Assembly: GCF_020424085.1 (NCBI RefSeq)
Contig: NZ_CP080203.1
Location: 1-64,000, forward strand
Source: Mycetocola spongiae
GTDB lineage: Bacteria > Actinomycetota > Actinomycetes > Actinomycetales > Microbacteriaceae
Reading direction: 5' to 3'
DNA: 64,000 nucleotides
Shown here: in pieces, positions 1 through 64,000 of the stretch
How the letters are laid out: each line of letters starts with the position of its first letter
Numbering within the stretch: position 1 is the first letter of the stretch
Translations under genes and position numbers: made by a program
Notes under the pieces: generated by a model
Database searches by the model: none
Seen by the model: the letters and a program-made list of their open reading frames with translations, nothing else
Told to the model about the DNA's origin: nothing

Positions 1-818
1 CCCTGCACATTGGGGAAGTCCTGCTGCCGGATACCGGTCAGCAACATATCGCCCAGACCGGGCAGCGCAAAGACGTTTTCGATGATGACGGCCCCGACAA
101 ACGTGGTGGCCAGCTGAATGGCCAGGATGGAAATAACGGGCACGATACCGTTGCGCAGGCCGTGCCGCAGCAGCGCCTGCGGGAAGGACTGGCCCAGGGC
201 ACGCGCGGTGCGCAGATACTCCTGGTTCAGCACGTCCAGCGTGGCCCCGCGCACATAGCGGGCCAGCTCGCTACCGCTGACAATTGCAATCGTGAGCACG
301 GGCAGGATCAGCGCGGTGATCGCGGCCCCCGGATCATCCCAATCGTGGCGCGGGAAACCACCCGCGGGCAGCACCCCCAGATTCAGCGCAAATACCGTGA
401 CCAGGAGGATACCCACCCAGAATACCGGGATGGCCCCGCCGAGCTGGCTCAGCGCCGAAAACGCGGTGCCATACCAGGTGCGGGACTTCCAGGCCGCGAT
501 AAAGCCCACGGGAATCGCGATCAGGACCGAGAGCCCAAAGGCTGCGAGGGTCAGCGGCACGGTGATATTCAGGCGGCGCAGGATCTCCTCGGAGACCGAG
601 AGATGCGAGCTGAAGGAGGTGCCCAGATCGCCCCGGAACAGCCCGCCAATATAGTTGGCGAACTGCTCCCAGAGCGGGCGATCCACGCCGAGGGCCGCCG
701 CGGCGGCCTTCACATCGGCCTCGGTGGCCTCGATATTAATCAGGGCATAAACGGGATTTCCGAGGAGCCGGAGCACAACAAACAGGACCGTCACCGCCAG
801 CACGAGGCTGAGCAGCAA
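1..818 (-). CDS. Peptide/nickel-type ABC transporter permease (DppB-like), 3' end outside window
   Basis: Inner-membrane permease subunit that would form the channel for the peptide-binding lipoprotein encoded just upstream. Reading the minus strand gives a hydrophobic N-terminus, a long extracytoplasmic loop (ALGVDRPLWEQF, GDLGTSF) and a C-terminal EAA-type loop (EYLRTARALG, then HGLRNGIVPV), the order expected of DppB/OppB proteins. About 270 codons are visible and the gene runs off the left edge. The start is uncertain. The reading frame continues directly from the TAG of the binding-protein gene, the first ordinary start is a TTG at 818, and the usual N-terminal segment YLLRRTGLLLL lies partly upstream of it, next to an ATC codon at 849-851. 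Same strand and presumably same operon as the binding protein. Confidence 0.85.
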   Translation of the reverse strand, partial: MLLSLVLAVTVLFVVLRLLGNPVYALINIEATEADVKAAAAALGVDRPLWEQFANYIGGLFRGDLGTSFSSHLSVSEEILRRLNITVPLTLAAFGLSVLIAIPVGFIAAWKSRTWYGTAFSALSQLGGAIPVFWVGILLVTVFALNLGVLPAGGFPRHDWDDPGAAITALILPVLTIAIVSGSELARYVRGATLDVLNQEYLRTARALGQSFPQALLRHGLRNGIVPVISILAIQLATTFVGAVIIENVFALPGLGDMLLTGIRQQDFPNVQ

Positions 819-860
819 GAGTCCTGTTCGTCTTAAAAGATAGGTTCCGATGAGGAAAGC

Positions 861-2372
861 CTAGCCGCGCGCGATCCCGGATACATAGAACAGCGAGTTC
901 ATGCCGTTCACGGGAACACCGGTGATATCGCTTGCCGCGACCCGCAGCTGCGGGTTGAGGTAGAGCCAGATGCTCGCGGCGTCATCGGAGATCTGCTTAT
1001 TCGCCTTGGCGATCAGGTCCGACTGCTCCTCCGGGGTAGCCGCGGCCTCGGCCTGGTCGAGCCAGGTCTGCACATCGGCGTTGTCATAGCCCCAGTAGAA
1101 ATCGGGGTTCTGGTAGAAGTAGACATCGCGGTCGTTCACGTGATCCTGCATCGTGGCCTCGAAGTCGTGGTTCATGTACACCTTCTCCGCCCACTTATCG
1201 TCGGTGATCAGGCTGATATTCACGGTGATATTAACCTTGGCAAGCTCACCCTTGATGAACTCGGCCACGAGGGGGTGCACTCCGCTATCGGGGGTGTCCA
1301 GCGTGAAGGAGAATCCGGCGGACTGCCCGGCCTCGGCCAGCAGGCTCTTGGCCAGCTCGACGTCGTAGGGATTATTATCCTTGAGGTCGAGGTAGCCGGG
1401 CTCGGAAGGCGGAATCATCGCGCCGATCAGCTCGCCGCGGCCGTCCCAGATGCTCTCGAGGAGCTTCTTACGGTCGATCGCGGAATAGATGGCCTTGCGC
1501 ACGTCCACGTTGTTAAAGGGCTCCACGCGGTCGTTGAACGCCAGCAGCTCCTTGGTGGTGGAGGTGCCCTCGATGATCTGGTAGTCGTTTTTATTCTCGA
1601 ACTGGGGCAGCGCGTCCGGGCTGGTGAGGCTCGTGATGACATCCACCTGGCCGGTGAGCAGCGCGTTATTCAGCGCGGTCGGGTCGGTGAAGTAGTTAAA
1701 CTCCACGCCGCCGTTTTTGGGCTTTTCGCCCCAGTAGTCCTGATAGGGGGCGAGGGCGATCGAGGAGCCCTTGCGGTAATCGGCGAGGGTATAGGGTCCC
1801 GAGCCGTCCTCGGTGGAGGTGAGATCGGTGGCGGAATCGTTGATGATCCAGACATAGCCGAGGTTATAAACGAAGCTGGAGGACTTCTTATTCAGCGTGA
1901 CCTCGACGGTCTTCTCGTCCACGGCCTTCACATCGCTGATGACGCTCAGCTGCTTTTTGCGGGCACCGAGGAACTCGGGGCTCAGCACGCGGTTGAGGCT
2001 GAAGACCACGTCATCAGCGGTCACGGGCTCGCCCGAGTGGAACGTGGCCTCGCGCAGGTTAAACGTATAGGTCAGGCCGTCCTCGGAGGTGGTCCAGTCC
2101 TCGGCGAGCAGCGGCTCGATCTTGGCATCATCGGTGATGCGCACCAGGCCCTCATAAACATTGCCGAGGAAGGCCTCGGTGATGCCCGAGGAGCCGCCCT
2201 TGGCGGGGTCGAGGCTCGTGGGCTCGTAAACCGAGCCGATATTGATGATCTCGCCGGCGGCATCGGAGGCCTTCGGGGAGGAGGTTCCGGCGCAACCTAC
2301 CAGCACGAGTGCGGAGGCGGTGGTGGCGGCGAGGCCAAGCAGGAACTTGGATCTGCGGGCGGATGAAGACAT
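861..2372 (-). CDS. Family 5 extracellular solute-binding lipoprotein (peptide ABC transporter)
   Basis: Substrate-binding component of an oligopeptide/dipeptide-type ABC importer, tethered outside the membrane. The 503-residue protein begins with a positively charged signal sequence ending in a lipobox (LVGCAG, cysteine near residue 27). SBP_bac_5 hallmarks follow: an EPTSLDPAKGG segment near the start of the mature part, then NLREATFHSGEPVTADDVVFSLNR split over the expected region. Length is typical of the family. A Shine-Dalgarno-like AAGGAG lies about ten bases before the ATG. The permease gene follows on the same strand after only a stop codon and about 14 codons. The family covers peptides, nickel and some sugars, so the substrate is open. 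Confidence 0.93.
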   Translation of the reverse strand: MSSSARRSKFLLGLAATTASALVLVGCAGTSSPKASDAAGEIINIGSVYEPTSLDPAKGGSSGITEAFLGNVYEGLVRITDDAKIEPLLAEDWTTSEDGLTYTFNLREATFHSGEPVTADDVVFSLNRVLSPEFLGARKKQLSVISDVKAVDEKTVEVTLNKKSSSFVYNLGYVWIINDSATDLTSTEDGSGPYTLADYRKGSSIALAPYQDYWGEKPKNGGVEFNYFTDPTALNNALLTGQVDVITSLTSPDALPQFENKNDYQIIEGTSTTKELLAFNDRVEPFNNVDVRKAIYSAIDRKKLLESIWDGRGELIGAMIPPSEPGYLDLKDNNPYDVELAKSLLAEAGQSAGFSFTLDTPDSGVHPLVAEFIKGELAKVNITVNISLITDDKWAEKVYMNHDFEATMQDHVNDRDVYFYQNPDFYWGYDNADVQTWLDQAEAAATPEEQSDLIAKANKQISDDAASIWLYLNPQLRVAASDITGVPVNGMNSLFYVSGIARG

Positions 2373-2410
2373 AGCTGTGGTGCTCCTTGGGGGAAGGGAA
2401 AGAAAAAGTT

Positions 2411-3160
2411 TTAGAGGGAGAAGCCGTCGGCCCAGACGACCTTCTTTTCCCCGGCCGTGATGGCCTGGGTGAAGCGGTTACTGGCCGGCGGCAACGGACA
2501 GTTCATCTGGTTGGAGAAGCCACACGGCGGAACAAACGCGCGGTTAAAGTCGACAACCAGGGGGACGCGGGCGCCCGGGGTGGCACCCTCGGGGCGCGGC
2601 AGGAACAGGAAGCGGCCGGAGGGATAGGTTTCGCTGCGGCTCGTGGCATCGGCAAAAACCAGCTGGAGCTTATCGCCCGCATCAAATGCGGCGAGGCGGT
2701 GCTCCTCGCCGTCGAGGGTGAAGACGATGTCTCCCGAAACGGGCAGGGCGCGGGTGGCCCCGGCATCGCGCAGGTGCTCAAAGGGCATCGAGCGGGCCTC
2801 GTCCACGTATTCAAACTCGGCCTGGATGACCCAGTCGGGGTTATAGCCATAGGAGTCGATGCCGCGGAAGGCGCGGTGGGCGGGGGACTGGGTGTCCCAG
2901 ATGCGATAGCCGTGCTCGGTCTCGCCGGTATCGATATTGGAGCGCTCGAGGCGGGTGAACTTCGCCGCGGCGGGCCACTCGGCGCGCGCGATATCCTCGG
3001 CCACGGGGGCCTCGCCGGCGGTGCCCCAGTGTGTGAAGACGAGCGAGAGAGCCCCCTGGGGTCCCGAAACATACTCGGTGCGGGCGCGGTGCCAGGCCTG
3101 CTGGGCGCGCTCGGCGGCGGAGTCGGGGGATACGGCGGGGGCGGGGCTATCTGAAGTCAT
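2411..3160 (-). CDS. DUF1684 domain protein
   Basis: A soluble 249-residue protein of the DUF1684 family, whose biochemical role is not established. The family signature is clear at the C-terminus (about residues 204-232): VVDFNRAFVPPC, then CPLPPASNRF and AGEK. These match the conserved DFNRAxNPPC and CPLPPxxNR blocks of DUF1684. The N-terminal third, from AERAQQAWHRARTEY, is the usual helical lead-in. It lies 38 bp upstream of the peptide-binding lipoprotein on the same strand and may share a transcript with it, but no functional link can be inferred. Confidence 0.88.
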   Translation of the reverse strand: MTSDSPAPAVSPDSAAERAQQAWHRARTEYVSGPQGALSLVFTHWGTAGEAPVAEDIARAEWPAAAKFTRLERSNIDTGETEHGYRIWDTQSPAHRAFRGIDSYGYNPDWVIQAEFEYVDEARSMPFEHLRDAGATRALPVSGDIVFTLDGEEHRLAAFDAGDKLQLVFADATSRSETYPSGRFLFLPRPEGATPGARVPLVVDFNRAFVPPCGFSNQMNCPLPPASNRFTQAITAGEKKVVWADGFSL

Positions 3161-3356
3161 CGTCTCTATTTTCCCTGGCGGAACGGGTGGTCCCGACCAG
3201 ATGACAGATTATTGCGAAATACGCGGGCTTATGGTGTGTGCAACGAGCCCACCCGGGAAATCATTCCGGGATATGCGCATTTTCTTGCGCGGCGTGGCGC
3301 GATCCGCTACCCGGGGCGGCGCGTACCCCGCGCGGGCCCCGCCCGTGGCGCGGAAT

Positions 3357-3929
3357 CTAGCGGCGCACGCGATAGCTGGAGTGGGTCATTCCGTTGCCGG
3401 AAACGGCGGTGCCGAGGTGGTCCAGGGCGATCGTGGGCAGGCCCGGGGCAAATAGCGGCAGGCCCGAACCCAGGATGACGGGAACGCGGGTGATGGTGAG
3501 CTCGTCCACAAGATCGGCGGCGAGGAATGAGCGGATGACCGCCCCGCCGTCGAGATACACTCCGCCGGTGCCCAGCGCAGCCACGGCCTCCTCCAGGGAA
3601 CGGACCACGGTGACGTGCGGGTCGGTGGTGTTAAGCGTGGTGCTGAGCACCAGCACGCGGTGGTCGGGATAGGGCCAGAACCCAAACGTGAGCACCTTTT
3701 CATAGGTGGCGCGCCCCATCACGAGGGTATCCACGGAGGCCATGAAGGCGTCGTAATCGGTGACGGCCCCGGAATCCGCGCGGGCGGGGGAGTGGGAGGC
3801 GGCGGGATCGGCGGCCTCCAGCCAGGAGATATCGCCGTCATCGCGGGCGATATAGCCGTCGAGACTCGTGGCGATAAATACCCGGCCGGTCCAGGTGCGG
3901 GCGGGGGCTGCGGGCAGTGAATCGGTCAT
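3357..3929 (-). CDS. RibD C-terminal/dihydrofolate reductase-fold protein
   Basis: A 190-residue NADPH-binding reductase-like protein of the RibD_C family, commonly annotated as dihydrofolate reductase family protein; its substrate is unknown. Visible motifs are VFIATSLDGYIARDDGDISWL at the N-terminus, VMGRATYE in the middle, VYLDGGAVI in the nucleotide-binding part, and TRVPVILGSGLPLF towards the C-terminus. I chose the ATG at 3929 because family homology begins there and a TACCCT hexamer (3936-3941) ends six bases before it, as in many leaderless genes of this window. A longer reading frame to 4142 overlaps the next gene and is not supported. Confidence 0.88.
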   Translation of the reverse strand: MTDSLPAAPARTWTGRVFIATSLDGYIARDDGDISWLEAADPAASHSPARADSGAVTDYDAFMASVDTLVMGRATYEKVLTFGFWPYPDHRVLVLSTTLNTTDPHVTVVRSLEEAVAALGTGGVYLDGGAVIRSFLAADLVDELTITRVPVILGSGLPLFAPGLPTIALDHLGTAVSGNGMTHSSYRVRR

Positions 3930-3935
3930 GCCCCC

Positions 3936-3941
3936 AGGGTA
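3936..3941 (-). promoter_or_regulatory. -10 hexamer of leaderless reductase gene
   Basis: TACCCT on the minus strand with exactly six bases between it and the ATG at 3929. Placement implies that transcription starts at or next to the start codon. No convincing -35 is visible. Confidence 0.45.
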
Positions 3942-3981
3942 GCGGGCACCGGCGACAGGGGGTGGGGCCGCGGCCCGCTGT

Positions 3982-4659
3982 TTAGGCGTCCGCGGGCCGC
4001 CCGGCGCGCAGGACCGCATCGTGCAGGAACTGGCCGCCCGCGGAGGGCAGCGCGCGGGCGCGACGCTCGGCTGTTTCCACGAGGAGCCCGCTGCCGGCGA
4101 TATCGGCCGCGACGTCCTCGGCGCTAAACATGAGCGTGGCAAATTCGGCCGGGCGCGGGGGATCGGTGATATCCCCGGCGTCGTGGCCCACGATCAGGAG
4201 GGTGCCGCCCGGGGCCACGGCCTCCGCAAGCGCGCGAAAGAGCACCGCGCGCAGGGGCGCGGGCAGATGCATAAACTGTGCCGTCACGAGGTCATAGCCG
4301 CGCGGGGTGGGGGTCCAGGCGGTGAGGTCGGTGCGCCGCCACTCGATTCGCTCGGCGGCCTCGGCATTGGCCTCCGTGACCCTGGCGCGTGCCCGGTCCA
4401 GGGCGTTCCGGGAAATATCCACGCCCGTGACGCGCCAGTCGCGCGCGGCCAGCCACAGCGCATCGCCGCCCTCGCCGCTGCCGATATCCAGCGCCCGCCC
4501 GGGGGTGAGGGGGCCCGCCTCGGCCACCAGGACCGGATTGGGGTTGCCGCTCCAGGCAAATCCCGGGCCCGCATAGCGTTCCTCCCAGAACGCGCGGTCA
4601 TGCGTGGGGATGGAGGGCCCCGGGGTCTGTTCCGGTGCCGAGTGATTCTGCTGTGTCAT
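3982..4659 (-). CDS. Class I SAM-dependent methyltransferase
   Basis: A 225-residue Rossmann-fold methyltransferase with an unknown substrate. Motif I is DIGSGEGG at residues 58-65, preceded by the WEERY and GNPNPVL segments seen in small actinobacterial methyltransferases annotated as TehB-like or methyltransferase-25 proteins. YDLVTAQFMHLP corresponds to motif IV. I chose the ATG at 4659 because GGGAGG sits about nine bases upstream; the reading frame is open to 4722 but that extension has no family resemblance. It is encoded on the same strand as the reductase gene, 52 bp before it. Confidence 0.88.
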   Translation of the reverse strand: MTQQNHSAPEQTPGPSIPTHDRAFWEERYAGPGFAWSGNPNPVLVAEAGPLTPGRALDIGSGEGGDALWLAARDWRVTGVDISRNALDRARARVTEANAEAAERIEWRRTDLTAWTPTPRGYDLVTAQFMHLPAPLRAVLFRALAEAVAPGGTLLIVGHDAGDITDPPRPAEFATLMFSAEDVAADIAGSGLLVETAERRARALPSAGGQFLHDAVLRAGRPADA

Positions 4660-4834
4660 GGTGATGACCTCCCGGACCCGATCCTCCCGCCCCGCGCGCA
4701 GCCCGGCAAGTTTTGGTGCCAAAACGGCAAACCGCCGAGGCGTCCCCCGGGTAAGGGTCGCCTTGCTCGACGGACCGGATATTCCGGGTTAGTATTTAGC
4801 AGGTCAACAGACAACTTGAGAAACGGATCCCGCC

Positions 4835-5626
4835 ATGAGCCTGCAACCCGCCGGACGCGCGTCGCTCGCCGACGGCGTGGCCGACCAGCTGCGTGAGGCC
4901 ATTGCCGACGGCGTTTTTGCCGTGGGCAGCAAGCTGCCGCCCGAGCGCGAGCTGACCGAGTCCTTCCAGGTGGGCCGCACCACCATCCGCGAGGCCGTGC
5001 GCGCGCTCGCCGCCGAGGGCCTGCTGATCAGCCGCCAGGGCTCGGGGGTTTTTGTCTCCGCCCGTACCTCGATGGCCTCGCTTGAACGCCGCCTCAGCAC
5101 CGCCTCGCTGCTGGATATCCTCAATACCCGGCACGCCCTGGAGACCCATGCCGCGCGCCTGGCCGCGCGCAACCGCGATCAGGACGAGGTGCATGCGTTG
5201 CGCGCCGTTTTGGCCGAGCGCGATACCCACCCCTCGGCCTCGCCCGAGTTTGTGCGCATCGACCTACACTTCCACCGCCTCGTGCTGGTGGCCTCCAAAA
5301 ATGCCGTGCTGCTGGATGTCTTTGACGCACTCACCCCGCGGCTATCCGATGCCTTCGCCGATGTGGTCGATTTTGAGCTGACCGATGACGTCCTGGCCGA
5401 GCACACCACGGGCCACCACGGAATCGTCGAGGCCATCGCGACCCGCGATGCCGAGGCCGCCGCGCGCATCGCGGGGGAGATCCTCGCCGATACCATCGCG
5501 CTGGTCTCCGCACAAACCCCCGATCACGCCCGGGGCCGCGGATCCGCATTACCCCGGCTTAGCCGCCGCGACGAGAGCCCACGCACCGGACCTCTTCTCG
5601 CGGCCACCCCCTCAACGTCCCGGTAA
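4835..5626 (+). CDS. GntR-family regulator with FCD effector domain
   Basis: A 263-residue FadR-subfamily transcription factor. The N-terminal winged helix (about residues 10-75) contains [23 protein letters not shown] and [10 protein letters not shown], the standard GntR DNA-binding pattern. The C-terminal part (about 88-230) is the all-helical FCD domain, with DLHFHRLVL and [13 protein letters not shown] supplying likely metal or ligand residues. The last 30 residues are arginine- and proline-rich and probably disordered. It lies 32 bp upstream of leuC in the same direction, so it probably shares a transcript with leuCD. FCD ligands are usually small organic acids; the ligand here cannot be read from sequence. 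Confidence 0.92.
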
Positions 5627-5658
5627 TTTCCGCACCATCTTTAAGAAACGACACCATC

Positions 5659-7140
5659 ATGACCCAGAACAGCACCGCCAAACCCCGCACCCTGGCCGAA
5701 AAGGTTTGGGATGACCACCTCGTTGCCAAGGGCGAGGACGGCACCCCCGACCTGATCTATATCGACCTGCATCTCGTGCACGAGGTCACCAGCCCGCAGG
5801 CCTTTGACGGGCTGCGGATGGCCGGACGCCCGCTGCGCCGCCCCGATCTGACCATCGCCACCGAGGACCACAACACCCCGACCTGGGCCATCGATAAGCC
5901 CATCGCCGATCTCACGAGCCGCACCCAGATCGAGACCCTGCGCAAAAACTGCGCCGAGTTTGGGGTGCGCCTGCACTCGCTGGGCGATATCGAGCAGGGC
6001 ATCGTGCACGTTGTGGGCCCGCAGCTGGGCCTGACCATGCCCGGCATCACCGTGGTTTGTGGCGATTCGCATACCTCAACCCACGGCGCATTTGGCGCGA
6101 TGGCCTTTGGTATCGGCACGAGCGAGGTGGAGCATGTGATGGCCACCCAGACCCTGCCGCTGAAGCCCTTTAAGACCATGGCGATTAACGTCGAGGGCAC
6201 GCTGAACCCGGGCGTCACCGCGAAGGACATCGTGCTCGCCGTGATCGCGCAGATCGGCACGGGCGGCGGCCAGGGCTATGTGCTGGAATTCCGGGGATCC
6301 GCGATCCGCGCGCTCTCGATGGAGGGCCGCATGACCATCTGTAATATGTCGATCGAGGCCGGTGCCCGCGCCGGAATGGTCGCCCCCGACCAGATCACCT
6401 TTGACTATCTGGAGGGTCGCGAGCACGCCCCCAAGGGCGCCGACTGGGATGCCGCCGTGGAGTATTGGAAGACGCTGCCCAGCGATGAGGGAGCCGTCTA
6501 CGATAACGAGGTTTTCCTCGACGCCAATACGCTGGAGCCCTTTGTTACCTGGGGAACCAACCCCGGCCAGGGCGTGTCCCTGAGCGATGTGGTGCCCACC
6601 CCGGCCGACTATAGCGACCCGAATGAGCGCGCCGCCGCCGAGCGGGCGCTGGAATATATGGACCTCACCGCGGGTACCCCGCTGAAGGAGGTCCCGGTGG
6701 ATGCCGTGTTTATGGGCTCCTGCACCAATTCGCGCATCGAGGATCTGCGCGCGTTTGCCTCGATCATCCAGGGCCAGAAGAAGGCCGAGCATGTGCGCGT
6801 CATGGTGGTGCCCGGCTCCGCCCGCGTACGCATCGAGGCCGAGGCCGAGGGCCTGGACAAGATCATTAAGGACTTCGGGGCCGAGTGGCGTTTTGCCGGG
6901 TGCTCGATGTGCCTGGGCATGAACCCCGATCAGCTGGCCCCGGGCGAGCGCTGCGCCTCGACCTCCAACCGCAATTTTGAGGGCCGGCAGGGTAAGGGTG
7001 GGCGCACCCACCTGGTCTCCCCGCTGGTGGCCGCGGCCACCGCGATCCGCGGCACCCTCTCCAGCCCCTCCGATCTGGATGCGCTGCCGGATAACCCGCT
7101 GCTGACCGATTTCGCCGCGGCCTCCGCCCTCCAGGGCTAA
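5659..7140 (+). CDS. leuC: 3-isopropylmalate dehydratase, large subunit
   Basis: Large subunit of the [4Fe-4S] enzyme that converts 2-isopropylmalate to 3-isopropylmalate in leucine biosynthesis, acting with LeuD. The 493-residue protein has the expected aconitase-superfamily landmarks: [32 protein letters not shown], and three cluster ligands at Cys355 (in GSCTNSR), Cys415 and Cys418 (in [11 protein letters not shown]). Length and motif spacing are normal for the bacterial enzyme. leuD follows after 51 bp. The upstream GntR regulator is a plausible controller. No leader peptide or T-box-like structure was noticed in the 32-bp gap before the gene. Confidence 0.98.
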
Positions 7141-7191
7141 AACCCGCCCTCCCCTTTTTTCTTATTTCCCTCCGAGAGGATTCCAGACATC

Positions 7192-7794
7192 ATGGAAAAA
7201 TTCACCACGGTCACCGGCATTGCCGCCCCGTTGAAGCGGTCAAATGTTGATACCGACCAGATCATCCCCGCCGTGTATCTTAAGCGCGTCACCAAGACCG
7301 GTTTTGAGGACGCGCTCTTCGCCGGCTGGCGCGGCGACCCCGAGTTTGTATTAAACCAGCAGCCCTATCTGGGGGCCGAGATCCTCGTGGCCGGCGCCGA
7401 TTTTGGTACCGGTTCGAGCCGCGAACACGCCGTCTGGGCGCTGCGTGACTTCGGGTTTAAGGTGGTTCTGAGCCCGCGTTTTGCCGATATTTTCCGCGGA
7501 AACTCGGGCAAGCAGGGCCTGCTTGCCGCCGTGATTTCCGAGGAGGACCTGGAAAAAATCTGGGCCGCGATCGAGGCCGAGCCCGGCACAAAGATGACGG
7601 TGGACCTGGTCGAGAAAACGGCCATGATCGGCGCGCTGACCGTTCCCTTCGAGGTTGACGATTACACTAGGTGGCGGTTGATAGAAGGTTTGGACGACAT
7701 CGGTCTGACCCTGCGAAACGAAGCTAAGATTACGTCGTTTGAGGCGACCAGAGAATCCTGGCGGCCAAAAACACTTCCCATTCCCGCTCCCTAA
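7192..7794 (+). CDS. leuD: 3-isopropylmalate dehydratase, small subunit
   Basis: Small subunit that completes the active site of isopropylmalate isomerase. The 200-residue protein contains [14 protein letters not shown] near the N-terminus, the substrate-contacting [13 protein letters not shown] at about residues 71-83, and [18 protein letters not shown], all diagnostic of LeuD. A purine-rich GAGAGGA lies about ten bases upstream of the ATG. It is directly downstream of leuC, and murA follows after 36 bp, so the three genes are probably read together. Confidence 0.98.
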
Positions 7795-7830
7795 GAAGGA
7801 GCACCACACAGAACAACCGAGGTAGCCCGC

Positions 7831-9201
7831 GTGAATACTCTCCTTCAGGATGCCGCCCGTGCCGGCGCTAGCGTGGGCTGGACCTCCGATAGCATCACGA
7901 TCGAGGGCGGCACGCCGCTCAACGGCCGCATCGAGCTGCGCGGGGCCAAAAACCTCGTGACCAAGGCCATGGTGGCCGCGCTCCTCGGCGAGACGCCGAG
8001 CACGCTGCGCAACGTCCCGAATATCAGCGATGTTCTGGTGGTGCGCGGCCTGCTCGGCGTGCACGGCGTGAAGATCACCGATGGCGAGGAGGATGGCGAG
8101 CTCATCCTGGATCCCTCCGCCGTGGAATCGGCGCATTTTGCCGATATCGACGCGCATGCCGGCTCGAGCCGCATCCCGATCCTGTTCTGTGGCCCGCTGC
8201 TGCACCGCCTGGGCGAGGCCTTCATCCCCGACCTCGGTGGCTGCCGCATCGGCGACCGCCCGATCGACTATCACCTGGAGGTCCTGCGCCAGTTTGGTGC
8301 GATCGTGGAGAAGCTGCCCAGCGGCATCCGCCTCTCCGCCCCCGAGCGCCTGACCGGCACCAAGGTGGACCTGCCCTATCCGAGCGTGGGCGCCACCGAG
8401 CAGGTGCTGCTGACCGCCGTGCGTGCGCGCGGCACCACCGAGCTGCGTGGCGCGGCCATCGAGCCCGAGATCATGGACCTCATCAATATCCTGCAGAAGA
8501 TGGGTGCGGTCATCTCGGTGGATACTGATCGGGTCATCCGCATCGAGGGTGTGGACCGGCTTGAGGGGTATAACCACCGCGCGCTCTTTGACCGCAACGA
8601 GGCCGCGAGCTGGGCGGCCGCCGCGCTGGCCACCGAGGGCGATATCTTCGTGGGCGGCGCCAAGCAGGCCGAGATGGGCACGTTCCTGAACGTGTTCCGC
8701 AAGGTCGGCGGCGTGTTTGAGATCGAGGACGACGGCATTCGTTTCCGTCACCCCGGCACCCCGCTGAACCCCGTGATCATCGAGACCGATGTCCACCCCG
8801 GCTTTATGACCGACTGGCAGCAGCCCCTCGTGGTGGCCCTGACCAAGGCCCAGGGTGTGTCGATTGTGCACGAGACCGTGTACGAGCAGCGCTTTGGTTT
8901 TGTGGATGCCCTGGTCGAGATGGGTGCCACGATTCAGGTGCACCGCGAATGCCTCGGCAGCCAGGCCTGCCGCTTTGGTCAGCGCAATTTCCGCCACTCC
9001 GCGGTGATCTCCGGCCCGAGCGCGCTGAAGGGCGCAAATATTGCCGTGCCCGATCTGCGCGGCGGCTTCTCGCACGTGGTGGCGGCGCTCTCGGCCGAGG
9101 GCACGTCCACCGTGACCAATGTGGGAATCATCAGCCGCGGCTATGAGAACTTCATCACCAAGCTGCAGCAGCTCGGCGCAAACTTCACCCTCGGGGCATA
9201 A
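7831..9201 (+). CDS. murA: UDP-N-acetylglucosamine 1-carboxyvinyltransferase
   Basis: Catalyses the first committed step of peptidoglycan precursor synthesis, adding enolpyruvate from PEP to UDP-GlcNAc in the cytoplasm. The 456-residue protein has the EPSP-synthase fold signatures: LRGAKNLVTKAMVAALL near the N-terminus (Lys-Asn pair that binds substrate) and GGCRIGDRPIDYHL, where Cys138 corresponds to the active-site cysteine that fosfomycin alkylates. A cysteine here rather than aspartate suggests a fosfomycin-sensitive enzyme. Start is GTG. It is about 30 residues longer than many MurA proteins, mostly at the N-terminus. plsC follows after eight bases. Confidence 0.95.
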   Translation: MNTLLQDAARAGASVGWTSDSITIEGGTPLNGRIELRGAKNLVTKAMVAALLGETPSTLRNVPNISDVLVVRGLLGVHGVKITDGEEDGELILDPSAVESAHFADIDAHAGSSRIPILFCGPLLHRLGEAFIPDLGGCRIGDRPIDYHLEVLRQFGAIVEKLPSGIRLSAPERLTGTKVDLPYPSVGATEQVLLTAVRARGTTELRGAAIEPEIMDLINILQKMGAVISVDTDRVIRIEGVDRLEGYNHRALFDRNEAASWAAAALATEGDIFVGGAKQAEMGTFLNVFRKVGGVFEIEDDGIRFRHPGTPLNPVIIETDVHPGFMTDWQQPLVVALTKAQGVSIVHETVYEQRFGFVDALVEMGATIQVHRECLGSQACRFGQRNFRHSAVISGPSALKGANIAVPDLRGGFSHVVAALSAEGTSTVTNVGIISRGYENFITKLQQLGANFTLGA

Positions 9202-9209
9202 TTAGTCTC

Positions 9210-9989
9210 GTGACTCTTATTCCGCGCACTCCCGAGGGCAAGCGCCTGCGGGCGTCCCCCGAGAAGACCCGACCGTCGTTCCTGTGGCCGCTCGCGGCCA
9301 TCGCCCGCCCGCTGAGCATGCCGCTCTACCGGGTGCACTATCACGACGCCTATAAGCTTCCCCGCTCGGGGCCGTTTATTTTGGCGCCCAATCACTATTC
9401 GGAGATCGATCCGATCGTGGTGGCGCTCGCGGTCTGGCGGATGGGTCGCGCCCCGCGCTTTTTGGCCAAGGCCGGCCTGTTTAAAAATCCGGTCCTGGGG
9501 TTTATCCTGCGTAATGCGGGGCAGATTCCCGTGGAGCGCATGGGGTCCAGCCGCGGCAATGATCCCGTGCAGGCTGCCAGCAAGCTTGTGGAGGAGGGCC
9601 AGGGGGTCATCATCTATCCCGAGGGCACACTCACGCGCGAGCCCAATCTGTGGCCCATGCGTGGCAAAACCGGTGTGGCCCGGATCGCGCTGACCCATAA
9701 CATCCCGGTATATCCGATGGCGCACTGGGGTGTGCAGGAGGTCATGCCGCGCTATGGCAAGAAGATCAGCCTCTTCCCGCGTAAGCGCGTGGATATCATC
9801 ATCGGGGACCCCGTAGACCTCTCGGCCTATGCCGGGAAGGACCACGATGCCCGCGCCATCACCGAGGCCACCGATGTGGTCATGGCCGGCATCACCGAAT
9901 TGCTCGAAGTACTGCGCGATGAAAAGGCCCCCGCCGAGCGCTGGGATCCGAGCAAACATAATCAGAGTGAAACGGGAAAATTTGAGTAA
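9210..9989 (+). CDS. plsC: 1-acyl-sn-glycerol-3-phosphate acyltransferase family protein
   Basis: A 259-residue acyltransferase expected at the membrane surface, transferring an acyl group to lysophosphatidate in phospholipid synthesis. The catalytic HX4D motif is present in APNHYSEIDPI, and the acceptor-binding motif reads IIYPEGTLTREP. Start is GTG directly after murA. Its last codons overlap the likely start of gpsA (TTG at 9982), so the two glycerophospholipid genes are translationally coupled, which makes metabolic sense because GpsA supplies glycerol-3-phosphate. Confidence 0.93.
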   Translation: MTLIPRTPEGKRLRASPEKTRPSFLWPLAAIARPLSMPLYRVHYHDAYKLPRSGPFILAPNHYSEIDPIVVALAVWRMGRAPRFLAKAGLFKNPVLGFILRNAGQIPVERMGSSRGNDPVQAASKLVEEGQGVIIYPEGTLTREPNLWPMRGKTGVARIALTHNIPVYPMAHWGVQEVMPRYGKKISLFPRKRVDIIIGDPVDLSAYAGKDHDARAITEATDVVMAGITELLEVLRDEKAPAERWDPSKHNQSETGKFE

Positions 9990-11112
9990 GCGCGCGAGCA
10001 CCGGACCGGCACGGGTCACCGTCCTCGGTACCGGAAGCTGGGGCACTACCTTCGGCAAGATCCTTGCCGACGGCGGCGCGGATGTCACGATGTGGGCCCG
10101 CCGCCCGGAGATGGCGCGGGAGATCGATAAAAATCACCGCAATAGCGATTATCTGCCGGGCGTTGTCCTGCCGCCCAATATGCGGGCGAACTCCGATCTG
10201 AAGGCCGCGCTGACCGGCGCACGCGTGGTATTTATCGCCGTGCCGAGCCAGACCCTGCGCGATAACCTCACCGCGATCCGGCCCTATCTGGGGCGGGATA
10301 CCATCGTGGTATCGCTCATGAAGGGCGTGGAAAAGCAGACCGGCCTGCGCATGAGCCAGGTGATCGAGCAGTGCCTCGAGATTGATCCCGAGCGCATCGC
10401 CGTGGCCAGCGGGCCAAACCTCGCGATGGAGATCGCGAAGGAGCAGCCCACCGCGGCGGTAATCTCCTCGGCGAGTATCGATACCGCGCAGGAGGTGGCG
10501 CTGCTTGCCCGCAACCGCTATTTCCGCACGTTTGTGAATAACGATGTTATCGGCACCGAATTTGGTGGGGTCCTGAAAAACCTCATCGCGGTGGCCATCG
10601 GCATCGTGGACGGCGTGGGCTATGGCGAAAATACCAAGGCCTCGATCATCACCCGCGGACTCGTGGAGATGACCGATTTTGCCGTGGCGCAGGGGGCCCA
10701 GCCCGAGACGCTCTCCGGCCTGGCCGGGCTCGGCGATCTGATCGCCACGTGCCAGTCGCCGCTGTCCCGCAATAATACAGCGGGCAAACTTCTGGGTCAG
10801 GGCTATAACCTGGCCTCGGTCATCAAGCAGATGCAGCAGACGGCGGAGGGCCTCGCTTCGGTGGCCCCCGTGCTGGAGATGGCCGGAAAAATCGGCGTGG
10901 AAATGCCGATCGTGGAGCAGGTAAAGCGCGTGTTGGAGGGCACCATGGACCCGCGCGATATCGCCCCGCACCTCACCACCAACTCCGATGAGCCCCAGGG
11001 CGAGAGGACAAATGATGATCACCCGACGGCGGATAGTGGTTCTTTTTGGGGGACTATCAAGCGAGCATTCGGTCAGCTGCGTGACGGCGGGCGGGATCCT
11101 CGGGTCGATTGA
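9982..11112 (+). CDS. gpsA: Glycerol-3-phosphate dehydrogenase [NAD(P)+]
   Basis: Reduces dihydroxyacetone phosphate to sn-glycerol-3-phosphate for phospholipid synthesis. The N-terminal Rossmann motif is VTVLGTGSWGTTFGKIL, and the catalytic lysine lies in FGGVLKNLIAVAIGIVDG. I chose the TTG at 9982 overlapping the end of plsC; an in-frame GTG at 9967 is an alternative. The product (376 residues) is about 40 longer than usual. The extra C-terminal tail, ending FWGTIKRAFGQLRDGG and a few more residues, is encoded in a different frame over the first 101 bases of ddl, an unusually long same-strand overlap. Confidence 0.95.
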   Translation: MSKRASTGPARVTVLGTGSWGTTFGKILADGGADVTMWARRPEMAREIDKNHRNSDYLPGVVLPPNMRANSDLKAALTGARVVFIAVPSQTLRDNLTAIRPYLGRDTIVVSLMKGVEKQTGLRMSQVIEQCLEIDPERIAVASGPNLAMEIAKEQPTAAVISSASIDTAQEVALLARNRYFRTFVNNDVIGTEFGGVLKNLIAVAIGIVDGVGYGENTKASIITRGLVEMTDFAVAQGAQPETLSGLAGLGDLIATCQSPLSRNNTAGKLLGQGYNLASVIKQMQQTAEGLASVAPVLEMAGKIGVEMPIVEQVKRVLEGTMDPRDIAPHLTTNSDEPQGERTNDDHPTADSGSFWGTIKRAFGQLRDGGRDPRVD

Positions 11113-12115
11113 TCGCGAGCGCTTTGAGGTGATCCCGATCGGGATCACCCGCGCGGGCGTGAACGTCCTGGAAAGCGACGATCCGGAGCGCTATCGGGTG
11201 ATCGAGGGCGTCCTGCCCGAGGTGGCCGATAACGGTACCCGCATCCGCTGGCCCGAGAGCATTCACGATCGGGCCCTGTGGGTCATCCACCCCGATGGGC
11301 GCGAGGAGAACCTCGGCGATATCGACCTGGTCTTCCCGATCCTGCACGGCCTCTTTGGCGAGGACGGCACCCTGCAGGGCCGGCTCGAACTGACCGGCCT
11401 GCCCTATGTGGGCAACGGTGTGCTCGCCTCGGCCCTGGGAATGGATAAACACTTCACCAAGACCGTGGCGCAGCACGCCGGGATCCGGGTGGCTCCGTGG
11501 GCCCACGTGCCGCGGCACCGCTGGGACCACGAGCGTGCGGGCGTCCTGGAGGAGGCCGCCGCGCTGGGCTATCCGCTCTTTGTGAAGCCCGTGCGGGCCG
11601 GGTCCAGCATGGGCGTGAGCCGCGTCGCGGATGTGGACGCGCTGGATGCCGCGATGGAACGCGCGTTTATCGAGGACCATCGTGTGCTGATTGAATCCGA
11701 GGTCTCCGGCCGCGAGGTGGAGATCGCGCTGCTCGGCGGCCGGATCGGGGAGCCCACGCGCGCCTCGGTGGCCGGCGAGGTGGTCATGGGCGACCTGGAC
11801 TTCTACGATTTTGAGGCGAAATATATTCAGACCGATGAGGTCACCCTGCTCTGCCCCGCGCCGCTGAGCGAGGAACAGCACGCCGAGATGGCGAGGCAGG
11901 CGATCCTCGCGTTTGACGCTATCGGCGGCGAGGGCCTGGCCCGCGTGGACTTTTTCCTCACCGCGGAGGGCTTTGTCCTGAACGAGATTAATACGATGCC
12001 CGGGTTTACCCCGTTTTCGATGTATCCGATGTGCTGGGCCCAGACCGGGATGAGCTATCCCGAGCTGCTGACCGAGCTGATCGAGGTGGCCCTGAACCGG
12101 CGCGCCCTGCGCTAG
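11012..12115 (+). CDS. ddl: D-alanine--D-alanine ligase
   Basis: ATP-grasp ligase making the D-Ala-D-Ala dipeptide for peptidoglycan. The 367-residue protein begins with VVLFGGLSSEHSVSC, the conserved Ddl N-terminus; ATP-grasp elements YPLFVKPVRAGSSMGVS and the metal-binding LNEINTMPGFTPFSMYP are intact. The ATG at 11012 is preceded by GAGAGGA; a second ATG follows at once, and an upstream in-frame ATG at 10988 lacks homology. Its start lies inside gpsA. A strong terminator follows the gene. Confidence 0.97.
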   Translation: MMITRRRIVVLFGGLSSEHSVSCVTAGGILGSIDRERFEVIPIGITRAGVNVLESDDPERYRVIEGVLPEVADNGTRIRWPESIHDRALWVIHPDGREENLGDIDLVFPILHGLFGEDGTLQGRLELTGLPYVGNGVLASALGMDKHFTKTVAQHAGIRVAPWAHVPRHRWDHERAGVLEEAAALGYPLFVKPVRAGSSMGVSRVADVDALDAAMERAFIEDHRVLIESEVSGREVEIALLGGRIGEPTRASVAGEVVMGDLDFYDFEAKYIQTDEVTLLCPAPLSEEQHAEMARQAILAFDAIGGEGLARVDFFLTAEGFVLNEINTMPGFTPFSMYPMCWAQTGMSYPELLTELIEVALNRRALR

Positions 12116-12131
12116 GCGCCGCGGCGTTAAA

Positions 12132-12180
12132 ACGCTCCCCGGCTGGGTCCCATACAGGACCCAGCCGGGGAGCGTCTTTT
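12132..12180. terminator. Strong intrinsic terminator after ddl, probably bidirectional
   Basis: A perfect 19-bp stem (12132-12150 with 12157-12175) and a six-base loop, followed by CTTTTAT on the plus strand and preceded by GTTAAA for the minus strand. It lies between ddl and the convergent DUF3515 gene and can serve both. Confidence 0.93.
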
Positions 12181-12196
12181 ATCCGGGGAGGAGCGG

Positions 12197-12697
12197 CTAC
12201 TCGGTGATCGCGTCCTCGATATTCAGGCACTGCGTTTCCGGGGCGATGCGGCCCACGGCGGAGGAGAGATCGCTCAGCGCGGTGACACCCGAGACGCCCC
12301 CGGTCTCGGGGTCGGCGTTAATGTACACCTCCACGGCGGGGGTGCGGCCATAGGTGGTGAAGCGGAATTTCTGCTCGGCCTCCTCGGACTCGTCGATGAT
12401 CCAGTCCACGTCGTTCACCGATACGCAGCGATCCGTGGTGGGGCCGGGCGTGGGCACACCGCAGTGCAGCAGCACGGCCGCGGGATCGCCCCAGGCCCCG
12501 GTGGCCTGCGCGTTGGTCTCGCGCTTTTTCAGGCCGGCAATGGTATCGGGCAGCGAGACGGTGACCTCGGCGCAGGACGGATTATTGGAATCCGCGGCGG
12601 GCTGGAGGGGCACGATCTGGGCGCATCCCGTGAGGGCAAAGGCCACGAGGGCCGTGGCGGCCAGGGCGCTAAACGAGGTACTCCGTCGAGAAAACAT
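12197..12697 (-). CDS. DUF3515 lipoprotein
   Basis: A 166-residue secreted lipoprotein of the DUF3515 family, unknown function. A typical lipoprotein signal (lipobox LTGCAQ near residue 25) is followed by VTVSLPDTIAGLKKRETNAQATGAWGDPA split across the family's conserved region, LHCGVPTPGPTTDRC, and VDWI. The family is actinobacterial and habitually sits between ddl and thiL. The ATG at 12697 is chosen because the signal peptide starts there; the frame is open further upstream but overlaps thiL antisense. Confidence 0.92.
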   Translation of the reverse strand: MFSRRSTSFSALAATALVAFALTGCAQIVPLQPAADSNNPSCAEVTVSLPDTIAGLKKRETNAQATGAWGDPAAVLLHCGVPTPGPTTDRCVSVNDVDWIIDESEEAEQKFRFTTYGRTPAVEVYINADPETGGVSGVTALSDLSSAVGRIAPETQCLNIEDAITE

Positions 12698-12749
12698 ATC
12701 CCCCTCAGCGTATCGTGCTTCGCGCGGCCCGGCGTCGCGCCCGACACGG

Positions 12750-12755
12750 TAGCGT
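12750..12755 (+). promoter_or_regulatory. -10 hexamer of leaderless thiL
   Basis: TAGCGT ending six bases before the ATG at 12762. This supports that ATG as the start over the internal GTG at 12864. Confidence 0.4.
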
Positions 12756-12761
12756 GGGGGA

Positions 12762-13850
12762 ATGGCCCCGCAGAATACGTTTGCCTCCTTTGCCCCCGGA
12801 ACCTTCCCCGGCGGTGCCGCCGCGCAGGACTGGTCCTCTGCGAGCACCCCCGGATACGCGCCGGTGAGCGTGGGGGAGGCCAGCGAATCACAGATTTTGG
12901 AACGCATCCTGAGGCGGTTCCCGCAGGCAGCGGCCGCCGTGGTGGGCCCGGGCGATGACGCCGCGGTGATGGCGCCATCGGTGGGATCATTTGTGGTCAC
13001 CAGCGACATGATGATCCACGGCCCCGATTTTCGCCTCGCCTGGACGCGGCCCTATGAGCTGGGCTGGAAGGCCGCGGTGACCAATCTCGCGGATGTTTAT
13101 GCGATGGGGGCGCGGCCCACCGGTCTTGTGGTGGCCCTCGCGGTGAGCGCCGATATCGAGGTAGCCGCCCTCGAACGGATGGCCGATGGGCTCGCCGATG
13201 CCTGCGCGCGGCTCGCGCCCGGCTGCGGCATCGTCGGGGGAGACCTCTCGGTCTCGGATACGTTCACCGTGGCGATCACTGCCTTCGGTGATCTTGAGGA
13301 GCGCCCCGCGGTGCTGCGCTCGGGTGCGCGCCCGGGCGATACGGTTGCGCTCGCGGGGGCCGCGGGCCTGGCCGCCCATGGGATCGACCTGCTCTTTGAG
13401 CGCGGCGTGGACTCCGCGGGGCTGCCCTCGCGCGAGGCCGGGGATGCCCTGCGCGCGACGCGGGAGCGGGAGATCGCGGCGCAGCTGCTGCCCTATCCGC
13501 CGCTGCCCGCGGGGCTCGCGGCCTCCCGGGCCGGGGCGAGCGCGATGATGGATGTCTCGGATGGCCTCGCCCTGGATGCCTCGCGCATCGCCACGGCCAG
13601 CGGCGTGAGTATCGATTTTTCCGCGGCGGCCTTTGCCGATGCGAGTGATGTGCAACGGGCCCTGCGCGGGGGAGAGGATCACGCGCTCCTGGCGACGTTC
13701 CCGCCCGGTGCCGCCCTGCCCACCGAGTTCCGTCCGATCGGAGCCGTGTTGCCGGCCCGGGCGGAGGGGGCGGTCTCCCTGGATGGGGCCGTCCTTGAAG
13801 GCAATCTGGGCTGGGACCCCTATACCGCCTGGGACGGCCATAACGGCTGA
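12762..13850 (+). CDS. thiL: Thiamine-monophosphate kinase
   Basis: Phosphorylates thiamine monophosphate to the active cofactor thiamine diphosphate. The AIRS-type N-terminal domain shows VVGPGDDAAVM and WTRPYELGWKAAVTNLADVYAMGA, and a glycine-rich GGDLSVSD and MMDVSDGLALDASRI follow, all ThiL landmarks. At 362 residues it is about 30 longer than most ThiL proteins because of a low-complexity N-terminal segment. An in-frame GTG at 12864 would give a conventional start (SVGEASESQIL), but the -10 hexamer spacing favours 12762. Divergent from the DUF3515 lipoprotein. Confidence 0.94.
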   Translation: MAPQNTFASFAPGTFPGGAAAQDWSSASTPGYAPVSVGEASESQILERILRRFPQAAAAVVGPGDDAAVMAPSVGSFVVTSDMMIHGPDFRLAWTRPYELGWKAAVTNLADVYAMGARPTGLVVALAVSADIEVAALERMADGLADACARLAPGCGIVGGDLSVSDTFTVAITAFGDLEERPAVLRSGARPGDTVALAGAAGLAAHGIDLLFERGVDSAGLPSREAGDALRATREREIAAQLLPYPPLPAGLAASRAGASAMMDVSDGLALDASRIATASGVSIDFSAAAFADASDVQRALRGGEDHALLATFPPGAALPTEFRPIGAVLPARAEGAVSLDGAVLEGNLGWDPYTAWDGHNG

Positions 13851-13869
13851 CCCGCTGCGCGGCGCGGGG

Positions 13870-14439
13870 TTATTCGGCGCGGACCGGCTCGGCCCACCAG
13901 ATCATCGTCTCGCCGTATTTTTTGGAGGCGGTGCGCTCCAGTCGCGCGGGCCAGACAGGTTCGGGGGAGCGGGTGCTGCGCTCCACCAGCACCAGGGCAT
14001 CCTCCATCAGCCGCGGCGGCAGGGCGTCCAGCAGTGCGGTCAGATCGGCCTCGGGCAGGTCATAGGGCGGATCGATAAAGACCAGGTCATAGGTTTCGTC
14101 GCCGTCCTGCACAAACGGCAGCGCCCCGCGCTGGGCCACACGCACATCACACGGTCCCTTAAGCGCGGCCTTCAGGGCGCGCGCATTCTGGGTGCACACC
14201 CGCGCGGCACTCGCCGCGCGTTCGACCAGCACGGCGCTCGCGGCCCCGCGGCTCATCGACTCCAGGCCCAGGGCCCCCGAGCCGGCAAAGAGATCCAGGA
14301 CGTGGGCGTCCTCCAGATAGCCGCGGGCCTCCAGGGCTGAAAACAGGGCCTCGCGCACGCGATCGCTGGTGGGACGGGTGCCTGCATCGGGCACCTTCAG
14401 GGTGAGGGATCCGGCCTTACCGGAGACGATTCGAGTCAC
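13870..14439 (-). CDS. rsmD: 16S rRNA (guanine(966)-N(2))-methyltransferase
   Basis: Methylates guanine 966 of 16S rRNA during small-subunit assembly. The 189-residue protein has IVSGKAGSLTLKVP at the start, TRPTSDRVREALFSAL, SAM-binding LFAGSGALGLESMSRGA, and the catalytic DPPYDLP, all diagnostic of RsmD. The GTG at 14439 is chosen over an upstream ATG because homology starts there and a minus-strand TACAGT (14446-14451) ends six bases before it. Convergent with thiL (19 bp between stops) and divergent from recG. Confidence 0.95.
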   Translation of the reverse strand: MTRIVSGKAGSLTLKVPDAGTRPTSDRVREALFSALEARGYLEDAHVLDLFAGSGALGLESMSRGAASAVLVERAASAARVCTQNARALKAALKGPCDVRVAQRGALPFVQDGDETYDLVFIDPPYDLPEADLTALLDALPPRLMEDALVLVERSTRSPEPVWPARLERTASKKYGETMIWWAEPVRAE

Positions 14440-14445
14440 CCGTCC

Positions 14446-14451
14446 ACTGTA
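14446..14451 (-). promoter_or_regulatory. -10 hexamer of leaderless rsmD
   Basis: TACAGT on the minus strand, six bases before the GTG start at 14439. It fixes the start choice for rsmD. Confidence 0.45.
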
Positions 14452-14515
14452 CAAGCCCCGCCCCCGCGCACCCGCATGTCCCGCGCTCACCCACCCAATT
14501 GTCATACCCGCGCCC

Positions 14516-14521
14516 TACACT
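14516..14521 (+). promoter_or_regulatory. -10 hexamer of leaderless recG
   Basis: TACACT ending six bases before the ATG at 14528. The divergent rsmD hexamer lies 64 bp away, so both promoters fit in a short shared region. Confidence 0.45.
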
Positions 14522-14527
14522 GGAACC

Positions 14528-16978
14528 ATGAGTGTTTCTCCCATGGATGCGCGGCTCAGCGGCGTCATTGCCGGGGGCTATAAGGTGCTGGAAAAGGCGT
14601 TTGGGCTCTATACGGTGGCCGATCTGCTGGAGCATTATCCGCGCCGCTACGCCCGCCGCGGGGAGCTCACGGCCCTGAATACCCTCGTCACGGGCGAGGA
14701 CGTCACCATCGTGGCCGATGTGTTGGAGGTGCGCGACCGCACCATGAAATCCCGCCGGGGCTCCATCCTGGAGGTCAAGATCTCGGATGGCAAGGGCATC
14801 CTGGTTCTCACCTTCTTTAACCAGTCCTGGCGCGCCCAGGAGCTGAAGCCCGGCGTGCGCGGCATCTTCGCGGGCAAGGCGGGGGAGTATCGAGGCATCC
14901 GCCAGCTGGCGCACCCCGACTATAAACTCTTCGATCCCGAGGAGGTAGAGCTGAGCGATCCCGCGCTTGCCGATGGCTGGATCAACCGCCCCATCCCCAT
15001 CTATCCGGCCACGGCCAAGGTGCCGTCCTGGAAGATTCAGGCGGCGGTGGAGCTGGTGCTGGACGGCCTGCCGCGCCTGGAGGATCCCATCCCCGCGGCG
15101 GTGCGCGAGCGCGAACTCCTGATGCCGTATCGCACGGCCCTGGAAAAACTGCATCGCCCCGAGACCGACCGCGATTGGAAGGCGGCGCGCGAGAGCCTGC
15201 GCTATCGCGAGGCCTTCCTGCTTCAGGCCGCGCTCCTGCAGCAGCGCGCGCGCAGCCGCGTGCACCCCACCACCCCGCGCCTCGCGGTGCCCGGGGGCCT
15301 GCGCGATCGCCTCGACGATCGCCTCCCCTTCCGCCTCACCGGAGACCAGAGCCTGGTCTCGCAGGAGATCGAAAAAGACCTCGCCGAGACCGCCCCGATG
15401 AATCGCCTGGTGCAGGGCGAGGTGGGGTCGGGTAAAACCCTTGTGGCGCTGCGGGCCATGCTCACCGCCGCCGATTCCGGCGGGCAATCGGCGTTCCTCG
15501 CGCCCACGGAGGTGCTTGCGGCCCAGCATCTGCGCTCGATCGTGAAGACCCTCGGCCCGGACCTCTCGGCCGAGCTTATGCCCACCCTGCTCACCGGCCA
15601 GATGCCCGCGGCCGAGCGCAAGCGTGCGCTGCTGCGCGTGGTCAGCGGCGCGGCCAAGATTGTGGTGGGCACCCACGCCCTGCTCTCCGATAATGTCCAG
15701 TTTTATGACCTCGGGCTGGTGGTGGTCGACGAACAGCACCGCTTTGGTGTGGAGCAGCGCGAGCTCCTGCGGGCCAAGGGAAATCGGCCCCCGCATACCC
15801 TGGTGCTCACCGCCACCCCCATCCCGCGCACCGTGGCGATGACCATCTTCGGCGATCTTGACGTCTCGATCATCGCCGAGCTGCCCGCGGGCCGCCAGCC
15901 CATCGAGAGCTTTGTGGTGCCGCTGGCCGATCGCCCGGGCTGGATGCCGCGGGTCTGGGAGCGCGTGGCCGAGGAGGTCGCGCGCGGCCGGCAGGCGTTT
16001 GTGGTGTGTCCCGCCATCGACCTGGGGGGAGACGGCGGCCTCGGCGCGGGCGAGGACGAGGCCGGGCTGCCCGCCAATGTTGTGAGCATCACCGAGGCCC
16101 CGCACTATGCCGAGCATGCGGCCGAGCGCGCGCATCCCGCACTCATGCATCCCGCCGGGGCCGGCGCGAGCGCCCCTCCGGCCGCCGCGGCGGTGGAGCG
16201 GGCGGGCCTCGCGGCGGCGGGCAACGTGGTGCCGCTTCGCCGGGCCCCGCTGCCCGCGCCCGAGGATCCCGATGCCATCCCCACCACGGGCGGCCGCGGT
16301 TCGCGCCGGGCCGCGCCCGCACCCGCCGAGGCGAGCCCGCCCGCGGGTGAGGCCCCCGCCCGCCTGCGCGCGGCGGTGGAGCCGGTGCTGAACGAGCTGC
16401 GGCGCACCCCCGCGCTCGCGGGCCTGCGCATCGAGGCCCTGCACGGCCGGATGTCCAGCGAGGAAAAAGACAGCATCATGCGCGCGTTTCAGGCGGGCGA
16501 GATTCACGTGCTGGTGGCCACCACGGTGATCGAGGTGGGCGTGGACGTGGCCAATGCCTCCACCATGGTGGTGCTGGAAGCCGATCGTTTTGGGGTGTCC
16601 CAGCTGCATCAGCTGCGCGGCCGCGTGGGCCGGGGCGGGCTGCCGGGGCTGTGCCTGCTGGTCACCGCCGCCGAGCAGGAGAGCACCGCGCGCACCCGCG
16701 TGGAGGCCGTGGCCTCCACCCAGGACGGCTTTGAACTGGCGCAGGTGGACCTCGAGCTGCGCCGCGAGGGCGATGTGCTGGGCTCGGTGCAGTCCGGCGG
16801 GCGCTCCTCGCTCAAGCTGCTGCGGGTGGTCCAGGACGGCGACCTCATCATGCGGGCGCGGCACGATGCCGCCGCCGTGATCGGGGAGGACGCCGAGCTG
16901 GTGGATAATCCCGTGCTGCGTGAGGCCCTGGACCGCCGGGTGGATGAGGCCACCCGCGCCTCGCTGGCCAAAAACTAA
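14528..16978 (+). CDS. recG: ATP-dependent DNA helicase RecG
   Basis: Branch-migrating helicase that remodels stalled replication forks and Holliday junctions. The N-terminal wedge/OB part (LLEHYPRRYARRGEL) is followed by Walker A in QGEVGSGKTLVALRAM, the DEQHRFGVEQR box, LTATPIPRTVAMT, and the C-terminal helicase motifs TTVIEVGVDVANA and LHQLRGRVGRGG. The product is 816 residues, about 100 longer than usual. The excess is an alanine/proline-rich insertion of roughly 110 residues between the VVCPAIDL strand and LRIEALHGRM in the second RecA domain. The start agrees with the -10 spacing upstream. Confidence 0.96.
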   Translation: MSVSPMDARLSGVIAGGYKVLEKAFGLYTVADLLEHYPRRYARRGELTALNTLVTGEDVTIVADVLEVRDRTMKSRRGSILEVKISDGKGILVLTFFNQSWRAQELKPGVRGIFAGKAGEYRGIRQLAHPDYKLFDPEEVELSDPALADGWINRPIPIYPATAKVPSWKIQAAVELVLDGLPRLEDPIPAAVRERELLMPYRTALEKLHRPETDRDWKAARESLRYREAFLLQAALLQQRARSRVHPTTPRLAVPGGLRDRLDDRLPFRLTGDQSLVSQEIEKDLAETAPMNRLVQGEVGSGKTLVALRAMLTAADSGGQSAFLAPTEVLAAQHLRSIVKTLGPDLSAELMPTLLTGQMPAAERKRALLRVVSGAAKIVVGTHALLSDNVQFYDLGLVVVDEQHRFGVEQRELLRAKGNRPPHTLVLTATPIPRTVAMTIFGDLDVSIIAELPAGRQPIESFVVPLADRPGWMPRVWERVAEEVARGRQAFVVCPAIDLGGDGGLGAGEDEAGLPANVVSITEAPHYAEHAAERAHPALMHPAGAGASAPPAAAAVERAGLAAAGNVVPLRRAPLPAPEDPDAIPTTGGRGSRRAAPAPAEASPPAGEAPARLRAAVEPVLNELRRTPALAGLRIEALHGRMSSEEKDSIMRAFQAGEIHVLVATTVIEVGVDVANASTMVVLEADRFGVSQLHQLRGRVGRGGLPGLCLLVTAAEQESTARTRVEAVASTQDGFELAQVDLELRREGDVLGSVQSGGRSSLKLLRVVQDGDLIMRARHDAAAVIGEDAELVDNPVLREALDRRVDEATRASLAKN

Positions 16979-17013
16979 TCCGACACGCGAGCCCCGCACC
17001 CAATACCAAACGC

Positions 17014-17019
17014 TAGGCT
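17014..17019 (+). promoter_or_regulatory. -10 hexamer of leaderless coaD
   Basis: TAGGCT ending six bases before the ATG at 17026, in the short gap after recG. Confidence 0.45.
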
Positions 17020-17025
17020 AGAGCC

Positions 17026-17505
17026 ATGAAGAGGATCGCCGTTGTCCCCGGATCATTTGACCCCGTTACGCTTGGGCACCTGGATGTGATTTCCCGTGCC
17101 GCCGGCCTCTACGATGAGGTGCACGTGCTGGTGGTGCATAATCCCGATAAGGCGGCCCTGCTGCCGATCGCGCAGCGCGTGGCGCTCCTGGAGCAGTCCA
17201 TTGCCGAGGCCGAGGTGCGCGGCACCGTGATCGTGGCGTCCTGGAGCATGGGCCTGCTGGTGGATTATGTCACCGAGGTGGGTGCGCAGGTGCTCGTGAA
17301 GGGCATCCGTTCGCAGATCGATGTGGCCTATGAAACGCCCATGGCGATCGTGAACCGGCACCTCGCCGGCGTCGAGACCATCTTTATGCTTCCCGATCCC
17401 TCGCATGCGCATGTGTCCAGCTCGTTGGTGCGCCAGGTCGCCAATCTCGGCGGCGATATTAGCCCCTATGTGCCGCCCGCGGTGGCCCGCTTTTTGCAGC
17501 GTTAA
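17026..17505 (+). CDS. coaD: Phosphopantetheine adenylyltransferase
   Basis: Transfers AMP from ATP to 4'-phosphopantetheine, the penultimate step of coenzyme A synthesis. The 159-residue protein has the nucleotidyltransferase signature [14 protein letters not shown] with the TxGH motif, [14 protein letters not shown], and [14 protein letters not shown] near the C-terminus. Length is standard. It lies 47 bp downstream of recG and appears to have its own leaderless promoter. Confidence 0.97.
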
Positions 17506-17549
17506 CGCCGCCGCTGGGCGCGTGGGTTTTTCCCGCGTCCGATCCGGGG

Positions 17550-17555
17550 TAGACT
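17550..17555 (+). promoter_or_regulatory. -10 hexamer of leaderless DUF177 gene
   Basis: TAGACT ending six bases before the GTG at 17562. A T-rich run at 17527-17532, 17 bp further upstream, could act as a weak -35. Confidence 0.5.
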
Positions 17556-17561
17556 GCCACG

Positions 17562-18122
17562 GTGAGAAACGTAAAGAAGGGACCGCTTGCGGTCAATGTT
17601 CGAGATCTTAACGGTCGACCCGGGGAGATGCGCGAACAGGAACTGACGGTAACGCTTGCCGAGCAGTATGGCGAGGGGCTGATGGTTGTTCCCGTAGGGA
17701 ATGACCTGCACGTTCGGGTCCGCTTGGAATCGGTTCACGAGGGCATTTATGTCTCAACCGAGGTAGACACTGAGGCAGTTGGTCAGTGTGGTCGATGCCT
17801 CGATGAGTTCACTCAGCCTGTCGAAGTCGAATTTCAGGAACTTTTCGCGTACTCTAGTGACGAAGCCTCTGAGAGTGAGGTTCACGATGACCACGTGGAT
17901 CTTGAACCTCTCATCAGAGACGCAGTAGTTCTGTCACTGCCGTTTCAGCCGGTGTGCCGGCCAGATTGCGCCGGACTCGATCCCGAGACCGGTGAGCGCT
18001 TGGCCGAAATGCCGGATAATGAACTCCGCGATCGTGTAGACCCTCGTTGGTCTGCGCTTGCAGGGTTTACCACAGACCAGGGCGCCGGCAATCCGGCTGC
18101 CGGATACACAGAAGAGAGATAA
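17562..18122 (+). CDS. DUF177 (YceD-like) protein
   Basis: A 186-residue member of the DUF177/YceD family, which is nearly always encoded next to rpmF and is linked in other bacteria to 23S rRNA or ribosome maturation; here rpmF follows after three bases. Visible features are GQCGRCLDEFTQPVEVEFQELF with a CxxC pair and CRPDCAGLDPETGE with a second cysteine pair, suggesting a structural metal site. The coding sequence is less G+C-rich than its neighbours. Start is GTG, supported by the -10 placement. Confidence 0.93.
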   Translation: MRNVKKGPLAVNVRDLNGRPGEMREQELTVTLAEQYGEGLMVVPVGNDLHVRVRLESVHEGIYVSTEVDTEAVGQCGRCLDEFTQPVEVEFQELFAYSSDEASESEVHDDHVDLEPLIRDAVVLSLPFQPVCRPDCAGLDPETGERLAEMPDNELRDRVDPRWSALAGFTTDQGAGNPAAGYTEER

Positions 18123-18125
18123 GTC

Positions 18126-18329
18126 ATGGCTGTTCCCAAGAGGAAGATGTCGCGCTCCAACACCAACTCGCGTCGTGCGCAGTGGAAGGCGACCGCTCCC
18201 GCGCTCGTCAAGACCATTGAAAACGGCAAGGTTTCCTACAGCCTGCCGCACCACGCCAAGGTTGTCACCGACTCCGCCGGAACCCCGATGTTCCTGGAGT
18301 ACAAGGGCCGCAAGGTAGCCGACATCTAA
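18126..18329 (+). CDS. rpmF: 50S ribosomal protein L32
   Basis: Structural protein of the large ribosomal subunit. The 67-residue sequence begins [19 protein letters not shown], the hallmark of L32. It has no cysteines, so it is the zinc-independent form. It lies between the DUF177 gene and rnc, the canonical arrangement, and is probably translated from the same message as DUF177. Confidence 0.98.
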
Positions 18330-18341
18330 GTAGGTTTTAAC

Positions 18342-19049
18342 GTGACTGAATCCATTAAGGTTTCAGACTCCCAGGCACACCGAGGATCGCTCAGCGCGAT
18401 CCTCGGTGTGTCGGTTAAGCCGGAGTTGCTGGACCTCGCCCTGACCCATCGCTCCTTTGCGTATGAAAACGGCGGCATCCCCCATAACGAACGCCTGGAG
18501 TTTTTGGGCGATTCGGTGCTGGGACTTGCCACCACCACCGAGCTGTATCGGGTGTACCCGCAGCTGCCCGAGGGTGAGCTGGCGAAGATGCGTTCCGCCG
18601 TGGTGTCCACCGTGGCGCTCTCGCTGGTCGCGCGCGATCTGGGCCTGGGCCAGTTTTTGAAGCTGGGCCGCGGCGAGGAACTCACCGGGGGTCGCGATAA
18701 GGCATCGATCCTCGCCGATACGGTGGAGGCCATCCTGGGCGCCGTGTATCTGGACCGGGGAATGGCGGAGGCCGAGGCGCTGGTATTGCGCCTGGTGCGG
18801 CCGCTGTTGGCCGATCCGGTGCGGATGAGCGCGGCCAATGACCCGAAGACGGCGCTGCAGGAGATTGCGGCTGCCCGCTCGGTTCCGCCGCCGCAGTACG
18901 AGATCACCAGCAGTGGGCCCGATCATAACCGCAGCTTCACGGCCACGGTCACGGTGGGGCATCTGGCTACCGCCACGGGCACGGGCACCAGCAAAAAGCA
19001 TGCCGAGATGGCTGCCGCGCTGCGCGCCTGGACACACCTGAGCTCCTAG
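18342..19049 (+). CDS. rnc: Ribonuclease III
   Basis: Double-strand-specific endoribonuclease for rRNA and mRNA processing. The 235-residue protein has the catalytic signature NERLEFLGDSVLGL, then DTVEAILGAVYLDRG, and a C-terminal double-stranded RNA-binding domain starting DPKTALQEIAA and ending KKHAEMAAALRAW. Start is GTG. The TAG stop overlaps by one base the GTG of mutM, so the two are translationally coupled. Confidence 0.97.
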   Translation: MTESIKVSDSQAHRGSLSAILGVSVKPELLDLALTHRSFAYENGGIPHNERLEFLGDSVLGLATTTELYRVYPQLPEGELAKMRSAVVSTVALSLVARDLGLGQFLKLGRGEELTGGRDKASILADTVEAILGAVYLDRGMAEAEALVLRLVRPLLADPVRMSAANDPKTALQEIAAARSVPPPQYEITSSGPDHNRSFTATVTVGHLATATGTGTSKKHAEMAAALRAWTHLSS

Positions 19050-19957
19050 TGCCCGAACTGCCCGAGGTGGAGGTGGTCCGCGCCGGCCTGGAGCCCGCTG
19101 TGACCGGTGCGCTGGTCACGGGCGTGGAGGTGATTGACCCGCGCTCGCTCAAGCGGCATGCGCATTCGCGCGGGGACTTCGAGGGGCTGCTGCGCGGGCA
19201 GCGCATCACGGCGGCCGCGCGGCGCGGCAAGTTTTTGTGGTTTCCGCTGGAGGGCGGCGATGCGCTGGTGACGCACCTGGGCATGAGCGGGCAGATGCTG
19301 CTGCGCGAGCCCGGCCGCGATGACCGGCTGACCCGGATCCGGCTGAGCATTGAGCATCCGGATCATGGCGAGCTGTGGATTAACTTTGTGGACCAGCGCA
19401 TCTTTGGCGGGATGGCGATTGATACGGTGCTGGATACCGCCGATGGTGGTCCGGGCGGGTTTACCGGTTCCGCACCCGCCCACGCGCGCATCCCGAGCCA
19501 GGTCGCCCATATCGCCCGCGATCCGCTGGACCCCTATTTTGATGAGGCCGCCTTCCGCGCCGGCCTGGCCCGCCGCGGCACCGGCATTAAGCGCGCCCTA
19601 CTGGACCAGACGCTGATCAGCGGCATCGGCAATATCTATGCCGATGAGGTGCTGTGGCTGGCCCGCCTGCACTACGACCGCCCGGCCAAACTCCTGCCGC
19701 GCGCCCGCGTGAGCGAACTGCTGGAGGGCATCCGCACGGTGCTGCGCCGCGCGCTGGCCGAGGGCGGCACGAGCTTCGACGCGCAGTACGTGAACGTCAA
19801 CGGCAACTCGGGCTATTTTGCCCACTCGCTCAACGCCTATGGGCAGCAGGGCACGCCCTGTCCGCGCTGCGGCACGGAGATCGTGCGGGAATCGTTCATG
19901 AACCGCGGCTCGCATCTGTGCCCGCGGTGCCAGCAAATTGAAAGGCAAATTCGATAG
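19049..19957 (+). CDS. mutM: Formamidopyrimidine-DNA glycosylase, with replaced C-terminal tail
   Basis: Excises oxidised purines such as 8-oxoguanine and cleaves the abasic site. The mature N-terminus PELPEVEVVRAGLEP supplies the catalytic Pro and Glu, GKFLWFPL carries the beta-hairpin lysine, and the C-terminal zinc finger (about residues 270-293) has CPRC twice. The 302-residue length is slightly above average. The last 109 bases of conserved coding sequence (19826-19934) recur identically at 22078-22186, where the frame ends QRKR instead of QQIERQIR. The present tail therefore seems to have been supplied by inserted DNA; excision would leave a 298-residue protein. Confidence 0.96.
   Translation: MPELPEVEVVRAGLEPAVTGALVTGVEVIDPRSLKRHAHSRGDFEGLLRGQRITAAARRGKFLWFPLEGGDALVTHLGMSGQMLLREPGRDDRLTRIRLSIEHPDHGELWINFVDQRIFGGMAIDTVLDTADGGPGGFTGSAPAHARIPSQVAHIARDPLDPYFDEAAFRAGLARRGTGIKRALLDQTLISGIGNIYADEVLWLARLHYDRPAKLLPRARVSELLEGIRTVLRRALAEGGTSFDAQYVNVNGNSGYFAHSLNAYGQQGTPCPRCGTEIVRESFMNRGSHLCPRCQQIERQIR
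19826..19934 (+). repeat. 109-bp direct repeat, left copy (inside mutM)
   Basis: Identical base for base to 22078-22186. It encodes the MutM segment from SLNAYGQQGTPC through the zinc finger. Sequence diverges abruptly on both sides. The copies start 2252 bp apart, which is the length expected of an excised circle. Confidence 0.95.
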
Positions 19958-19958
19958 A

Positions 19959-19971
19959 GGCCGCAGCGGCC
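19959..19971. repeat. Short G+C-rich inverted repeat beside mutM stop
   Basis: GGCCGC and GCGGCC separated by one base, beginning just after the mutM stop on the cassette side of the left repeat. No T-run follows, so it is not a clear terminator. It could be part of the recombination region. Confidence 0.4.
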
Positions 19972-20062
19972 GAACAAGCGGACAAAATAAGATCAGGCTG
20001 TACTCGGTTTAGCGGGCTGGGTCGCGGCGAGCCTGCCGTTGATAATCCGCATCTCGGATAAC

Positions 20063-20081
20063 CTGAACAGACTTTGTTCAG
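20063..20081. promoter_or_regulatory. Palindrome directly upstream of the AIPR gene
   Basis: CTGAACA and TGTTCAG, perfect 7-bp arms around a five-base centre, ending at the base where the GAGAGG ribosome-binding site starts. It may be an operator or an mRNA hairpin that limits translation. The GAAC and GTTC half-sites resemble a Gram-positive LexA box, but the spacing is seven rather than four, so it is not a standard SOS box. Confidence 0.5.
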
Positions 20082-20093
20082 AGAGGACCTTTA

Positions 20094-21872
20094 ATGCCCA
20101 AGCCGGAACAGCAAGCAAGTGAATCTTGGAAGGCTGCTTTTAGACAGTTCTCCGATCATTTGGAGTTAAGCGCGGACGGCATCGGGCTTTTCGCGATTGA
20201 TCAACGGTTTGGGATCGAGGACGTTCGGACCGCCGCAGCGGATTCAATCACCGGCGGCGGAGATGACAAAAAGCTGGACGTAATCTATCTTGATACTGAT
20301 CGCGGCCTTCTTGTAGTAGCCCAATGCCTAGATACACCTGTCGTTAGGGTTGCTGCCCCAGCTAATAAGGCCTCGGACCTCAATACGGCATTAGCTTGGT
20401 TGCTTAGTTCTGAGATAGATGATGTCCCTGAAGAGCTGCGGGGGCGAGTCTCGGAAGTACGGGATGCCATTCAGTCAGATCGGATTCGGGATTTTCATGT
20501 TTGGTACGTTCATAATGTGCCTGAATCGGCGAACGCTCAGAAGGAAGTCAACAACGCCGCAAAGACTGCTGCGAAACTGCTGGAGAATCGTGGAGGAGTC
20601 CAAATCTTCGGAGCTGAAATCGGCACCGAAACGCTAGAACGATGGTACCTAGGTTCAAAGCGCACGATTAAAGTTACCGAGAAGCTCAAGTTGAGAGTGA
20701 GCGATGCGATCGAGACGTCCAGTGATCGATGGGATTCTGTGACCACATTGGTCCCAGGAACCTGGTTGCGTAGTCTGTTTTCGATGCATAAAGAGGACTT
20801 GTTCTCGGCAAACGTGCGTGACTATCTTGGGTCCCGCCGGAGCATTGACAATATTAACAATGGCATTAAAATCACCGCAATAGATGAACCGGCAGACTTC
20901 GCTGTGTACAACAACGGGCTGACGGCATTGGTCTTGGATTACGATCTTGGACCAAGGACAAGGAGCGGGCGGAGCCTGGAAATCACAGGAATTTCGGTCG
21001 TGAACGGTGCTCAGACAACGGGCTCAATAGGGTCACTTGAGGATGAACCCTCTGCTGATCTATTGGTGCCTGTTCGCTTCGTGAAATCCGGTGACGAAGC
21101 CTTGCTGGAGAGCATTGTCCGTTTCAATAATCTACAGAACAAAGTTCAGGCTGCTGATTTCCGAAGTGGTGATGAAATTCAGAATCGGCTTCGATCTGAA
21201 TTTGAAGGAATGTCCGGGGTGAGCTATGACGGAGGCAGACGCGGCGGGGGCAGCGATGTGATCAAGCGGAGCAGAGCTACACTACCGTCGCATACCGTAG
21301 GACAAGTCTTGACGGCTTTCCACGGTGATCCAGTTGCCGCTTACGACAAGAAGGCAGAAATATGGATTGACGATGCAATGTATTCGCGTGTTTTCTCGGA
21401 GAGAACGACCGCGGCACACGTGCTTTTCGCATATTCACTCTACGATGCCTTGACAACTAGGCTGCTTACGTTGCGAGCGAAGTCAGCTAAAGCTGAGACC
21501 GAACTCTCTAGTGCGGAAGAAAAAGAACTTACATTCTTAAGTCTCAAAGGTGCCCCGTATTTGCTCATTGAGGCAGTCGCACGCTCTCTAGAGACGATGC
21601 TTGGTAAGACTCTTCCGAGTCGATTTGCACTTAGCTTCCGGGGCACGCCAACTTTGGCGGATGCGGCAGCTTACTGGAATATTGTTATCGAGGCAGTACT
21701 TCCTCTGAGCGACCAACTGCGTGGAGCGTTCAGCCGTGGTCGGGTCAGTAAAGACGGAAAGGACGACGCGCTTTCTGCATTTGAGGGTCTTTTTGGCGCA
21801 CTCCAGAGCCTAAAACCGGACGGGTTCACAGAGTTTTCGAAAGTTGTCGTGACTACCGCCCGCTCACGGTAA
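20094..21872 (+). CDS. AIPR-family abortive infection protein
   Basis: A 592-residue protein whose central region matches the AIPR family (abortive infection phage resistance): NVRDYLGSRRSIDNINNGIK from about residue 240, YNNGLTALV at 272, and ISVVNGAQTTGSI around 300. These are the conserved NVR, YNNG and VNGxQT blocks. AIPR proteins are predicted anti-phage effectors, some with an N-terminal nuclease-like domain. Here the matching N-terminal segment reads LDVIYLD (61-67) then VAQCLD (75-80), so the lysine usually seen after the glutamine is absent and nuclease activity is doubtful. GAGAGG precedes the ATG by eight bases. Base composition is about half G+C by sampling, well below its neighbours, which suggests transfer. 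Confidence 0.82.
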   Translation: MPKPEQQASESWKAAFRQFSDHLELSADGIGLFAIDQRFGIEDVRTAAADSITGGGDDKKLDVIYLDTDRGLLVVAQCLDTPVVRVAAPANKASDLNTALAWLLSSEIDDVPEELRGRVSEVRDAIQSDRIRDFHVWYVHNVPESANAQKEVNNAAKTAAKLLENRGGVQIFGAEIGTETLERWYLGSKRTIKVTEKLKLRVSDAIETSSDRWDSVTTLVPGTWLRSLFSMHKEDLFSANVRDYLGSRRSIDNINNGIKITAIDEPADFAVYNNGLTALVLDYDLGPRTRSGRSLEITGISVVNGAQTTGSIGSLEDEPSADLLVPVRFVKSGDEALLESIVRFNNLQNKVQAADFRSGDEIQNRLRSEFEGMSGVSYDGGRRGGGSDVIKRSRATLPSHTVGQVLTAFHGDPVAAYDKKAEIWIDDAMYSRVFSERTTAAHVLFAYSLYDALTTRLLTLRAKSAKAETELSSAEEKELTFLSLKGAPYLLIEAVARSLETMLGKTLPSRFALSFRGTPTLADAAAYWNIVIEAVLPLSDQLRGAFSRGRVSKDGKDDALSAFEGLFGALQSLKPDGFTEFSKVVVTTARSR

Positions 21873-21958
21873 TTCCTTACTAACTCGGGCAGGTCACCCA
21901 GTGGACGCTCCAAAATAAACTCGGCAGCGCTAATGCTCATAACTTATAGAGACTTATC

Positions 21959-21995
21959 GGTTGGGCGATCAGAATCTACTTGAGATCGTCCAACC
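21959..21995. repeat. Inverted repeat near the right end of the cassette
   Basis: Arms at 21959-21970 and 21984-21995 pair over 12 bp with one G-T wobble, around a 13-base loop. There is no following T-run. It lies between the AIPR stop and the right direct repeat, so it could be a weak terminator, an origin-like hairpin or a recombinase-binding site. Confidence 0.5.
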
Positions 21996-22035
21996 CGGAC
22001 TTAGCTCGGATAAGACAGGTGGAGCGTTTCTGGGC

Positions 22036-22197
22036 ATTAACGTCAATAGCAGCGGTAGCCGGGGGAATTTCGCCCATTCGCTCAACGCCTATGGGCAGCA
22101 GGGCACGCCCTGTCCGCGCTGCGGCACGGAGATCGTGCGGGAATCGTTCATGAACCGCGGCTCGCATCTGTGCCCGCGGTGCCAGCGAAAACGCTGA
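22036..22197 (+). pseudogene. Displaced 3' fragment of mutM
   Basis: Reads in frame as INVNSSGSRGNFAHSLN and then the complete MutM zinc finger, ending QRKR and a stop. From 22078 it is identical to mutM for 109 bases; before that it is a diverged MutM-like sequence (compare VNVNGNSGYFAHSLN in the intact gene). It has no start and lacks the catalytic domain, so it is not a functional gene. The last 11 bases and what follows are probably the original chromosomal end of mutM. Confidence 0.85.
22078..22186 (+). repeat. 109-bp direct repeat, right copy
   Basis: Exact copy of 19826-19934. The divergence points are sharp: CAT against CAC just before the repeat, and GAAAAC against AAATTG just after. 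This marks the right boundary of the inserted cassette. Confidence 0.95.
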
Positions 22198-22277
22198 TTC
22201 CGGGCTTGGGTGCGGAGATGATTTCCGTGCGCGTCGGATGAAGAACGAAGATCCCGCCTCGCGGATTGGGCTGCCCC

Positions 22278-22283
22278 TATACT
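22278..22283 (+). promoter_or_regulatory. -10 hexamer of leaderless DUF1622 gene
   Basis: TATACT ending six bases before the ATG at 22290. The best -10 match among the leaderless genes of the window. Confidence 0.55.
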
Positions 22284-22289
22284 TTGCTC

Positions 22290-22691
22290 ATGAATACTGA
22301 GGCGCTATTTGCGGTTGTTGTCACGGTCATTGAATTTATCGGTGTTGGCGTGGTGGTGATCGGGTTGGTGATCGCCGCCGTGCTCGCCGCGCGTGCGCTG
22401 CGGCGCGGTGCCGGGGGCACGGTTGCCTTTCAGACGCTGCGCACAACGATCGGGGGATCGATCCTGCTGGGCCTCGAGATTTTTGTCGCGGCGGATATTA
22501 TCCATACCCTCTCGGCTCCGTCATTTGAGGATGCCGCCGTGCTGGGCCTGATCGTGCTGATTCGAACCGTGCTGAGCATGTCGATTCAGATCGAGATCGA
22601 GGGCACCCTGCCGTGGCGGCGCGCGCTCCTCACCAGCGGCGGCGAGGTGGTGGCGAACGCCATCTCGCGCGAGACCTCCGCCGCAAAATAA
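22290..22691 (+). CDS. DUF1622 membrane protein
   Basis: A 133-residue integral membrane protein of the DUF1622 family, unknown function. Three hydrophobic stretches are visible: the N-terminal AVVVTVIEFIGVGVVVIGLV, a central one around GGSILLGLEIFVAADII, and a third in VLGLIVLIRTVLSMSI. The family motif is the charged IQIEIEGTLPWRR after the third segment. G+C content is typical of the host. It is the first chromosomal gene after the mutM remnant. Confidence 0.85.
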   Translation: MNTEALFAVVVTVIEFIGVGVVVIGLVIAAVLAARALRRGAGGTVAFQTLRTTIGGSILLGLEIFVAADIIHTLSAPSFEDAAVLGLIVLIRTVLSMSIQIEIEGTLPWRRALLTSGGEVVANAISRETSAAK

Positions 22692-22774
22692 CCGCGCGCG
22701 ACGGGGCAACGCCCCGCCACCCGCCGCCCACCCGCGGTGGCTATACGAGCGAAATCGGGGGAGCGCGTCCCTGC

Positions 22775-23266
22775 CTAAACCTCCCGCGCGGAATGAACCG
22801 GATTGGTTGTATAGGGTTTCCCGGCGTACGTGAAACTGATATCACTCGTTTGATGTTTTTTGCTCGCGGAGATGAACTCAAAACTACTGATGTTATTGGT
22901 CGGAAGCGCCCACGGCCGAGGGTGACCCTGACCAAGGGATTCAAAAAAATGCTTGCCGGGCTGAAGATTGCTATGGACTAGTTCCTGGGCCCCGTGATTA
23001 CCGCTGCACGCGACACGAAGCCCCGTCACCGGGGCGCGCAGCGAGTTGGTGACGAGTATTCCCCACTTGGGTTCACCCTCGGGCTCCATCCGGGCAATTA
23101 CCCATACGGCATTCACTCCCTGTGTGATATCCGATTCTCGGAGTTCGCGCTGTTCCCGGCGGTCCTGCCGTCGCCAGACAAACACCATAGCGGCGGAAAG
23201 AGCGCTGAGCGCCATCGCCCAATTGGGAATTGTTTCCGACCAGATATACAGCCACTGATTTTCCAT
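22775..23266 (-). CDS. Hypothetical protein with one N-terminal membrane segment
   Basis: A 163-residue protein I do not recognise. Residues about 13-31 (PNWAMALSALSAAMVFVWRR) form a probable single membrane anchor, followed by a charged segment RRQDRREQRELRES and a soluble domain containing WVIARMEPEGEPKWGILVTNSLRAPVTGLRV, a beta-rich pattern seen in small actinobacterial proteins of similar layout. Base composition is clearly lower in G+C than the core genes. It stands alone, convergent with the DUF1622 gene; a GC hairpin (CGGGGC and GCCCCG around AAC) lies between the two stops. Confidence 0.65.
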   Translation of the reverse strand: MENQWLYIWSETIPNWAMALSALSAAMVFVWRRQDRREQRELRESDITQGVNAVWVIARMEPEGEPKWGILVTNSLRAPVTGLRVACSGNHGAQELVHSNLQPGKHFFESLGQGHPRPWALPTNNISSFEFISASKKHQTSDISFTYAGKPYTTNPVHSAREV

Positions 23267-23462
23267 AACAAAAAGCTACCAAACTCCCGAATTGGCGCAA
23301 CCATCTCGGTTGCTCAAGGGCTTTAGGCGTCGGTAGGACGGACGCGTTTGGATATTAAGGCTGCTAGGTTTGGGGTCGCTATCGCCTCGGGGTTGCTTCG
23401 CGTCAGGTGGAGAGCATGCCGCGCGGGGTGGGGGTATGGGCTCCCGAACGGGTGCAGGAGGG

Positions 23463-23491
23463 TTGTGAATAGACCTTCTGAGGTCTAACCT
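23463..23491 (+). promoter_or_regulatory. higBA promoter
   Basis: TTGTGA at 23463-23468 and TAACCT at 23486-23491 with a 17-bp spacer, the clearest complete promoter in the window. The -10 ends six bases before the toxin ATG at 23498, so the message is predicted to be leaderless. Confidence 0.75.
23470..23487. promoter_or_regulatory. Operator palindrome of the toxin-antitoxin operon
   Basis: TAGACCT and AGGTCTA, perfect 7-bp arms with a four-base centre, filling the spacer and reaching into the -10. A repressor bound here would block RNA polymerase. The XRE-type antitoxin encoded downstream is the natural candidate, giving autoregulation. Confidence 0.75.
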
Positions 23492-23497
23492 TGGGTC

Positions 23498-23863
23498 ATG
23501 TGGGAAGTTGATCTTGCGCTCATCGAGGGGTGGTTATTATCTCTCGACGATGACTCATACGCGCAGGTGCTCGCCGCGGTCGAATTACTAGAGGAATGCG
23601 GGCCGCGGCTCGGTCGCCCCCTGGTCGATACGGTCAAGACCTCCACGCATAAGAATATGAAGGAGCTTCGGCCGGGTTCGTCCGGGCGTTCCGCGCTGCG
23701 GGTGCTCTTTGCCTTTGATCCGCAGCGTCGGGCCATCATGTTGATCGCCGGGGATAAATCCGGCAATTGGAAAAGCTGGTATCGGAAAAATATCCCCGCG
23801 GCCGATGAACTCTTTGATCGCCACCTGCACCAACAGAAAAATAATAGAGGAGAGTGGTCCTGA
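23498..23863 (+). CDS. HigB/RelE-superfamily toxin (Gp49-like)
   Basis: A 121-residue predicted mRNA-interfering toxin. Family markers are GPRLGRPLVDTVKTSTHKNMKELR split across the conserved core, RVLFAFDPQRRAIML, and GDKSGNWKSWYRKNIPAADELF towards the C-terminus, where basic and aromatic residues form the RelE-type active surface. The toxin comes first and the antitoxin second, as in higBA systems. The stop overlaps the antitoxin start (TGATG), so the two are translationally coupled. Confidence 0.88.
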   Translation: MWEVDLALIEGWLLSLDDDSYAQVLAAVELLEECGPRLGRPLVDTVKTSTHKNMKELRPGSSGRSALRVLFAFDPQRRAIMLIAGDKSGNWKSWYRKNIPAADELFDRHLHQQKNNRGEWS

Positions 23864-24168
23864 TGCCCCTGACCCGTGAGCAGCTTCTTGCCCGGCGTCC
23901 CGTCGAGAGCGAACGTATCGAGGCTCATAAGGAACGCATGCTCGGGGAGGTGCGTTCCTACCGGCTGCGAGAGCTACGCGAGGCGGCCGGGCTCACACAG
24001 TCCGACCTCGCCGAGCGGATCGGAGTTGGCCAACGCCAGATCTCCAAGATCGAGCGAGGCGATCTGGACAACACAAAAATCGGCACCATCCGCAAATACC
24101 TTGCGGCCGTTGGCGGCGACCTGAGCATGGAATACATCATCGGGGAGCGTCGGCTACACCTGGTCTGA
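23863..24168 (+). CDS. XRE-family antitoxin (HigA-like)
   Basis: A 101-residue DNA-binding antitoxin. The helix-turn-helix is at about residues 35-70: LREAAGLTQSDLAERIGVGQRQISKIERGD, with a C-terminal dimerisation tail ending in VGGDLSMEYIIGERRLHLV. It should neutralise the upstream toxin and, with it, repress the promoter through the palindrome at 23470. I chose the ATG at 23863 because it overlaps the toxin stop and follows a GAGGAGAG ribosome-binding site; a GTG nine bases earlier is possible. Confidence 0.88.
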   Translation: MPLTREQLLARRPVESERIEAHKERMLGEVRSYRLRELREAAGLTQSDLAERIGVGQRQISKIERGDLDNTKIGTIRKYLAAVGGDLSMEYIIGERRLHLV

Positions 24169-24265
24169 CATCCGCGGAGCATTCGCTCTCCCGCCGGGGT
24201 GCGAGGCGGCAACGCGAGTGCGTGTGCCAGAGCCTCCCGGAGCCTCGGTGGCCACCGTGTTCCAC

Positions 24266-24271
24266 TAGCCT
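24266..24271 (+). promoter_or_regulatory. -10 hexamer of leaderless GIY-YIG-like gene
   Basis: TAGCCT ending six bases before the ATG at 24278. Confidence 0.4.
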
Positions 24272-24277
24272 GGGCAG

Positions 24278-24757
24278 ATGACTGATTTTGTATTACCCGA
24301 TACCTGGGATCGGGAAGGGTGCAACACGGTGGGCTTTCGCGGATTTTTACCCCTCCTGGGCCTTGATATCGCGTTATTGCCTCCCCGGCGCGGCATCTAT
24401 ATGATCTTCGCGCCCGAGGACATGGGGGTGCCCGTGTTTCTCGACGAGAATCCGCTCACCATCCGCCCTGCCTATGCCACGGACAGGCTCAGGGCGAAGT
24501 GGCTCCCAAATCAAACGGTTGTCTATATCGGCAAGGCGGATGGCGCGCGCGGGCTCGCCGACCGGCTCGGCGCCTTCAGCCGTCAGTCGTCCAACCACAG
24601 CGGGGGGCGAGCGCTGTGGCAGCTGGAGCGCGCTCCGGAGCTGCTCGCCGCATGGGTGGAAACCCCCGATGACATCGCGGAAACCGTTGAAAAATCCTAT
24701 CTGCGTGCATTCATCGCCGAGCATGGGCGTTTTCCGTTTGCCAACTGGCGACACTGA
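24278..24757 (+). CDS. GIY-YIG-like protein
   Basis: A 159-residue protein with the elements of a GIY-YIG nuclease-type fold: RRGIYMIFA, then after an insertion VVYIGKAD, an arginine in LADRLGAFSR, and a late glutamate in ETVEKSYLRAFIAEHG. It also has GGRALWQLE, a segment I associate with a group of uncharacterised actinobacterial proteins. Whether it cuts DNA is not established; the roughly 45-residue spacing between GIY and YIG is larger than in classical members. It sits alone between the toxin-antitoxin pair and the convergent DUF6226-like gene. Confidence 0.6.
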   Translation: MTDFVLPDTWDREGCNTVGFRGFLPLLGLDIALLPPRRGIYMIFAPEDMGVPVFLDENPLTIRPAYATDRLRAKWLPNQTVVYIGKADGARGLADRLGAFSRQSSNHSGGRALWQLERAPELLAAWVETPDDIAETVEKSYLRAFIAEHGRFPFANWRH

Positions 24758-24820
24758 GCGGCCGTCCCCGGTGGGCCATGGCGACAGCAGGCTCCGGCCC
24801 CGCCGCATCCGACCCGCGGG

Positions 24821-25537
24821 CTAGGTGCGGCGGGGCGGCCAGGCGCGCCAGGTGCCGTCCGGGCCGAGGGGTTCCAGGGCGGTGATGGCCGCCGCGAGGA
24901 GCGCCGGGGGATAGTCCTCCGCGGGGGTGCTGCCGCCGAGGATCTCCGTGCCCTCGGGATCGCGCAGGCTGAGGGACACGGCGCGGCCCATTCCGCGCAC
25001 CAGGCCGAGGCCCGGGCGCAGGCTCCAGCCCGCGCGATGCGGCCGCTCCACCGTCTCGGAGAGCCCACCCCCGGCGATGGCCCGGACATAGCGCTCCAAT
25101 TCTTCGATCAGCGAGTCCACGTCATCGTCACAAGCGGCACACCCGCAGGCCGGGAACACGGTGTCATAAAGCGCCCCCGCGGAGATCAACAGGCCCGGAA
25201 AATCCGTGAATACGAAGCCGAGGGGTGCGCAGCCCTCCGCGCGCGGGACCAGGCGAACCGCGCTTAAAACCTGCCCCGGCTCGGGCGGATGGGGCATATC
25301 CCAGAGCACCCGCTCACCCTCCTCCACCACCACGTCATAGCGAGAGCGGAGAAAATCGATCAGCGCCCGGGCCACCACATGCAGGGGAGCAAAACGCTCG
25401 GGATTTTCCACCACCGAATAGGCGTCCTCCGGCGGCGAATAATCCAGATCGGCCCAGCGTGAACCGTAGTTAATCGGCACTCCCGCGGCATCCCGATACT
25501 CGGCGCGTTCATATTCCGGGCGGTGATACCCCTGCAT
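24821..25537 (-). CDS. DUF6226-like protein
   Basis: A 238-residue soluble protein that I believe belongs to DUF6226; the function is unknown. Recognisable segments are YGSRWADLDYSPPEDAYSV and NPERFAPLHVVARALIDFL in the N-terminal half. The centre carries CGCAACDDD, a possible metal site, within an acidic helical region. It lies 11 bp downstream of the phosphatase gene on the same strand and is probably co-transcribed with it. Confidence 0.65.
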   Translation of the reverse strand: MQGYHRPEYERAEYRDAAGVPINYGSRWADLDYSPPEDAYSVVENPERFAPLHVVARALIDFLRSRYDVVVEEGERVLWDMPHPPEPGQVLSAVRLVPRAEGCAPLGFVFTDFPGLLISAGALYDTVFPACGCAACDDDVDSLIEELERYVRAIAGGGLSETVERPHRAGWSLRPGLGLVRGMGRAVSLSLRDPEGTEILGGSTPAEDYPPALLAAAITALEPLGPDGTWRAWPPRRT

Positions 25538-25548
25538 ATGGCTGCGTC

Positions 25549-26352
25549 CTAGGCGATCAGCGCGGCCCGCAGGCGCGCCGCCTCGTCCTCGCTCAGCCCA
25601 CCCGAGCGCAGATAGCCGAGGGCATCGCCGTGAATGGTGGATACCCAGTCCAGGGCGGCCGTGATCGCACCCGCGGGCGAGCGCGTGGCCAGGGTCTCCA
25701 GGCGCGGCGTGAGCGGGATACCCACCGCACTCACCAGACCCAGCAGGGACTGCGCAAACGGTCCCGCCAGATTGGTCTCGGTCTGCACATAATCGGCCAC
25801 AATATCCGCGCGCGAGACCCCCGCTACCTCCAGCAGCAGCGCGGCCGCGAGGCCCGTGCGGTCCTTGCCCGCGGTGCAGTGAAAAAGCACGCCCGGCGCC
25901 GCGGTATCGGCGGCCTCCACCACCAGCCGCGCGAGCGTCGCAAACTGCGCTGCGCTGCTCTGCAGGATCGCGATATACAGCTCCTCCAGCGTGGGGATAC
26001 TCGCCGCGATCTTTTCCTTCTGCTCCGCACTGAGCGCCACCGGTTCACCGCTCGCGGGCATCAGATTACGCGCCATCTCGTCCATCGCGCCGCCCAGAAT
26101 GGGCAGGGCCACCACCCGGATCGGGCCGTCCTCGGGCAGGGCATCGGCGGCGCGGGCGCGCTCGCCGTCCGTGCGCAGATCCACCACGCAGCCGATCCCC
26201 AGGTCGGTCAGGCCGCGCACGCCGTCAGCGGTCAGCCCAGCCAGCGCATCGGCGCGGAATAGCACGGGCGCGATTTTATCGCCCGCGGTGGTGGTCATCC
26301 CCCCGAGGCCACGGGCGTTATGGGTGACGGGGATGGTATCGGTGATCTGCAC
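25549..26352 (-). CDS. Tyrosine-protein phosphatase
   Basis: A 267-residue cysteine-based phosphatase of the PF13350 type (tyrosine/serine phosphatase family). The P-loop is LFHCTAGKDRTGLAAALLL with catalytic Cys and Arg, and VVDLRTDGER earlier supplies the expected acidic/arginine segment. The N-terminal NARGLGGM block is the usual opening of this family. Start is GTG behind a strong AGGAGGAG. It could act on protein phosphotyrosine or phosphoinositides; the target is unknown. Confidence 0.9.
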   Translation of the reverse strand: MQITDTIPVTHNARGLGGMTTTAGDKIAPVLFRADALAGLTADGVRGLTDLGIGCVVDLRTDGERARAADALPEDGPIRVVALPILGGAMDEMARNLMPASGEPVALSAEQKEKIAASIPTLEELYIAILQSSAAQFATLARLVVEAADTAAPGVLFHCTAGKDRTGLAAALLLEVAGVSRADIVADYVQTETNLAGPFAQSLLGLVSAVGIPLTPRLETLATRSPAGAITAALDWVSTIHGDALGYLRSGGLSEDEAARLRAALIA

Positions 26353-26462
26353 GGTTGCTCCTCCTGGTCGCTGAAGACCCGGGACACAATCACAACATCG
26401 GGCCTCACCCGATCCTAGGCGCAGGAGGGGTCCCGGCGCGGAAAAACTTTCGCGATGCGCAC

Positions 26463-26468
26463 TAGACT
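26463..26468 (+). promoter_or_regulatory. -10 hexamer of leaderless hypothetical gene
   Basis: TAGACT ending six bases before the ATG at 26475. Confidence 0.45.
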
Positions 26469-26474
26469 CGCCCC

Positions 26475-27242
26475 ATGACCGACGCCCCGCGCACCCTCCT
26501 GCTTCCGCGCGAGGGATACCGCGGCCTGGACTCCCTGAGCCTCGCGCTGATCCGCCGGCCCGCGGACCTGCCGGGCCTGCTGGCCGCGTTCCGGCGGCTC
26601 GCCGCGGAGCATCCGGGAGGCCGCTGCTATCTCACCCTGGACGATGTGAACCAGTGCGCCTATACCGCCGGGCACGCCCGCGAAAAGTATGCGCTTGCTG
26701 CCGGGATCGACTATCCCGAGGAGGACGGCGCGGAGGCACTCGCACGCTTCGACGCCGCGATTTTTGCCGCCTCCGCGCGGGCGCTGCGCGATCCGGCCCG
26801 GGCCGTGGCCTGGGAGGATCTGCGCGCCGACCCGGGGGACGAGGAGGACATCGCGATCCTGCGCCGCCTGAACGATAACCCCGAGGTGCTGGTGGAGGAG
26901 GTGCACGTGGTCCAGCGTGTGCCCTCGGACGTGGATGAGGACCTGCTGGCCAGCCTGCCCAATGGCTATTTTGACGGCGACCGCACCCCGTTTGACTGCG
27001 CCGCGATTATTCGCCGGCTGGTCTCCCGGCACGGCTATGCGCTGCTCGGGATCGGGGCCTCCACCCTGGCCTTTCACCGCACCGGGGCCGCGCCGGCGGA
27101 TATCCCGAAACTCCTCGCCGATCTGCGGCACCTCTACGGAGCGCCCGATAGCGCCCACTGGGAGGGCCTGGCACGCCGGCTCGCCACCTCCGACCTGCTG
27201 ATCCTCGGCTATACCGAGAACGTCGCGGACCTCCTCGACTAG
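26475..27242 (+). CDS. Unrecognised soluble protein
   Basis: A 255-residue protein with no family I can name. Composition and codon use match the host core genes, and a -10 hexamer is placed correctly, so I consider it real. No signal peptide, membrane segment or known catalytic motif is seen. The sequence alternates predicted helices (PADLPGLLAAFRRLAAEH) and short strands, with repeated acidic clusters (EDLRADPGDEEDIAIL). It is divergent from the phosphatase gene and lies 91 bp upstream of smc. Confidence 0.7.
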   Translation: MTDAPRTLLLPREGYRGLDSLSLALIRRPADLPGLLAAFRRLAAEHPGGRCYLTLDDVNQCAYTAGHAREKYALAAGIDYPEEDGAEALARFDAAIFAASARALRDPARAVAWEDLRADPGDEEDIAILRRLNDNPEVLVEEVHVVQRVPSDVDEDLLASLPNGYFDGDRTPFDCAAIIRRLVSRHGYALLGIGASTLAFHRTGAAPADIPKLLADLRHLYGAPDSAHWEGLARRLATSDLLILGYTENVADLLD

Positions 27243-27333
27243 CACCCGCGAGCCGCGCAATCACGGGGCACCGCGGTGGTTTTTGGTACGGTAGTGCAGG
27301 ACCACTAGCGCCGCAGAACCAGGGAGGAGCGCC

Positions 27334-30300
27334 GTGTATCTGAAGAGCCTCACCCTGAAGGGTTTTAAATCCTTTGCGCAGCCCACCACGTTTGCGTTTG
27401 AACCCGGCGTCACCTGTGTTGTGGGGCCCAATGGCTCGGGGAAATCCAATGTGGTGGACGCCCTCGCCTGGGTCATGGGTGAGCAGGGCGCTAAGACCCT
27501 GCGCGGTGGCAAGATGGAGGACGTCATTTTTGCGGGCACGTCCAGCCGCGGGCCGCTGGGCCGCGCCGAGGTGGTGCTCACGATTGATAACTCCGATGGT
27601 GCGCTGCCGATCGACTATACCGAGGTCACCATCTCCCGCACGCTATTTCGCAACGGCGGCAGCGAATACGCCATTAACGGCCGCGGCGTGCGCCTGCTGG
27701 ACGTGCAGGAGCTGCTGAGCGATTCCGGGCTGGGCCGCGAGATGCACGTGATCGTGGGGCAGGGCCAGCTTGACGCCGTGCTGCGCGCGAGCCCCGAGGA
27801 GCGCCGCGGCTTCATCGAGGAAGCAGCCGGCATCCTCAAGCATCGCCGCCGCAAGGAGAAAACCCTCCGCAAGCTCGAGGGCATGCAGGCCAATCTCACG
27901 CGCCTGAGCGACCTCGCGGGGGAGATCCGCCGCCAGCTTAAGCCGCTGGGCAAGCAGGCCGAGGTGGCGCGCGAGGCACAGTCCATCGCGGCCATCGTGC
28001 GCGATGCCCGCGCCCGGCTGCTCGCCGATGAAATCGGCACTCTGGCCACCGCAATCCGCGAGTTTGCCGGAGATGAGAGCCGTCGCTCGGAGGAGCGTTT
28101 AATTCTCGGGGAGCGGCTGGAACACACCCGCTCCCGCATCTCCGCGCTGGAGGAGGCCCAGGTGGGCGACGCCGTGGACCGCGCCCGCACCGTATCCTTC
28201 GAGCTGGAATCCGCGCAGCAAAAACTCACCTCCCTCCTGGGCCTGGCCACTCAGCGGCTCGCGCTGCTGGACGCCCAGGGCCGCGGTTCCCAGGCGCAGA
28301 GCCCGGGCATCACCCAGGCCACCGTGGACGCCGTGGAGGCCGAGGTCACCCGCCTGATCGACGGCATCGACGAGGCCGAGGCGGCATGGGAAAACGCCCG
28401 CGGGGCCACCGCCGCCGCGCGCTCCCGGCTGGACGCCGTGGATACCGAACTCGCCGCGCAGTCCGAGCTGCTCTCCCGCCACGACCTGGAGGTCTCCGCG
28501 CTCGGCGGACGCGCCGAGACCGCCCACTCGCGCCTGAATACCCTCGGCGCCGAGCGCGCCCGGCAGGAGGCCGCACTGGCCGCCGCCGAGACCCGCGCCG
28601 AGGATGCCGCGCTGGCGCTCGCCGAGGCCACCCGCGCCTCGGGGGATGTGGACGCCGATGGCTCGGGCCTGGACGCCGCTCACCGCGAACAGCGCACCAT
28701 CCTCGCCTCCGCCGAGGCCGATATCGAGGAGCTGCGCGAGGCCCTGCACACCCACGAGCGGGAGCGCGATGCGCTCGCCGCCAAAACGGGCGCACTGGGC
28801 CGGGCCCTGGATATGCGCGATGGTTCCACCGAGCTCCTCGCCCGCGGCCTGCCCGGCGTGCACGGCCTCGTGGCCGCCGCGATCCAGGTGCAGCCCGGCC
28901 ACGAGGCCGCAATCGCCGCGGCCCTGGGCAGCCTCGCCGACGGCGTCCTGGTGGCCGATCATGCCGCCGCCGAGGCGGCCCTCGCCGCGGTGCACAGCCA
29001 CGGGCTGGGCCGGGTGGAGCTGGTAATCGCCGAGAGCACCTGGATCCACAACGCCGAGCCCGCCCCCGCCGGGGCCCTGCGTGCGGCCGATGTGGTGCAC
29101 GCCCCCGCGGGCGTCCACGCCCTGCTGCACGACGCCTATATCGCCGCCGATCTCGCCGCCGCCCGCACCCTCGCCACCCGGCTGGATCCGGCCCGCCCCT
29201 ATACCGTGGTCACCGCCGCGGGCGAGGTCCTCAGCGCCCATACCCTGCGCGGCGGCTCCGGCGGTAAGCAGGGACGCATCGAGCTGATTGCCGAGCGCGA
29301 GAGCGCCGCGGAACGCCTCACCGAGGTGGAGGCCCAGATCTCCAGCATCCGGCAGGACCTGGAATCCCGGCGCGAGGCCCAGCGCGCCGCCAAGGCTGCC
29401 GCCGAGGCCGCCCTGGAGGCCCTGCGGGCGCTGGATGCCGCGCTCGCCGCCGAATCCGAACGACTCAACCGCGCGCGCGGACAGCACGAGGCCGCGACCG
29501 GGGAGCGCGACCGCCTGCGCGCGGCCCTGGAGGAATCCGCCGGTTCCCTGCGCGAGGCACGGATCGCGGCGGAAAACGCCGACCTCGCGGTGGACACCGC
29601 ACGCTCGCGACCCCGCCCCATCCTGGATGCCGCCGCCCGCGAACTGCTCTGGGGCGAGCTGGAGCAGGCGCGGGAATACGAGGTGGAGGCCCGCCTGCGC
29701 GCCGAGACCGCGCGCGAACGGGTGCGCGCCGAGCAGGACCGGCTGGCCTCCGTGCGCCGCCGCCTGCGCAGCGAACGCGCCGCCGCCGAGGAGGAGGCCC
29801 GCCGCGCGGTGATCCGCGATCGCCAGGCCGGGGTGGCCCGCTCGGTGCTGGACGCCCTGCCGCCCGTGCTGGATTCCGTGGGACGCTCGGTGGCCGAGGC
29901 CGCGCTGGCCCTCGCCCGGGCCGAGCACGAGCGCTCCACGCAGAACCGCGAGCTTATCGAGCTGCGCGCCGAGGAATCCGCCGGCAGGGAACGCCTCTCC
30001 GCCCTGACCGAGAGCGTGCACGGCCTGGAGATGCAGATCCACGAGCGCCGGGTGCAGCACGCGTCGCTGTGCGAGCGCGCGATCTCCGAGCTGGGCCTGG
30101 ACGAGGAGGCCCTCGCCCGCGAATACGGCCCGGATTCCGCGGTGCAGCTCACCTCCTCCGAGCTGTTTTCGCTCGCCGAGGAGGGCCGCGTGGCCTGGTC
30201 CGAGGCCCGCTTTGATCCCGCGCTTTTTGCCGAGTCCGCCGCGGAAACCGAGCGGCCCGGGCTGCCCTATCGGCGCGCGGAACAGGAGAAACGCCTCGCC

Positions 30301-30951
30301 TCCGCGCAGCGCATGCTCGCGCGCCTGGGCCGGGTAAACCCGCTGGCGCTGGAGGAGTTTGCCGCGTTGGAACAGCGCCATATTTTCCTCACCGAACAGC
30401 TCGCCGACCTCACCCGCACCCGCGGCGACCTGATGACGATCATCGAGGAGCTCGACCGGAAGATGCAAACCATCTTCGGCGAGGCCTTCGCCGATACCCA
30501 GGCCGCGTTTGCCGAGGTATTCCCGGTGCTTTTCCCGGGCGGAACCGGGAACATCGCGCTTACCGAGCCGGAAAACCTCCTGACCACCGGCATCGAGGTG
30601 CGGGTGCGCCCCGCGGGCAAAAAGATTGAACGGCTCTCGCTGCTCTCCGGCGGGGAACGCTCGCTCGCCGCCGTGGCCCTGCTGGTGGCGATCTTTAAGG
30701 CCCGGCCGAGCCCGTTTTATATCATGGACGAGGTGGAGGCCGCGCTGGATGATGCCAACCTCGGCCGGCTGCTGACCATCTTTGAGGACCTGCGGGAAAC
30801 CTCGCAGCTGATCGTGATCACCCATCAGAAACGCACGATGGAAATCGCCGATGCTCTCTACGGTGTCTCGATGCGCCAGGACGGCGTCTCGGCCGTGGTG
30901 GGCCAGCGCGTGGCCGATCGGGCCGAGCCCGCCCCTTCCCCTGTAGTCTGA
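27334..30951 (+). CDS. smc: Chromosome partition protein SMC
   Basis: Chromosome condensation ATPase. The 1205-residue protein has Walker A in VVGPNGSGKSNVVDAL near the N-terminus, a long coiled coil, a hinge around residues 500-640 (LPGVHGLVAAAIQVQPG, then a globular segment), a second coiled coil, and the C-terminal LLSGGERSLAAVALLVAIF signature with FYIMDEVEAALDDAN Walker B. Start is GTG behind AGGGAGGAG. In Microbacteriaceae this gene normally follows mutM closely; here 7.4 kb of accessory DNA intervene. The ftsY promoter hexamer lies across its stop codon. Confidence 0.98.
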   Translation: MYLKSLTLKGFKSFAQPTTFAFEPGVTCVVGPNGSGKSNVVDALAWVMGEQGAKTLRGGKMEDVIFAGTSSRGPLGRAEVVLTIDNSDGALPIDYTEVTISRTLFRNGGSEYAINGRGVRLLDVQELLSDSGLGREMHVIVGQGQLDAVLRASPEERRGFIEEAAGILKHRRRKEKTLRKLEGMQANLTRLSDLAGEIRRQLKPLGKQAEVAREAQSIAAIVRDARARLLADEIGTLATAIREFAGDESRRSEERLILGERLEHTRSRISALEEAQVGDAVDRARTVSFELESAQQKLTSLLGLATQRLALLDAQGRGSQAQSPGITQATVDAVEAEVTRLIDGIDEAEAAWENARGATAAARSRLDAVDTELAAQSELLSRHDLEVSALGGRAETAHSRLNTLGAERARQEAALAAAETRAEDAALALAEATRASGDVDADGSGLDAAHREQRTILASAEADIEELREALHTHERERDALAAKTGALGRALDMRDGSTELLARGLPGVHGLVAAAIQVQPGHEAAIAAALGSLADGVLVADHAAAEAALAAVHSHGLGRVELVIAESTWIHNAEPAPAGALRAADVVHAPAGVHALLHDAYIAADLAAARTLATRLDPARPYTVVTAAGEVLSAHTLRGGSGGKQGRIELIAERESAAERLTEVEAQISSIRQDLESRREAQRAAKAAAEAALEALRALDAALAAESERLNRARGQHEAATGERDRLRAALEESAGSLREARIAAENADLAVDTARSRPRPILDAAARELLWGELEQAREYEVEARLRAETARERVRAEQDRLASVRRRLRSERAAAEEEARRAVIRDRQAGVARSVLDALPPVLDSVGRSVAEAALALARAEHERSTQNRELIELRAEESAGRERLSALTESVHGLEMQIHERRVQHASLCERAISELGLDEEALAREYGPDSAVQLTSSELFSLAEEGRVAWSEARFDPALFAESAAETERPGLPYRRAEQEKRLASAQRMLARLGRVNPLALEEFAALEQRHIFLTEQLADLTRTRGDLMTIIEELDRKMQTIFGEAFADTQAAFAEVFPVLFPGGTGNIALTEPENLLTTGIEVRVRPAGKKIERLSLLSGGERSLAAVALLVAIFKARPSPFYIMDEVEAALDDANLGRLLTIFEDLRETSQLIVITHQKRTMEIADALYGVSMRQDGVSAVVGQRVADRAEPAPSPVV
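30944..30949 (+). promoter_or_regulatory. -10 hexamer of leaderless ftsY, overlapping the smc stop
   Basis: TAGTCT ending six bases before the ATG at 30956, and overlapping the first base of the smc TGA. Confidence 0.45.
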
Positions 30952-30955
30952 GAGT

Positions 30956-31831
30956 ATGGCAGAACGTAGCACGTGGTCCCTCGGTAGCGCCCTCCGCGGG
31001 ATGTTCCAGAAACCCACGATTGATGACAACACCTGGGACGACCTCGAGCACGCCCTCATCACCGCCGATTTTGGCCCCGAGATCGCCGAGGAGATGATCG
31101 AGGAGCTGCGCGCGAGCGTGGCCCGCTATCACACCACCGATCCCAAGGACCTCCAGCGCATGCTCCGCGAAAACGTGGAGGAGCGCCTCGCCAAATACGA
31201 CACCACGCTGCACCTGAGCGACCGCCCCGCGGTGGTCCTGGTGGTGGGCGTGAACGGTGTGGGGAAAACCACCACCATCGGCAAATTTGCCAATTATGTG
31301 CGGGCCTTTGACCGCACCGTGGTGGTGGGTGCCGCCGATACCTTCCGTGCCGCCGCGGTGGAACAGCTGGCCACCTGGGCCGAGCGCGGGGGAGCGCAGA
31401 TCGTGCGTCCCCAGCATCACGGCCAGGACCCCGCCTCGGTGGCGTTCCAGACGGTGGAATTCGCCAAAAATAATAATGTGGACATCGCGCTGATCGATAC
31501 CGCGGGCCGCCTGCAAACCAAGAGTGGCCTGATGGATGAGCTGGCCAAGGTGCGCCGCGTCATCGAAAAGCAGGCCCCGATTGCGGAGGTCCTGCTGGTC
31601 CTGGACGCCACCACGGGCCAAAACGGGCTCTCCCAGGCCGAGGCCTTCATCGAACACGCCGGGGTTACCGGCCTGGTGCTCACCAAATTGGACGGCTCCG
31701 CGAAGGGCGGCTTTGTGCTGGCCGTGCAGGAGAAGACCGGCATCCCGATTAAGCTCGTGGGCCAGGGTGAGGGTATCGGCGACCTGACCGGATTCACCCC
31801 GCACGTCTTCGCCCAGAAACTCGTGGGCTAG
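30956..31831 (+). CDS. ftsY: Signal recognition particle receptor FtsY
   Basis: GTPase receptor that docks the SRP-ribosome complex at the membrane. The 291-residue protein is only the NG domain: G1 in GVNGVGKTTTIGKFA, G3 in LIDTAGRLQTKSGLMDEL, G4 in TKLDGSAKGG, and closing motif GQGEGIGDLTGFTP. The acidic A domain that precedes NG in many bacteria is absent, as in several actinobacteria. It follows smc by four bases but appears to have its own promoter. Confidence 0.97.
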   Translation: MAERSTWSLGSALRGMFQKPTIDDNTWDDLEHALITADFGPEIAEEMIEELRASVARYHTTDPKDLQRMLRENVEERLAKYDTTLHLSDRPAVVLVVGVNGVGKTTTIGKFANYVRAFDRTVVVGAADTFRAAAVEQLATWAERGGAQIVRPQHHGQDPASVAFQTVEFAKNNNVDIALIDTAGRLQTKSGLMDELAKVRRVIEKQAPIAEVLLVLDATTGQNGLSQAEAFIEHAGVTGLVLTKLDGSAKGGFVLAVQEKTGIPIKLVGQGEGIGDLTGFTPHVFAQKLVG

Positions 31832-31876
31832 GCTCCGCCTTCCCCTCCCATACCTAGAGAAATCGGTTGTACCCCT

Positions 31877-32374
31877 ATGTCACTTGAACACGATCACTTT
31901 GGTCTTCTCGAAACCGGCGGCCCCGGCGGTGTGTACTGGTCGGAGACCGTGGAGTTCGGCGATCAGGCCGTCTCCGTCTCGCTCAGCGCGGAGGACGCCG
32001 AATCGGTGACCGAGGAGGCGCTGGATACCGCCGCCGCCATGATCAACTCCCTCGAGGAGCTGGACCTGCGGGCGCGCGAGGCGATGATCGCCGAGATCAG
32101 CTCGGGGGACTCCGCCGTGAACGCGTTTATTGCGCTGCACGTGGAGGAACAGGGCGAGGACCTGGAGGATTATTTCACGCATGTCTCGGGCGATCGGGAT
32201 ATCGATTTTCTGCGTTCCATTCAGGTGATCGGTGTGCGCTTCAGTCCGGTGGGCACCGGCGAGGACGATGCCTTTGTGGTCTTTGATTATGCGCTGAGCA
32301 TCGACGAATCCGATGACATCCTGGTGGTCTCGTTGAATAACCGCGGCGAGTCCGTGGCCATCGAGCAGGACTAG
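31877..32374 (+). CDS. DUF2004-like protein
   Basis: A 165-residue acidic soluble protein resembling DUF2004 proteins, which have no assigned function. The N-terminal [31 protein letters not shown] and the later [14 protein letters not shown] segments are family-like; the C-terminus alternates short strands ([20 protein letters not shown]). It lies 45 bp after ftsY, a position I recall for this family in related genomes. Its TAG stop shares a CTAG tetranucleotide with the stop of the convergent lipA. Confidence 0.75.
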
Positions 32375-33483
32375 CCCGCGGTCACCACGGCGCTGGCCTG
32401 AAGAAAACCGCTTTCGCGTTCGCGCGCGAGCTCGCTCATGCCCGCGGGAATCTCGCGGCCGTGCGCGGTCATTGACTGCGCCCAGAGCCTGCCCGCGCGA
32501 TAGGACGAGCGCACAAGCGGCCCTGCCAGCACCCCGAGGAAACCGATCTCGGTGGCCGCCGCGGCATAGTCCACAAACTCCGCGGGCTTCACCCAGCGGG
32601 CCACCGGCAGATGCCGCGGAGTGGGCCGCAGATACTGGGTGATCGTGATGATATCGGTCCCGGCGTCGTGCAGGTCCTGGAGCGCCCGCAGCACCTCCCC
32701 GGGTTCCTCTCCCATGCCCAGGATGAGGTTGGACTTGGTGATCAGGCCATAATCTCGTGCCCGGGTGAGGACACCGAGGGAGCGCTCATAGGTGAACGCC
32801 GGGCGGATGCGTTTAAAGAGCCGCGGGACGGTCTCCACATTATGCGCAAATACCTCGGGCCGCGCGGAGAAGACCTCCTCCAGGTGTTCCGGGTTGCCGG
32901 AGAAATCGGTGGCGAGCAGCTCCACCCCGGTATGCGGATTGGCGCGGCGGATCGCCCGCACCGTCTCGGCGTTGAGCCACGCACCCTCATCGGGCAGATC
33001 ATCGCGGGCCACGCTCGTGACGGTGGCATAGCGCAGGTTCATTCGGGTCACGGACTCGGCCACGCGGCGCGGCTCATCGCGGTCATAATCGGCGGGCTTG
33101 CCGGTGTCGATCTGGCAGAAATCGCAGCGCCGGGTGCACTGCGAGCCGCCGATCAGGAACGTGGCCTCGCGATCCTCCCAGCACTCAAAAATATTGGGAC
33201 AACCGGCCTCCTGGCAGACGGTATGCAGGCCCTCGGAGCGCACCAGCGATTGCAGCTTGCGATATTCGGGGCCCATCCGGGCGTGGGTCTTGATCCACTC
33301 GGGTTTGCGCTCGATCGGGGTCTCGGCATTGCGCACCTCGAGCCGCAGCAGCTTGCGTGGGCCGCGCTCGGCCGCCGGCGCGGGGACGGCCGAGCCGCAG
33401 CCTCCGGTGCGGGCGGGAGCGGCGGGCTCCTCCGGGAGTGCGGCGGGGGCCGCGCCCGTGGCCCCCAGATTGCGGGCGCTCAT
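32371..33483 (-). CDS. lipA: Lipoyl synthase
   Basis: Radical-SAM enzyme that inserts two sulfurs into octanoyl groups on lipoyl domains. The auxiliary cluster motif is [13 protein letters not shown] and the radical-SAM motif is [19 protein letters not shown] near the C-terminus supplies the conserved serine ligand. The 370-residue protein has about 40 extra alanine/proline-rich residues at the N-terminus. I keep the ATG at 33483 because it overlaps the lipB stop (ATGA). Convergent with the DUF2004-like gene. Confidence 0.97.
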
Positions 33484-34166
33484 GCCGATACCGCCGCATC
33501 GGGAAGGGCCGCGGGGGAGGTATACCAGCGTTCAAAATGCTCCCCGATCACCGCGGCTGCCTCCTCCGCGCTCACGGGGGTACCCCCGGCCAGGCTCAGC
33601 GAGGTGACCCCGGCATCGCGGATGCCGCACGGGATGATCCCGGAGAAGGCCTCCAGGTCCTCGGCGCAGTTCAGGGCAAAACCGTGCAGGCTCACCCGGT
33701 TCTGCACCCGGATCCCGATGGCCGCGAGCTTATTAAACGCGCCGGGTCCGCCCGGGGCCGCGGCGACCCAGACGCCGCTGCGCCCGGGCACCCGCACCCC
33801 GCGCACCCCAAATGCGGCGGCCGCGCGGATCAGCACGTATTCGAGGCGGCGCACATGCCCCACCACATCCGCGCCGCCGATACCCAGCGGCGCGACGGTG
33901 AGGATGGGATAGCCCACGAGCTGTCCCGGCCCGTGCCAGGTGACGCGGCCGCCGCGGCTGACCGGGATCACCGGGGTACCATCCGCGGGATATTCCTCGC
34001 GGCGCGCGGAGGTGCCCGCGGTATAAACCGGCGCGTGTTCACACAGGATCAGGGTATCGGGGCGGGTGCCCGCCACGACCCCCTCGTGGATGCGGCGCTG
34101 CAGCGCCCATCCCTCGGCATAGTCCAGATTTTTTGGGGCAAAACCCGCCCGCAGCGTCTCCAACAT
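33480..34166 (-). CDS. lipB: Octanoyl-[ACP]:protein N-octanoyltransferase
   Basis: Transfers octanoate from acyl carrier protein to lipoyl domains, supplying the substrate of LipA. The 228-residue protein contains the [19 protein letters not shown] signature and, later, [22 protein letters not shown] with the catalytic lysine/cysteine region. Start ATG at 34166 agrees with a minus-strand -10 (34173-34178). It overlaps lipA by four bases. Confidence 0.96.
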
Positions 34167-34172
34167 GCGCCC

Positions 34173-34178
34173 ATCGTA
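34173..34178 (-). promoter_or_regulatory. -10 hexamer of leaderless lipB
   Basis: TACGAT on the minus strand, six bases before the ATG at 34166, within the 36-bp gap after the M20 gene. It suggests that lipBA is transcribed independently. Confidence 0.45.
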
Positions 34179-34202
34179 GCGTTAATGTACGCAGTCCAAT
34201 AA

Positions 34203-35465
34203 TTACCCCAAGGGTGCGCCGGTTTCCGGGGGTGCGCCGAGCCACGCGCGCGCCGCCAGCGTGAGCGCGGCTATTCCCGCGGGAATCGTGGTATCGGGCT
34301 CGGGGGCAAAGCGCGAGGAGTGGTTGGCGGGAATCTGGGCATCCACCTCATCGGCGGCCCGGGCGCGCTCGAAGCGCCCGGGCTGTGTGGACCCGAGAAA
34401 CCAGAAAAACGAGGGTGCACCCACGGCCTGCCCGAGGAGGCCAAAATCCTCGCTGATCGTGATCGCGGGCACCTCCCGGACGCGGTCTTCGCCGAGGCCC
34501 GTGCGCAGCGCGGCCACCGTGAGGGCCGTGGCCCAGGGATCGTTGCTGAGCACCGGAAACGCGCCCGTGGTGGTGATCTCGGGCGCCACCGGGGTGCCCG
34601 AGGCCGCGCACTCGGCCTCCACGATGCGCACCACCGCGCGCCGCAGCCGGCCGTGTACCTCGGGGGTGAGCGAGCGCAGGTTCACGGCGATCTCCGCGGT
34701 ATCCGGGATCACGTTTGCCTGGGCCCCGGCGTGTAGCGCGCCCACCGTGACCACAGCGGTATCGGAGGGGGAAATCTCCCGCGCCACGATCGATTGCAGG
34801 CGCACCACGATATGCGCGGCAAGCAGCACCGGGTCGATGGACGCCTGGGGGCGCGAGCCGTGTGCCCCGCGGCCGGTGAGGCGAATCCGCAGGCTCTCCG
34901 CCGCGGCCATCGCGGGCCCCGGCGTGAAGGACACCACCCCCGCGGGGAGATTGCCCACGTGCTGCCCGAGCAGGACGCTGGGCTTCGGGAAGAGGTCAAA
35001 AACGCCATCGGCGATCATTGCCGCCGCCCCCGCCGCGATCTCCTCGGCCGGCTGCAAAAGGATCACCAGTGTGCCAGACCAGGACCTGGATGCGGCCGCG
35101 AGATCGCGCGCCGCACCGATCGCGCAGGTCATATGGATATCGTGCCCGCAGGCGTGCATTAGCGGGGTGCCCGCGGCATCCACCGCGGCGCTGGCATAGT
35201 CCAGCCCGGTGTCCTCGCGCACCGGCAGCGCGTCCATATCCGCGCGCAGGACCACCGTGGGCCCCGCGCCATTGCGCAGGATGCCCACGACTCCGGTGCC
35301 GCCGATCCGCTCGTGCACCGCATAGCCCAGGTCGCGCAGGATCCCGGCGAGCAGTGCCGCGGTGTGGGTCTCGTGCAGCGAGGGTTCGGGATGGGCGTGC
35401 AGGTGCCGGTAGAGCGCAAGCAGATCCGCGGCGGTGGCGGTGGGTGCCGTGAGGGGGTGGGTCAT
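34203..35465 (-). CDS. M20-family amidohydrolase
   Basis: A 420-residue zinc-type aminoacylase/carboxypeptidase of the M20D group (hippurate hydrolase or IAA-amino-acid hydrolase type). Metal-binding segments are VVLRADMDALPVRE, MHACGHDIHMTCAIGAA and LLQPAEEIAAGAAAMI. A dimerisation insertion follows (GRGAHGSRPQASIDPV). It hydrolyses N-acyl or amide bonds of small molecules; the substrate is not deducible. It lies 32 bp downstream of the lacI-type gene on the same strand, so it may belong to the same regulon as the divergent import operon. Confidence 0.9.
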   Translation of the reverse strand: MTHPLTAPTATAADLLALYRHLHAHPEPSLHETHTAALLAGILRDLGYAVHERIGGTGVVGILRNGAGPTVVLRADMDALPVREDTGLDYASAAVDAAGTPLMHACGHDIHMTCAIGAARDLAAASRSWSGTLVILLQPAEEIAAGAAAMIADGVFDLFPKPSVLLGQHVGNLPAGVVSFTPGPAMAAAESLRIRLTGRGAHGSRPQASIDPVLLAAHIVVRLQSIVAREISPSDTAVVTVGALHAGAQANVIPDTAEIAVNLRSLTPEVHGRLRRAVVRIVEAECAASGTPVAPEITTTGAFPVLSNDPWATALTVAALRTGLGEDRVREVPAITISEDFGLLGQAVGAPSFFWFLGSTQPGRFERARAADEVDAQIPANHSSRFAPEPDTTIPAGIAALTLAARAWLGAPPETGAPLG

Positions 35466-35497
35466 GATGAGCGTCCTTGCTGGGTGGTGACCGGTGG

Positions 35498-36502
35498 TTA
35501 GGCGCGCGGGCCTCCCGTACTCTCGCGCACAATCAGGGTGGGGGAGAGGGCGACCTTGGAGAAGGCCTCATCGCGCGGCCGCATCAGCATCCGCACGGCC
35601 TCGGCCGCGAGCAGATCGGTGGGCTGGCGCACGGTGGTTAGTGAGGGGCTGATCACCGAGGCAAACGCGATATCGTCAAAGCCGGTGACCAGGACCCGGT
35701 CGGGGATGCTCACGCCCGCGGCGCTCAGGGCGCGGATCACACCAAATGCGATCACATCGGCGCCGCAGACCACCACATCGGGCAGGCTCGGGCGCGCGAG
35801 CAGCAGCTGGCCCACCTGCTCGCCCCAGTCCAGGGAGAAGCCGCCGAGCAGCAGGTCCTCGGGCCCGGTGTGAATGCCCAGCCGGGCCGCGTATTTATGG
35901 AAGCTATCCAGCCGGGCGCGGGTGGAGGAGTTGGTGGTGGCGGAGCTAACAAAAACGGCGCTGCGTGCCCCGCGCTCGGCGGCGTGGGTGAGCAGCAGGT
36001 CCAGTGCGGCATCATCGTCGATGCCCACCCAGTCGCTCGAGGTGCCGGTCACAAACTGGTCCAGCTGCACCACGGGGGTGGCCGCGGGGATCGCGTTGAT
36101 GGCCGGGGCGCTCAGCTCGCCGTGGCACGGGCTGATCAGGATGCCGTCCACGTGGCTCTCGCGCAGCGAGGCGATGCGCTGCGCCTCGAGCTCCACGTCG
36201 CCGCGGGAATCGCAGAGGAAGAGGGTTTTTTCCACGCGCTGGAGTGCGTGCTCCACGCTCTCCACGAGCGCGGTGAAGAAGGGGTTGGAGATGCTGGGCA
36301 CCACGATGCCCACGATATCGGAGCGGTTGCGGCGCAGGGCGCGCGCGAAGGAATTGGGGGTATAGCCGAGCTCGGCGGCGAGGCCCACGATGCGGGTGCG
36401 GGTATTCTCGGAGACCCCGGCCTCACCGGAGAGCGCGCGGGACACGGTGGCGGTGGATACTCCGGCCGCCGTGGCCACATCGGAAACGGTTGGTTGGCGC
36501 AA
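35498..36502 (-). CDS. LacI-family transcriptional regulator
   Basis: A 334-residue repressor. The N-terminal helix-turn-helix (TVSDVATAAGVSTATVSRALSG) is followed by the hinge helix region ELGYTPNSFARALRRNRSDIVG, and a periplasmic-binding-protein-like effector domain. Start is TTG at 36502. A near copy of the operator at 36609 overlaps this start, so autoregulation is likely. It is divergent from the ABC-importer operon and is the natural controller of it. The effector is presumably the imported compound or a breakdown product. Confidence 0.95.
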   Translation of the reverse strand: MRQPTVSDVATAAGVSTATVSRALSGEAGVSENTRTRIVGLAAELGYTPNSFARALRRNRSDIVGIVVPSISNPFFTALVESVEHALQRVEKTLFLCDSRGDVELEAQRIASLRESHVDGILISPCHGELSAPAINAIPAATPVVQLDQFVTGTSSDWVGIDDDAALDLLLTHAAERGARSAVFVSSATTNSSTRARLDSFHKYAARLGIHTGPEDLLLGGFSLDWGEQVGQLLLARPSLPDVVVCGADVIAFGVIRALSAAGVSIPDRVLVTGFDDIAFASVISPSLTTVRQPTDLLAAEAVRMLMRPRDEAFSKVALSPTLIVRESTGGPRA

Positions 36503-36512
36503 TTGATTACGT
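36497..36512. promoter_or_regulatory. Imperfect LacI-type operator over the regulator start
   Basis: Read on the minus strand it matches the perfect palindrome at 36609-36624 in 13 of 16 positions, with the ACGTAATC half intact. It covers the TTG start of the lacI-type gene, so binding would restrict its own expression. Confidence 0.6.
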
Positions 36513-36608
36513 CCCCACTACGAATTGTTGCGACTATGTAAAATCGGGATATTTTTCCCAAGTATATCTAGATTCTTCGTGATTAATAGTCTACGTTTAT
36601 CCCAATCG

Positions 36609-36624
36609 ACGTAATCGATTACGT
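36609..36624. promoter_or_regulatory. Perfect 16-bp LacI-type operator
   Basis: ACGTAATCGATTACGT is a perfect palindrome with a central CG, as expected for LacI/GalR-family sites. It lies 70 bp upstream of the binding-protein ATG and 107 bp from the regulator start, in an A+T-rich stretch of an otherwise G+C-rich region. Confidence 0.85.
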
Positions 36625-36694
36625 ATGGACTCGCGAGGATGCGGGCCCATGCGACATCCTCTCTCGTGCCACATACTGTTCGAAGGGACACCCC

Positions 36695-37708
36695 ATGAAG
36701 ACTCGACTTCTCCCCGCAGCAGGCGTACTCGCCTGCGCCCTCCTGGCGCTCACCGCGTGTGACGCCAGCAAGCCCACCCCCTCCTCCTCCCCGGGAGACG
36801 GCACCGGTGCCGCCTCCGCGATCCCCGGCCCCGATACCGTGGCCACCGCGTGCCGCACCGACCTTAAGGTGGGGCTGGTCACCATCAACCTGCAGGCGCT
36901 GTTCTTTAACCAGATCAATACCGGCGCGCAGACCATCGCCGATAAGGCCGGCGTGGACCTGCAGATCGTCAGCGCCAACGACGATCCGCTCGCCCAGGTC
37001 ACGGCCGTGGAACAGCTGATCACCCAGGGCGTGGACGCCGTGATTGTGCTCCCCATCGATACCGAGGGCATTAAGCCGGCAATCGACGCCGCCGCCTCCT
37101 CCAAGGTTCCCGTGGTGGTTGTGGACGGCATCGTGGAATCCGATGCGATCGCCAGCATGGTGGGCACCGCAAACGCCGAATCCAGCAAGAAGCTCGCGGA
37201 GTTCCTCGCCGCCGAGACCACCGAGCGCGGCGAGATCGGCATCGTGGGTGCGCTTAACAGCACCATCCAGCTCGACCGCCAGAAGGGCTTTGTGGACCAG
37301 GCCGTGGCCGATGGCTTCACCGAGGGCACCATCGTGGACGGCAAAAACGTGCAGGAGACCGCCCAGTCCGCGAGCGAAAACCTGCTCACCGGAAACCCCG
37401 ACCTGAAATTCGCATTTGCCACCGGCGAACCCGCCCTCGTGGGCCTCGCGGCCGCCGTGGAAACCCAGAACGCGGGCGACCGCATCAGCGTTGTTGGCTG
37501 GGACCTGTCCCAGTCCGCCGTGACCGGCCTCAAGGAGGGCTGGCTTAAGGGCATCGTGCAGCAGAACACCTTCGGCTTCGGCTATGAGGGCATGAACGCC
37601 GCTATCAACGCGGCCTGCGGCGAGAAGACCGAAAAATTTGTTCCGATCGAGACCACCATCGTCACGCCCGAGAACTATACCGACTACCTGTACTACCTGG
37701 AGAAGTAA
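36695..37708 (+). CDS. Sugar-type ABC transporter substrate-binding lipoprotein
   Basis: Binding component of a CUT2 (ribose-type) importer. The 337-residue protein has a lipobox LTACDA near residue 24, then the Peripla_BP_4 fold: VGLVTINLQALFFNQINTGA, GVDAVIVLPIDTEGIKPAID, and VPVVVVDGIVES. The AAGGGAC before the ATG is a usable ribosome-binding site. It is the first gene of an operon in which the next gene overlaps its TAA by one base. The family binds pentoses, hexoses, polyols, autoinducer-2 and others, so the ligand remains open. Confidence 0.93.
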   Translation: MKTRLLPAAGVLACALLALTACDASKPTPSSSPGDGTGAASAIPGPDTVATACRTDLKVGLVTINLQALFFNQINTGAQTIADKAGVDLQIVSANDDPLAQVTAVEQLITQGVDAVIVLPIDTEGIKPAIDAAASSKVPVVVVDGIVESDAIASMVGTANAESSKKLAEFLAAETTERGEIGIVGALNSTIQLDRQKGFVDQAVADGFTEGTIVDGKNVQETAQSASENLLTGNPDLKFAFATGEPALVGLAAAVETQNAGDRISVVGWDLSQSAVTGLKEGWLKGIVQQNTFGFGYEGMNAAINAACGEKTEKFVPIETTIVTPENYTDYLYYLEK

Positions 37709-38481
37709 TGAGCGCCGAAACCCCCCTCGTGGAGCTTCGCGATATCGTGAAGTCCTATGGTGCCGTGAAGTCCCTGCGCGGAGTAAACCTCCGGCTGGGA
37801 CGCGGCGAGGTCCTGGGCCTCGTCGGCGATAACGGTGCCGGCAAGTCCACCGTCATGAAGGTGCTCGCGGGCGCCGAACAGCCCGATACCGGGCAGATCC
37901 TCATCGGCGGCGAAAAGGTCACCTTTCATACCCCGCGCGACGCACAGGAGCGGCGCATCGGCATGGTTTATCAGGACCTCGCCCTGTGCTCCACCCTCGA
38001 CGTGGCGAGCAATTTTTTCCTCGGCCGCGAACCGCGCCGCGGCCCGCTGCTGGACCGCGCCCGCATGCACGATGTCACCACCAGCGAGCTCGCCCAGCTC
38101 GGCGTGCGCGTGAAATCCACCTATCAGGAGATTTCCCGGCTCTCGGGCGGCCAGCGCCAATCGGTGGCCATCGCCCGGGCCGTCTCGCTGAACCCCGATG
38201 TGCTCATCCTTGATGAGCCCACCGCGGCGCTCGCCGTGGCCGAGGTGGAACAGGTCCTGCGCCTGATCCGTACCGTGGCCGATCGCGGGGTGGGGGTCAT
38301 CCTGATCACGCACCGCCTCCAGGACCTGTTCCGGGTATGCGATCGCATCACCGTGATGTACGAGGGACAGAGCGTGGACGATGTGCCCATCGGGGATCTG
38401 AATATCGAGAGCCTCGTGGGCCTGATCACCCGCACGGAGCCCGGCACCCGCGGCCACAGCGAGAGCGTGGTGCCCGCATGA
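37708..38481 (+). CDS. CUT2-type ABC transporter ATP-binding protein, single-domain
   Basis: Energy-coupling ATPase of the importer. The 257-residue protein contains Walker A GDNGAGKSTVMKVL, signature LSGGQRQSVAIARAV, Walker B VLILDEPTAAL and the switch histidine in LITHRL. Most CUT2 ATPases are double-length (about 500 residues); this one has a single nucleotide-binding domain, like FrcA-type proteins, and presumably acts as a homodimer. Its ATG overlaps the upstream TAA by one base and its TGA overlaps the permease ATG. Confidence 0.95.
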   Translation: MSAETPLVELRDIVKSYGAVKSLRGVNLRLGRGEVLGLVGDNGAGKSTVMKVLAGAEQPDTGQILIGGEKVTFHTPRDAQERRIGMVYQDLALCSTLDVASNFFLGREPRRGPLLDRARMHDVTTSELAQLGVRVKSTYQEISRLSGGQRQSVAIARAVSLNPDVLILDEPTAALAVAEVEQVLRLIRTVADRGVGVILITHRLQDLFRVCDRITVMYEGQSVDDVPIGDLNIESLVGLITRTEPGTRGHSESVVPA

Positions 38482-39503
38482 GCGCCACGCTGCTGAGCGG
38501 CCACGAGCTGGCCCCCGCCTCCGTCGTGAAACCCTCCACCTGGGATCGCGCACATAAACCCACCGTGGTGATGTTTGGTGTCATGGCGGCCCTCTTCCTG
38601 CTGTTCTCGCTCACCGCCCCGGGGTTTTTCTCCTTCGCCAACGTGAGTAACCTCGCCACCCAGATCGCCCCCGCGGTGGTGGTCGGCGTGGCCATGACCT
38701 TCGTGATTACCACGGGGCAGATCGACCTCTCGGTGGGCTCGACCATCGCATTTGTCGCGGCCATCAGCGCCGAGCTGCTGCAGGCCGGGGTGCAGTCCTC
38801 GGTGGTGGTGCTGATTGCGCTCGCCGCGGGGGCCTTCTGGGGAACCGTGAACGGCTGGTTCTCCGCCTATCAGGGCATCCCCTCGTTTATCGTCACGCTC
38901 GCCACGATGTCGATCATCCGTGGCATCGCCCAGTTCCGCACCGGGGGCTTCTCGATTCCCATCGAGAAGGACACCCTGATCGGCCAGTTTGGCCGCGCAT
39001 CCTTCCTCGGCTTCAGCTATCAGGCCTGGGTCGCGCTGATCATCGTGATCATCGGAATCGTGCTGCTGCACTATACGCGGTTTGGCAACTACGTAAACGG
39101 CATCGGGGCGCAGGAGGAATCGGTGCGTCGCGCCGGAATTAATACCCGCCGCATCAAGATGATTGTGCTGGGCATGACCGGCCTCACCGCCGGAATCGCC
39201 GGCATCATGATTGCCGCCCGCCTCGGCTCGGGCTCCTCCAACTCGGGGGTGGGCTTTGAGCTCACCGTGATCGCCGCGGTGGTCCTCGGCGGAACCGATC
39301 TCTTCGGCGGGCGCGGCACGGTCTTTGGCACGCTGATCGGAGCCGTGATCATCGGAATGATCGCCAATGGGCTGACGCTGCTGGGCGTGAGCGCGTTCCT
39401 CACCCCGATCCTCACGGGAGCCGTGATCATCGTGGCCATCTGGCTGAATATGCGCAGCGCCGGAATCGGTGCCGCCTGGCGTCGCTATGTGAAAAAATCA
39501 TGA
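38478..39503 (+). CDS. CUT2-type ABC transporter permease
   Basis: Membrane channel of the importer, 341 residues with about ten hydrophobic segments and the family block TTGQIDLSVGSTIAFVA after the second segment, plus GGTDLFGGRGTVFGTLIGA near the C-terminus (RbsC-like). I chose the ATG at 38478, four bases inside the ATPase gene; the open frame extends further upstream without homology. The next gene overlaps its stop (ATGA). Confidence 0.95.
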   Translation: MSATLLSGHELAPASVVKPSTWDRAHKPTVVMFGVMAALFLLFSLTAPGFFSFANVSNLATQIAPAVVVGVAMTFVITTGQIDLSVGSTIAFVAAISAELLQAGVQSSVVVLIALAAGAFWGTVNGWFSAYQGIPSFIVTLATMSIIRGIAQFRTGGFSIPIEKDTLIGQFGRASFLGFSYQAWVALIIVIIGIVLLHYTRFGNYVNGIGAQEESVRRAGINTRRIKMIVLGMTGLTAGIAGIMIAARLGSGSSNSGVGFELTVIAAVVLGGTDLFGGRGTVFGTLIGAVIIGMIANGLTLLGVSAFLTPILTGAVIIVAIWLNMRSAGIGAAWRRYVKKS

Positions 39504-40537
39504 TCCAGACCGTGGCCGGCCCGCTGCCCGCGGACCGGCTCGGGCGCACCCTCACCCATGAGCACCTCTTTAACGATGTGCGGGCGGCGGTGGTGCCCGG
39601 GGCCCGCCCGGGCACCGAGGATCTCCTGGATACCCCGATCGCCCGGGTGGATCGCACCCGGCTGATCACCGAACCCTATTCCAGCCGGGATAACTGCACC
39701 CTGGATGACCCGGCCGATGCCCTCGCCGAACTCGCCGCCTTCCGGGCGGCCGGCGGCTCCAGCGTGATCGATCTCACCCCGCCCGCGCTGGGCCGCAACC
39801 CCGCGGGGCTGCACCGGGCCTCCGTGGACAGCGGCATCAACGTGATCATGGGCTCGGGATGGTACCTGGAGAATTTTGAGACCGCGGCGGGCACCGCCGA
39901 ATACGGCCGGGTGGATCGCCTCGCCGCCGCCCTGTCCGCGGAGTTCCGCGACGGAGTGGACGGGATCCGCCCCGGGGTCATCGGCGAGATCGGTATCTCG
40001 CCGGCATTCACCCCGGGGGAGGCCGCGGCGCTGCGCGCGGCCTGCCTGGTGCAACTCGACCACGGCGTCCCGCTGTTTATCCACCTTCCCGGATGGCAGC
40101 GCCGGGGGCCCGAGGTGCTGGGCATCGTCCTGGACGAGATGGGGGTGGACCCCGGGGCCGTGGTGCTGTGCCATATGGACCCCTCGGGCAGCGATGGCGG
40201 CTATCAGCGCGCGCTCGCCGATGCCGGGGTCTGGCTCGAATTCGACATGATCGGGATGCCCTTCAGCTATCCCGGCGAGGGCGTCTCACCCGGGGTCACC
40301 GAGACCGCGGATGCCCTCGCCGCCCTCGTCTCCGCGGGCCATAGCGACCGGCTCCTGCTCAGCCACGATCTCTTTTTGAAGGCCATGCTGGGCCGCTATG
40401 ACGGGCGCGGGCTCGGCTTTGTGCCGGGCGAGTTCCGCGACCTCCTGCTTCACCGGGGGATCAACGCCGATCGGCTGCTTGATCACAACCCCGCCTCCCT
40501 GTTTATCCACGCACACAAAGGAATAACATCATCATGA
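39500..40537 (+). CDS. Phosphotriesterase-family hydrolase (lactonase-like)
   Basis: A 345-residue metal-dependent hydrolase of the amidohydrolase superfamily. Metal ligands are visible in LTHEHLFND (HxH), FIHLPG, LCHMDPSG and LLSHDLFLK. The residue normally carboxylated lysine is a glutamate in VIGEIGIS, the pattern of the phosphotriesterase homology proteins rather than true phosphotriesterases. Related enzymes open lactones or cleave esters and amides. It overlaps the permease stop by four bases and the next gene by four bases, so it belongs to the import operon. Confidence 0.88.
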   Translation: MIQTVAGPLPADRLGRTLTHEHLFNDVRAAVVPGARPGTEDLLDTPIARVDRTRLITEPYSSRDNCTLDDPADALAELAAFRAAGGSSVIDLTPPALGRNPAGLHRASVDSGINVIMGSGWYLENFETAAGTAEYGRVDRLAAALSAEFRDGVDGIRPGVIGEIGISPAFTPGEAAALRAACLVQLDHGVPLFIHLPGWQRRGPEVLGIVLDEMGVDPGAVVLCHMDPSGSDGGYQRALADAGVWLEFDMIGMPFSYPGEGVSPGVTETADALAALVSAGHSDRLLLSHDLFLKAMLGRYDGRGLGFVPGEFRDLLLHRGINADRLLDHNPASLFIHAHKGITSS

Positions 40538-41289
40538 CAAACGTACTCATTGCCGGGGAATCCTGGATCACGCAGTCCACCCACATCAAGGGAATGGACT
40601 CGTTTACGACCCATAGCTATGTGGAGGGCGTGGGCCCCCTGCGCGATGCGCTCACCGCCGCCGGACATAATGTCACCTATCTGCCCGGCCACCTGGTGCC
40701 CACGCAGTTCCCGGAGACCGCCGAGGCACTCTCCGAATTTGACGTCATCATCCTCTCCGATATCGGGGCGAACTCGATCCAGCTCTCCCCGAGCGTATTT
40801 GAGAAATTTCAGACCGGGGTGGACCGCCTCGGGGTGCTCGCCGACTGGGTGGCCGCGGGCGGCGGATTTATGATGATCGGCGGCTATCTGTCCTTCACCG
40901 GATTTGAGGCCAAGGCGGCGTTTAGGCAGACCCGCATCGCCGAGGTGCTGCCCGTGGAGATGCTCGCGGAGGACGACCGCGCCGAGTTCCCGGGCGGCGT
41001 CATCGCCCGCGTGGATAACGCCGGCCACGAGGTCCTCGCGGGGATCTCCGGGCAGTGGCCCGCACTGCTGGGATATAACCGCACGGTGGCCCGCCCCGAG
41101 GCCGAGGTTCTGGCTACCGTGGGTGAGGACCCCCTGGTCGCGGTGGGTACCCACGGGGCCGGCCGCACCGCGGTCTTCACCTCGGACTGCTCGCCGCACT
41201 GGGCGCCCCCGGCCTTCTGCGAGGAGTGGGCCGGCTATGGCACGCTCTTTGGCAACCTGGTTGAGTGGCTGGGCCGGGCCCGGGCGTGA
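40534..41289 (+). CDS. Glutamine amidotransferase-like protein (PF07090 type)
   Basis: A 251-residue class-I-amidotransferase-fold protein resembling the PF07090 family of uncharacterised cytoplasmic proteins. Characteristic pieces are VLIAGESWITQSTHIKGMD at the N-terminus, FDVIILSDIGANSIQL in the middle, WVAAGGGFMMIGGY, and AVFTSDCSPHWAPP near the end. The glutaminase Cys-His-Glu triad of true amidotransferases is not evident, so a lyase-, isomerase- or hydrolase-like role is as likely. Members often sit beside sugar catabolic genes, as here. Overlaps both neighbours by four bases. Confidence 0.78.
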   Translation: MTNVLIAGESWITQSTHIKGMDSFTTHSYVEGVGPLRDALTAAGHNVTYLPGHLVPTQFPETAEALSEFDVIILSDIGANSIQLSPSVFEKFQTGVDRLGVLADWVAAGGGFMMIGGYLSFTGFEAKAAFRQTRIAEVLPVEMLAEDDRAEFPGGVIARVDNAGHEVLAGISGQWPALLGYNRTVARPEAEVLATVGEDPLVAVGTHGAGRTAVFTSDCSPHWAPPAFCEEWAGYGTLFGNLVEWLGRARA

Positions 41290-41981
41290 CCACCCGGACC
41301 CTTCCGGGTGCGGCTCCCCTCGCGGGAGCCGCACCCGGCGGGCGCTCCGCGCGCCTGATCCACAGCTATTCCGCGGACCTCGATCGCGCGGGGCGGGTGC
41401 GCTTCATCCGGGAGATCACGGACCGTACCCTGAGCCAGACCCACTATGACCGCTATCTGCTGATCGAACGCGAATTTGTGCGCACCGCCCTGCGGATCAC
41501 CGGCCTGTGTTTATGGAGCGAAACCGATTCGCTGCGGGCCCTGCATCACGCCCGCTCAATCGCGGCGCTCGCCGGGGAACAGCTGGACTATTTTGACCGG
41601 GCACTGGGCGACCGGGAGATCCCCGGGGCCGCCGCGGTGCTGGCGCGCTCGGCGGTGCTCTCGGAGTATGCGCTCGCCGCCGCGGAGAGGCACGGCTATC
41701 CCGGGGTGCTCACGTGCATGCTCGCCGCCGAAACCCTCTATGCCGGATGGTGTGGCCGCACCGTCGCGGGGTGGGAGGAGGGCGTGAGTGGCCCGCAGGC
41801 CGAATGGGTGCGGATGCATGCCACCCCGGCCTTTGCCACCCAGGCCCGGCTCCTCGGGGTGATGCTGGACGCGCAGGAAATTTCCGCGGACGGCGCCCTG
41901 GGCGAGGTCTTCCGGGGCATGCTCGCGGCCGAGGACAGCTTCCACGATTCCATCTATTCGAGCATAAAGGACACAGAATGA
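41286..41981 (+). CDS. TenA-like protein
   Basis: A 231-residue helical protein with the heme-oxygenase-like TenA fold pattern: FIREITDRTLSQTHYDRYLLIEREFVR split over the first helices, LWSETDSLRALHHARSI, AGEQLDYFDRAL, and LAAETLYAGWCGRTV near the position of the TenA active-site helix. TenA proteins cleave thiamine or salvage its aminopyrimidine; in this operon the substrate may differ. The GTG at 41286 overlaps the upstream TGA; an in-frame ATG at 41265 also exists. The first 30 residues are low-complexity. Confidence 0.7.
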   Translation: MTTRTLPGAAPLAGAAPGGRSARLIHSYSADLDRAGRVRFIREITDRTLSQTHYDRYLLIEREFVRTALRITGLCLWSETDSLRALHHARSIAALAGEQLDYFDRALGDREIPGAAAVLARSAVLSEYALAAAERHGYPGVLTCMLAAETLYAGWCGRTVAGWEEGVSGPQAEWVRMHATPAFATQARLLGVMLDAQEISADGALGEVFRGMLAAEDSFHDSIYSSIKDTE

Positions 41982-43054
41982 GCGGTATTCCCACGCGCGG
42001 CGATGTGGCCGCGCGCCTGAGCGAGGCCGGGATCGCCTGGGCCGAGATTCCGCTGGGCGGGGGCCGGGACATCATTGTTTCGGCACTCGGCGGCCGGGTC
42101 TACGGCCCGTTTACCCCGGGGAGCGAGGGCACCTCCGCCAACTGGGTTCCGGCGTTTTTTGGATCCCGCGAGGAATTTGCGCGCTTCCGCGCCTCGGGGC
42201 ACTGGAACGTGGGCGGGGAACGGCACTGGATCGGCCCGGAGATCGCCTTTATGATCGGCGATCGCGCCGATTATTGGGGCAGCTATGTGCTGCCGCCCGC
42301 GATGGACCCCGCCGAGTATCGCCTGGTCACCGTGCCGGGCGGCGTGCGCCTGGAGACCGTTATGGAACTGCGCAGCCACCTGCCCGGTGCGGGCAGCGTG
42401 CGGCTCACCCTCGCGGTGGAGATCACCCCCGCCGCCCATCCGCTGCGCTATCTCGCGGGCGGAACTGGTGCGGCCTCCTATGCGGGCTATTCCAGCGCCG
42501 TGGAGCTAACCGTGGACGGACCCTCCGGGCAACCGGCCGAGTCCTGGAACCTGAACCAGGTGCCCGGCGGCGGCACCGCGCTGATCCCCGCGTTCTCGGA
42601 GGTGGAGGTCACCGATTATTATGAGCCCGTGGGCGGGAACCTGCGCCGGATCCCCGGGGGAGTGGCCGTGGATCTTCCCGGCGATACCCGCTTTAAAATT
42701 GGCCTCGCCGCGGCCCAGATCTCGGGCCGCCTGGGGCATCTCTCGGCCGCGGATTCCGCGGGGCGGCACACCCTCACGGTGCGTAATTTCCCCAATGATC
42801 CCTCCTCGGATTATTCCGAGGAACCCGATTTCTCGACCCATCGCGGTGACTCGCTGCACCTCTACGACGATGACGGCGGCCTCGGCGGCTTCGCCGAGTT
42901 GGAGGCCCGCGGCCACGGCGTGGGCGGGCAGGACGGGCAGACCCGCTCGCGCGACCGTTTCACGACGTGGAGCTTTTGGGGCACCCCCGCGGAACTCGCC
43001 CCCGTCGCCCAGACCCTCCTGGGGCTTTCCCTCCCCGACTCGACCCAAGGATAA
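41978..43054 (+). CDS. DUF6786-like protein, possible sugar-binding beta fold
   Basis: A 358-residue protein resembling DUF6786 members: GGRVYGPFTPGSEGTSANWV near the N-terminus and HWNVGGERHWIGPEIAF, the latter close to a GGEDRxWxGPE block I associate with that family. The alternating strand pattern (RLVTVPGGVRLETVMELRSHL) suggests an aldose-mutarotase-like beta sandwich. Function unknown. I chose the ATG at 41978 overlapping the TenA-like stop (ATGA). It would fit a role in handling a carbohydrate-like ligand of the operon. Confidence 0.6.
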   Translation: MSGIPTRGDVAARLSEAGIAWAEIPLGGGRDIIVSALGGRVYGPFTPGSEGTSANWVPAFFGSREEFARFRASGHWNVGGERHWIGPEIAFMIGDRADYWGSYVLPPAMDPAEYRLVTVPGGVRLETVMELRSHLPGAGSVRLTLAVEITPAAHPLRYLAGGTGAASYAGYSSAVELTVDGPSGQPAESWNLNQVPGGGTALIPAFSEVEVTDYYEPVGGNLRRIPGGVAVDLPGDTRFKIGLAAAQISGRLGHLSAADSAGRHTLTVRNFPNDPSSDYSEEPDFSTHRGDSLHLYDDDGGLGGFAELEARGHGVGGQDGQTRSRDRFTTWSFWGTPAELAPVAQTLLGLSLPDSTQG

Positions 43055-43059
43055 CCAAA

Positions 43060-44265
43060 ATGAGCATAATACTCGCGGCACAGGATGCCGCACTGAAGGA
43101 CCTCAACGACCTGACCGATCGCGGCATCCGCTTTCACGGAACCGCGGGCCTGGAGAGCGCCTCCCACTGGCTCGAGGAGCAGCTGCGCGCCGCGGGCCTG
43201 GCCGTGACCCGGCAGCGGGTTGCGGTCCCGGGCTGGGCCCCGGGCGAGGTCTGCCGGTTGCGCCTGACCTCGCCCGAGGAGCGCGAGATCCGGGCCTGGC
43301 CGCTGCTGTGGAGCGGCTCCACGGGCGGGGCCCGCCGCGGCCGCGTGGTCGAAATGGGGCCCGAGGGCCTCTGGGGTGACTCGATGGTCTGGCAAAAATT
43401 CCTGGTCCTGGACGAGGAGGGCGAGATCCTCGCCTATCTGATCGGGCGCGATAGCGGACGGGCCGCGCCGCAGCCGCTGCCCTCGGGCTCCGATTATGCG
43501 CGCGCCCATTTTGCCATCGGGCGCGAGGACGCCGATGCGCTCGCCCGCTCCCTCGCGGCGGGCGAGGAGGTCAGCGTGGAGCTGGAACTGGACTGCGTGC
43601 ACGGGGGTGTGGCCGCCTCCGATAACCTGATCGTGGATATCCCGGCCGCCCCGGATGCGGCGGGGGAGGCCTGGCCCGAGGACCGGCACGTGCTGCTCTG
43701 CGCGCACTATGACACGTTCTGGAATACCCCGGGCGCCTACGATAACGGCTCGGGCACCATCGCGCTGCTGCGGCTTGCGCGCACCTGGGCCCATCACGCG
43801 CCGCCGCGCCCCGTGCGGCTGATCTTTTTCACGGGGGAGGAGTGGCATCTCAGCGGCTCGCGCGAATACCTCGCGCAGACCAGCCAGCACCAGCGCGATG
43901 CGATCGCCTATGTGCTGAATATTGACGGTTTGGGGCGGGGCGAATTTGTGGAGGCCTTTGCCGCGCCCGAGCGCTTCGAGGTGGAGTTCAGCCTGACCAC
44001 GCGCGCCTATGCCGCGGCCACGCGGCCGGGACTGCGGGTGGTCTCCCGGTTCCCTCCCACCACGGGCACCGATGATGCCACGTTCTATCGCGCGGGGATC
44101 CCCTCGGGCTTTATGACGCTCAACGATCGCGAGCACCTGCATCAGCCCGAGGACCTGCCCAATCCCGAGATTGCCCAGAATATTATCTGGGTCGAGGGTC
44201 TCGCCGCGCACCTGCTTGAGACCCTCGCGGCACCCGCGCGGGCCGCGGCACCGGGCATTCTCTAG
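43060..44265 (+). CDS. M28-family metallopeptidase
   Basis: A 401-residue zinc aminopeptidase-like enzyme. Metal and catalytic residues are visible in LLCAHYDTFWNTPGAYDNGSGT (His and two Asp), FFTGEEWHLSGS (Glu-Glu), YVLNIDGLGRGE (Asp) and DREHLHQPED (His). There is no signal peptide, so it acts in the cytoplasm on an imported compound, probably on an amide bond. It starts five bases after the preceding stop and is the last gene of the operon. Confidence 0.88.
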   Translation: MSIILAAQDAALKDLNDLTDRGIRFHGTAGLESASHWLEEQLRAAGLAVTRQRVAVPGWAPGEVCRLRLTSPEEREIRAWPLLWSGSTGGARRGRVVEMGPEGLWGDSMVWQKFLVLDEEGEILAYLIGRDSGRAAPQPLPSGSDYARAHFAIGREDADALARSLAAGEEVSVELELDCVHGGVAASDNLIVDIPAAPDAAGEAWPEDRHVLLCAHYDTFWNTPGAYDNGSGTIALLRLARTWAHHAPPRPVRLIFFTGEEWHLSGSREYLAQTSQHQRDAIAYVLNIDGLGRGEFVEAFAAPERFEVEFSLTTRAYAAATRPGLRVVSRFPPTTGTDDATFYRAGIPSGFMTLNDREHLHQPEDLPNPEIAQNIIWVEGLAAHLLETLAAPARAAAPGIL

Positions 44266-44364
44266 CCGCGTATTCCCGGGGTTGCGCCGCCGCGCGCCCC
44301 GGGAAACACCGTGCGCGCCCGGCGCGTACCCCGGGCCGGGCAGAATTGGGTAAAGTGGGATCAA

Positions 44365-45927
44365 ATGGCTACTTTTGGAAATCTCTCAGATCGGCTCGCC
44401 GATACCTTCAGAAACCTGCGCAAAAAGGGCACGCTGTCGGCCTCGGACGTGGATGCCACCGTCCGCGAGATTCGTCGCGCCCTGATCGGCGCCGATGTCG
44501 CGTTTGACGTGGTTAAAGACTTCACCGGAAAGGTGCGCGAGCGCGCCCTGAGCGATGAGGTTAATAAGGCGCTGAACCCCGCCCAGCAGGTGGTGCAGAT
44601 CGTCAACGAGGAGCTCATCACGATCCTCGGCGGCGAGCAGCGTCGCCTGCAGTTCGCCAAGACCGGTACCACGGTCATCATGCTGGCGGGTCTGCAGGGT
44701 GCGGGTAAAACCACGCTCGCCGGAAAGCTCTCCAAGTGGCTCGTTAAGGAGGGGCATACCCCGCTCCTGGTCGCCGCCGACCTGCAGCGCCCCAATGCCG
44801 TGACCCAGCTCACCGTTGTGGCCGAGCAGGCGGGTGCCGCGATCTTCGCGCCCGAGCCCGGCAACGGCGTGGGCGACCCGGTGAAGGTGGCCAAGGCCGG
44901 TGTGGCCTTCGCGGAGAAAAACCATCACGATGTCGTGATCGTGGATACCGCCGGTCGCCTCGGTGTGGACGAGGAAATGATGAAGCAGGCCGCGAAGATT
45001 CGCGCCGCCGTCAACCCCGATGAGGTCCTATTTGTCATCGATGCGATGATCGGTCAGGACGCCGTGAATACCGCCAAGGCCTTCCAGGAGGGCGTGGACT
45101 TCACCGGAGTGGTGCTCTCCAAGCTCGACGGTGACGCGCGCGGTGGTGCCGCACTCTCGGTGGCCTCGGTCACGGGACGCCCCATTATTTTTGCCTCCAC
45201 GGGCGAGGGCCTGGACGACTTCGAGCCGTTCCACCCCGACCGCATGGCGAGCCGTATCCTCGACCTCGGAGATATCCTCACCCTGATCGAGCAGGCCCAG
45301 TCGGCCTTCGACGAGGAGGAGGCCGCGAAGCTCGCCGAGAAATTCGCGACCGATACCTTCACGCTGGAGGACTTCCTCAAGCAGATGCAGCAGCTGCGCA
45401 ATATGGGTTCCATCAAGAAGATGATGGGCATGCTCCCGGGCATGGGCCAGATGAAGCAGCAGCTGGAAAACTTCGATGAGTCCGAGCTGTCCCGCACCGA
45501 GGCGATCATCCAGGCGATGACCCCCAAGGAGCGCCAGAACGCCAAGCTCCTGAACGGTTCGCGCCGCCTGCGTATCGCCAAGGGTTCGGGTACCACCGTG
45601 ACCGAGGTCAACCAGCTCGTGGCGCGCTTTGAGCAGGCCGCGAAGATGATGAAAACCGTGGCCAAGGGCGGCATGCCGCAGATCCCCGGAATGGGTCCCG
45701 TTCCCGGCGGACGCGCCAAGATGCCCAAGAAAAACGCCAAGAAGAAGGGCGGCTCGCGCTCGGGTAACCCCGCCAAGCGGGCCACCGAAAACGCGGGCCT
45801 GTCCGCGGCCGAATCCGCGCGTCCCGTGGGCTCGGGCTTTGGCCTGACCGGCGGCTCCACCCCCACGGGGGAGCCGAGCGAGGAAGACATGGCCACGCTG
45901 CAGCGCATGCTGGGCAATAAGGGCTAG
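44365..45927 (+). CDS. ffh: Signal recognition particle protein
   Basis: SRP54-type GTPase that binds signal sequences and 4.5S RNA. The 520-residue protein has G1 in LAGLQGAGKTTLAGKLS, G3 in IVDTAGRLGVDEEMM, G4 in SKLDGDARGGAA, and a methionine-rich M domain with MLPGMGQMKQQL and NGSRRLRIAKGSG. A 60-residue basic then low-complexity tail follows, as in other actinobacteria. The ATG at 44365 is chosen by homology (ATFGNLSDRLADTF); TAAAGT at 44351-44356 is a plausible -10. Confidence 0.98.
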   Translation: MATFGNLSDRLADTFRNLRKKGTLSASDVDATVREIRRALIGADVAFDVVKDFTGKVRERALSDEVNKALNPAQQVVQIVNEELITILGGEQRRLQFAKTGTTVIMLAGLQGAGKTTLAGKLSKWLVKEGHTPLLVAADLQRPNAVTQLTVVAEQAGAAIFAPEPGNGVGDPVKVAKAGVAFAEKNHHDVVIVDTAGRLGVDEEMMKQAAKIRAAVNPDEVLFVIDAMIGQDAVNTAKAFQEGVDFTGVVLSKLDGDARGGAALSVASVTGRPIIFASTGEGLDDFEPFHPDRMASRILDLGDILTLIEQAQSAFDEEEAAKLAEKFATDTFTLEDFLKQMQQLRNMGSIKKMMGMLPGMGQMKQQLENFDESELSRTEAIIQAMTPKERQNAKLLNGSRRLRIAKGSGTTVTEVNQLVARFEQAAKMMKTVAKGGMPQIPGMGPVPGGRAKMPKKNAKKKGGSRSGNPAKRATENAGLSAAESARPVGSGFGLTGGSTPTGEPSEEDMATLQRMLGNKG

Positions 45928-45940
45928 TTCCCGCCAACAT

Positions 45941-45980
45941 AAAACGGCCGCCCCGGGTTTCCGGGACGGCCGTTTTATTT
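45941..45980 (+). terminator. Intrinsic terminator after ffh
   Basis: Arms 45941-45956 and 45961-45976 pair over 16 bp with one mismatch around GTTT; the A-run and T-run at the ends make it effective on both strands. It separates ffh from the convergent GH16 gene. Confidence 0.9.
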
Positions 45981-45987
45981 TGCCTGG

Positions 45988-48516
45988 TTAGCTCGGATCG
46001 GCCACGCGGCGGGCCAGCCGCTGCCGCAGCAGCACGGCGCCGCCGCCGAGAATCAGCAGCAGGGAGAGCGCGCGGGCCCAGCCCAGATCGGCGTTAAAAC
46101 CGGTCTCGCCCAGGACTCCCGTGGCGGGGGTTCCCGGCCGGGCCGCGGGTGCGGCAGCGCCCGCGGCGGCGCCCTGCCCTGCTCCCGCGCCGGGGGTATT
46201 ACCCGATCCGATCGGGGCGGTGATGGGGGTGCCCTGACCGCCCGTGAGCGAGCCCGAATCCTCGGACTGATAAACGCGCACATAGTCCACCAGCATCTGC
46301 GCGGGGAACTGCGTCTCGGCATTCGGGGAGCCGGGCCAGTCGCCGCCCACCGCGAGGTTGAGGATCAGATAGAACTCCTGATCGTAGACCCAGGGCTGGT
46401 TCAGCGTGTTTTCGACATAGTCCTTGGTGATCTCGAAGGTCGGGATCCCGTCCAGGGCGAAGCGGATTCCGGTGCTGTCCCAGTCCGCGGACCAGACGTG
46501 GAAATCCTCGGCGAGATTGGCCTGCGAGGGCAACGTAAACGACTGCCCCTGCCCGCCCATGCCCGAATAGCCGGGGCCGTGAATGGTCGAATGGGACACG
46601 CTGGGCTCATGCCCCAGCACCTCCATGATGTCGATCTCGCCGTTGGCGGGCCAGGGGCGGCCCTCCAGGAAGCTGGAGCCCATCATCCAGAACGCGGGCC
46701 AGAGGCCGCGTCCCTCGGGTACCTTCACGCGCGCCTCAAAGCGGCCATACTGGGCATGCAGGAGGCCGGAGGTATTGAGCCGCCCGGACGTATAAACCTT
46801 CGCCCCGTGCAGGTCGTCCACCTTGGCCTCGACGATCAGGTTTCCCTCGCCATCGTGACGCACGTTATTGGTGTTGGCGGTATAGAGCTGAAGCTCGGCA
46901 TTATTATTATCGCCGGCCCGGGCGGTGTTATCCATGACCCAGCGATCGGGATGGGCGGCCGATCCCGCGGGTTCGTTAAACTCATCGCTCCAGACCAGTT
47001 CGAGGTTGTCAAAATCGGGGTCGGTGGCTCCCGCGGGCGGGGTGACCGGGTCTCCGCCGGTGCCGTATACGCGGAACTCGGCGATCGAATAGCCGTATTT
47101 ATTGCCCCAGACCACGGCGCGCTCCTGCATCGTGAGCCGCAGAAACCGGCCCGCGGTGGGTTCCAGTGTGATGATGTCCTTATTGCCGGTGCCGCCGATG
47201 GTGCCGTAGACCTGGGTCCACGGGCCGTCGACCTCGGAGGCGATATCGAGGCGGTAGGCGGTGGCAAAGGCGGGGTCCCAGCGCAGCGATACCTGGGAGA
47301 CCACGGCGGGGGCGCCCAGGTCTACCATGACCCAGGCATCATCGGACCAGTCCTCCTCGGCCACGGCCCAGCGCGAGCCCATGTCCTGATCGAACATTTT
47401 ATCCGGCGTGCACTCCACGCAGCGGATATCGTTTTGGCTCGAGGAGGCGGTGCCGGGTTTTTGATAGCTCAGCAGCTCGGTGCCCGGGGTTTTTCCCTCG
47501 TCATAGGCGGTCGGGAGCTCCTCGCGGTCATCGCCGTATACCCGGAACTCCCACATCGAGACACCAAACTGGGAGGAGCGCACGAGCGCGCTCATGCGGA
47601 TAAAACGCACATCGGTGGCCGCGGTACTCGCCCGGATGACATCGGTTTTTCCGTCGCTGCCGGTCACGGTGCTGAGGGTGTCCCAGTCCCAACCATTTCG
47701 CGAGGTATCGATGCGGTAATCGGTGGCATAGGAGGTTTCCCAGTCGATGGCCACCGCGGAAACGTTATAGCGCGCCCCGAGGTCCAGCATGATCCACTCG
47801 TTATCGGTGGCGGCCGAGGACCAGCGCAGCGTCGGATCCTCGCGCGTGGCATTGCCCGGCGCGTGCGCGGGGTTTTCCACGGAGGAGGCGAGGGCCTTGG
47901 CGCCGCGGGAGATCAGGGTTCCCAGCTCGGGATCGCCGGGGGTCTCGGGGACATCCGGGAGGTCCACACACTCGGAGCCAAAGACACCCATCTCAAAGAG
48001 CGAGATGCCGTGGGGCAGCGCCCGCTCGATCGAGGTCAGGCGCACGGCGCTCACATTGGAGGCATCGATCAGGCCGGTCACGGATTCGGTGCCTCCCGTG
48101 CCCGCGGTTACCTCTTTAAGGGTGGTGAGTACGCCATCCACGCGACCCTCCACCCGATACTGGCGGGCATAGGCGGCCTCCCAGGTGAGTTCGAGGCGAT
48201 CCAGGGTGCACGCGGCGCCGAGGGAGATCTCGGCCCAGGCGCCCTCCCCGGTCTCGCTCGCCCAACGGGTTTGGGGGTCGCCATCGGTGAGGTTCGCGGG
48301 GAGGTGTGGGGCCTGGGTGCTGGAGACCGTGACGGGCTTGCCCGCGCTGAGGAGGGTGGCGGGGGCCGCCGAGGCCGGGCTGATCAGGGTCAGCGATCCG
48401 GCAAGGATCAGGGAGAGCCCGATCGTGCCGGCCAGTAGTGAGCGGGCGCGGCCCAGTGGCGCGCGCAGGGGGAAAATAGGCAACATACTCCTTCGTGTGT
48501 TGTGGCGCGCGGGCAT
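45988..48516 (-). CDS. GH16 beta-glucanase with three discoidin domains and a wall-sorting signal
   Basis: An 842-residue secreted enzyme. After a signal peptide (cleavage near SPASAAPA) come three F5/8-type-C (discoidin) modules at roughly residues 50-185, 205-335 and 345-490, each with TRWAS, LRWSS or SRWAV motifs. The GH16 catalytic domain (about 500-755) has the active-site GEIDIMEV motif around residue 625 and AFWMMG, typical of laminarinases. A Pro/Ala/Gly linker leads to LGETG (802-806), a hydrophobic segment and an arginine-rich tail, that is, a probable sortase-E-type anchor. Predicted role: cleaving beta-1,3-glucans at the cell surface. A second in-frame ATG 11 codons in has a ribosome-binding site too close to use. 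Confidence 0.92.
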   Translation of the reverse strand: MPARHNTRRSMLPIFPLRAPLGRARSLLAGTIGLSLILAGSLTLISPASAAPATLLSAGKPVTVSSTQAPHLPANLTDGDPQTRWASETGEGAWAEISLGAACTLDRLELTWEAAYARQYRVEGRVDGVLTTLKEVTAGTGGTESVTGLIDASNVSAVRLTSIERALPHGISLFEMGVFGSECVDLPDVPETPGDPELGTLISRGAKALASSVENPAHAPGNATREDPTLRWSSAATDNEWIMLDLGARYNVSAVAIDWETSYATDYRIDTSRNGWDWDTLSTVTGSDGKTDVIRASTAATDVRFIRMSALVRSSQFGVSMWEFRVYGDDREELPTAYDEGKTPGTELLSYQKPGTASSSQNDIRCVECTPDKMFDQDMGSRWAVAEEDWSDDAWVMVDLGAPAVVSQVSLRWDPAFATAYRLDIASEVDGPWTQVYGTIGGTGNKDIITLEPTAGRFLRLTMQERAVVWGNKYGYSIAEFRVYGTGGDPVTPPAGATDPDFDNLELVWSDEFNEPAGSAAHPDRWVMDNTARAGDNNNAELQLYTANTNNVRHDGEGNLIVEAKVDDLHGAKVYTSGRLNTSGLLHAQYGRFEARVKVPEGRGLWPAFWMMGSSFLEGRPWPANGEIDIMEVLGHEPSVSHSTIHGPGYSGMGGQGQSFTLPSQANLAEDFHVWSADWDSTGIRFALDGIPTFEITKDYVENTLNQPWVYDQEFYLILNLAVGGDWPGSPNAETQFPAQMLVDYVRVYQSEDSGSLTGGQGTPITAPIGSGNTPGAGAGQGAAAGAAAPAARPGTPATGVLGETGFNADLGWARALSLLLILGGGAVLLRQRLARRVADPS

Positions 48517-48941
48517 CGTGTGGTGATGCTCCGCGTGTTCTCGCGTTTATGGGCTCGCCCGTGCCGTGCTGGGGGCTTCTATAATCGCTGGTTAACTTAC
48601 TAACAGACCAGTAAGCGATTGCGCAACTCCGAATCCAACTATTTGGGGAATGCGGAACGGGCGGAGGCGGCGGGTGGGCCCGCGTATCGGGGGCGCGCGC
48701 AATCGCGCCGCCCGGGTCGCGGCGGCACCGGGTCGCGGCGCGCGGGCGGGAGCGCCGGGGGAGTGGGGCCCGGGCGGGGCGGCTGGATCTGGGAGGGGAA
48801 AATGGCGCGCCCCACACCGCTTCGGTATCGCTGGACGCGGCGGGGCAGCTCTCGGGATTCGGGGTGTGCCCGATGGTCGGCGAGGGGTCCCGCCGCCGGG
48901 CGGGGCGGAGATCGGCCCGCGCCGGTTGGGGCCGCGGCGGG
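48517..48941. other. 425-bp non-coding gap, very G+C-rich on one side
   Basis: The gap between the divergently placed 5' side of the GH16 gene and the 3' end of the YbdK-like gene. The part near GH16 (48540-48620) is comparatively A+T-rich and holds the palindrome at 48596-48615 and a TATAGA on the minus strand that may be a -10. The rest (48650-48941) is extremely G+C-rich with no coding signature I trust; open frames there are by-products of composition. Confidence 0.6.
48596..48615. promoter_or_regulatory. TetR-type palindrome upstream of the GH16 gene
   Basis: CTTACT and AGTAAG separated by eight bases, 80 bp upstream of the GH16 start and just before a possible -10. The arms resemble common TetR/AcrR operators. 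No TetR gene is in the window. Confidence 0.5.
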
Positions 48942-50066
48942 CTACTCGCGCAATTCGCGCGCCAGCGCCGCCACCACCGTGCGCAGGTCGCCGTCGTGGG
49001 CGGCCGCCACGGCGAGCTGGCGCCGATAGCTGCCGCCCCCCGCGATGATCCCGGCCACCCCCGCGAGTTCGGCCGCACAACCGAGCCGCTCGGCGGTGGG
49101 GGCCAGCTCCACCAGGAGCTCGGCGAGGTGTTCGGTCACGAGGCGCTCATCGCCCGCGGCATTCACCACGAGGATTGCGTCAAGCCCATAGCGCGCGGCC
49201 CGCCATTTATTTTCGCGAATAAACCAGGGCTGCAGCGTGGTGAGCTCCTCGCCCCGGTCCAGGCGCGCGGACATATATTCAACCAGGCAGTGAATGAGCG
49301 CTGCCACCGCCGCGAACTCCCGCGTGGTGCTCGCGGCATCACAGGAGCGCATCTCCACGGTGCCCCACTGCGGGCTGGGGCGAATATCCCAGCGCACCTC
49401 GGTATGGTCCTCGATGATCCCGGTATGGGTCATATCCGCCACATAGCGCTCAAACTCGGGCCACTGGGTGAACTGGGCCGGTGCCCCCGCCGTGGGGAGC
49501 TGCTGAAACATCAGGGAGCGATTGGAGGCATAGCCGGTATCCACGCCGCCCCAGAACGGGCTCGACGCACTCAGCGCCTGGAGATGGGGCGAAAACGTCA
49601 TCAGGCCATCGATCAGGGGCAGCGCCTTGGCCACATCCTCCACGCCGACATGCACATGCATGCCCCAGATCATCATGTTCCGCCCCCACCAGCGGGTGCG
49701 GTCGATCAGGCGGTGGTAGCGCTCCTTATCGGTCACCGGCTGGTCAAACCACTGCCCAAACGGGTGTGACCCGGCGGAGATCAGCTCGATGCCCAGCGGA
49801 TCGGTCACCGCGCGCACCTCCGCGAGTTGACCGCGCAGATCGGTGATCGCGGAGGGCACCGTATGGTGCACGGCGCTGACCAATTCCACGGTATTCAGCA
49901 GGAGTTCGCCGGTGATATGCGGGTGTTCCAGGCCCTCCGGGGTGCGCAGGGAGGCCAGGACCTCATCGGCCCGGGAGACCAGATCTCCGCTCTCCGGGTC
50001 CACGAGGGCGAGCTCCCACTCCAGCCCGATTGTGGATCGTTCGGAGTGCGCAAAATCGATTTTCAT
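48942..50066 (-). CDS. YbdK-like carboxylate-amine ligase (glutamate-cysteine ligase family 2)
   Basis: A 374-residue ATP-dependent ligase of the GCS2 family, which makes gamma-glutamyl-type bonds; the physiological substrate is uncertain. Family blocks are [18 protein letters not shown] at the N-terminus, [32 protein letters not shown], and [18 protein letters not shown]. It lies between ffh and rpsP, a position I recall for this family in related actinobacteria. Confidence 0.92.
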
Positions 50067-50175
50067 GGCCTGCTGAGTGTCCCTTCACCGCCGAGTGTCT
50101 TCCGCAATTCTGACACGCTTATAAACCCGATTACACGGATGCGACGATTTCTGACAGAATGGGTGATTGAGTCCG

Positions 50176-50204
50176 TGCACAACCGACCCTCTATCAGTTG
50201 TGCA
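50176..50204 (+). promoter_or_regulatory. Hairpin in the rpsP leader
   Basis: TGCACAAC and GTTGTGCA, perfect 8-bp arms around a 13-base loop, about 80 bp upstream of the rpsP start. There is no T-run. It may be a leader structure controlling the ribosomal-protein operon, or a DNA-binding site. Confidence 0.5.
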
Positions 50205-50285
50205 ATGGACCCCTCGAGCTTTCGCCGCGTGTGCACCCCACGCGCTCGGCAACCAGTTCACCACACTAAACATCACAGGAGAATT

Positions 50286-50708
50286 GTGGCTGTCAAGATT
50301 CGTCTCAAGCGCATGGGTAAGATCCGTGCACCGTACTATCGTGTCGTCGTTGCCGACTCGCGCACCAAGCGCGACGGTCGCGTGATCGAGGAGATCGGAA
50401 AGTACCACCCCACCGAGGAGCCCTCGTTCATCGAGATCAACTCCGACCGTGCCCAGTACTGGCTCTCCGTGGGCGCACAGCCCACCGAGCAGGTTGCTGC
50501 GCTCCTGAAGCTCACGGGCGACTGGGGCAAGTTCAAGGGTGATAAGGACGCCGTTTCGACCGTTAAGGTCAAGGAGCCCAAGGCTCCCTTCGTGATTGAC
50601 GCGAAGAAGAAGCCCGTTCTGAAGCCCAAGGTGGAGAAGGCTCCGGCCAAGGTTGAAGAGCCCGCCGCCGAGGCCGCTGAAGCAGCTACCGAAGAAGAAA
50701 CGGCGTAA
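50286..50708 (+). CDS. rpsP: 30S ribosomal protein S16
   Basis: Small-subunit structural protein. It begins [21 protein letters not shown] and continues [19 protein letters not shown], diagnostic of S16. The 140-residue length includes an alanine/glutamate-rich tail typical of actinobacteria. Start is GTG behind AGGAG. First gene of the rpsP-khpA-rimM-trmD operon. Confidence 0.98.
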
Positions 50709-50710
50709 TT

Positions 50711-50956
50711 TTGCTCTCTCCCGCTCTGGAACATCTCGTTAAAGGGATTGTCGACCACCCGGAAGACGTCCAGGTCGCGGCGAAGAGCACGACGCGCGGC
50801 GAGATCCTCGAGGTTCGTGTGAACCCCGAGGATCTCGGCCGCGTGATCGGCCGCTCGGGTCGCACCGCCAAGGCGCTGCGTACCCTGGTCAATTCATTGG
50901 CCGGCGGGGCTCGGGTCCGTGTTGACGTTGTCGACACCGACGCAACTGCCCGATGA
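50711..50956 (+). CDS. khpA: KH-domain RNA-binding protein KhpA
   Basis: An 81-residue KH-domain protein with LEVRVNPEDLGRVIGRSGRTAKALR containing the GxxG loop (GRSG). KhpA binds RNA, often together with KhpB, and affects ribosome or cell-division functions in other Gram-positives. Start is TTG two bases after the rpsP stop. Its TGA overlaps the rimM ATG. Confidence 0.95.
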   Translation: MLSPALEHLVKGIVDHPEDVQVAAKSTTRGEILEVRVNPEDLGRVIGRSGRTAKALRTLVNSLAGGARVRVDVVDTDATAR

Positions 50957-51621
50957 GCCCGGCAGAACAGCCCCGAAAAAATCAGCTGCGCGTCGGCCGG
51001 CTGACCAAGGCCCACGGGCTTAAGGGCGCACTCAAGCTTGAACTTTTCACCGATGACCCCGCGCACCGTTTTGTGCCCGGCGCGGTCTTCACCCTGCAAG
51101 TCCCGACCGGCTCCAAGTGGCACGGTAAAACCATCGAGCTTGATGAGCTGCGCTGGTATAACGGGCATGCGGTGGCGTTCTTTAACGGCGTGGATAACCG
51201 CGATGAGGCGGATACCCTGATTAAGGCGATCCTCTGGATCGACGCCGATGCCACCCCCGATAACGATGAGCCCGATGCCTGGTATGACCACCAGCTGATC
51301 GGCCTGCGCGTGCTGCGCGATGGTGCCGAGGTGGGTACGCTGCTGCGCGTGGAGCACATGCCCGCGCAGGATCTGCTGATCGTGCGCACCGCCGATGGCG
51401 AGGTGATGGTTCCGTTTGTTTCGGCCATCGTGCCCGAGGTAAACGTGGCCGAGGGCTTTGTGGTGGTCACCCCTCCCGCCGGCCTCTTTGAGGAGCTGCC
51501 GGATACGGTGGAGCCCACCCCGAAGAAGGAGGTCCTGGAGGCGCGCGCCGCCGAGGCCGCCGCCCGGGACGCCGGCGACGCGGATGATTCCGCGGAAGCA
51601 CCCGCCAACCCCACCGCATAG
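50953..51621 (+). CDS. rimM: Ribosome maturation factor RimM
   Basis: Assists assembly of the 30S head domain. The 222-residue protein opens with [25 protein letters not shown] and continues to the PRC-barrel segment [13 protein letters not shown], ending with [20 protein letters not shown]. The last 45 residues are acidic and alanine-rich. It overlaps khpA by four bases and is followed by trmD after ten. Confidence 0.96.
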
Positions 51622-51631
51622 GGAGTCCTCC

Positions 51632-52339
51632 ATGAGGATCGATATTATTTCCATTTTCCCCGAGTATTTTGACGTCCTTGACGTCTCTCTGCTGGGAAAG
51701 GCCCGGCAGTCGGGGCTGATCGATATGAACGTGCATAACCTGCGCGATTTCACGCATGATCGGCACCGTACCGTGGACGATACGCCCTATGGTGGCGGGG
51801 CCGGCATGGTTATGAAGCCCGAGCCCTGGGGCGAGGCGCTGGATTCCGTGCTGGGCTCCGAGCCGACCGCCGTGAGCGAGGACTCCCCGCTGGTGATCTT
51901 CCCGTCCCCTGCCGGGGACGTGTTTAACCAGGCGATGGCCCGCGAGCTGAGCCAGGAGAAATCGCTGGTCTTTGGCTGCGGCCGCTATGAGGGCATCGAC
52001 CAGCGGGTTTTTGATCACACCGCCACCCGCGCGCGCGTGCGCCTGGTGAGCCTGGGCGATTATGTGTTAAACGGCGGCGAGGTTGCGGTGCTCGCGATGA
52101 TCGAGGCCATCGGCCGCCTCATCCCGGGCATGGTGGGCAATCCCGATTCGCTCGTGGAGGAATCGCACGAGGATGGCCTCCTGGAATACCCGAGCTATAC
52201 CAAGCCGCAGACGTGGCGCGATCTAGAGGTCCCCGCGGTGCTGCGCAGCGGCAACCACGGTGCCGTGGACGCCTGGCGGCGCGAACAGCAGATCGAGCGC
52301 ACGCGCCGCGTGCGACCCGATCTGCTCGGCGAGGCCTAA
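51632..52339 (+). CDS. trmD: tRNA (guanine(37)-N(1))-methyltransferase
   Basis: Makes m1G37 in tRNAs, preventing frameshifts. The 235-residue SPOUT-fold protein has [28 protein letters not shown], the trefoil-knot segments [13 protein letters not shown] and [11 protein letters not shown], and [13 protein letters not shown]. The ATG at 51632 follows GGGAG at a suitable distance. Last gene of the operon. Confidence 0.98.
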
Positions 52340-52380
52340 CCCCGCGATCCGCCTCGTCCCGGTGGCGCGCCGGGCGCGCG

Positions 52381-53442
52381 TCAGCGGGAGCGCCGCCTCC
52401 GGGACTCCGCCCTCCACTGGGCATGCTGCCGGGCCAGAGCCTCGGCATCACCCCGGCGGTCCCGATACGCAATCTCGCGGTGGATCCGCTGCCAGCTGAT
52501 GAGCCGACGCCGCGAGATGTCCCCGGCCTCGACCGCGGAGAGGACCGCACAACCGGGCTCTACCGTGTGGGTGCAGTCCCCAAAGCGGCATTTTTTGGCG
52601 GCCTCGGTGATTTCGGCGAAGGTCTCGTCCACTCCCTCCTCGCTCGCGAGGAGATCAAGCGAACGGATTCCCGGCAGATCCAGGAGCATTCCGCCGTCCG
52701 TGAGCGGATAGAGCTGTCGGGAGGTGGTGGTGTGGCGGCCCTGCCCCGCCGCGCCCACCTCCCGCACCGGTTCCGCACGTCCCTCGAGCGCATTCAGCAG
52801 GGAGGTTTTGCCCGCCCCGCTGGCCCCCAGCATCGTTGTGGTGGTGCCCGGAGCCATGATCTCGCGGAGCCGGTTCAGCCCCAGCCCGGTGACCGCGCTG
52901 GTGAGAAGCACCTCCATTCCCGGTACGGTATCGGATACCGCGCGTTGCGTGGCCGCCGGATCGGCCACGGTATCCGCCTTGGTGAGCACGGTCAGCGGCT
53001 GGGCGCCGCTGTCCCAGGCGAGCACGGCGAGGCGTTCCAGGGCCCCGAGGCTCGGCTGGTGTTCCAGCGAGAGCACCAGCAGGATATGGTCGATATTTGC
53101 CGCGAGTATCTGCACCCCGGTTCCGCGCGGATCGGGCCGTGACAGGGTGGTGTGGCGCACCGCCAGCTCGAGGATACGCTCCTCGCCCGCCAGGACCCAG
53201 TCCCCGGTGATCGGCGTGGCCGCGAGCGTGGGGGAGAGGCCCAATACGTGATATTCGAGCCGGTCGTTCCGGGCCAGGAGCACATCGGCCCGCGCGCCGT
53301 GCATTGCCACGACCCGGCCGGGGTGGGCGCCGGAGAGGAGCGCGGCCGCATCCTCACGGCCGGTGCTATCCCGCGAGAGCCAGCGCAGTTCGGCCCGCTC
53401 GGGGAGGCCCAGCCGGCGCAGTAGTGCCATTGTCTGTGTCAT
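52381..53442 (-). CDS. rsgA: Ribosome small subunit-dependent GTPase RsgA
   Basis: Circularly permuted GTPase acting late in 30S maturation. The 353-residue protein has G4 in VLTKAD ahead of G1 (MLGASGAGKTSLLNAL), G3 in LLDLPGIR, and the zinc site CRFGDCTHTVEPGC, in the permuted order expected. The ATG at 53442 overlaps the stop of the upstream MFS gene, so the two are coupled; a second ATG four codons later is possible. Convergent with trmD. Confidence 0.93.
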   Translation of the reverse strand: MTQTMALLRRLGLPERAELRWLSRDSTGREDAAALLSGAHPGRVVAMHGARADVLLARNDRLEYHVLGLSPTLAATPITGDWVLAGEERILELAVRHTTLSRPDPRGTGVQILAANIDHILLVLSLEHQPSLGALERLAVLAWDSGAQPLTVLTKADTVADPAATQRAVSDTVPGMEVLLTSAVTGLGLNRLREIMAPGTTTTMLGASGAGKTSLLNALEGRAEPVREVGAAGQGRHTTTSRQLYPLTDGGMLLDLPGIRSLDLLASEEGVDETFAEITEAAKKCRFGDCTHTVEPGCAVLSAVEAGDISRRRLISWQRIHREIAYRDRRGDAEALARQHAQWRAESRRRRSR

Positions 53443-54707
53443 GAGTTTTCTCCAAGAGGGGTATCCCGGGAGCGGTGGATGAACGTGCCGGCGATCAGGC
53501 CGCCGATCAGGATGAGGCCCGCGAGGGCGCCAAGAAACCAGGTCATACCCAGCCACCGGGCCAGCGGAAGGCTGATCACCAGGCCCACGGGAACCATCAC
53601 CGATCTCAGCGTCTGCTCCACCGCGCCCACCCGGGAGAGTGCGGAGTTGGGGATGGTCCGTTGCAGATAGGTATCAAAGAGAACCTCGGCGATGGCCACC
53701 GCCGCGGCGGTGAGCGCAAAGGCCCCTGTCAGCGCGATGATATTCGGCACCAGGCCAAAGCAGAGCAGCTGAAGGGGTGGGCAGAGGGCGAGTATCCAGA
53801 GAATATAGAGCGGGGGGCGGCCGACCCTGACCCATCCGGCGAGGAAGGAACCGAGGAGTCCCCCGGCGGCGAGTGCGGTGGTGAGGGCGGCCCAGGAGGC
53901 CATATTTCCGAATATATCCCGGGCCATCAGCGGTCCAAGCACGCTGGTGGCCGCGGCCCCCAGCTGCACCGGGCACCACAGCAGGATGAGGGCCAGCAGC
54001 GCCGGATAGCGGGTGAGGAGGCGCAGGCCGTTTCGGAAACCGGAATCCACCGCGGTCTCCTCGGCCCCACTCGCGGCCTCCGCGACGGAGGGGGGTGTCC
54101 CCGTGCCCCGGCGGCGGAGACGATATAACCACGCGAGGCAGAGGAGGGACACCAAAAATGTGGCGCAGTCGAAGAATAATGCGGTTTCCACCCCGCCGGC
54201 CACGGTTAATAATGTGGCGAGGGTGGGGCCGAGCAGCATGCCCGTATTAAAGGCGATATCGATCGCGGAATTTGCTCTTTGGAGCGATTCCGGGGGCAAT
54301 AACTCGGGGAGCAGGCCGATGCTCGCCGGCAGATAAAAGGCCGTTCCCGCCCCGTAGAGTGCCGCGGAGATGCCAAGATGCCACAGCGTTGCGGTACCCG
54401 TGATAAACCCCAGGATCGGGATGAGCTGCGCGAGCAGGCGCACAACATCCGCGACCCACATCACCGCGACCCGGTCCACACGATCGGCAACCGTGCCTCC
54501 CGCCGCCACACAGAGCATCCGTGCGATCCAGAGCGAGAGCAAAACTATGGGCATGCCCCAGCCGGAATCGGATACGGCCAGGGCCGCAAAGGCAAAGGTC
54601 ACCGGGATAATGCCATCGCCGATATACGAAAACGCCTGGCCCAAATAATAGGTGCGAAAGGCCCCGACCCGAAAGGGGTGGGGCGCCGGGGTGAGCCCTG
54701 GCCTCAT
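53439..54707 (-). CDS. MFS transporter
   Basis: A 422-residue major-facilitator protein with about 12 hydrophobic segments and the motif-A-like GTVADRVDRVAVMWVAD between segments 2 and 3. The pattern (FYLPASIGLLPELLPPESLQRANS) is that of the enterobactin-exporter/MefA-like group, so export of a drug or small metabolite is likely. The ATG at 54707 is the best start by homology (FRVGAFRTYYLGQAFSYIGDG); the open frame extends 42 codons further without support. Coupled to rsgA by overlap. Confidence 0.88.
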   Translation of the reverse strand: MRPGLTPAPHPFRVGAFRTYYLGQAFSYIGDGIIPVTFAFAALAVSDSGWGMPIVLLSLWIARMLCVAAGGTVADRVDRVAVMWVADVVRLLAQLIPILGFITGTATLWHLGISAALYGAGTAFYLPASIGLLPELLPPESLQRANSAIDIAFNTGMLLGPTLATLLTVAGGVETALFFDCATFLVSLLCLAWLYRLRRRGTGTPPSVAEAASGAEETAVDSGFRNGLRLLTRYPALLALILLWCPVQLGAAATSVLGPLMARDIFGNMASWAALTTALAAGGLLGSFLAGWVRVGRPPLYILWILALCPPLQLLCFGLVPNIIALTGAFALTAAAVAIAEVLFDTYLQRTIPNSALSRVGAVEQTLRSVMVPVGLVISLPLARWLGMTWFLGALAGLILIGGLIAGTFIHRSRDTPLGENS

Positions 54708-54917
54708 CGGTGGGCACCGCCGGGGAGGAAAGCATGGTGGGACGGGAGAGCGCTCAGCGTGGGTCCTTTGGTGGTAAAACGGGGCCCACCGAATACTCTT
54801 CGCCGAGCCATCGTCCGCCGGACGACCTGCCACACGCTAGTCCGCAAAACTGATATTTAGTGCAATATTCGGGCCCGTGGCATCCGCCCTGCCCCGGGCC
54901 CAACTACGTGGATATGC

Positions 54918-55886
54918 CTAGTTTCGCGCGCCCCCGGGTCCGGGGGTCACCGAATACGGAGGTGCGCCCTCGCGCGACCAGGTGACGAGGGTGCGCGCGG
55001 GTTCGCAGAGATAATGCTCCAGCGAGCCCTCCGAGGCGAAGGCAGTATGGGGCGTGAGCAGTGCGCGCGGATGCGAGCGCAGCGGATGGGCCGCCGCGGG
55101 CGGTTCCTGCGCCGTGACATCCAGCGCGGCGCGCAGGCCCCCGGAATCCAGCGCCGCCAGCAGCGCGGATTCCTCCACGAGTTCCCCGCGCGAGACGTTT
55201 ATCAGCAGCGCCCCCGGGCGCAGTGCGGCGAGCTCGCGCGCGCCCAGCAGCCCCCGGGTCTGCTCGGTCAGCGGCAAATGCAGCGAGAGAATATCGGATT
55301 CCGCGAGCAGCCGGGAGGGCTCCACCCCGTCCACCCCCGCGGGATAGGACTCCAGATAGGGGTCGTGGGCGATCACCCGGCCCAGAAGCGGCCCGGCTAT
55401 CCGGGCCAGGCGCCGCGCGATACGCCCGCAGCCATAGAGCCCCAGCGTGAGCGTGCTCAGCCGGCGCGGCAGCGGGCCGGGCAGCTGCGCGGTCCATCCG
55501 CCGGCCGCAGTGGTGGCCAGAGCCGCCGGCAGGTGCCGCTCGGCGGCCAGCAGCAGCGTGAGCGCATGCGCCGCGACCTCCTCGGTCGCGGCATCCGGCA
55601 GGGGCGAGAGCCAGATTCCGCGCCGGGTCAGCTCTGCGCTATCCACCATGTCAAAACCCGCACTCGTGGTGGTCACGATGCGCAGATTCGGCAGCCGGTC
55701 CAGGACCGCGGCATCCACCCGCGCATAGCCCACGATCAGCCCCACGGCTTCGCGCGCCGCCTCGGGCAGGCCCGAACCGGGAAGGTCGATCGAGAGCGTC
55801 GCGAAACCCGCGTCCTCCAGGATGCGCCGCGCGGGCTCCTGATCCAGATCGGTGCGATCGGTAAAAATAATCAGCGGGCGGGTCAT
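54918..55886 (-). CDS. D-2-hydroxyacid dehydrogenase
   Basis: A 322-residue NAD-dependent oxidoreductase of the phosphoglycerate dehydrogenase-like family. The nucleotide-binding motif is LGLYGCGRIARRLARIAG; NVSRGELVEE carries the conserved arginine region and LTPHTAFASE the catalytic histidine. The ATG at 55886 overlaps the stop of the ThDP-enzyme gene (ATGA). It would interconvert a 2-oxoacid and a D-2-hydroxyacid, and it is the last gene of the ureohydrolase cluster. The substrate is presumably the same 2-oxoacid used by the ThDP enzyme. Confidence 0.88.
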   Translation of the reverse strand: MTRPLIIFTDRTDLDQEPARRILEDAGFATLSIDLPGSGLPEAAREAVGLIVGYARVDAAVLDRLPNLRIVTTTSAGFDMVDSAELTRRGIWLSPLPDAATEEVAAHALTLLLAAERHLPAALATTAAGGWTAQLPGPLPRRLSTLTLGLYGCGRIARRLARIAGPLLGRVIAHDPYLESYPAGVDGVEPSRLLAESDILSLHLPLTEQTRGLLGARELAALRPGALLINVSRGELVEESALLAALDSGGLRAALDVTAQEPPAAAHPLRSHPRALLTPHTAFASEGSLEHYLCEPARTLVTWSREGAPPYSVTPGPGGARN

Positions 55887-57556
55887 GCCCGTGCCACCCG
55901 GTCCAGGTGGGTGGGGGCAAAGAGGCCCAGCACGGTGGGTACCACCACCACGCTGGGGCCCGGCGTGGCCAGCGCACGCGCCACGGCCCCCGCCGCCTCC
56001 CCGGGCGTGGCCAGTTCCGCGGGAATCCCGAAGGACCGCGCCAGCGCCACATAATCGGGCCGCGCCAGTTCGGTCGCGGTGGCCTCCCCAAAGGCCCCCA
56101 CCATATATTCGCGCAGGATTCCATACCCGCCGTCGTCCACGATCAGCCACGTCACGTCCAGGTGATGCTGCGCGAGTGTGGCCAGCTCCGCGATGCCATA
56201 AAGCGCACCGCCATCCCCGGAGACGGCGAGCACGGGCGAATTGGTGCCCGCGAGGCGATGGCCCCAGGCGGCGCCGAGTGCCGCGGGCAGGCCATAGCCG
56301 AGCCCGCCCGCGCCCTGCGCGCTGGCAAAGCGTCCGCCGCGCGGATCCCAGGCCGACCAGGCCCAATAGGCGAGGATCGTCATATCCCAGAACGTATCGG
56401 TGTGATCGGGGACCGCGGCGCGCAGCGCGTCCAGCAGCGCGCGTTCGGCCTCAAGATCCTGGCCGTCCAGCCGCGAAATCACGGTGGAGAGGAGCGCGTC
56501 GATCCGCTCCCGCCCGTGCGCGAGCCGTTCCGCCAGGCCCGTGATCTCCCGGCCTGCCAGCTCCGCGGCCAGTGCCCGCAGCGCGCGATCGGCATCGGCA
56601 TGTACCCCGAGCCCGTCGTGGTTGGAACATACCTTGCCCAGGTCCGCCTCGATCTGAATCAGGCTGCCGCGCGGCGCAAACGTGTGATAGTTGCTGGAGG
56701 TTTCGCCGAGCCCGGAGCCCACCACCAGCAGCACATCCGCGGCCTCAAGAAACTCGGTCACGGCGATATCTTCGAGCCAGGAGCGCGCCGAGAGCGGATG
56801 CTCCCAGGGCAGCGCGTTTTTACCACCGAATGTGGTGACCACGGGGGCCTGGAGCGTCTCGGCGAGGATGCGCAGGGCGTCCTGCCCTCCCGAGCGCACC
56901 ACGCCACCGCCGGCGAGGATCACCGGATTCCGGGCCGCGGCCAGCAGATCGGCGGCCGCGCCGATCACCTCGGGACGCGGTTCCAGCGCCGGTATTTGGG
57001 CGCGCAGCGGGGCCACCACCGGTACCCGTCCCGCGGCCGCCTGCAGCAGGATATCCTGCGGAATCTCCACCAGCGTGGGGCCCGCGGGGGCGGCGAGTGA
57101 GGCCTCCCAGGCGGCGATCAGGGCCGAGGGAATCTGGGCCATGGTGCGCACCGTGAATACCGATTTCACGATTCCCCGGAATGAGGCTGACTGATCGGGC
57201 AGCTCGTGTAAATATCCGTGTCGCCCGCCGCCGAGGCCGGCCACGGGCACCTGCGCGCTGATCGCAAGCACGGGCACCGAGGAGGCAGCGGCCTCCTGCA
57301 GGGCGGCCAGCGAGGTGAGCGCCCCGGGCCCGGTGGAGAGCAGCAGCGGGGCCACGGAACCACTCACCCGGGCCAGGCCATCCGCGGCGAAACCCGCATT
57401 ATTTTCCACGCGCGCGCTGAGATATTCCAGCGGGGAGCGGCGCAGGGCATCAAAGAGCCCCAGCGCGTGCTGCCCGGGCAGCCCCACCACGCCGCGCGCG
57501 CCCAGCGCCCGCAGCGTTTCCAGCACCACATCGCCGCCGATGCGTGCCGCTCTCAT
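55883..57556 (-). CDS. Thiamine-diphosphate-dependent enzyme (acetolactate synthase-like)
   Basis: A 557-residue ThDP enzyme with the three-domain layout of acetolactate synthases and 2-oxoacid decarboxylases. The cofactor-activating glutamate lies in [19 protein letters not shown]. The metal/diphosphate motif starts [17 protein letters not shown] and ends [12 protein letters not shown], where the usual Asn-Asn pair is Asp-Asp. It overlaps both neighbours by four bases. A decarboxylase of a guanidino 2-oxoacid (as AruI in the arginine transaminase route) is one hypothesis, given the adjacent ureohydrolase. Confidence 0.88.
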
Positions 57557-58554
57557 CGGTTCTTCTCCGCGATCAGCGAGACCAGGTCATAGGCAATATG
57601 GGACGCGGCCACGGCGGTGATATCGGCGTGATCATAGGCCGGGGCCACCTCCACCACATCGGCCCCCACAATATTCAGGCCCGCGAGCCCGCGTAGGATT
57701 TCCAGCACCTCGCGGCTGGTCAGCCCACCCGCCTCGGGGGTGCCGGTGCCCGGCGCATGCGCGGGGTCAAGCACGTCGATATCCAGGGAAATATAGAGGG
57801 GGCGGGCGCCCACGCGCTCGCGCAGCCGGGCGATGATCTCGTCCACCCCGAGCCGGAAGACATCCGAGGAGGTGAGGATGCCAAAGCCAAAGCGGCGATC
57901 ATCCTCTAGATCGCGGTGCCCGTAGAGCGGGCCGCGGGTACCCACGTGACACAGCGCCTCGGTATCCACGATGCCCTCCTCCACGGCCCGCCGGAACGGG
58001 GTGCCGTGGGTATATTCCGCGCCAAAATAGGTATCCCAGGTGTCCAGGTGGGCGTCGAAGTGCAGGAGCGCTACCGGGCCGTGCACCGCGGCCACCGAGC
58101 GCAGCAGCGGCAGCGCGAGGGTGTGATCACCGCCGAGGGTCACGAGGGAGGTGCCTCCGCGCTGTAGCGCGGTGGCGGTATCTTGCAAAACCTCCAGCGC
58201 CTCCGGAATATTAAACGGGTTCAGGGCGATATCGCCGCCGTCCACCACCTGCAGCCGGGCAAAGGGGGAGATATCCAGTGCGGGGTTATAGGGGCGCAGC
58301 AGCCGGCTCGCGGAACGAATATGTTCGGGCCCAAAACGGGCACCCGAGCGGAACGAGACCCCGGCGTCCCAGGGGGCGCCGATCACGGCGATATCGGCGT
58401 GCTCCACCTCGTCGATGCGGGGCAGCAGGGCAAACGTGGCGGGGCCGCTATAGCGCGGCACCAGCGCGGAGTTTACGGGGCCACTATTGCCGTTCTCAAC
58501 GACGCGCTCGGCGTTGGCGCTCAGGGCGGAGGGAAGGTGTGGGAAGGCAGACAT
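57553..58554 (-). CDS. Ureohydrolase (agmatinase/guanidinobutyrase family)
   Basis: A 333-residue binuclear-metal enzyme releasing urea from a guanidino compound. All three signatures are present: [31 protein letters not shown], and [28 protein letters not shown] supplies the intervening histidine. The final motif fits agmatinase, guanidinobutyrase and guanidinopropionase equally. Its neighbours (symporter, ThDP enzyme, PucR regulator) favour a catabolic guanidino acid over polyamine synthesis. Overlaps the ThDP gene by four bases. Confidence 0.93.
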
Positions 58555-58583
58555 GATGGATGTCCTTTCGACGTGGGGGAAAA

Positions 58584-60080
58584 TTAGTGGTTATGCGGAT
58601 CGAAGGCGATCGTGGCCGTCTCGGGCCGCGAAACGTTAATATCCTCGGTATCGCTCGCGGAGAGGCGGTGGGTCCACTCGGACATGATCGCCTCCTCGGT
58701 GGGGCGCGTGCACAGGCTCACCACCACATAGGTGACCAGGCCGGTTCCGAGGCCCACATAGATCGGCTGATTGGCCAGAATATCGGTGGCAAACATCGTG
58801 ATGATCACGGCCACGGTGCCCACGAGGATGCTCGCCCAGGCGCCGGCGCGCGTGCCGCGCTTCCAGACCAGGCCGCCCAGGATCGAGACAAAGAGCCCGC
58901 CGACGAGGATGTTATAGGCGATCGTGAGTGCCGCGACCACGCTGCTGACCGAGGAGGCGATCAGGATCGTGACGATGCCCAGCCCGAGGATCGCCACGCG
59001 ATAGACAGTGAGCGAGCCGCCCTGCGCGAAGCTCGGGGTTCCGGGGCGGAAGATCGCGCGCAACCGCGGGAAGATATCGCTGGTGAGTACCGTGGCGGAT
59101 GCGATCAGCGCGCCGCTCGCGGTGGACATCATCGCGGCGAGGGCCGCGGCGAGCACCAGCCCGCGCACACCCGGCGGCAGCGAGTCCTGCACAATCGTGG
59201 CGAAGGCCTCATCGGGCACCTTCAGATCGGGGTAGATCACGCGGGTGGCCATCCCGATCAGCGCACCGGCCACGGCATAGATCAGGCAGTAGGCGCCGGA
59301 GGCGAGGCCGCCGATGCGCGCTACCTTCGGGGTGCGGGCGGTGAATACGCGCTGCCAGATATCCTGCCCGATCAGCAGGCCCAGGGTATACACCACGATA
59401 TAGGTGATGATCGTGGCCCCGCCGATCGACCACGGGGAGAAGAAGGACTCGCCCAGGCGCTCGCGCATTCCCGAGAAGCCTCCCGCATGTACCAGCGAGA
59501 TCGGCAGCAGCAGGAACAGGATGCCGATGGTCTTGATCACAAACTGCACCACATCGGTCAGGGTGATGGACCACATTCCGCCCATGACCGAATAGGCCAC
59601 CACCACGGTGCCGCCGATCGCGATTCCGGCGATATTGGGGATGCCAAAAAGCACGTGGAAGATCGTGGCATAGGCCAGCGTGGAGGTCACCGTGAGCATG
59701 AGCGTATAGAGGAACATCACGATGCCCGAGATCAGGCCGGAGTTGCCGCCATAGCGCAGGTCCAGCATCTCGGTCACGGTATAGACCTTAAGCTTCACGA
59801 TCCGCTTGGCAAAAAAGGCGCTGAGGACCAGGATGCCCAGGCCGATGGCCACCACCAGCCAGGCGCCGGAGAGGCCATAGCTATAGCCCAGGCCGATGCC
59901 GCCCACGGTGGAGGCCCCGCCCAGGACGATGGCCGAGAGGGCACCCGAGTACATAAAGGTGCCGAGGCGGCGGCCGGCCACCAGATAGTCGCTCTTGGTT
60001 TTGGAGCGCCGCAGGCCCCAGTATCCGACGCCGAGTATGGCGATCATATAAACGGCAATAACGATATAGTCCAGGACCAC
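58584..60080 (-). CDS. Sodium:solute symporter
   Basis: A 498-residue SSS-family transporter with about 13 hydrophobic segments and the landmarks [40 protein letters not shown], and [26 protein letters not shown] near the Na+ site. Start is GTG behind GGGGGAC. First gene of the cluster transcribed away from the PucR gene; the ureohydrolase follows after 29 bp. Its likely job is to bring in the compound degraded by the cluster. Confidence 0.94.
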
Positions 60081-60184
60081 GATGTCCCCCAGGGTAATAG
60101 GTAGTGAGCTGAGTTTGGTTGTGCCAGGCTATCCACGCCCGCGGCCCCTCCGCTTCGATATTATGTCCCGGTAGGATAATTTTT

Positions 60185-60199
60185 GGGATAAATCATCCC
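60185..60199. repeat. Small inverted repeat in the PucR-symporter intergenic region
   Basis: GGGAT and ATCCC around five bases, 25 bp upstream of the PucR start and next to TAGGAT, a possible -10 (60172-60177). A candidate binding site for the regulator, but short. Confidence 0.35.
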
Positions 60200-60223
60200 G
60201 ACTGGACGCGGGGGGATGGGCGC

Positions 60224-61822
60224 ATGTCGCATAAGAGTGCGGGGTATGTGGGAGAGACGGCGCGGCCCACGGGGGTGGCCCTCGGGCGCCTGCTGGCGGC
60301 GGATGAGCTGGGGCTCGGGGTGCTTGCGGGGCCCGCCGATCCGGGCGCGATCATCCTGACGCACTGCGCCGTGATCGAGCTGGAGCATCCCGAAACCTAT
60401 CTCACCGGGCACGAGCTGCTCCTGATCACGGGGCTGGGGCTGTCCGCCGAGCCCGGGCGCCTGGACGCCTATGTGGATGCACTATGCGCGGCCGGAATCT
60501 CCGCCCTCGGATTTGGGGTCGAGCCCGTTTATCCCGAGGTGCCCGAGGCCCTGATCGCGGCATGTGAGCGGGCCGGGCTGGTGCTCCTGCGGGTGCCGCG
60601 CGAGGTGCCGTTTGTGCAGATCACGGCGCAGTTCGCCCGCGAGCTGGAGAGCGTGCGGGTGCGCGGGCTGCAGTTTGTTTCCACGCTCGCCCGGCGGCTC
60701 ACCCGCGCGGTCCTGCAACCGCATCCCGACCGCGCGCTGATCGAGGCCCTCGCCGAGCAGAGCGGCGCGCGCGTGCTGCTGCGCTCGGGCAGCGATACCT
60801 CCACCGCGGGGGTGCTGGCGCGGGCGCTGCCGCCCGCGGAGGAGGAGGCGCTGCTCTCCGGGGCGGTGGCCGAGCTGGCGCGCAGCGAGCGCGGCGAGGA
60901 CCTGTTTACGGCCCCGGCCGGGGGAGCGCTGGAGGCAGTGGCACGGCGCATCGATCGCGACGGCGGGCGCGCCTCGCGCGGCACCGTGCTGCTGCTGATT
61001 AAAGAACATATTGGCAGCGATGACCGCACGGGTTTTGCCCTGGCCGCGGATCTCTTGCAGGCAGCGCTGGGGCTGCCGCGCTCGCAGACCATCGCGCTGG
61101 ATCAGCTGATGATGCTGCTGCTGGTGGATGGTCCTCCGGCGGATCGCGCGGGCATCGAACGCTGGGGTCGGCTCGTGGCGACCTCGCTCGGGCGGGCGGG
61201 GACCCGCGCTGTGCATACGGTGGTTGCGGTCTCGGCCGCGGGGGAGCCCGCCCAGGCCACCGATCTGATCTGGTGGCGGCGGGCACTGGATACCCCGTTT
61301 GTGGATCACCGCGCGGGCGCGCTGCGGGCGCTGGTCGCGGCGGTCCCCGGCGAGCACGTGCTTGCCGATCTGCACGCCCGCGGCTGGCTGGCCTGCGTGA
61401 GTACCGCATATCCGGTGGATGAGCTGGCCACCGCGATCCGCGAGGCAGAGCTGCTTTTGCCCCGCGCCCGCGAGGCCGGACGGCCGCTGGTGGCCGGCAG
61501 CGAGCTGGAAACGCTGGGGGCGCTGATTCCCGCGCCGCTTTCGGATCTCTTTGCGCGCACGGTCCTGGAGGCGCTGCTGGCCGATCCGGCGGCCACGGAA
61601 CTCGTGGATACGCTGTATACCTGGCTGTTGCATAACGGCTCTTGGGATGCCACGGCGCGCGCTCTGGGTGTGCATCGTAATACCGTGCGCCGCCTGGTGC
61701 CGCGCGCCGGTGCGCTCCTGGATCGCGACCTGGACGATGCCCATGTCCGCGCCGATCTGATCTTTGCGTTGCGGCATCATATTCGTGACGGTGGGGCCCG
61801 GGCGCGCACCCGCGGGGCCTAG
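60224..61822 (+). CDS. PucR-family transcriptional regulator
   Basis: A 532-residue regulator with the PucR layout: an N-terminal ligand-sensing domain (about 15-150, GRLLAADELGLGVLAG and HELLLITGLGL), a GGDEF-like middle region, and a C-terminal helix-turn-helix, LLHNGSWDATARALGVHRNTVRRL. PucR proteins often control nitrogen-compound catabolism such as purine or amine use. It is divergent from the symporter-ureohydrolase operon and probably activates it. The ATG at 60224 follows GGGGGA. Its stop shares CTAG with the convergent permease gene. Confidence 0.93.
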   Translation: MSHKSAGYVGETARPTGVALGRLLAADELGLGVLAGPADPGAIILTHCAVIELEHPETYLTGHELLLITGLGLSAEPGRLDAYVDALCAAGISALGFGVEPVYPEVPEALIAACERAGLVLLRVPREVPFVQITAQFARELESVRVRGLQFVSTLARRLTRAVLQPHPDRALIEALAEQSGARVLLRSGSDTSTAGVLARALPPAEEEALLSGAVAELARSERGEDLFTAPAGGALEAVARRIDRDGGRASRGTVLLLIKEHIGSDDRTGFALAADLLQAALGLPRSQTIALDQLMMLLLVDGPPADRAGIERWGRLVATSLGRAGTRAVHTVVAVSAAGEPAQATDLIWWRRALDTPFVDHRAGALRALVAAVPGEHVLADLHARGWLACVSTAYPVDELATAIREAELLLPRAREAGRPLVAGSELETLGALIPAPLSDLFARTVLEALLADPAATELVDTLYTWLLHNGSWDATARALGVHRNTVRRLVPRAGALLDRDLDDAHVRADLIFALRHHIRDGGARARTRGA

Positions 61823-63165
61823 CCGCCGCGCGCCGCCCGCGTGGATTCGCGGGCATCGGGCTCCGGGAGAAATACCACGGCCGAGCACAGCACAAGATGG
61901 ATAAGCGCCACGAGGAGCACCGGCCGGGGATCAAATACCCACGCCCCGATGGGTCCCCGCGCCGCCAGGCCACCCCAGAGCACGAGGGTGGCCGCGATCG
62001 AGCAGATGAGTGCGAGTGCCGTCGCGGCGAGGACATACCCCAGGGATTCCTGGAGCCGTGCCGCCATGATCTGGCCGCGGCCCCAGCCGAGGCGGCGTAG
62101 GGTCTGGGCGTCGCGCGCCGCGCGGCCACCGCGCAGATATACGCCGAGCGCGGCGGCGGCCAGGCCCAGCGCGATGGGCACCCCAAACATCACCAGCATG
62201 AGGGGACCCTCCGCGGGCTGGGTGGGCGTGCCGTGAGAGAGTGATCGAATGATTCCGGTGACACCGGTCACGCTCCCCGCGATGGTTCCCGCGACCATTC
62301 CGGTGGCCAGAACCCCCGGGGTTGCGCGCACCCGGGCGCGGGCCGCGCGCACCGCGATATAGCTCACCGTGGAATGGCCCTGGGGGATCGGACCCGCGGT
62401 GATCCGCAGCAGCGCGGGATAGAGCCACGGGCCGAGGCAGTCCAGCAGAAAAACCAGCACCAGCCCGCTAAGGAGCGCGTTCATGCTCAGGTTGCTCTCG
62501 GATGCGGTGGACATGGTTGCGCCGATGCCGATCAGCAGCAGCAGGGCGAGCAGGGTTTTTAGCCACCGGGTCCGGGAGCGCGCGGGCGACCGAGTCGCGG
62601 CGGATTCGGGGGTGCCGCGGCCGCTCCGGAGCCGGGTGCCCAGGCCCGCGGTTCCCATCAGCACACACAGTTCCAGCAGGAGCAGCGTGGCGGCCACGGC
62701 CGCGGGCCGGGGGGCAAGCGCAAGCGCGGCGACCTCGGGGGTGAGCGTGCGCAGGGGCGCGCTGAGCAGCGGGGTTCCGGGGACGGACAGCGCCCAGCCC
62801 GCGGCGGTGCCCAGCGCGATGGACAGGGCAATGCTGCCCCGGATGATGAGCGCGATCTGCCCGGAGAGTAGGCCCGCCTGCCGCCAGCGGAGGATACTCT
62901 CGGCCAGGAGTACCACGATGGCGCGAATGGTGGAGCGCACGGCATGCAGGGCCACGCCCACCAGGATCACCAGCGGAAGCATGGTAAAGCCCCCGATGCC
63001 GCGAACCGCCCGCTCGTCGAGCAGATTATTGGCGCGCGCCTGGAGGGCATCACCCAGCATGGTCAAAAACGCGATGAGGCCGACCGCGATGAGGGTCGTC
63101 AGGATAATCAGGCCCGCCCAGACGCCCAGGGTCCGCAAAAACTCGCGATGCCAGAGCCGGAACAT
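61819..63165 (-). CDS. FtsX-like ABC transporter permease
   Basis: A 448-residue membrane protein with about ten hydrophobic segments in the layout of macrolide- or lipoprotein-export-type permeases that carry an FtsX domain near each end. The ATG at 63165 gives an N-terminus MFRLWHREFLRTLGVW, cytoplasmic and basic before the first segment. It starts four bases after the ATPase stop. The LRRLGWGRGQI and RRAARDAQ segments are typical cytoplasmic loops. Export substrate unknown. Confidence 0.82.
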   Translation of the reverse strand: MFRLWHREFLRTLGVWAGLIILTTLIAVGLIAFLTMLGDALQARANNLLDERAVRGIGGFTMLPLVILVGVALHAVRSTIRAIVVLLAESILRWRQAGLLSGQIALIIRGSIALSIALGTAAGWALSVPGTPLLSAPLRTLTPEVAALALAPRPAAVAATLLLLELCVLMGTAGLGTRLRSGRGTPESAATRSPARSRTRWLKTLLALLLLIGIGATMSTASESNLSMNALLSGLVLVFLLDCLGPWLYPALLRITAGPIPQGHSTVSYIAVRAARARVRATPGVLATGMVAGTIAGSVTGVTGIIRSLSHGTPTQPAEGPLMLVMFGVPIALGLAAAALGVYLRGGRAARDAQTLRRLGWGRGQIMAARLQESLGYVLAATALALICSIAATLVLWGGLAARGPIGAWVFDPRPVLLVALIHLVLCSAVVFLPEPDARESTRAARGG

Positions 63166-63169
63166 GCGC

Positions 63170-63889
63170 CTAGCTGAGTTCCCCGAAGGCGGCCAGCACG
63201 GCGGCGTGGCTCGGAGCGTGGAGTTCACCCAGGATCTGCCCGTCGCGGAGCAGATAAACCCGGTCGCAGCGGGCCGCCGCACCCAGATCGTGTGTGACCA
63301 GCACGGTGGCGGTGCCGGAATCGCCGAGGTCGGTCAGGAGATTCATGACGGCGGAGCCATTATGGGTATCGAGCGCGCTGGTGGGTTCATCGGCCAGGAT
63401 GATCTGGGGGTGACACGCGATGGCCCGCGCAATTGCGACACGCTGTTGCTCGCCGCCGGAGAGGCGATCCGGGAGTGCCTCGGCGAGCGGCGCGAGGCCC
63501 AGCGCGTGTAGGAGGCCGATGACCAGCGCGGCATCGGGATGGTGCCGGATGCGCTGCGCAAACTCGATATTTTCCCGGGCGGTGAGCGAGGAGACAAGCC
63601 GGTAGTCCTGGGTGATGAGGCCGAGGGTATCGCGCAGAAATCTTTCCTGCCCGCGCGATCCGGCGCGATCCAGGAGGCGATCTTGGCAGCGCAGCGTGCC
63701 CTCATCTGGGCTCAGCACACCCGAGAGGCATGCGAGCAGCGTGGATTTCCCCGATCCCGAGGGCCCGATCAGGGCCACCCGTTCCCCGGGCCTAATCCGC
63801 ATATCGATTCCGCGCAATACCGGAACCTGCCGGCCGCGCGAGCCGAAGGGAAATGATTTTTTCAGGCCGGTGGCGACCAGCGCATCCAT
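63170..63889 (-). CDS. ABC transporter ATP-binding protein (LolD/MacB type)
   Basis: A 239-residue ATPase. Walker A is LIGPSGSGKSTLLACL, signature SGGEQQRVAIARAIA, Walker B IILADEPTSALD, and the switch histidine is in LVTHDLGAA. This is the type that pairs with FtsX-like permeases, and the permease gene follows on the same strand. The 111 bases between its start and the window edge hold no gene that I can see. Confidence 0.93.
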   Translation of the reverse strand: MDALVATGLKKSFPFGSRGRQVPVLRGIDMRIRPGERVALIGPSGSGKSTLLACLSGVLSPDEGTLRCQDRLLDRAGSRGQERFLRDTLGLITQDYRLVSSLTARENIEFAQRIRHHPDAALVIGLLHALGLAPLAEALPDRLSGGEQQRVAIARAIACHPQIILADEPTSALDTHNGSAVMNLLTDLGDSGTATVLVTHDLGAAARCDRVYLLRDGQILGELHAPSHAAVLAAFGELS

Positions 63890-64000
63890 GGGTTAGGTCC
63901 TTCCGCGTAGATGGCGTTGGGGCCCGGTGCCGGGTGGGCCCCGCGGCACCCGATAGGGGAGAGCGGACCCGTAACCGCCGATTTTGTGCCAGCGTACGGT

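Follow-up and report, generated by a model that had tools for sequence, protein, structure and literature searches.

Organization of the locus

The window, a stretch of 64,000 nucleotides from Mycetocola spongiae, carries a minus-strand operon of four genes, divergent from a plus-strand gene for a PucR-type regulator. The operon opens with a Na+/solute symporter (SSF; 58584-60080, 498 aa, GTG start, PF00474), presumably the importer of the substrate. It continues with a guanidinobutyrase-like ureohydrolase (UH; 57553-58554, 333 aa, PF00491), an AruI/PRK08266-like ThDP enzyme presumed to be a 2-oxo acid decarboxylase (55883-57556, 557 aa, three TPP_enzyme domains) and a D-2-hydroxyacid dehydrogenase (DH; 54918-55886, 322 aa, PF02826 and PF00389). 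The regulator combines PucR and HTH_30 domains (PF07905, 79 bits against a gathering score of 33.5; PF13556, 57 against 27) and occupies 60224-61822, encoding 532 aa if translation begins with the ATG at 60224, or 567 aa with a TTG farther upstream, at 60119. The Pfam domains of all five proteins exceed their gathering scores, and open reading frames, translations and domains agree on the gene content and PucR divergence given in a preliminary description. The four-base overlaps it reported for the last three genes are confirmed in the raw sequence, where one ATGA joins the UH stop to the ThDP start (57553-57556, minus strand) and another the ThDP stop to the DH start (55883-55886, minus strand). 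Symporter and UH genes are separated by 29 bases.

The divergent position of the PucR gene suggests that its product may control the operon. The gap between regulator and symporter contains a candidate operator, the dyad GGGAT-N5-ATCCC (60185-60199). Two further perfect copies lie inside open reading frames, at 12047 and 26703, while eight related gaps hold no perfect copy and three of them one with a single mismatch; little weight is therefore placed on it. No guanidine riboswitch or other known RNA reached the gathering score within 50000-64000.

The ureohydrolase

Among PDB entries, UH best matches the guanidinobutyrase GbuA (3nio, 277 bits), followed by guanidinopropionase (GpuA, 261), proclavaminate amidinohydrolase (PAH, 255) and agmatinases (at most 224); 7esr, labelled 'probable agmatinase 2' and presumably a guanidine hydrolase, reaches 157 bits. 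The residues H144, D167, H169, D171, D258 and D260, which we take to be the binuclear metal ligands of ureohydrolases, are kept in 102/102 aligned rows, P0003 being among the rows and one genome being counted twice (L103 repeats L014). R87 aligns with R72 of GbuA and is Arg in all 101 rows having a letter there. According to PMC9772407, R72 caps the neighbouring active site on its carboxylate side.

UH also passes two NCBIfam agmatinase cut-offs (PRK02190, 316 against 302 bits; TIGR01230, 216 against 174), as would be expected of an agmatinase in a polyamine operon. We consider this reading highly improbable. The solved agmatinases score under GbuA, GpuA and PAH, and UH keeps the capping Arg of GbuA, whereas PMC8125230 assigns the amino group of the substrate in the E. 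coli agmatinase to Trp68 of the neighbouring subunit, at a position that may correspond. Human AGMAT, named an agmatinase, turned out to be a guanidino acid hydrolase (PMC9772407), and we infer that the NCBIfam agmatinase models also take in such hydrolases. The preliminary description had named action on agmatine only as the outcome that would count against it; R87 speaks against such an enzyme.

Chain length is less clear-cut. The position of GbuA M161 and GpuA Y157, which presumably sets the preference for three or four carbons, is Y176 in UH, and the GpuA-type Tyr, not Met, is found in 102/102 rows. Although GbuA scores best, this residue would count against a four-carbon reading. It favours an alternative in which a ready-made guanidino acid, 3-guanidinopropionate or 4-guanidinobutyrate, is imported and cleaved directly by UH, the ThDP enzyme and DH handling a separate 2-oxo or 2-hydroxy acid under the same regulator. 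The gpu cluster of Pseudomonas aeruginosa, which pairs a transporter with GpuA, points the same way. We judge it unlikely, since of 80 loci, chosen as the best among at least 573 and mostly from Streptomyces, 79 have UH in one stretch with the ThDP gene, and the two genes overlap here. Two further observations in relatives, described below, also argue against it: the replacement of UH by other enzymes beside the same ThDP clade, and a GabT gene near a UH-ThDP pair.

The ThDP enzyme

The ThDP enzyme scores 302 bits on the AruI model PRK07524 (5-guanidino-2-oxopentanoate decarboxylase), below its cut-off of 500, and higher on the unnamed model PRK08266 (334 bits, cut-off 571). The catalytic Glu51 and the Asp of the GDG motif are present in 72/72 aligned rows; at the end of this motif, Asp475 replaces the usual Asn. 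Relatives at E<=1e-40 occur in 3 of 72,556 plasmid records.

Many acetolactate synthase models match the protein in part, and AHAS I is its top hit in the PDB (176 bits), as would befit an acetolactate synthase or another carboligase. The odds of this are very low: all the models listed fall far under their cut-offs, the best being the large subunit model TIGR00118 at 227 bits against 538, and the 'FDDR' stretch of AHAS has an Arg, presumably functional there, that faces a Thr in the alignment. A plain acetolactate synthase, which the preliminary description had set against its own reading, thus appears not to be encoded here.

Almost no weight is given to a purine or ureide route, in which PucR would act with a glyoxylate carboligase-like ThDP enzyme, a glyoxylate/hydroxypyruvate reductase-like DH and the allantoate amidohydrolase-like M20 enzyme of relatives. 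The PucR domain and the likeness of DH to glyoxylate reductases fit such a route, and the M20 enzymes of L098, L101, L191, L195 and L196 pass just over one allantoate amidohydrolase subfamily cut-off (434-440 against 424 bits). However, glyoxylate carboligase is absent from the 25 models listed of the 51 for the ThDP enzyme (P0002), carboligases are not known to carry a Glu corresponding to E51, and the KauB-type aldehyde dehydrogenase, GabT neighbours and DDAH-like enzyme found in relatives do not fit.

The dehydrogenase

In DH, R233, E261 and H280, which we take to be the Arg-Glu-His triad of D-2-hydroxyacid dehydrogenases, are invariant across six aligned rows, as is the Rossmann D175. This triad and both Pfam domains place DH in the superfamily; it matches no named subfamily (PGDH, glyoxylate reductase, D-lactate dehydrogenase) among the 21 NCBIfam models listed, with a best score of 157 bits against a cut-off of 454. 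The predicted structure (mean pLDDT 80.7) matches the general D-2-hydroxyacid dehydrogenase fold and so points to no particular substrate.

DH could instead be a dehydrogenase of D-arginine (imino acid) linked to NAD(P), converting D-arginine into 2-ketoarginine with the remaining steps unchanged. The acyclic imino acid reductase Bsp5 with D-Arg (6p2i) shares the fold and comes at Foldseek rank 24, and, DH apart, the cluster encodes nothing that is known to produce 2-ketoarginine. We regard this as distinctly unlikely: DH and 6p2i are only 24% identical, many hydroxyacid dehydrogenases rank above 6p2i, the structure is missing from the 50 rows listed in a second fold comparison, and the hydroxyacid triad of DH is intact.

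The preliminary description had proposed the dehydrogenase as a new element of such a route. Its linkage to the ThDP gene bears this out in part: among 398 genomes of the family, where the best five DH and best three ThDP candidates per genome were scored, every one of the 19 strong DH matches has a ThDP gene within 10 kb, on a profile (A1) built from DHs adjoining ThDP genes and counting 6 of the 19 as seeds. On the other side, DH is not a fixed part of the ThDP clusters: of the 25 in the family, 8 lack it, and the two most similar clusters, those of G017 and G547 from the same genus, are among these eight. A class-wide draw of 394 genomes yielded DH (E<=1e-90) in 7 and the ThDP enzyme in 47. 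In two genomes of one group (f26/g117), probably Streptomyces, a DH homologue lies next to a gene for a class II aldolase, in a stretch that lacks a ThDP gene.

Gene context in relatives

The order of a PucR gene divergent from symporter, UH and ThDP genes recurs in many related loci, and the arrangement is therefore more than chance. Genes in these loci were called by a simple custom script, which missed low-GC genes. The gene-order, UH-alignment, 80-locus and tree comparisons do not include the short loci L001-L013, L104-L132 lie outside the analysis, and L103 was dropped from the 80-locus counts and the tree and kept in the gene-order and UH comparisons. The tree covers 16 of the 80 loci, 10 of these drawn at random, and the ThDP loci L190-L198 were chosen through DH matches. 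Across 279 genomes UH tracks the ThDP enzyme, 18 ThDP genomes falling among the 77 with UH (Fisher 1e-8 to 1.5e-6 by the number of ThDP genomes in the set, ignoring relatedness).

Neighbouring genes indicate the chemistry. A KauB-type aminobutyraldehyde dehydrogenase passes its cut-off of 615 bits in six ThDP clusters (L065, 629; L077, 651; L143, 701; L147, 651; L148, 647; L149, 646); in five of the six, UH lies in the same stretch. L138, the sole ThDP cluster with a GABA transaminase (GabT, 606 against 507 bits, near UH-ThDP), also holds two SSADH-type aldehyde dehydrogenases, both under their cut-offs, an L-amino acid oxidase/monooxygenase (3we0, 795 bits) and a carbon-nitrogen hydrolase. 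In G033, G497 and G599, a DDAH-like gene and a carbamoylase gene (in G033, TIGR01879, 287 against 204 bits) adjoin ThDP and DH. These three genomes have no UH at E<=1e-30, and UH is present in the other nine of the twelve tested; the DDAH-like enzyme and carbamoylase stand in for UH in this one genus.

A proposed route

We propose, with a probability of about 0.58, that the operon degrades a guanidino 2-oxo acid and, here, also its 2-hydroxy form, most likely 2-ketoarginine (5-guanidino-2-oxopentanoate) and argininic acid. The symporter would import the guanidino compound, and DH would oxidize an argininic acid-like D-2-hydroxy acid with NAD+ to 2-ketoarginine, which the ThDP enzyme would decarboxylate to 4-guanidinobutanal. 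This aldehyde would be oxidized to 4-guanidinobutyrate by a KauB-type aldehyde dehydrogenase whose gene lies elsewhere, and UH would split the product into GABA and urea. GABA would pass to succinate through GabT and an SSADH-type enzyme, and urea may be excreted, since no urease alpha subunit was found in the genome. The 2-oxo acid core of the route is probable; oxidation of a guanidino 2-hydroxy acid by DH is a more tentative part, somewhat less than an even chance.

Candidates for the later steps lie together at 1.78 Mb: the KauB-type enzyme (NF010000, 644 against 615 bits), GabT (TIGR00700, 611 against 507) and, beside them, an SSADH-type gene (544 bits, cut-off 646). They adjoin a putrescine oxidase gene and have their own separate role, which counts against the 2-ketoarginine route. 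So do three other findings: no gene for an aminotransferase, an amino acid oxidase or an aldehyde dehydrogenase was seen in the window's cluster; only 6 of 14 ThDP+DH genomes yielded a KauB-like gene at the chosen threshold; and the replacement of UH is seen in a single genus.

A guanidino 2-oxo or 2-hydroxy acid as substrate, as first suggested in the preliminary description, is well supported by gene context: the KauB-type and GabT neighbours, the exchange of UH for the DDAH-like enzyme and carbamoylase, and the carboxylate-facing Arg of UH all agree with it, and the score of the ThDP enzyme below the AruI cut-off does not. The exchange links the two modules to a single chemical step and predicts GABA as the end product of each. 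Less likely than not is a generalization to a mandelate-type route, in which this DH clade would turn D-argininic acid or an analogue into 2-ketoarginine and so supply a ThDP decarboxylase dedicated to it. Removal of the guanidino group would then fall to UH or to the unrelated DDAH-like hydrolase with an N-carbamoyl amidohydrolase.

Given how widespread the UH-ThDP pair is among Actinobacteria, and given that the UH of the window passes agmatinase models, a whole catabolic route may hide behind the agmatinase name. Among the matches listed in the literature on 2-ketoarginine, guanidinobutyrase, argininic acid and DH, no description of such a cluster or of argininic acid catabolism appeared. 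If DH oxidizes argininic acid, it would provide a biological sink for a compound with no catabolic route among those matches.

Comparison with known systems

The closest parallel is the arginine transaminase pathway of P. aeruginosa, composed of AruH, AruI, KauB and GbuA. The pathway via 2-ketoarginine is treated in PMC2242806. The M. spongiae genome resembles this pathway in its AruI-like ThDP enzyme, its guanidinobutyrase-like UH and its KauB-type and GabT genes. It differs in a ThDP enzyme below the AruI cut-off, in a cluster without an aminotransferase, and in the presence of PucR, symporter and DH; the last may add a first reaction missing from the known version. UH is like GbuA (3nio) and GpuA (3nip) in its metal ligands, its carboxylate-side Arg and its best PDB matches, and unlike GbuA in the Tyr at the chain-length position.

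Within the same family, clusters of an AruI-like ThDP enzyme (TPP') with DH, such as L203, also pair the ThDP gene with a neighbouring DH of this type, DH being present in 19/19 by choice, as these loci were selected via DH matches or TPP' neighbours. UH occurs in 6 of the 19, and some have an ABC importer and Amidohydro_3. Unlike the window, TPP' of L203 scores 427 bits on the AruI model, the usual Asn is kept in 20/20 TPP' sequences and the symporter is absent from all 19 loci.

In the mandelate pathway, mandelate dehydrogenase, the ThDP enzyme benzoylformate decarboxylase and benzaldehyde dehydrogenase act in turn. The route proposed here would follow the same order of chemistry, from 2-hydroxy acid to 2-oxo acid, aldehyde and acid, with a guanidino side chain and with different dehydrogenase and ThDP families.

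Organization of the gene cluster

Open reading frames and their translations place all five genes of the cluster where the preliminary description had put them. The minus strand carries the genes for a D-2-hydroxyacid dehydrogenase (54918-55886), a ThDP enzyme (55883-57556), a ureohydrolase (57553-58554) and a Na+/solute symporter (58584-60080), and the plus strand that for a divergent PucR regulator (60224-61822); every Pfam domain of the five passes its gathering score. The four-base overlaps claimed in the same description are borne out by the raw sequence, which reads ATGA at both downstream junctions. Further downstream on the strand of the dehydrogenase, after a gap of at least 84 bases, comes a gene for an H+ antiporter-type MFS transporter (53439-54833; 148 bits, cut-off 320). 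Elsewhere in the window, the GC content is 0.515 at 20001-22000, against 0.599-0.752 in the remaining 2 kb steps. Perfect GGGAT-N5-ATCCC dyads number three, against 0.13 expected from shuffling: one is in the gap between PucR and the symporter (60185-60199), and the others are at 12047-12061 and 26703-26717, each of these two within an open reading frame.

The ThDP enzyme and its companions

The ThDP enzyme scores 334 bits on the unnamed model PRK08266 (cut-off 571) and 302 bits on the AruI model, under its cut-off of 500; on the acetolactate synthase model it reaches 227 bits, against a cut-off of 538. Glu51 is invariant in 72/72 aligned rows. The GDG-x-N motif ends in Asp475 (codon 475 of 55883-57556) in all 52 rows of the window's ThDP family and in the usual Asn in all 20 rows of TPP', a sister set of AruI-like enzymes found beside dehydrogenases, of which L203, the one member scored, reaches 427 bits on the AruI model. 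Clusters of TPP' and dehydrogenase genes also adjoin a gene for a protein of about 520 residues (L203:11864-13435, L151:11431-12999; homologues in L200, L202, L206 and L228), for which no Pfam model matched the L203 and L151 copies, and no NCBIfam model the L203 copy, at the thresholds used.

Among the matches listed, the named organisms whose enzymes come closest to the ThDP enzyme are Mycetocola saprophilus and M. lacteus (79-80%). In the best 80 named loci of at least 573, the ureohydrolase shares the stretch with the ThDP gene in 79, the sole exception (L040) beginning at a contig edge, and the symporter does so in 60. A further 88 neighbourhoods, counting at least one genome twice, were drawn with at most six genes per side: 79 of them include the ureohydrolase, 66 the symporter and 60 PucR. 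The ThDP enzyme is found in 47 of 394 genomes of the class at E<=1e-100, and as an ortholog of at least 450 bits in 25 of 398 genomes of the family. By genome, 18 carriers of the ThDP enzyme fall within the 77 carriers of the ureohydrolase among 279 (Fisher p = 1e-8 if the set held 21 ThDP genomes, or 1.5e-6 if it held all 25, relatedness being uncorrected). One genome, G003, holds two ureohydrolase copies of equal score and identity on separate contigs (C1:2204462-2205448, C2:1055677-1056663).

Probable ureohydrolase substrate and downstream chemistry

In an alignment of 102 rows including the window's own protein, the metal ligands of the ureohydrolase are invariant, and Tyr176 occupies the position of GbuA Met161 and GpuA Tyr157 in all 102. 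Lee et al. (2011) reportedly found that the Met or Tyr at this position sets a 3- versus 4-carbon preference. Arg87 stands at the position of GbuA Arg72 in 101/101 rows with a letter there; according to the AGMAT paper (PMC9772407), Arg72 of the adjacent subunit is able to contact the carboxylate of guanidinobutyrate. Because this arginine is present, the metal ligands are kept and GbuA is the top match among solved structures, the substrate is likely a guanidino acid, whose chain may have three or four carbons.

Aldehyde dehydrogenases that exceed the cut-off for aminobutyraldehyde dehydrogenase occur in six ThDP clusters (L065, L077, L143, L147, L148 and L149), five of which, all except L143, also hold the ureohydrolase in the stretch; a different aldehyde dehydrogenase, under every listed cut-off, is found in L099. 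Cluster L138 carries GabT over its cut-off and two SSADH-type genes under theirs; it also encodes a carbon-nitrogen hydrolase and a flavoenzyme of the L-amino acid oxidase/monooxygenase kind. If acting on arginine, this flavoenzyme could supply 2-ketoarginine to the ThDP enzyme and an amide to the hydrolase. At 1.78 Mb, the window's genome encodes an aminobutyraldehyde dehydrogenase (644, cut-off 615), GabT (611, cut-off 507) and an SSADH-type protein below its cut-off (544, cut-off 646), in a group adjoining putrescine oxidase. The urease alpha model had no match in this genome.

A possible alternative guanidino module

Twelve genomes without a ureohydrolase in the fetched stretch were searched for one at E<=1e-30. 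Nine possess it, at 61-83% (in G635 at the stretch edge, separated from the ThDP gene by 6 kb), and it was absent at this threshold from exactly three, G033, G497 and G599. In these three the ThDP-dehydrogenase pair is accompanied by two enzymes, one DDAH-like and the other an M20 enzyme of the carbamoylase family; all belong to one genus, and the replacement therefore represents a single lineage. The DDAH-like enzymes of the related clusters L101 and L098 are 64% identical. That of L101 matches the DDAH structure 3rhy with 73 bits, and the columns for the catalytic Glu, His and Cys align; the NCBIfam dimethylargininase cut-offs are not reached (81 against 340, 75 against 450). Both modules are present in G073, G574 and G741, of a single genus. 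On the simplest reading, the two convert one guanidino acid to one amine.

The dehydrogenase and its linkage to ThDP genes

Five homologues beside or near ThDP genes share 45-57% identity with the dehydrogenase, and the triad is invariant. Across the 398 family genomes, 19 dehydrogenase matches, 6 of them seeds of the profile, reach 400 bits or more, and every one has a ThDP match no farther than 10 kb away: an ortholog of the window's enzyme for 17 and a TPP' gene for 2. The proportion is 26/32 at 290-400 bits, where L203 and L204 add two pairs missed by the ThDP search listing, and 1/5 below 290 bits.

The dehydrogenase accompanies 17 of the 25 ThDP orthologs of the family; G017, G547, G020, G595, G722, G028, G063 and G027 are without it. 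On a quick tree, it occurs in 16/20 rows of the window's ThDP clade (SH-aLRT 100), which was partly fetched via dehydrogenase hits, and in 0/32 other rows of that ThDP family. The two Mycetocola rows adjoin the window (support 89) and have no dehydrogenase, which suggests loss.

Outside the family, G380 has the dehydrogenase adjoining a ThDP gene. Within the class draw of 394 genomes, no more than 7 carry the dehydrogenase at E<=1e-90. In two of them (group f26/g117, probably Streptomyces) it lies near a class II aldolase gene (L217:7894-8685, L218:9299-10141), pointing to another use for such dehydrogenases; in one, G313, the ThDP enzyme is on a different contig. In L219 and L220 the dehydrogenase is grouped with an aldehyde dehydrogenase and a ThDP enzyme that is more remote from the window's; by eye, the surrounding genes resemble those for acyl-CoA enzymes. 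Since it occurs in such other settings, the dehydrogenase-ThDP pair seems to be a reusable module, not confined to guanidino compounds.

Less probably, the dehydrogenase may instead act on D-arginine: it shares the fold of Bsp5, an imino acid reductase solved with D-Arg, but only distantly, at 24% identity. PMC11876095 describes Bsp5 solely as an acyclic imino acid reductase.

Comparison with known routes

The core probably serves guanidino 2-oxo acid catabolism, in a form that is widespread among Actinobacteria and, going by the open-access literature searched, seemingly undescribed.

By the curated AruI cut-off, the cluster is not a member of the arginine transaminase route. Mandelate breakdown proceeds from a 2-hydroxy acid to a 2-oxo acid, an aldehyde and an acid, and the steps predicted for the cluster follow the same order. 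The guanidino chemistry of the comparison comes from the known route leading from 2-ketoarginine to 4-guanidinobutyrate and GABA, as set out in PMC2242806. By analogy, the cluster would work like a fusion of mandelate breakdown with the 2-ketoarginine route.
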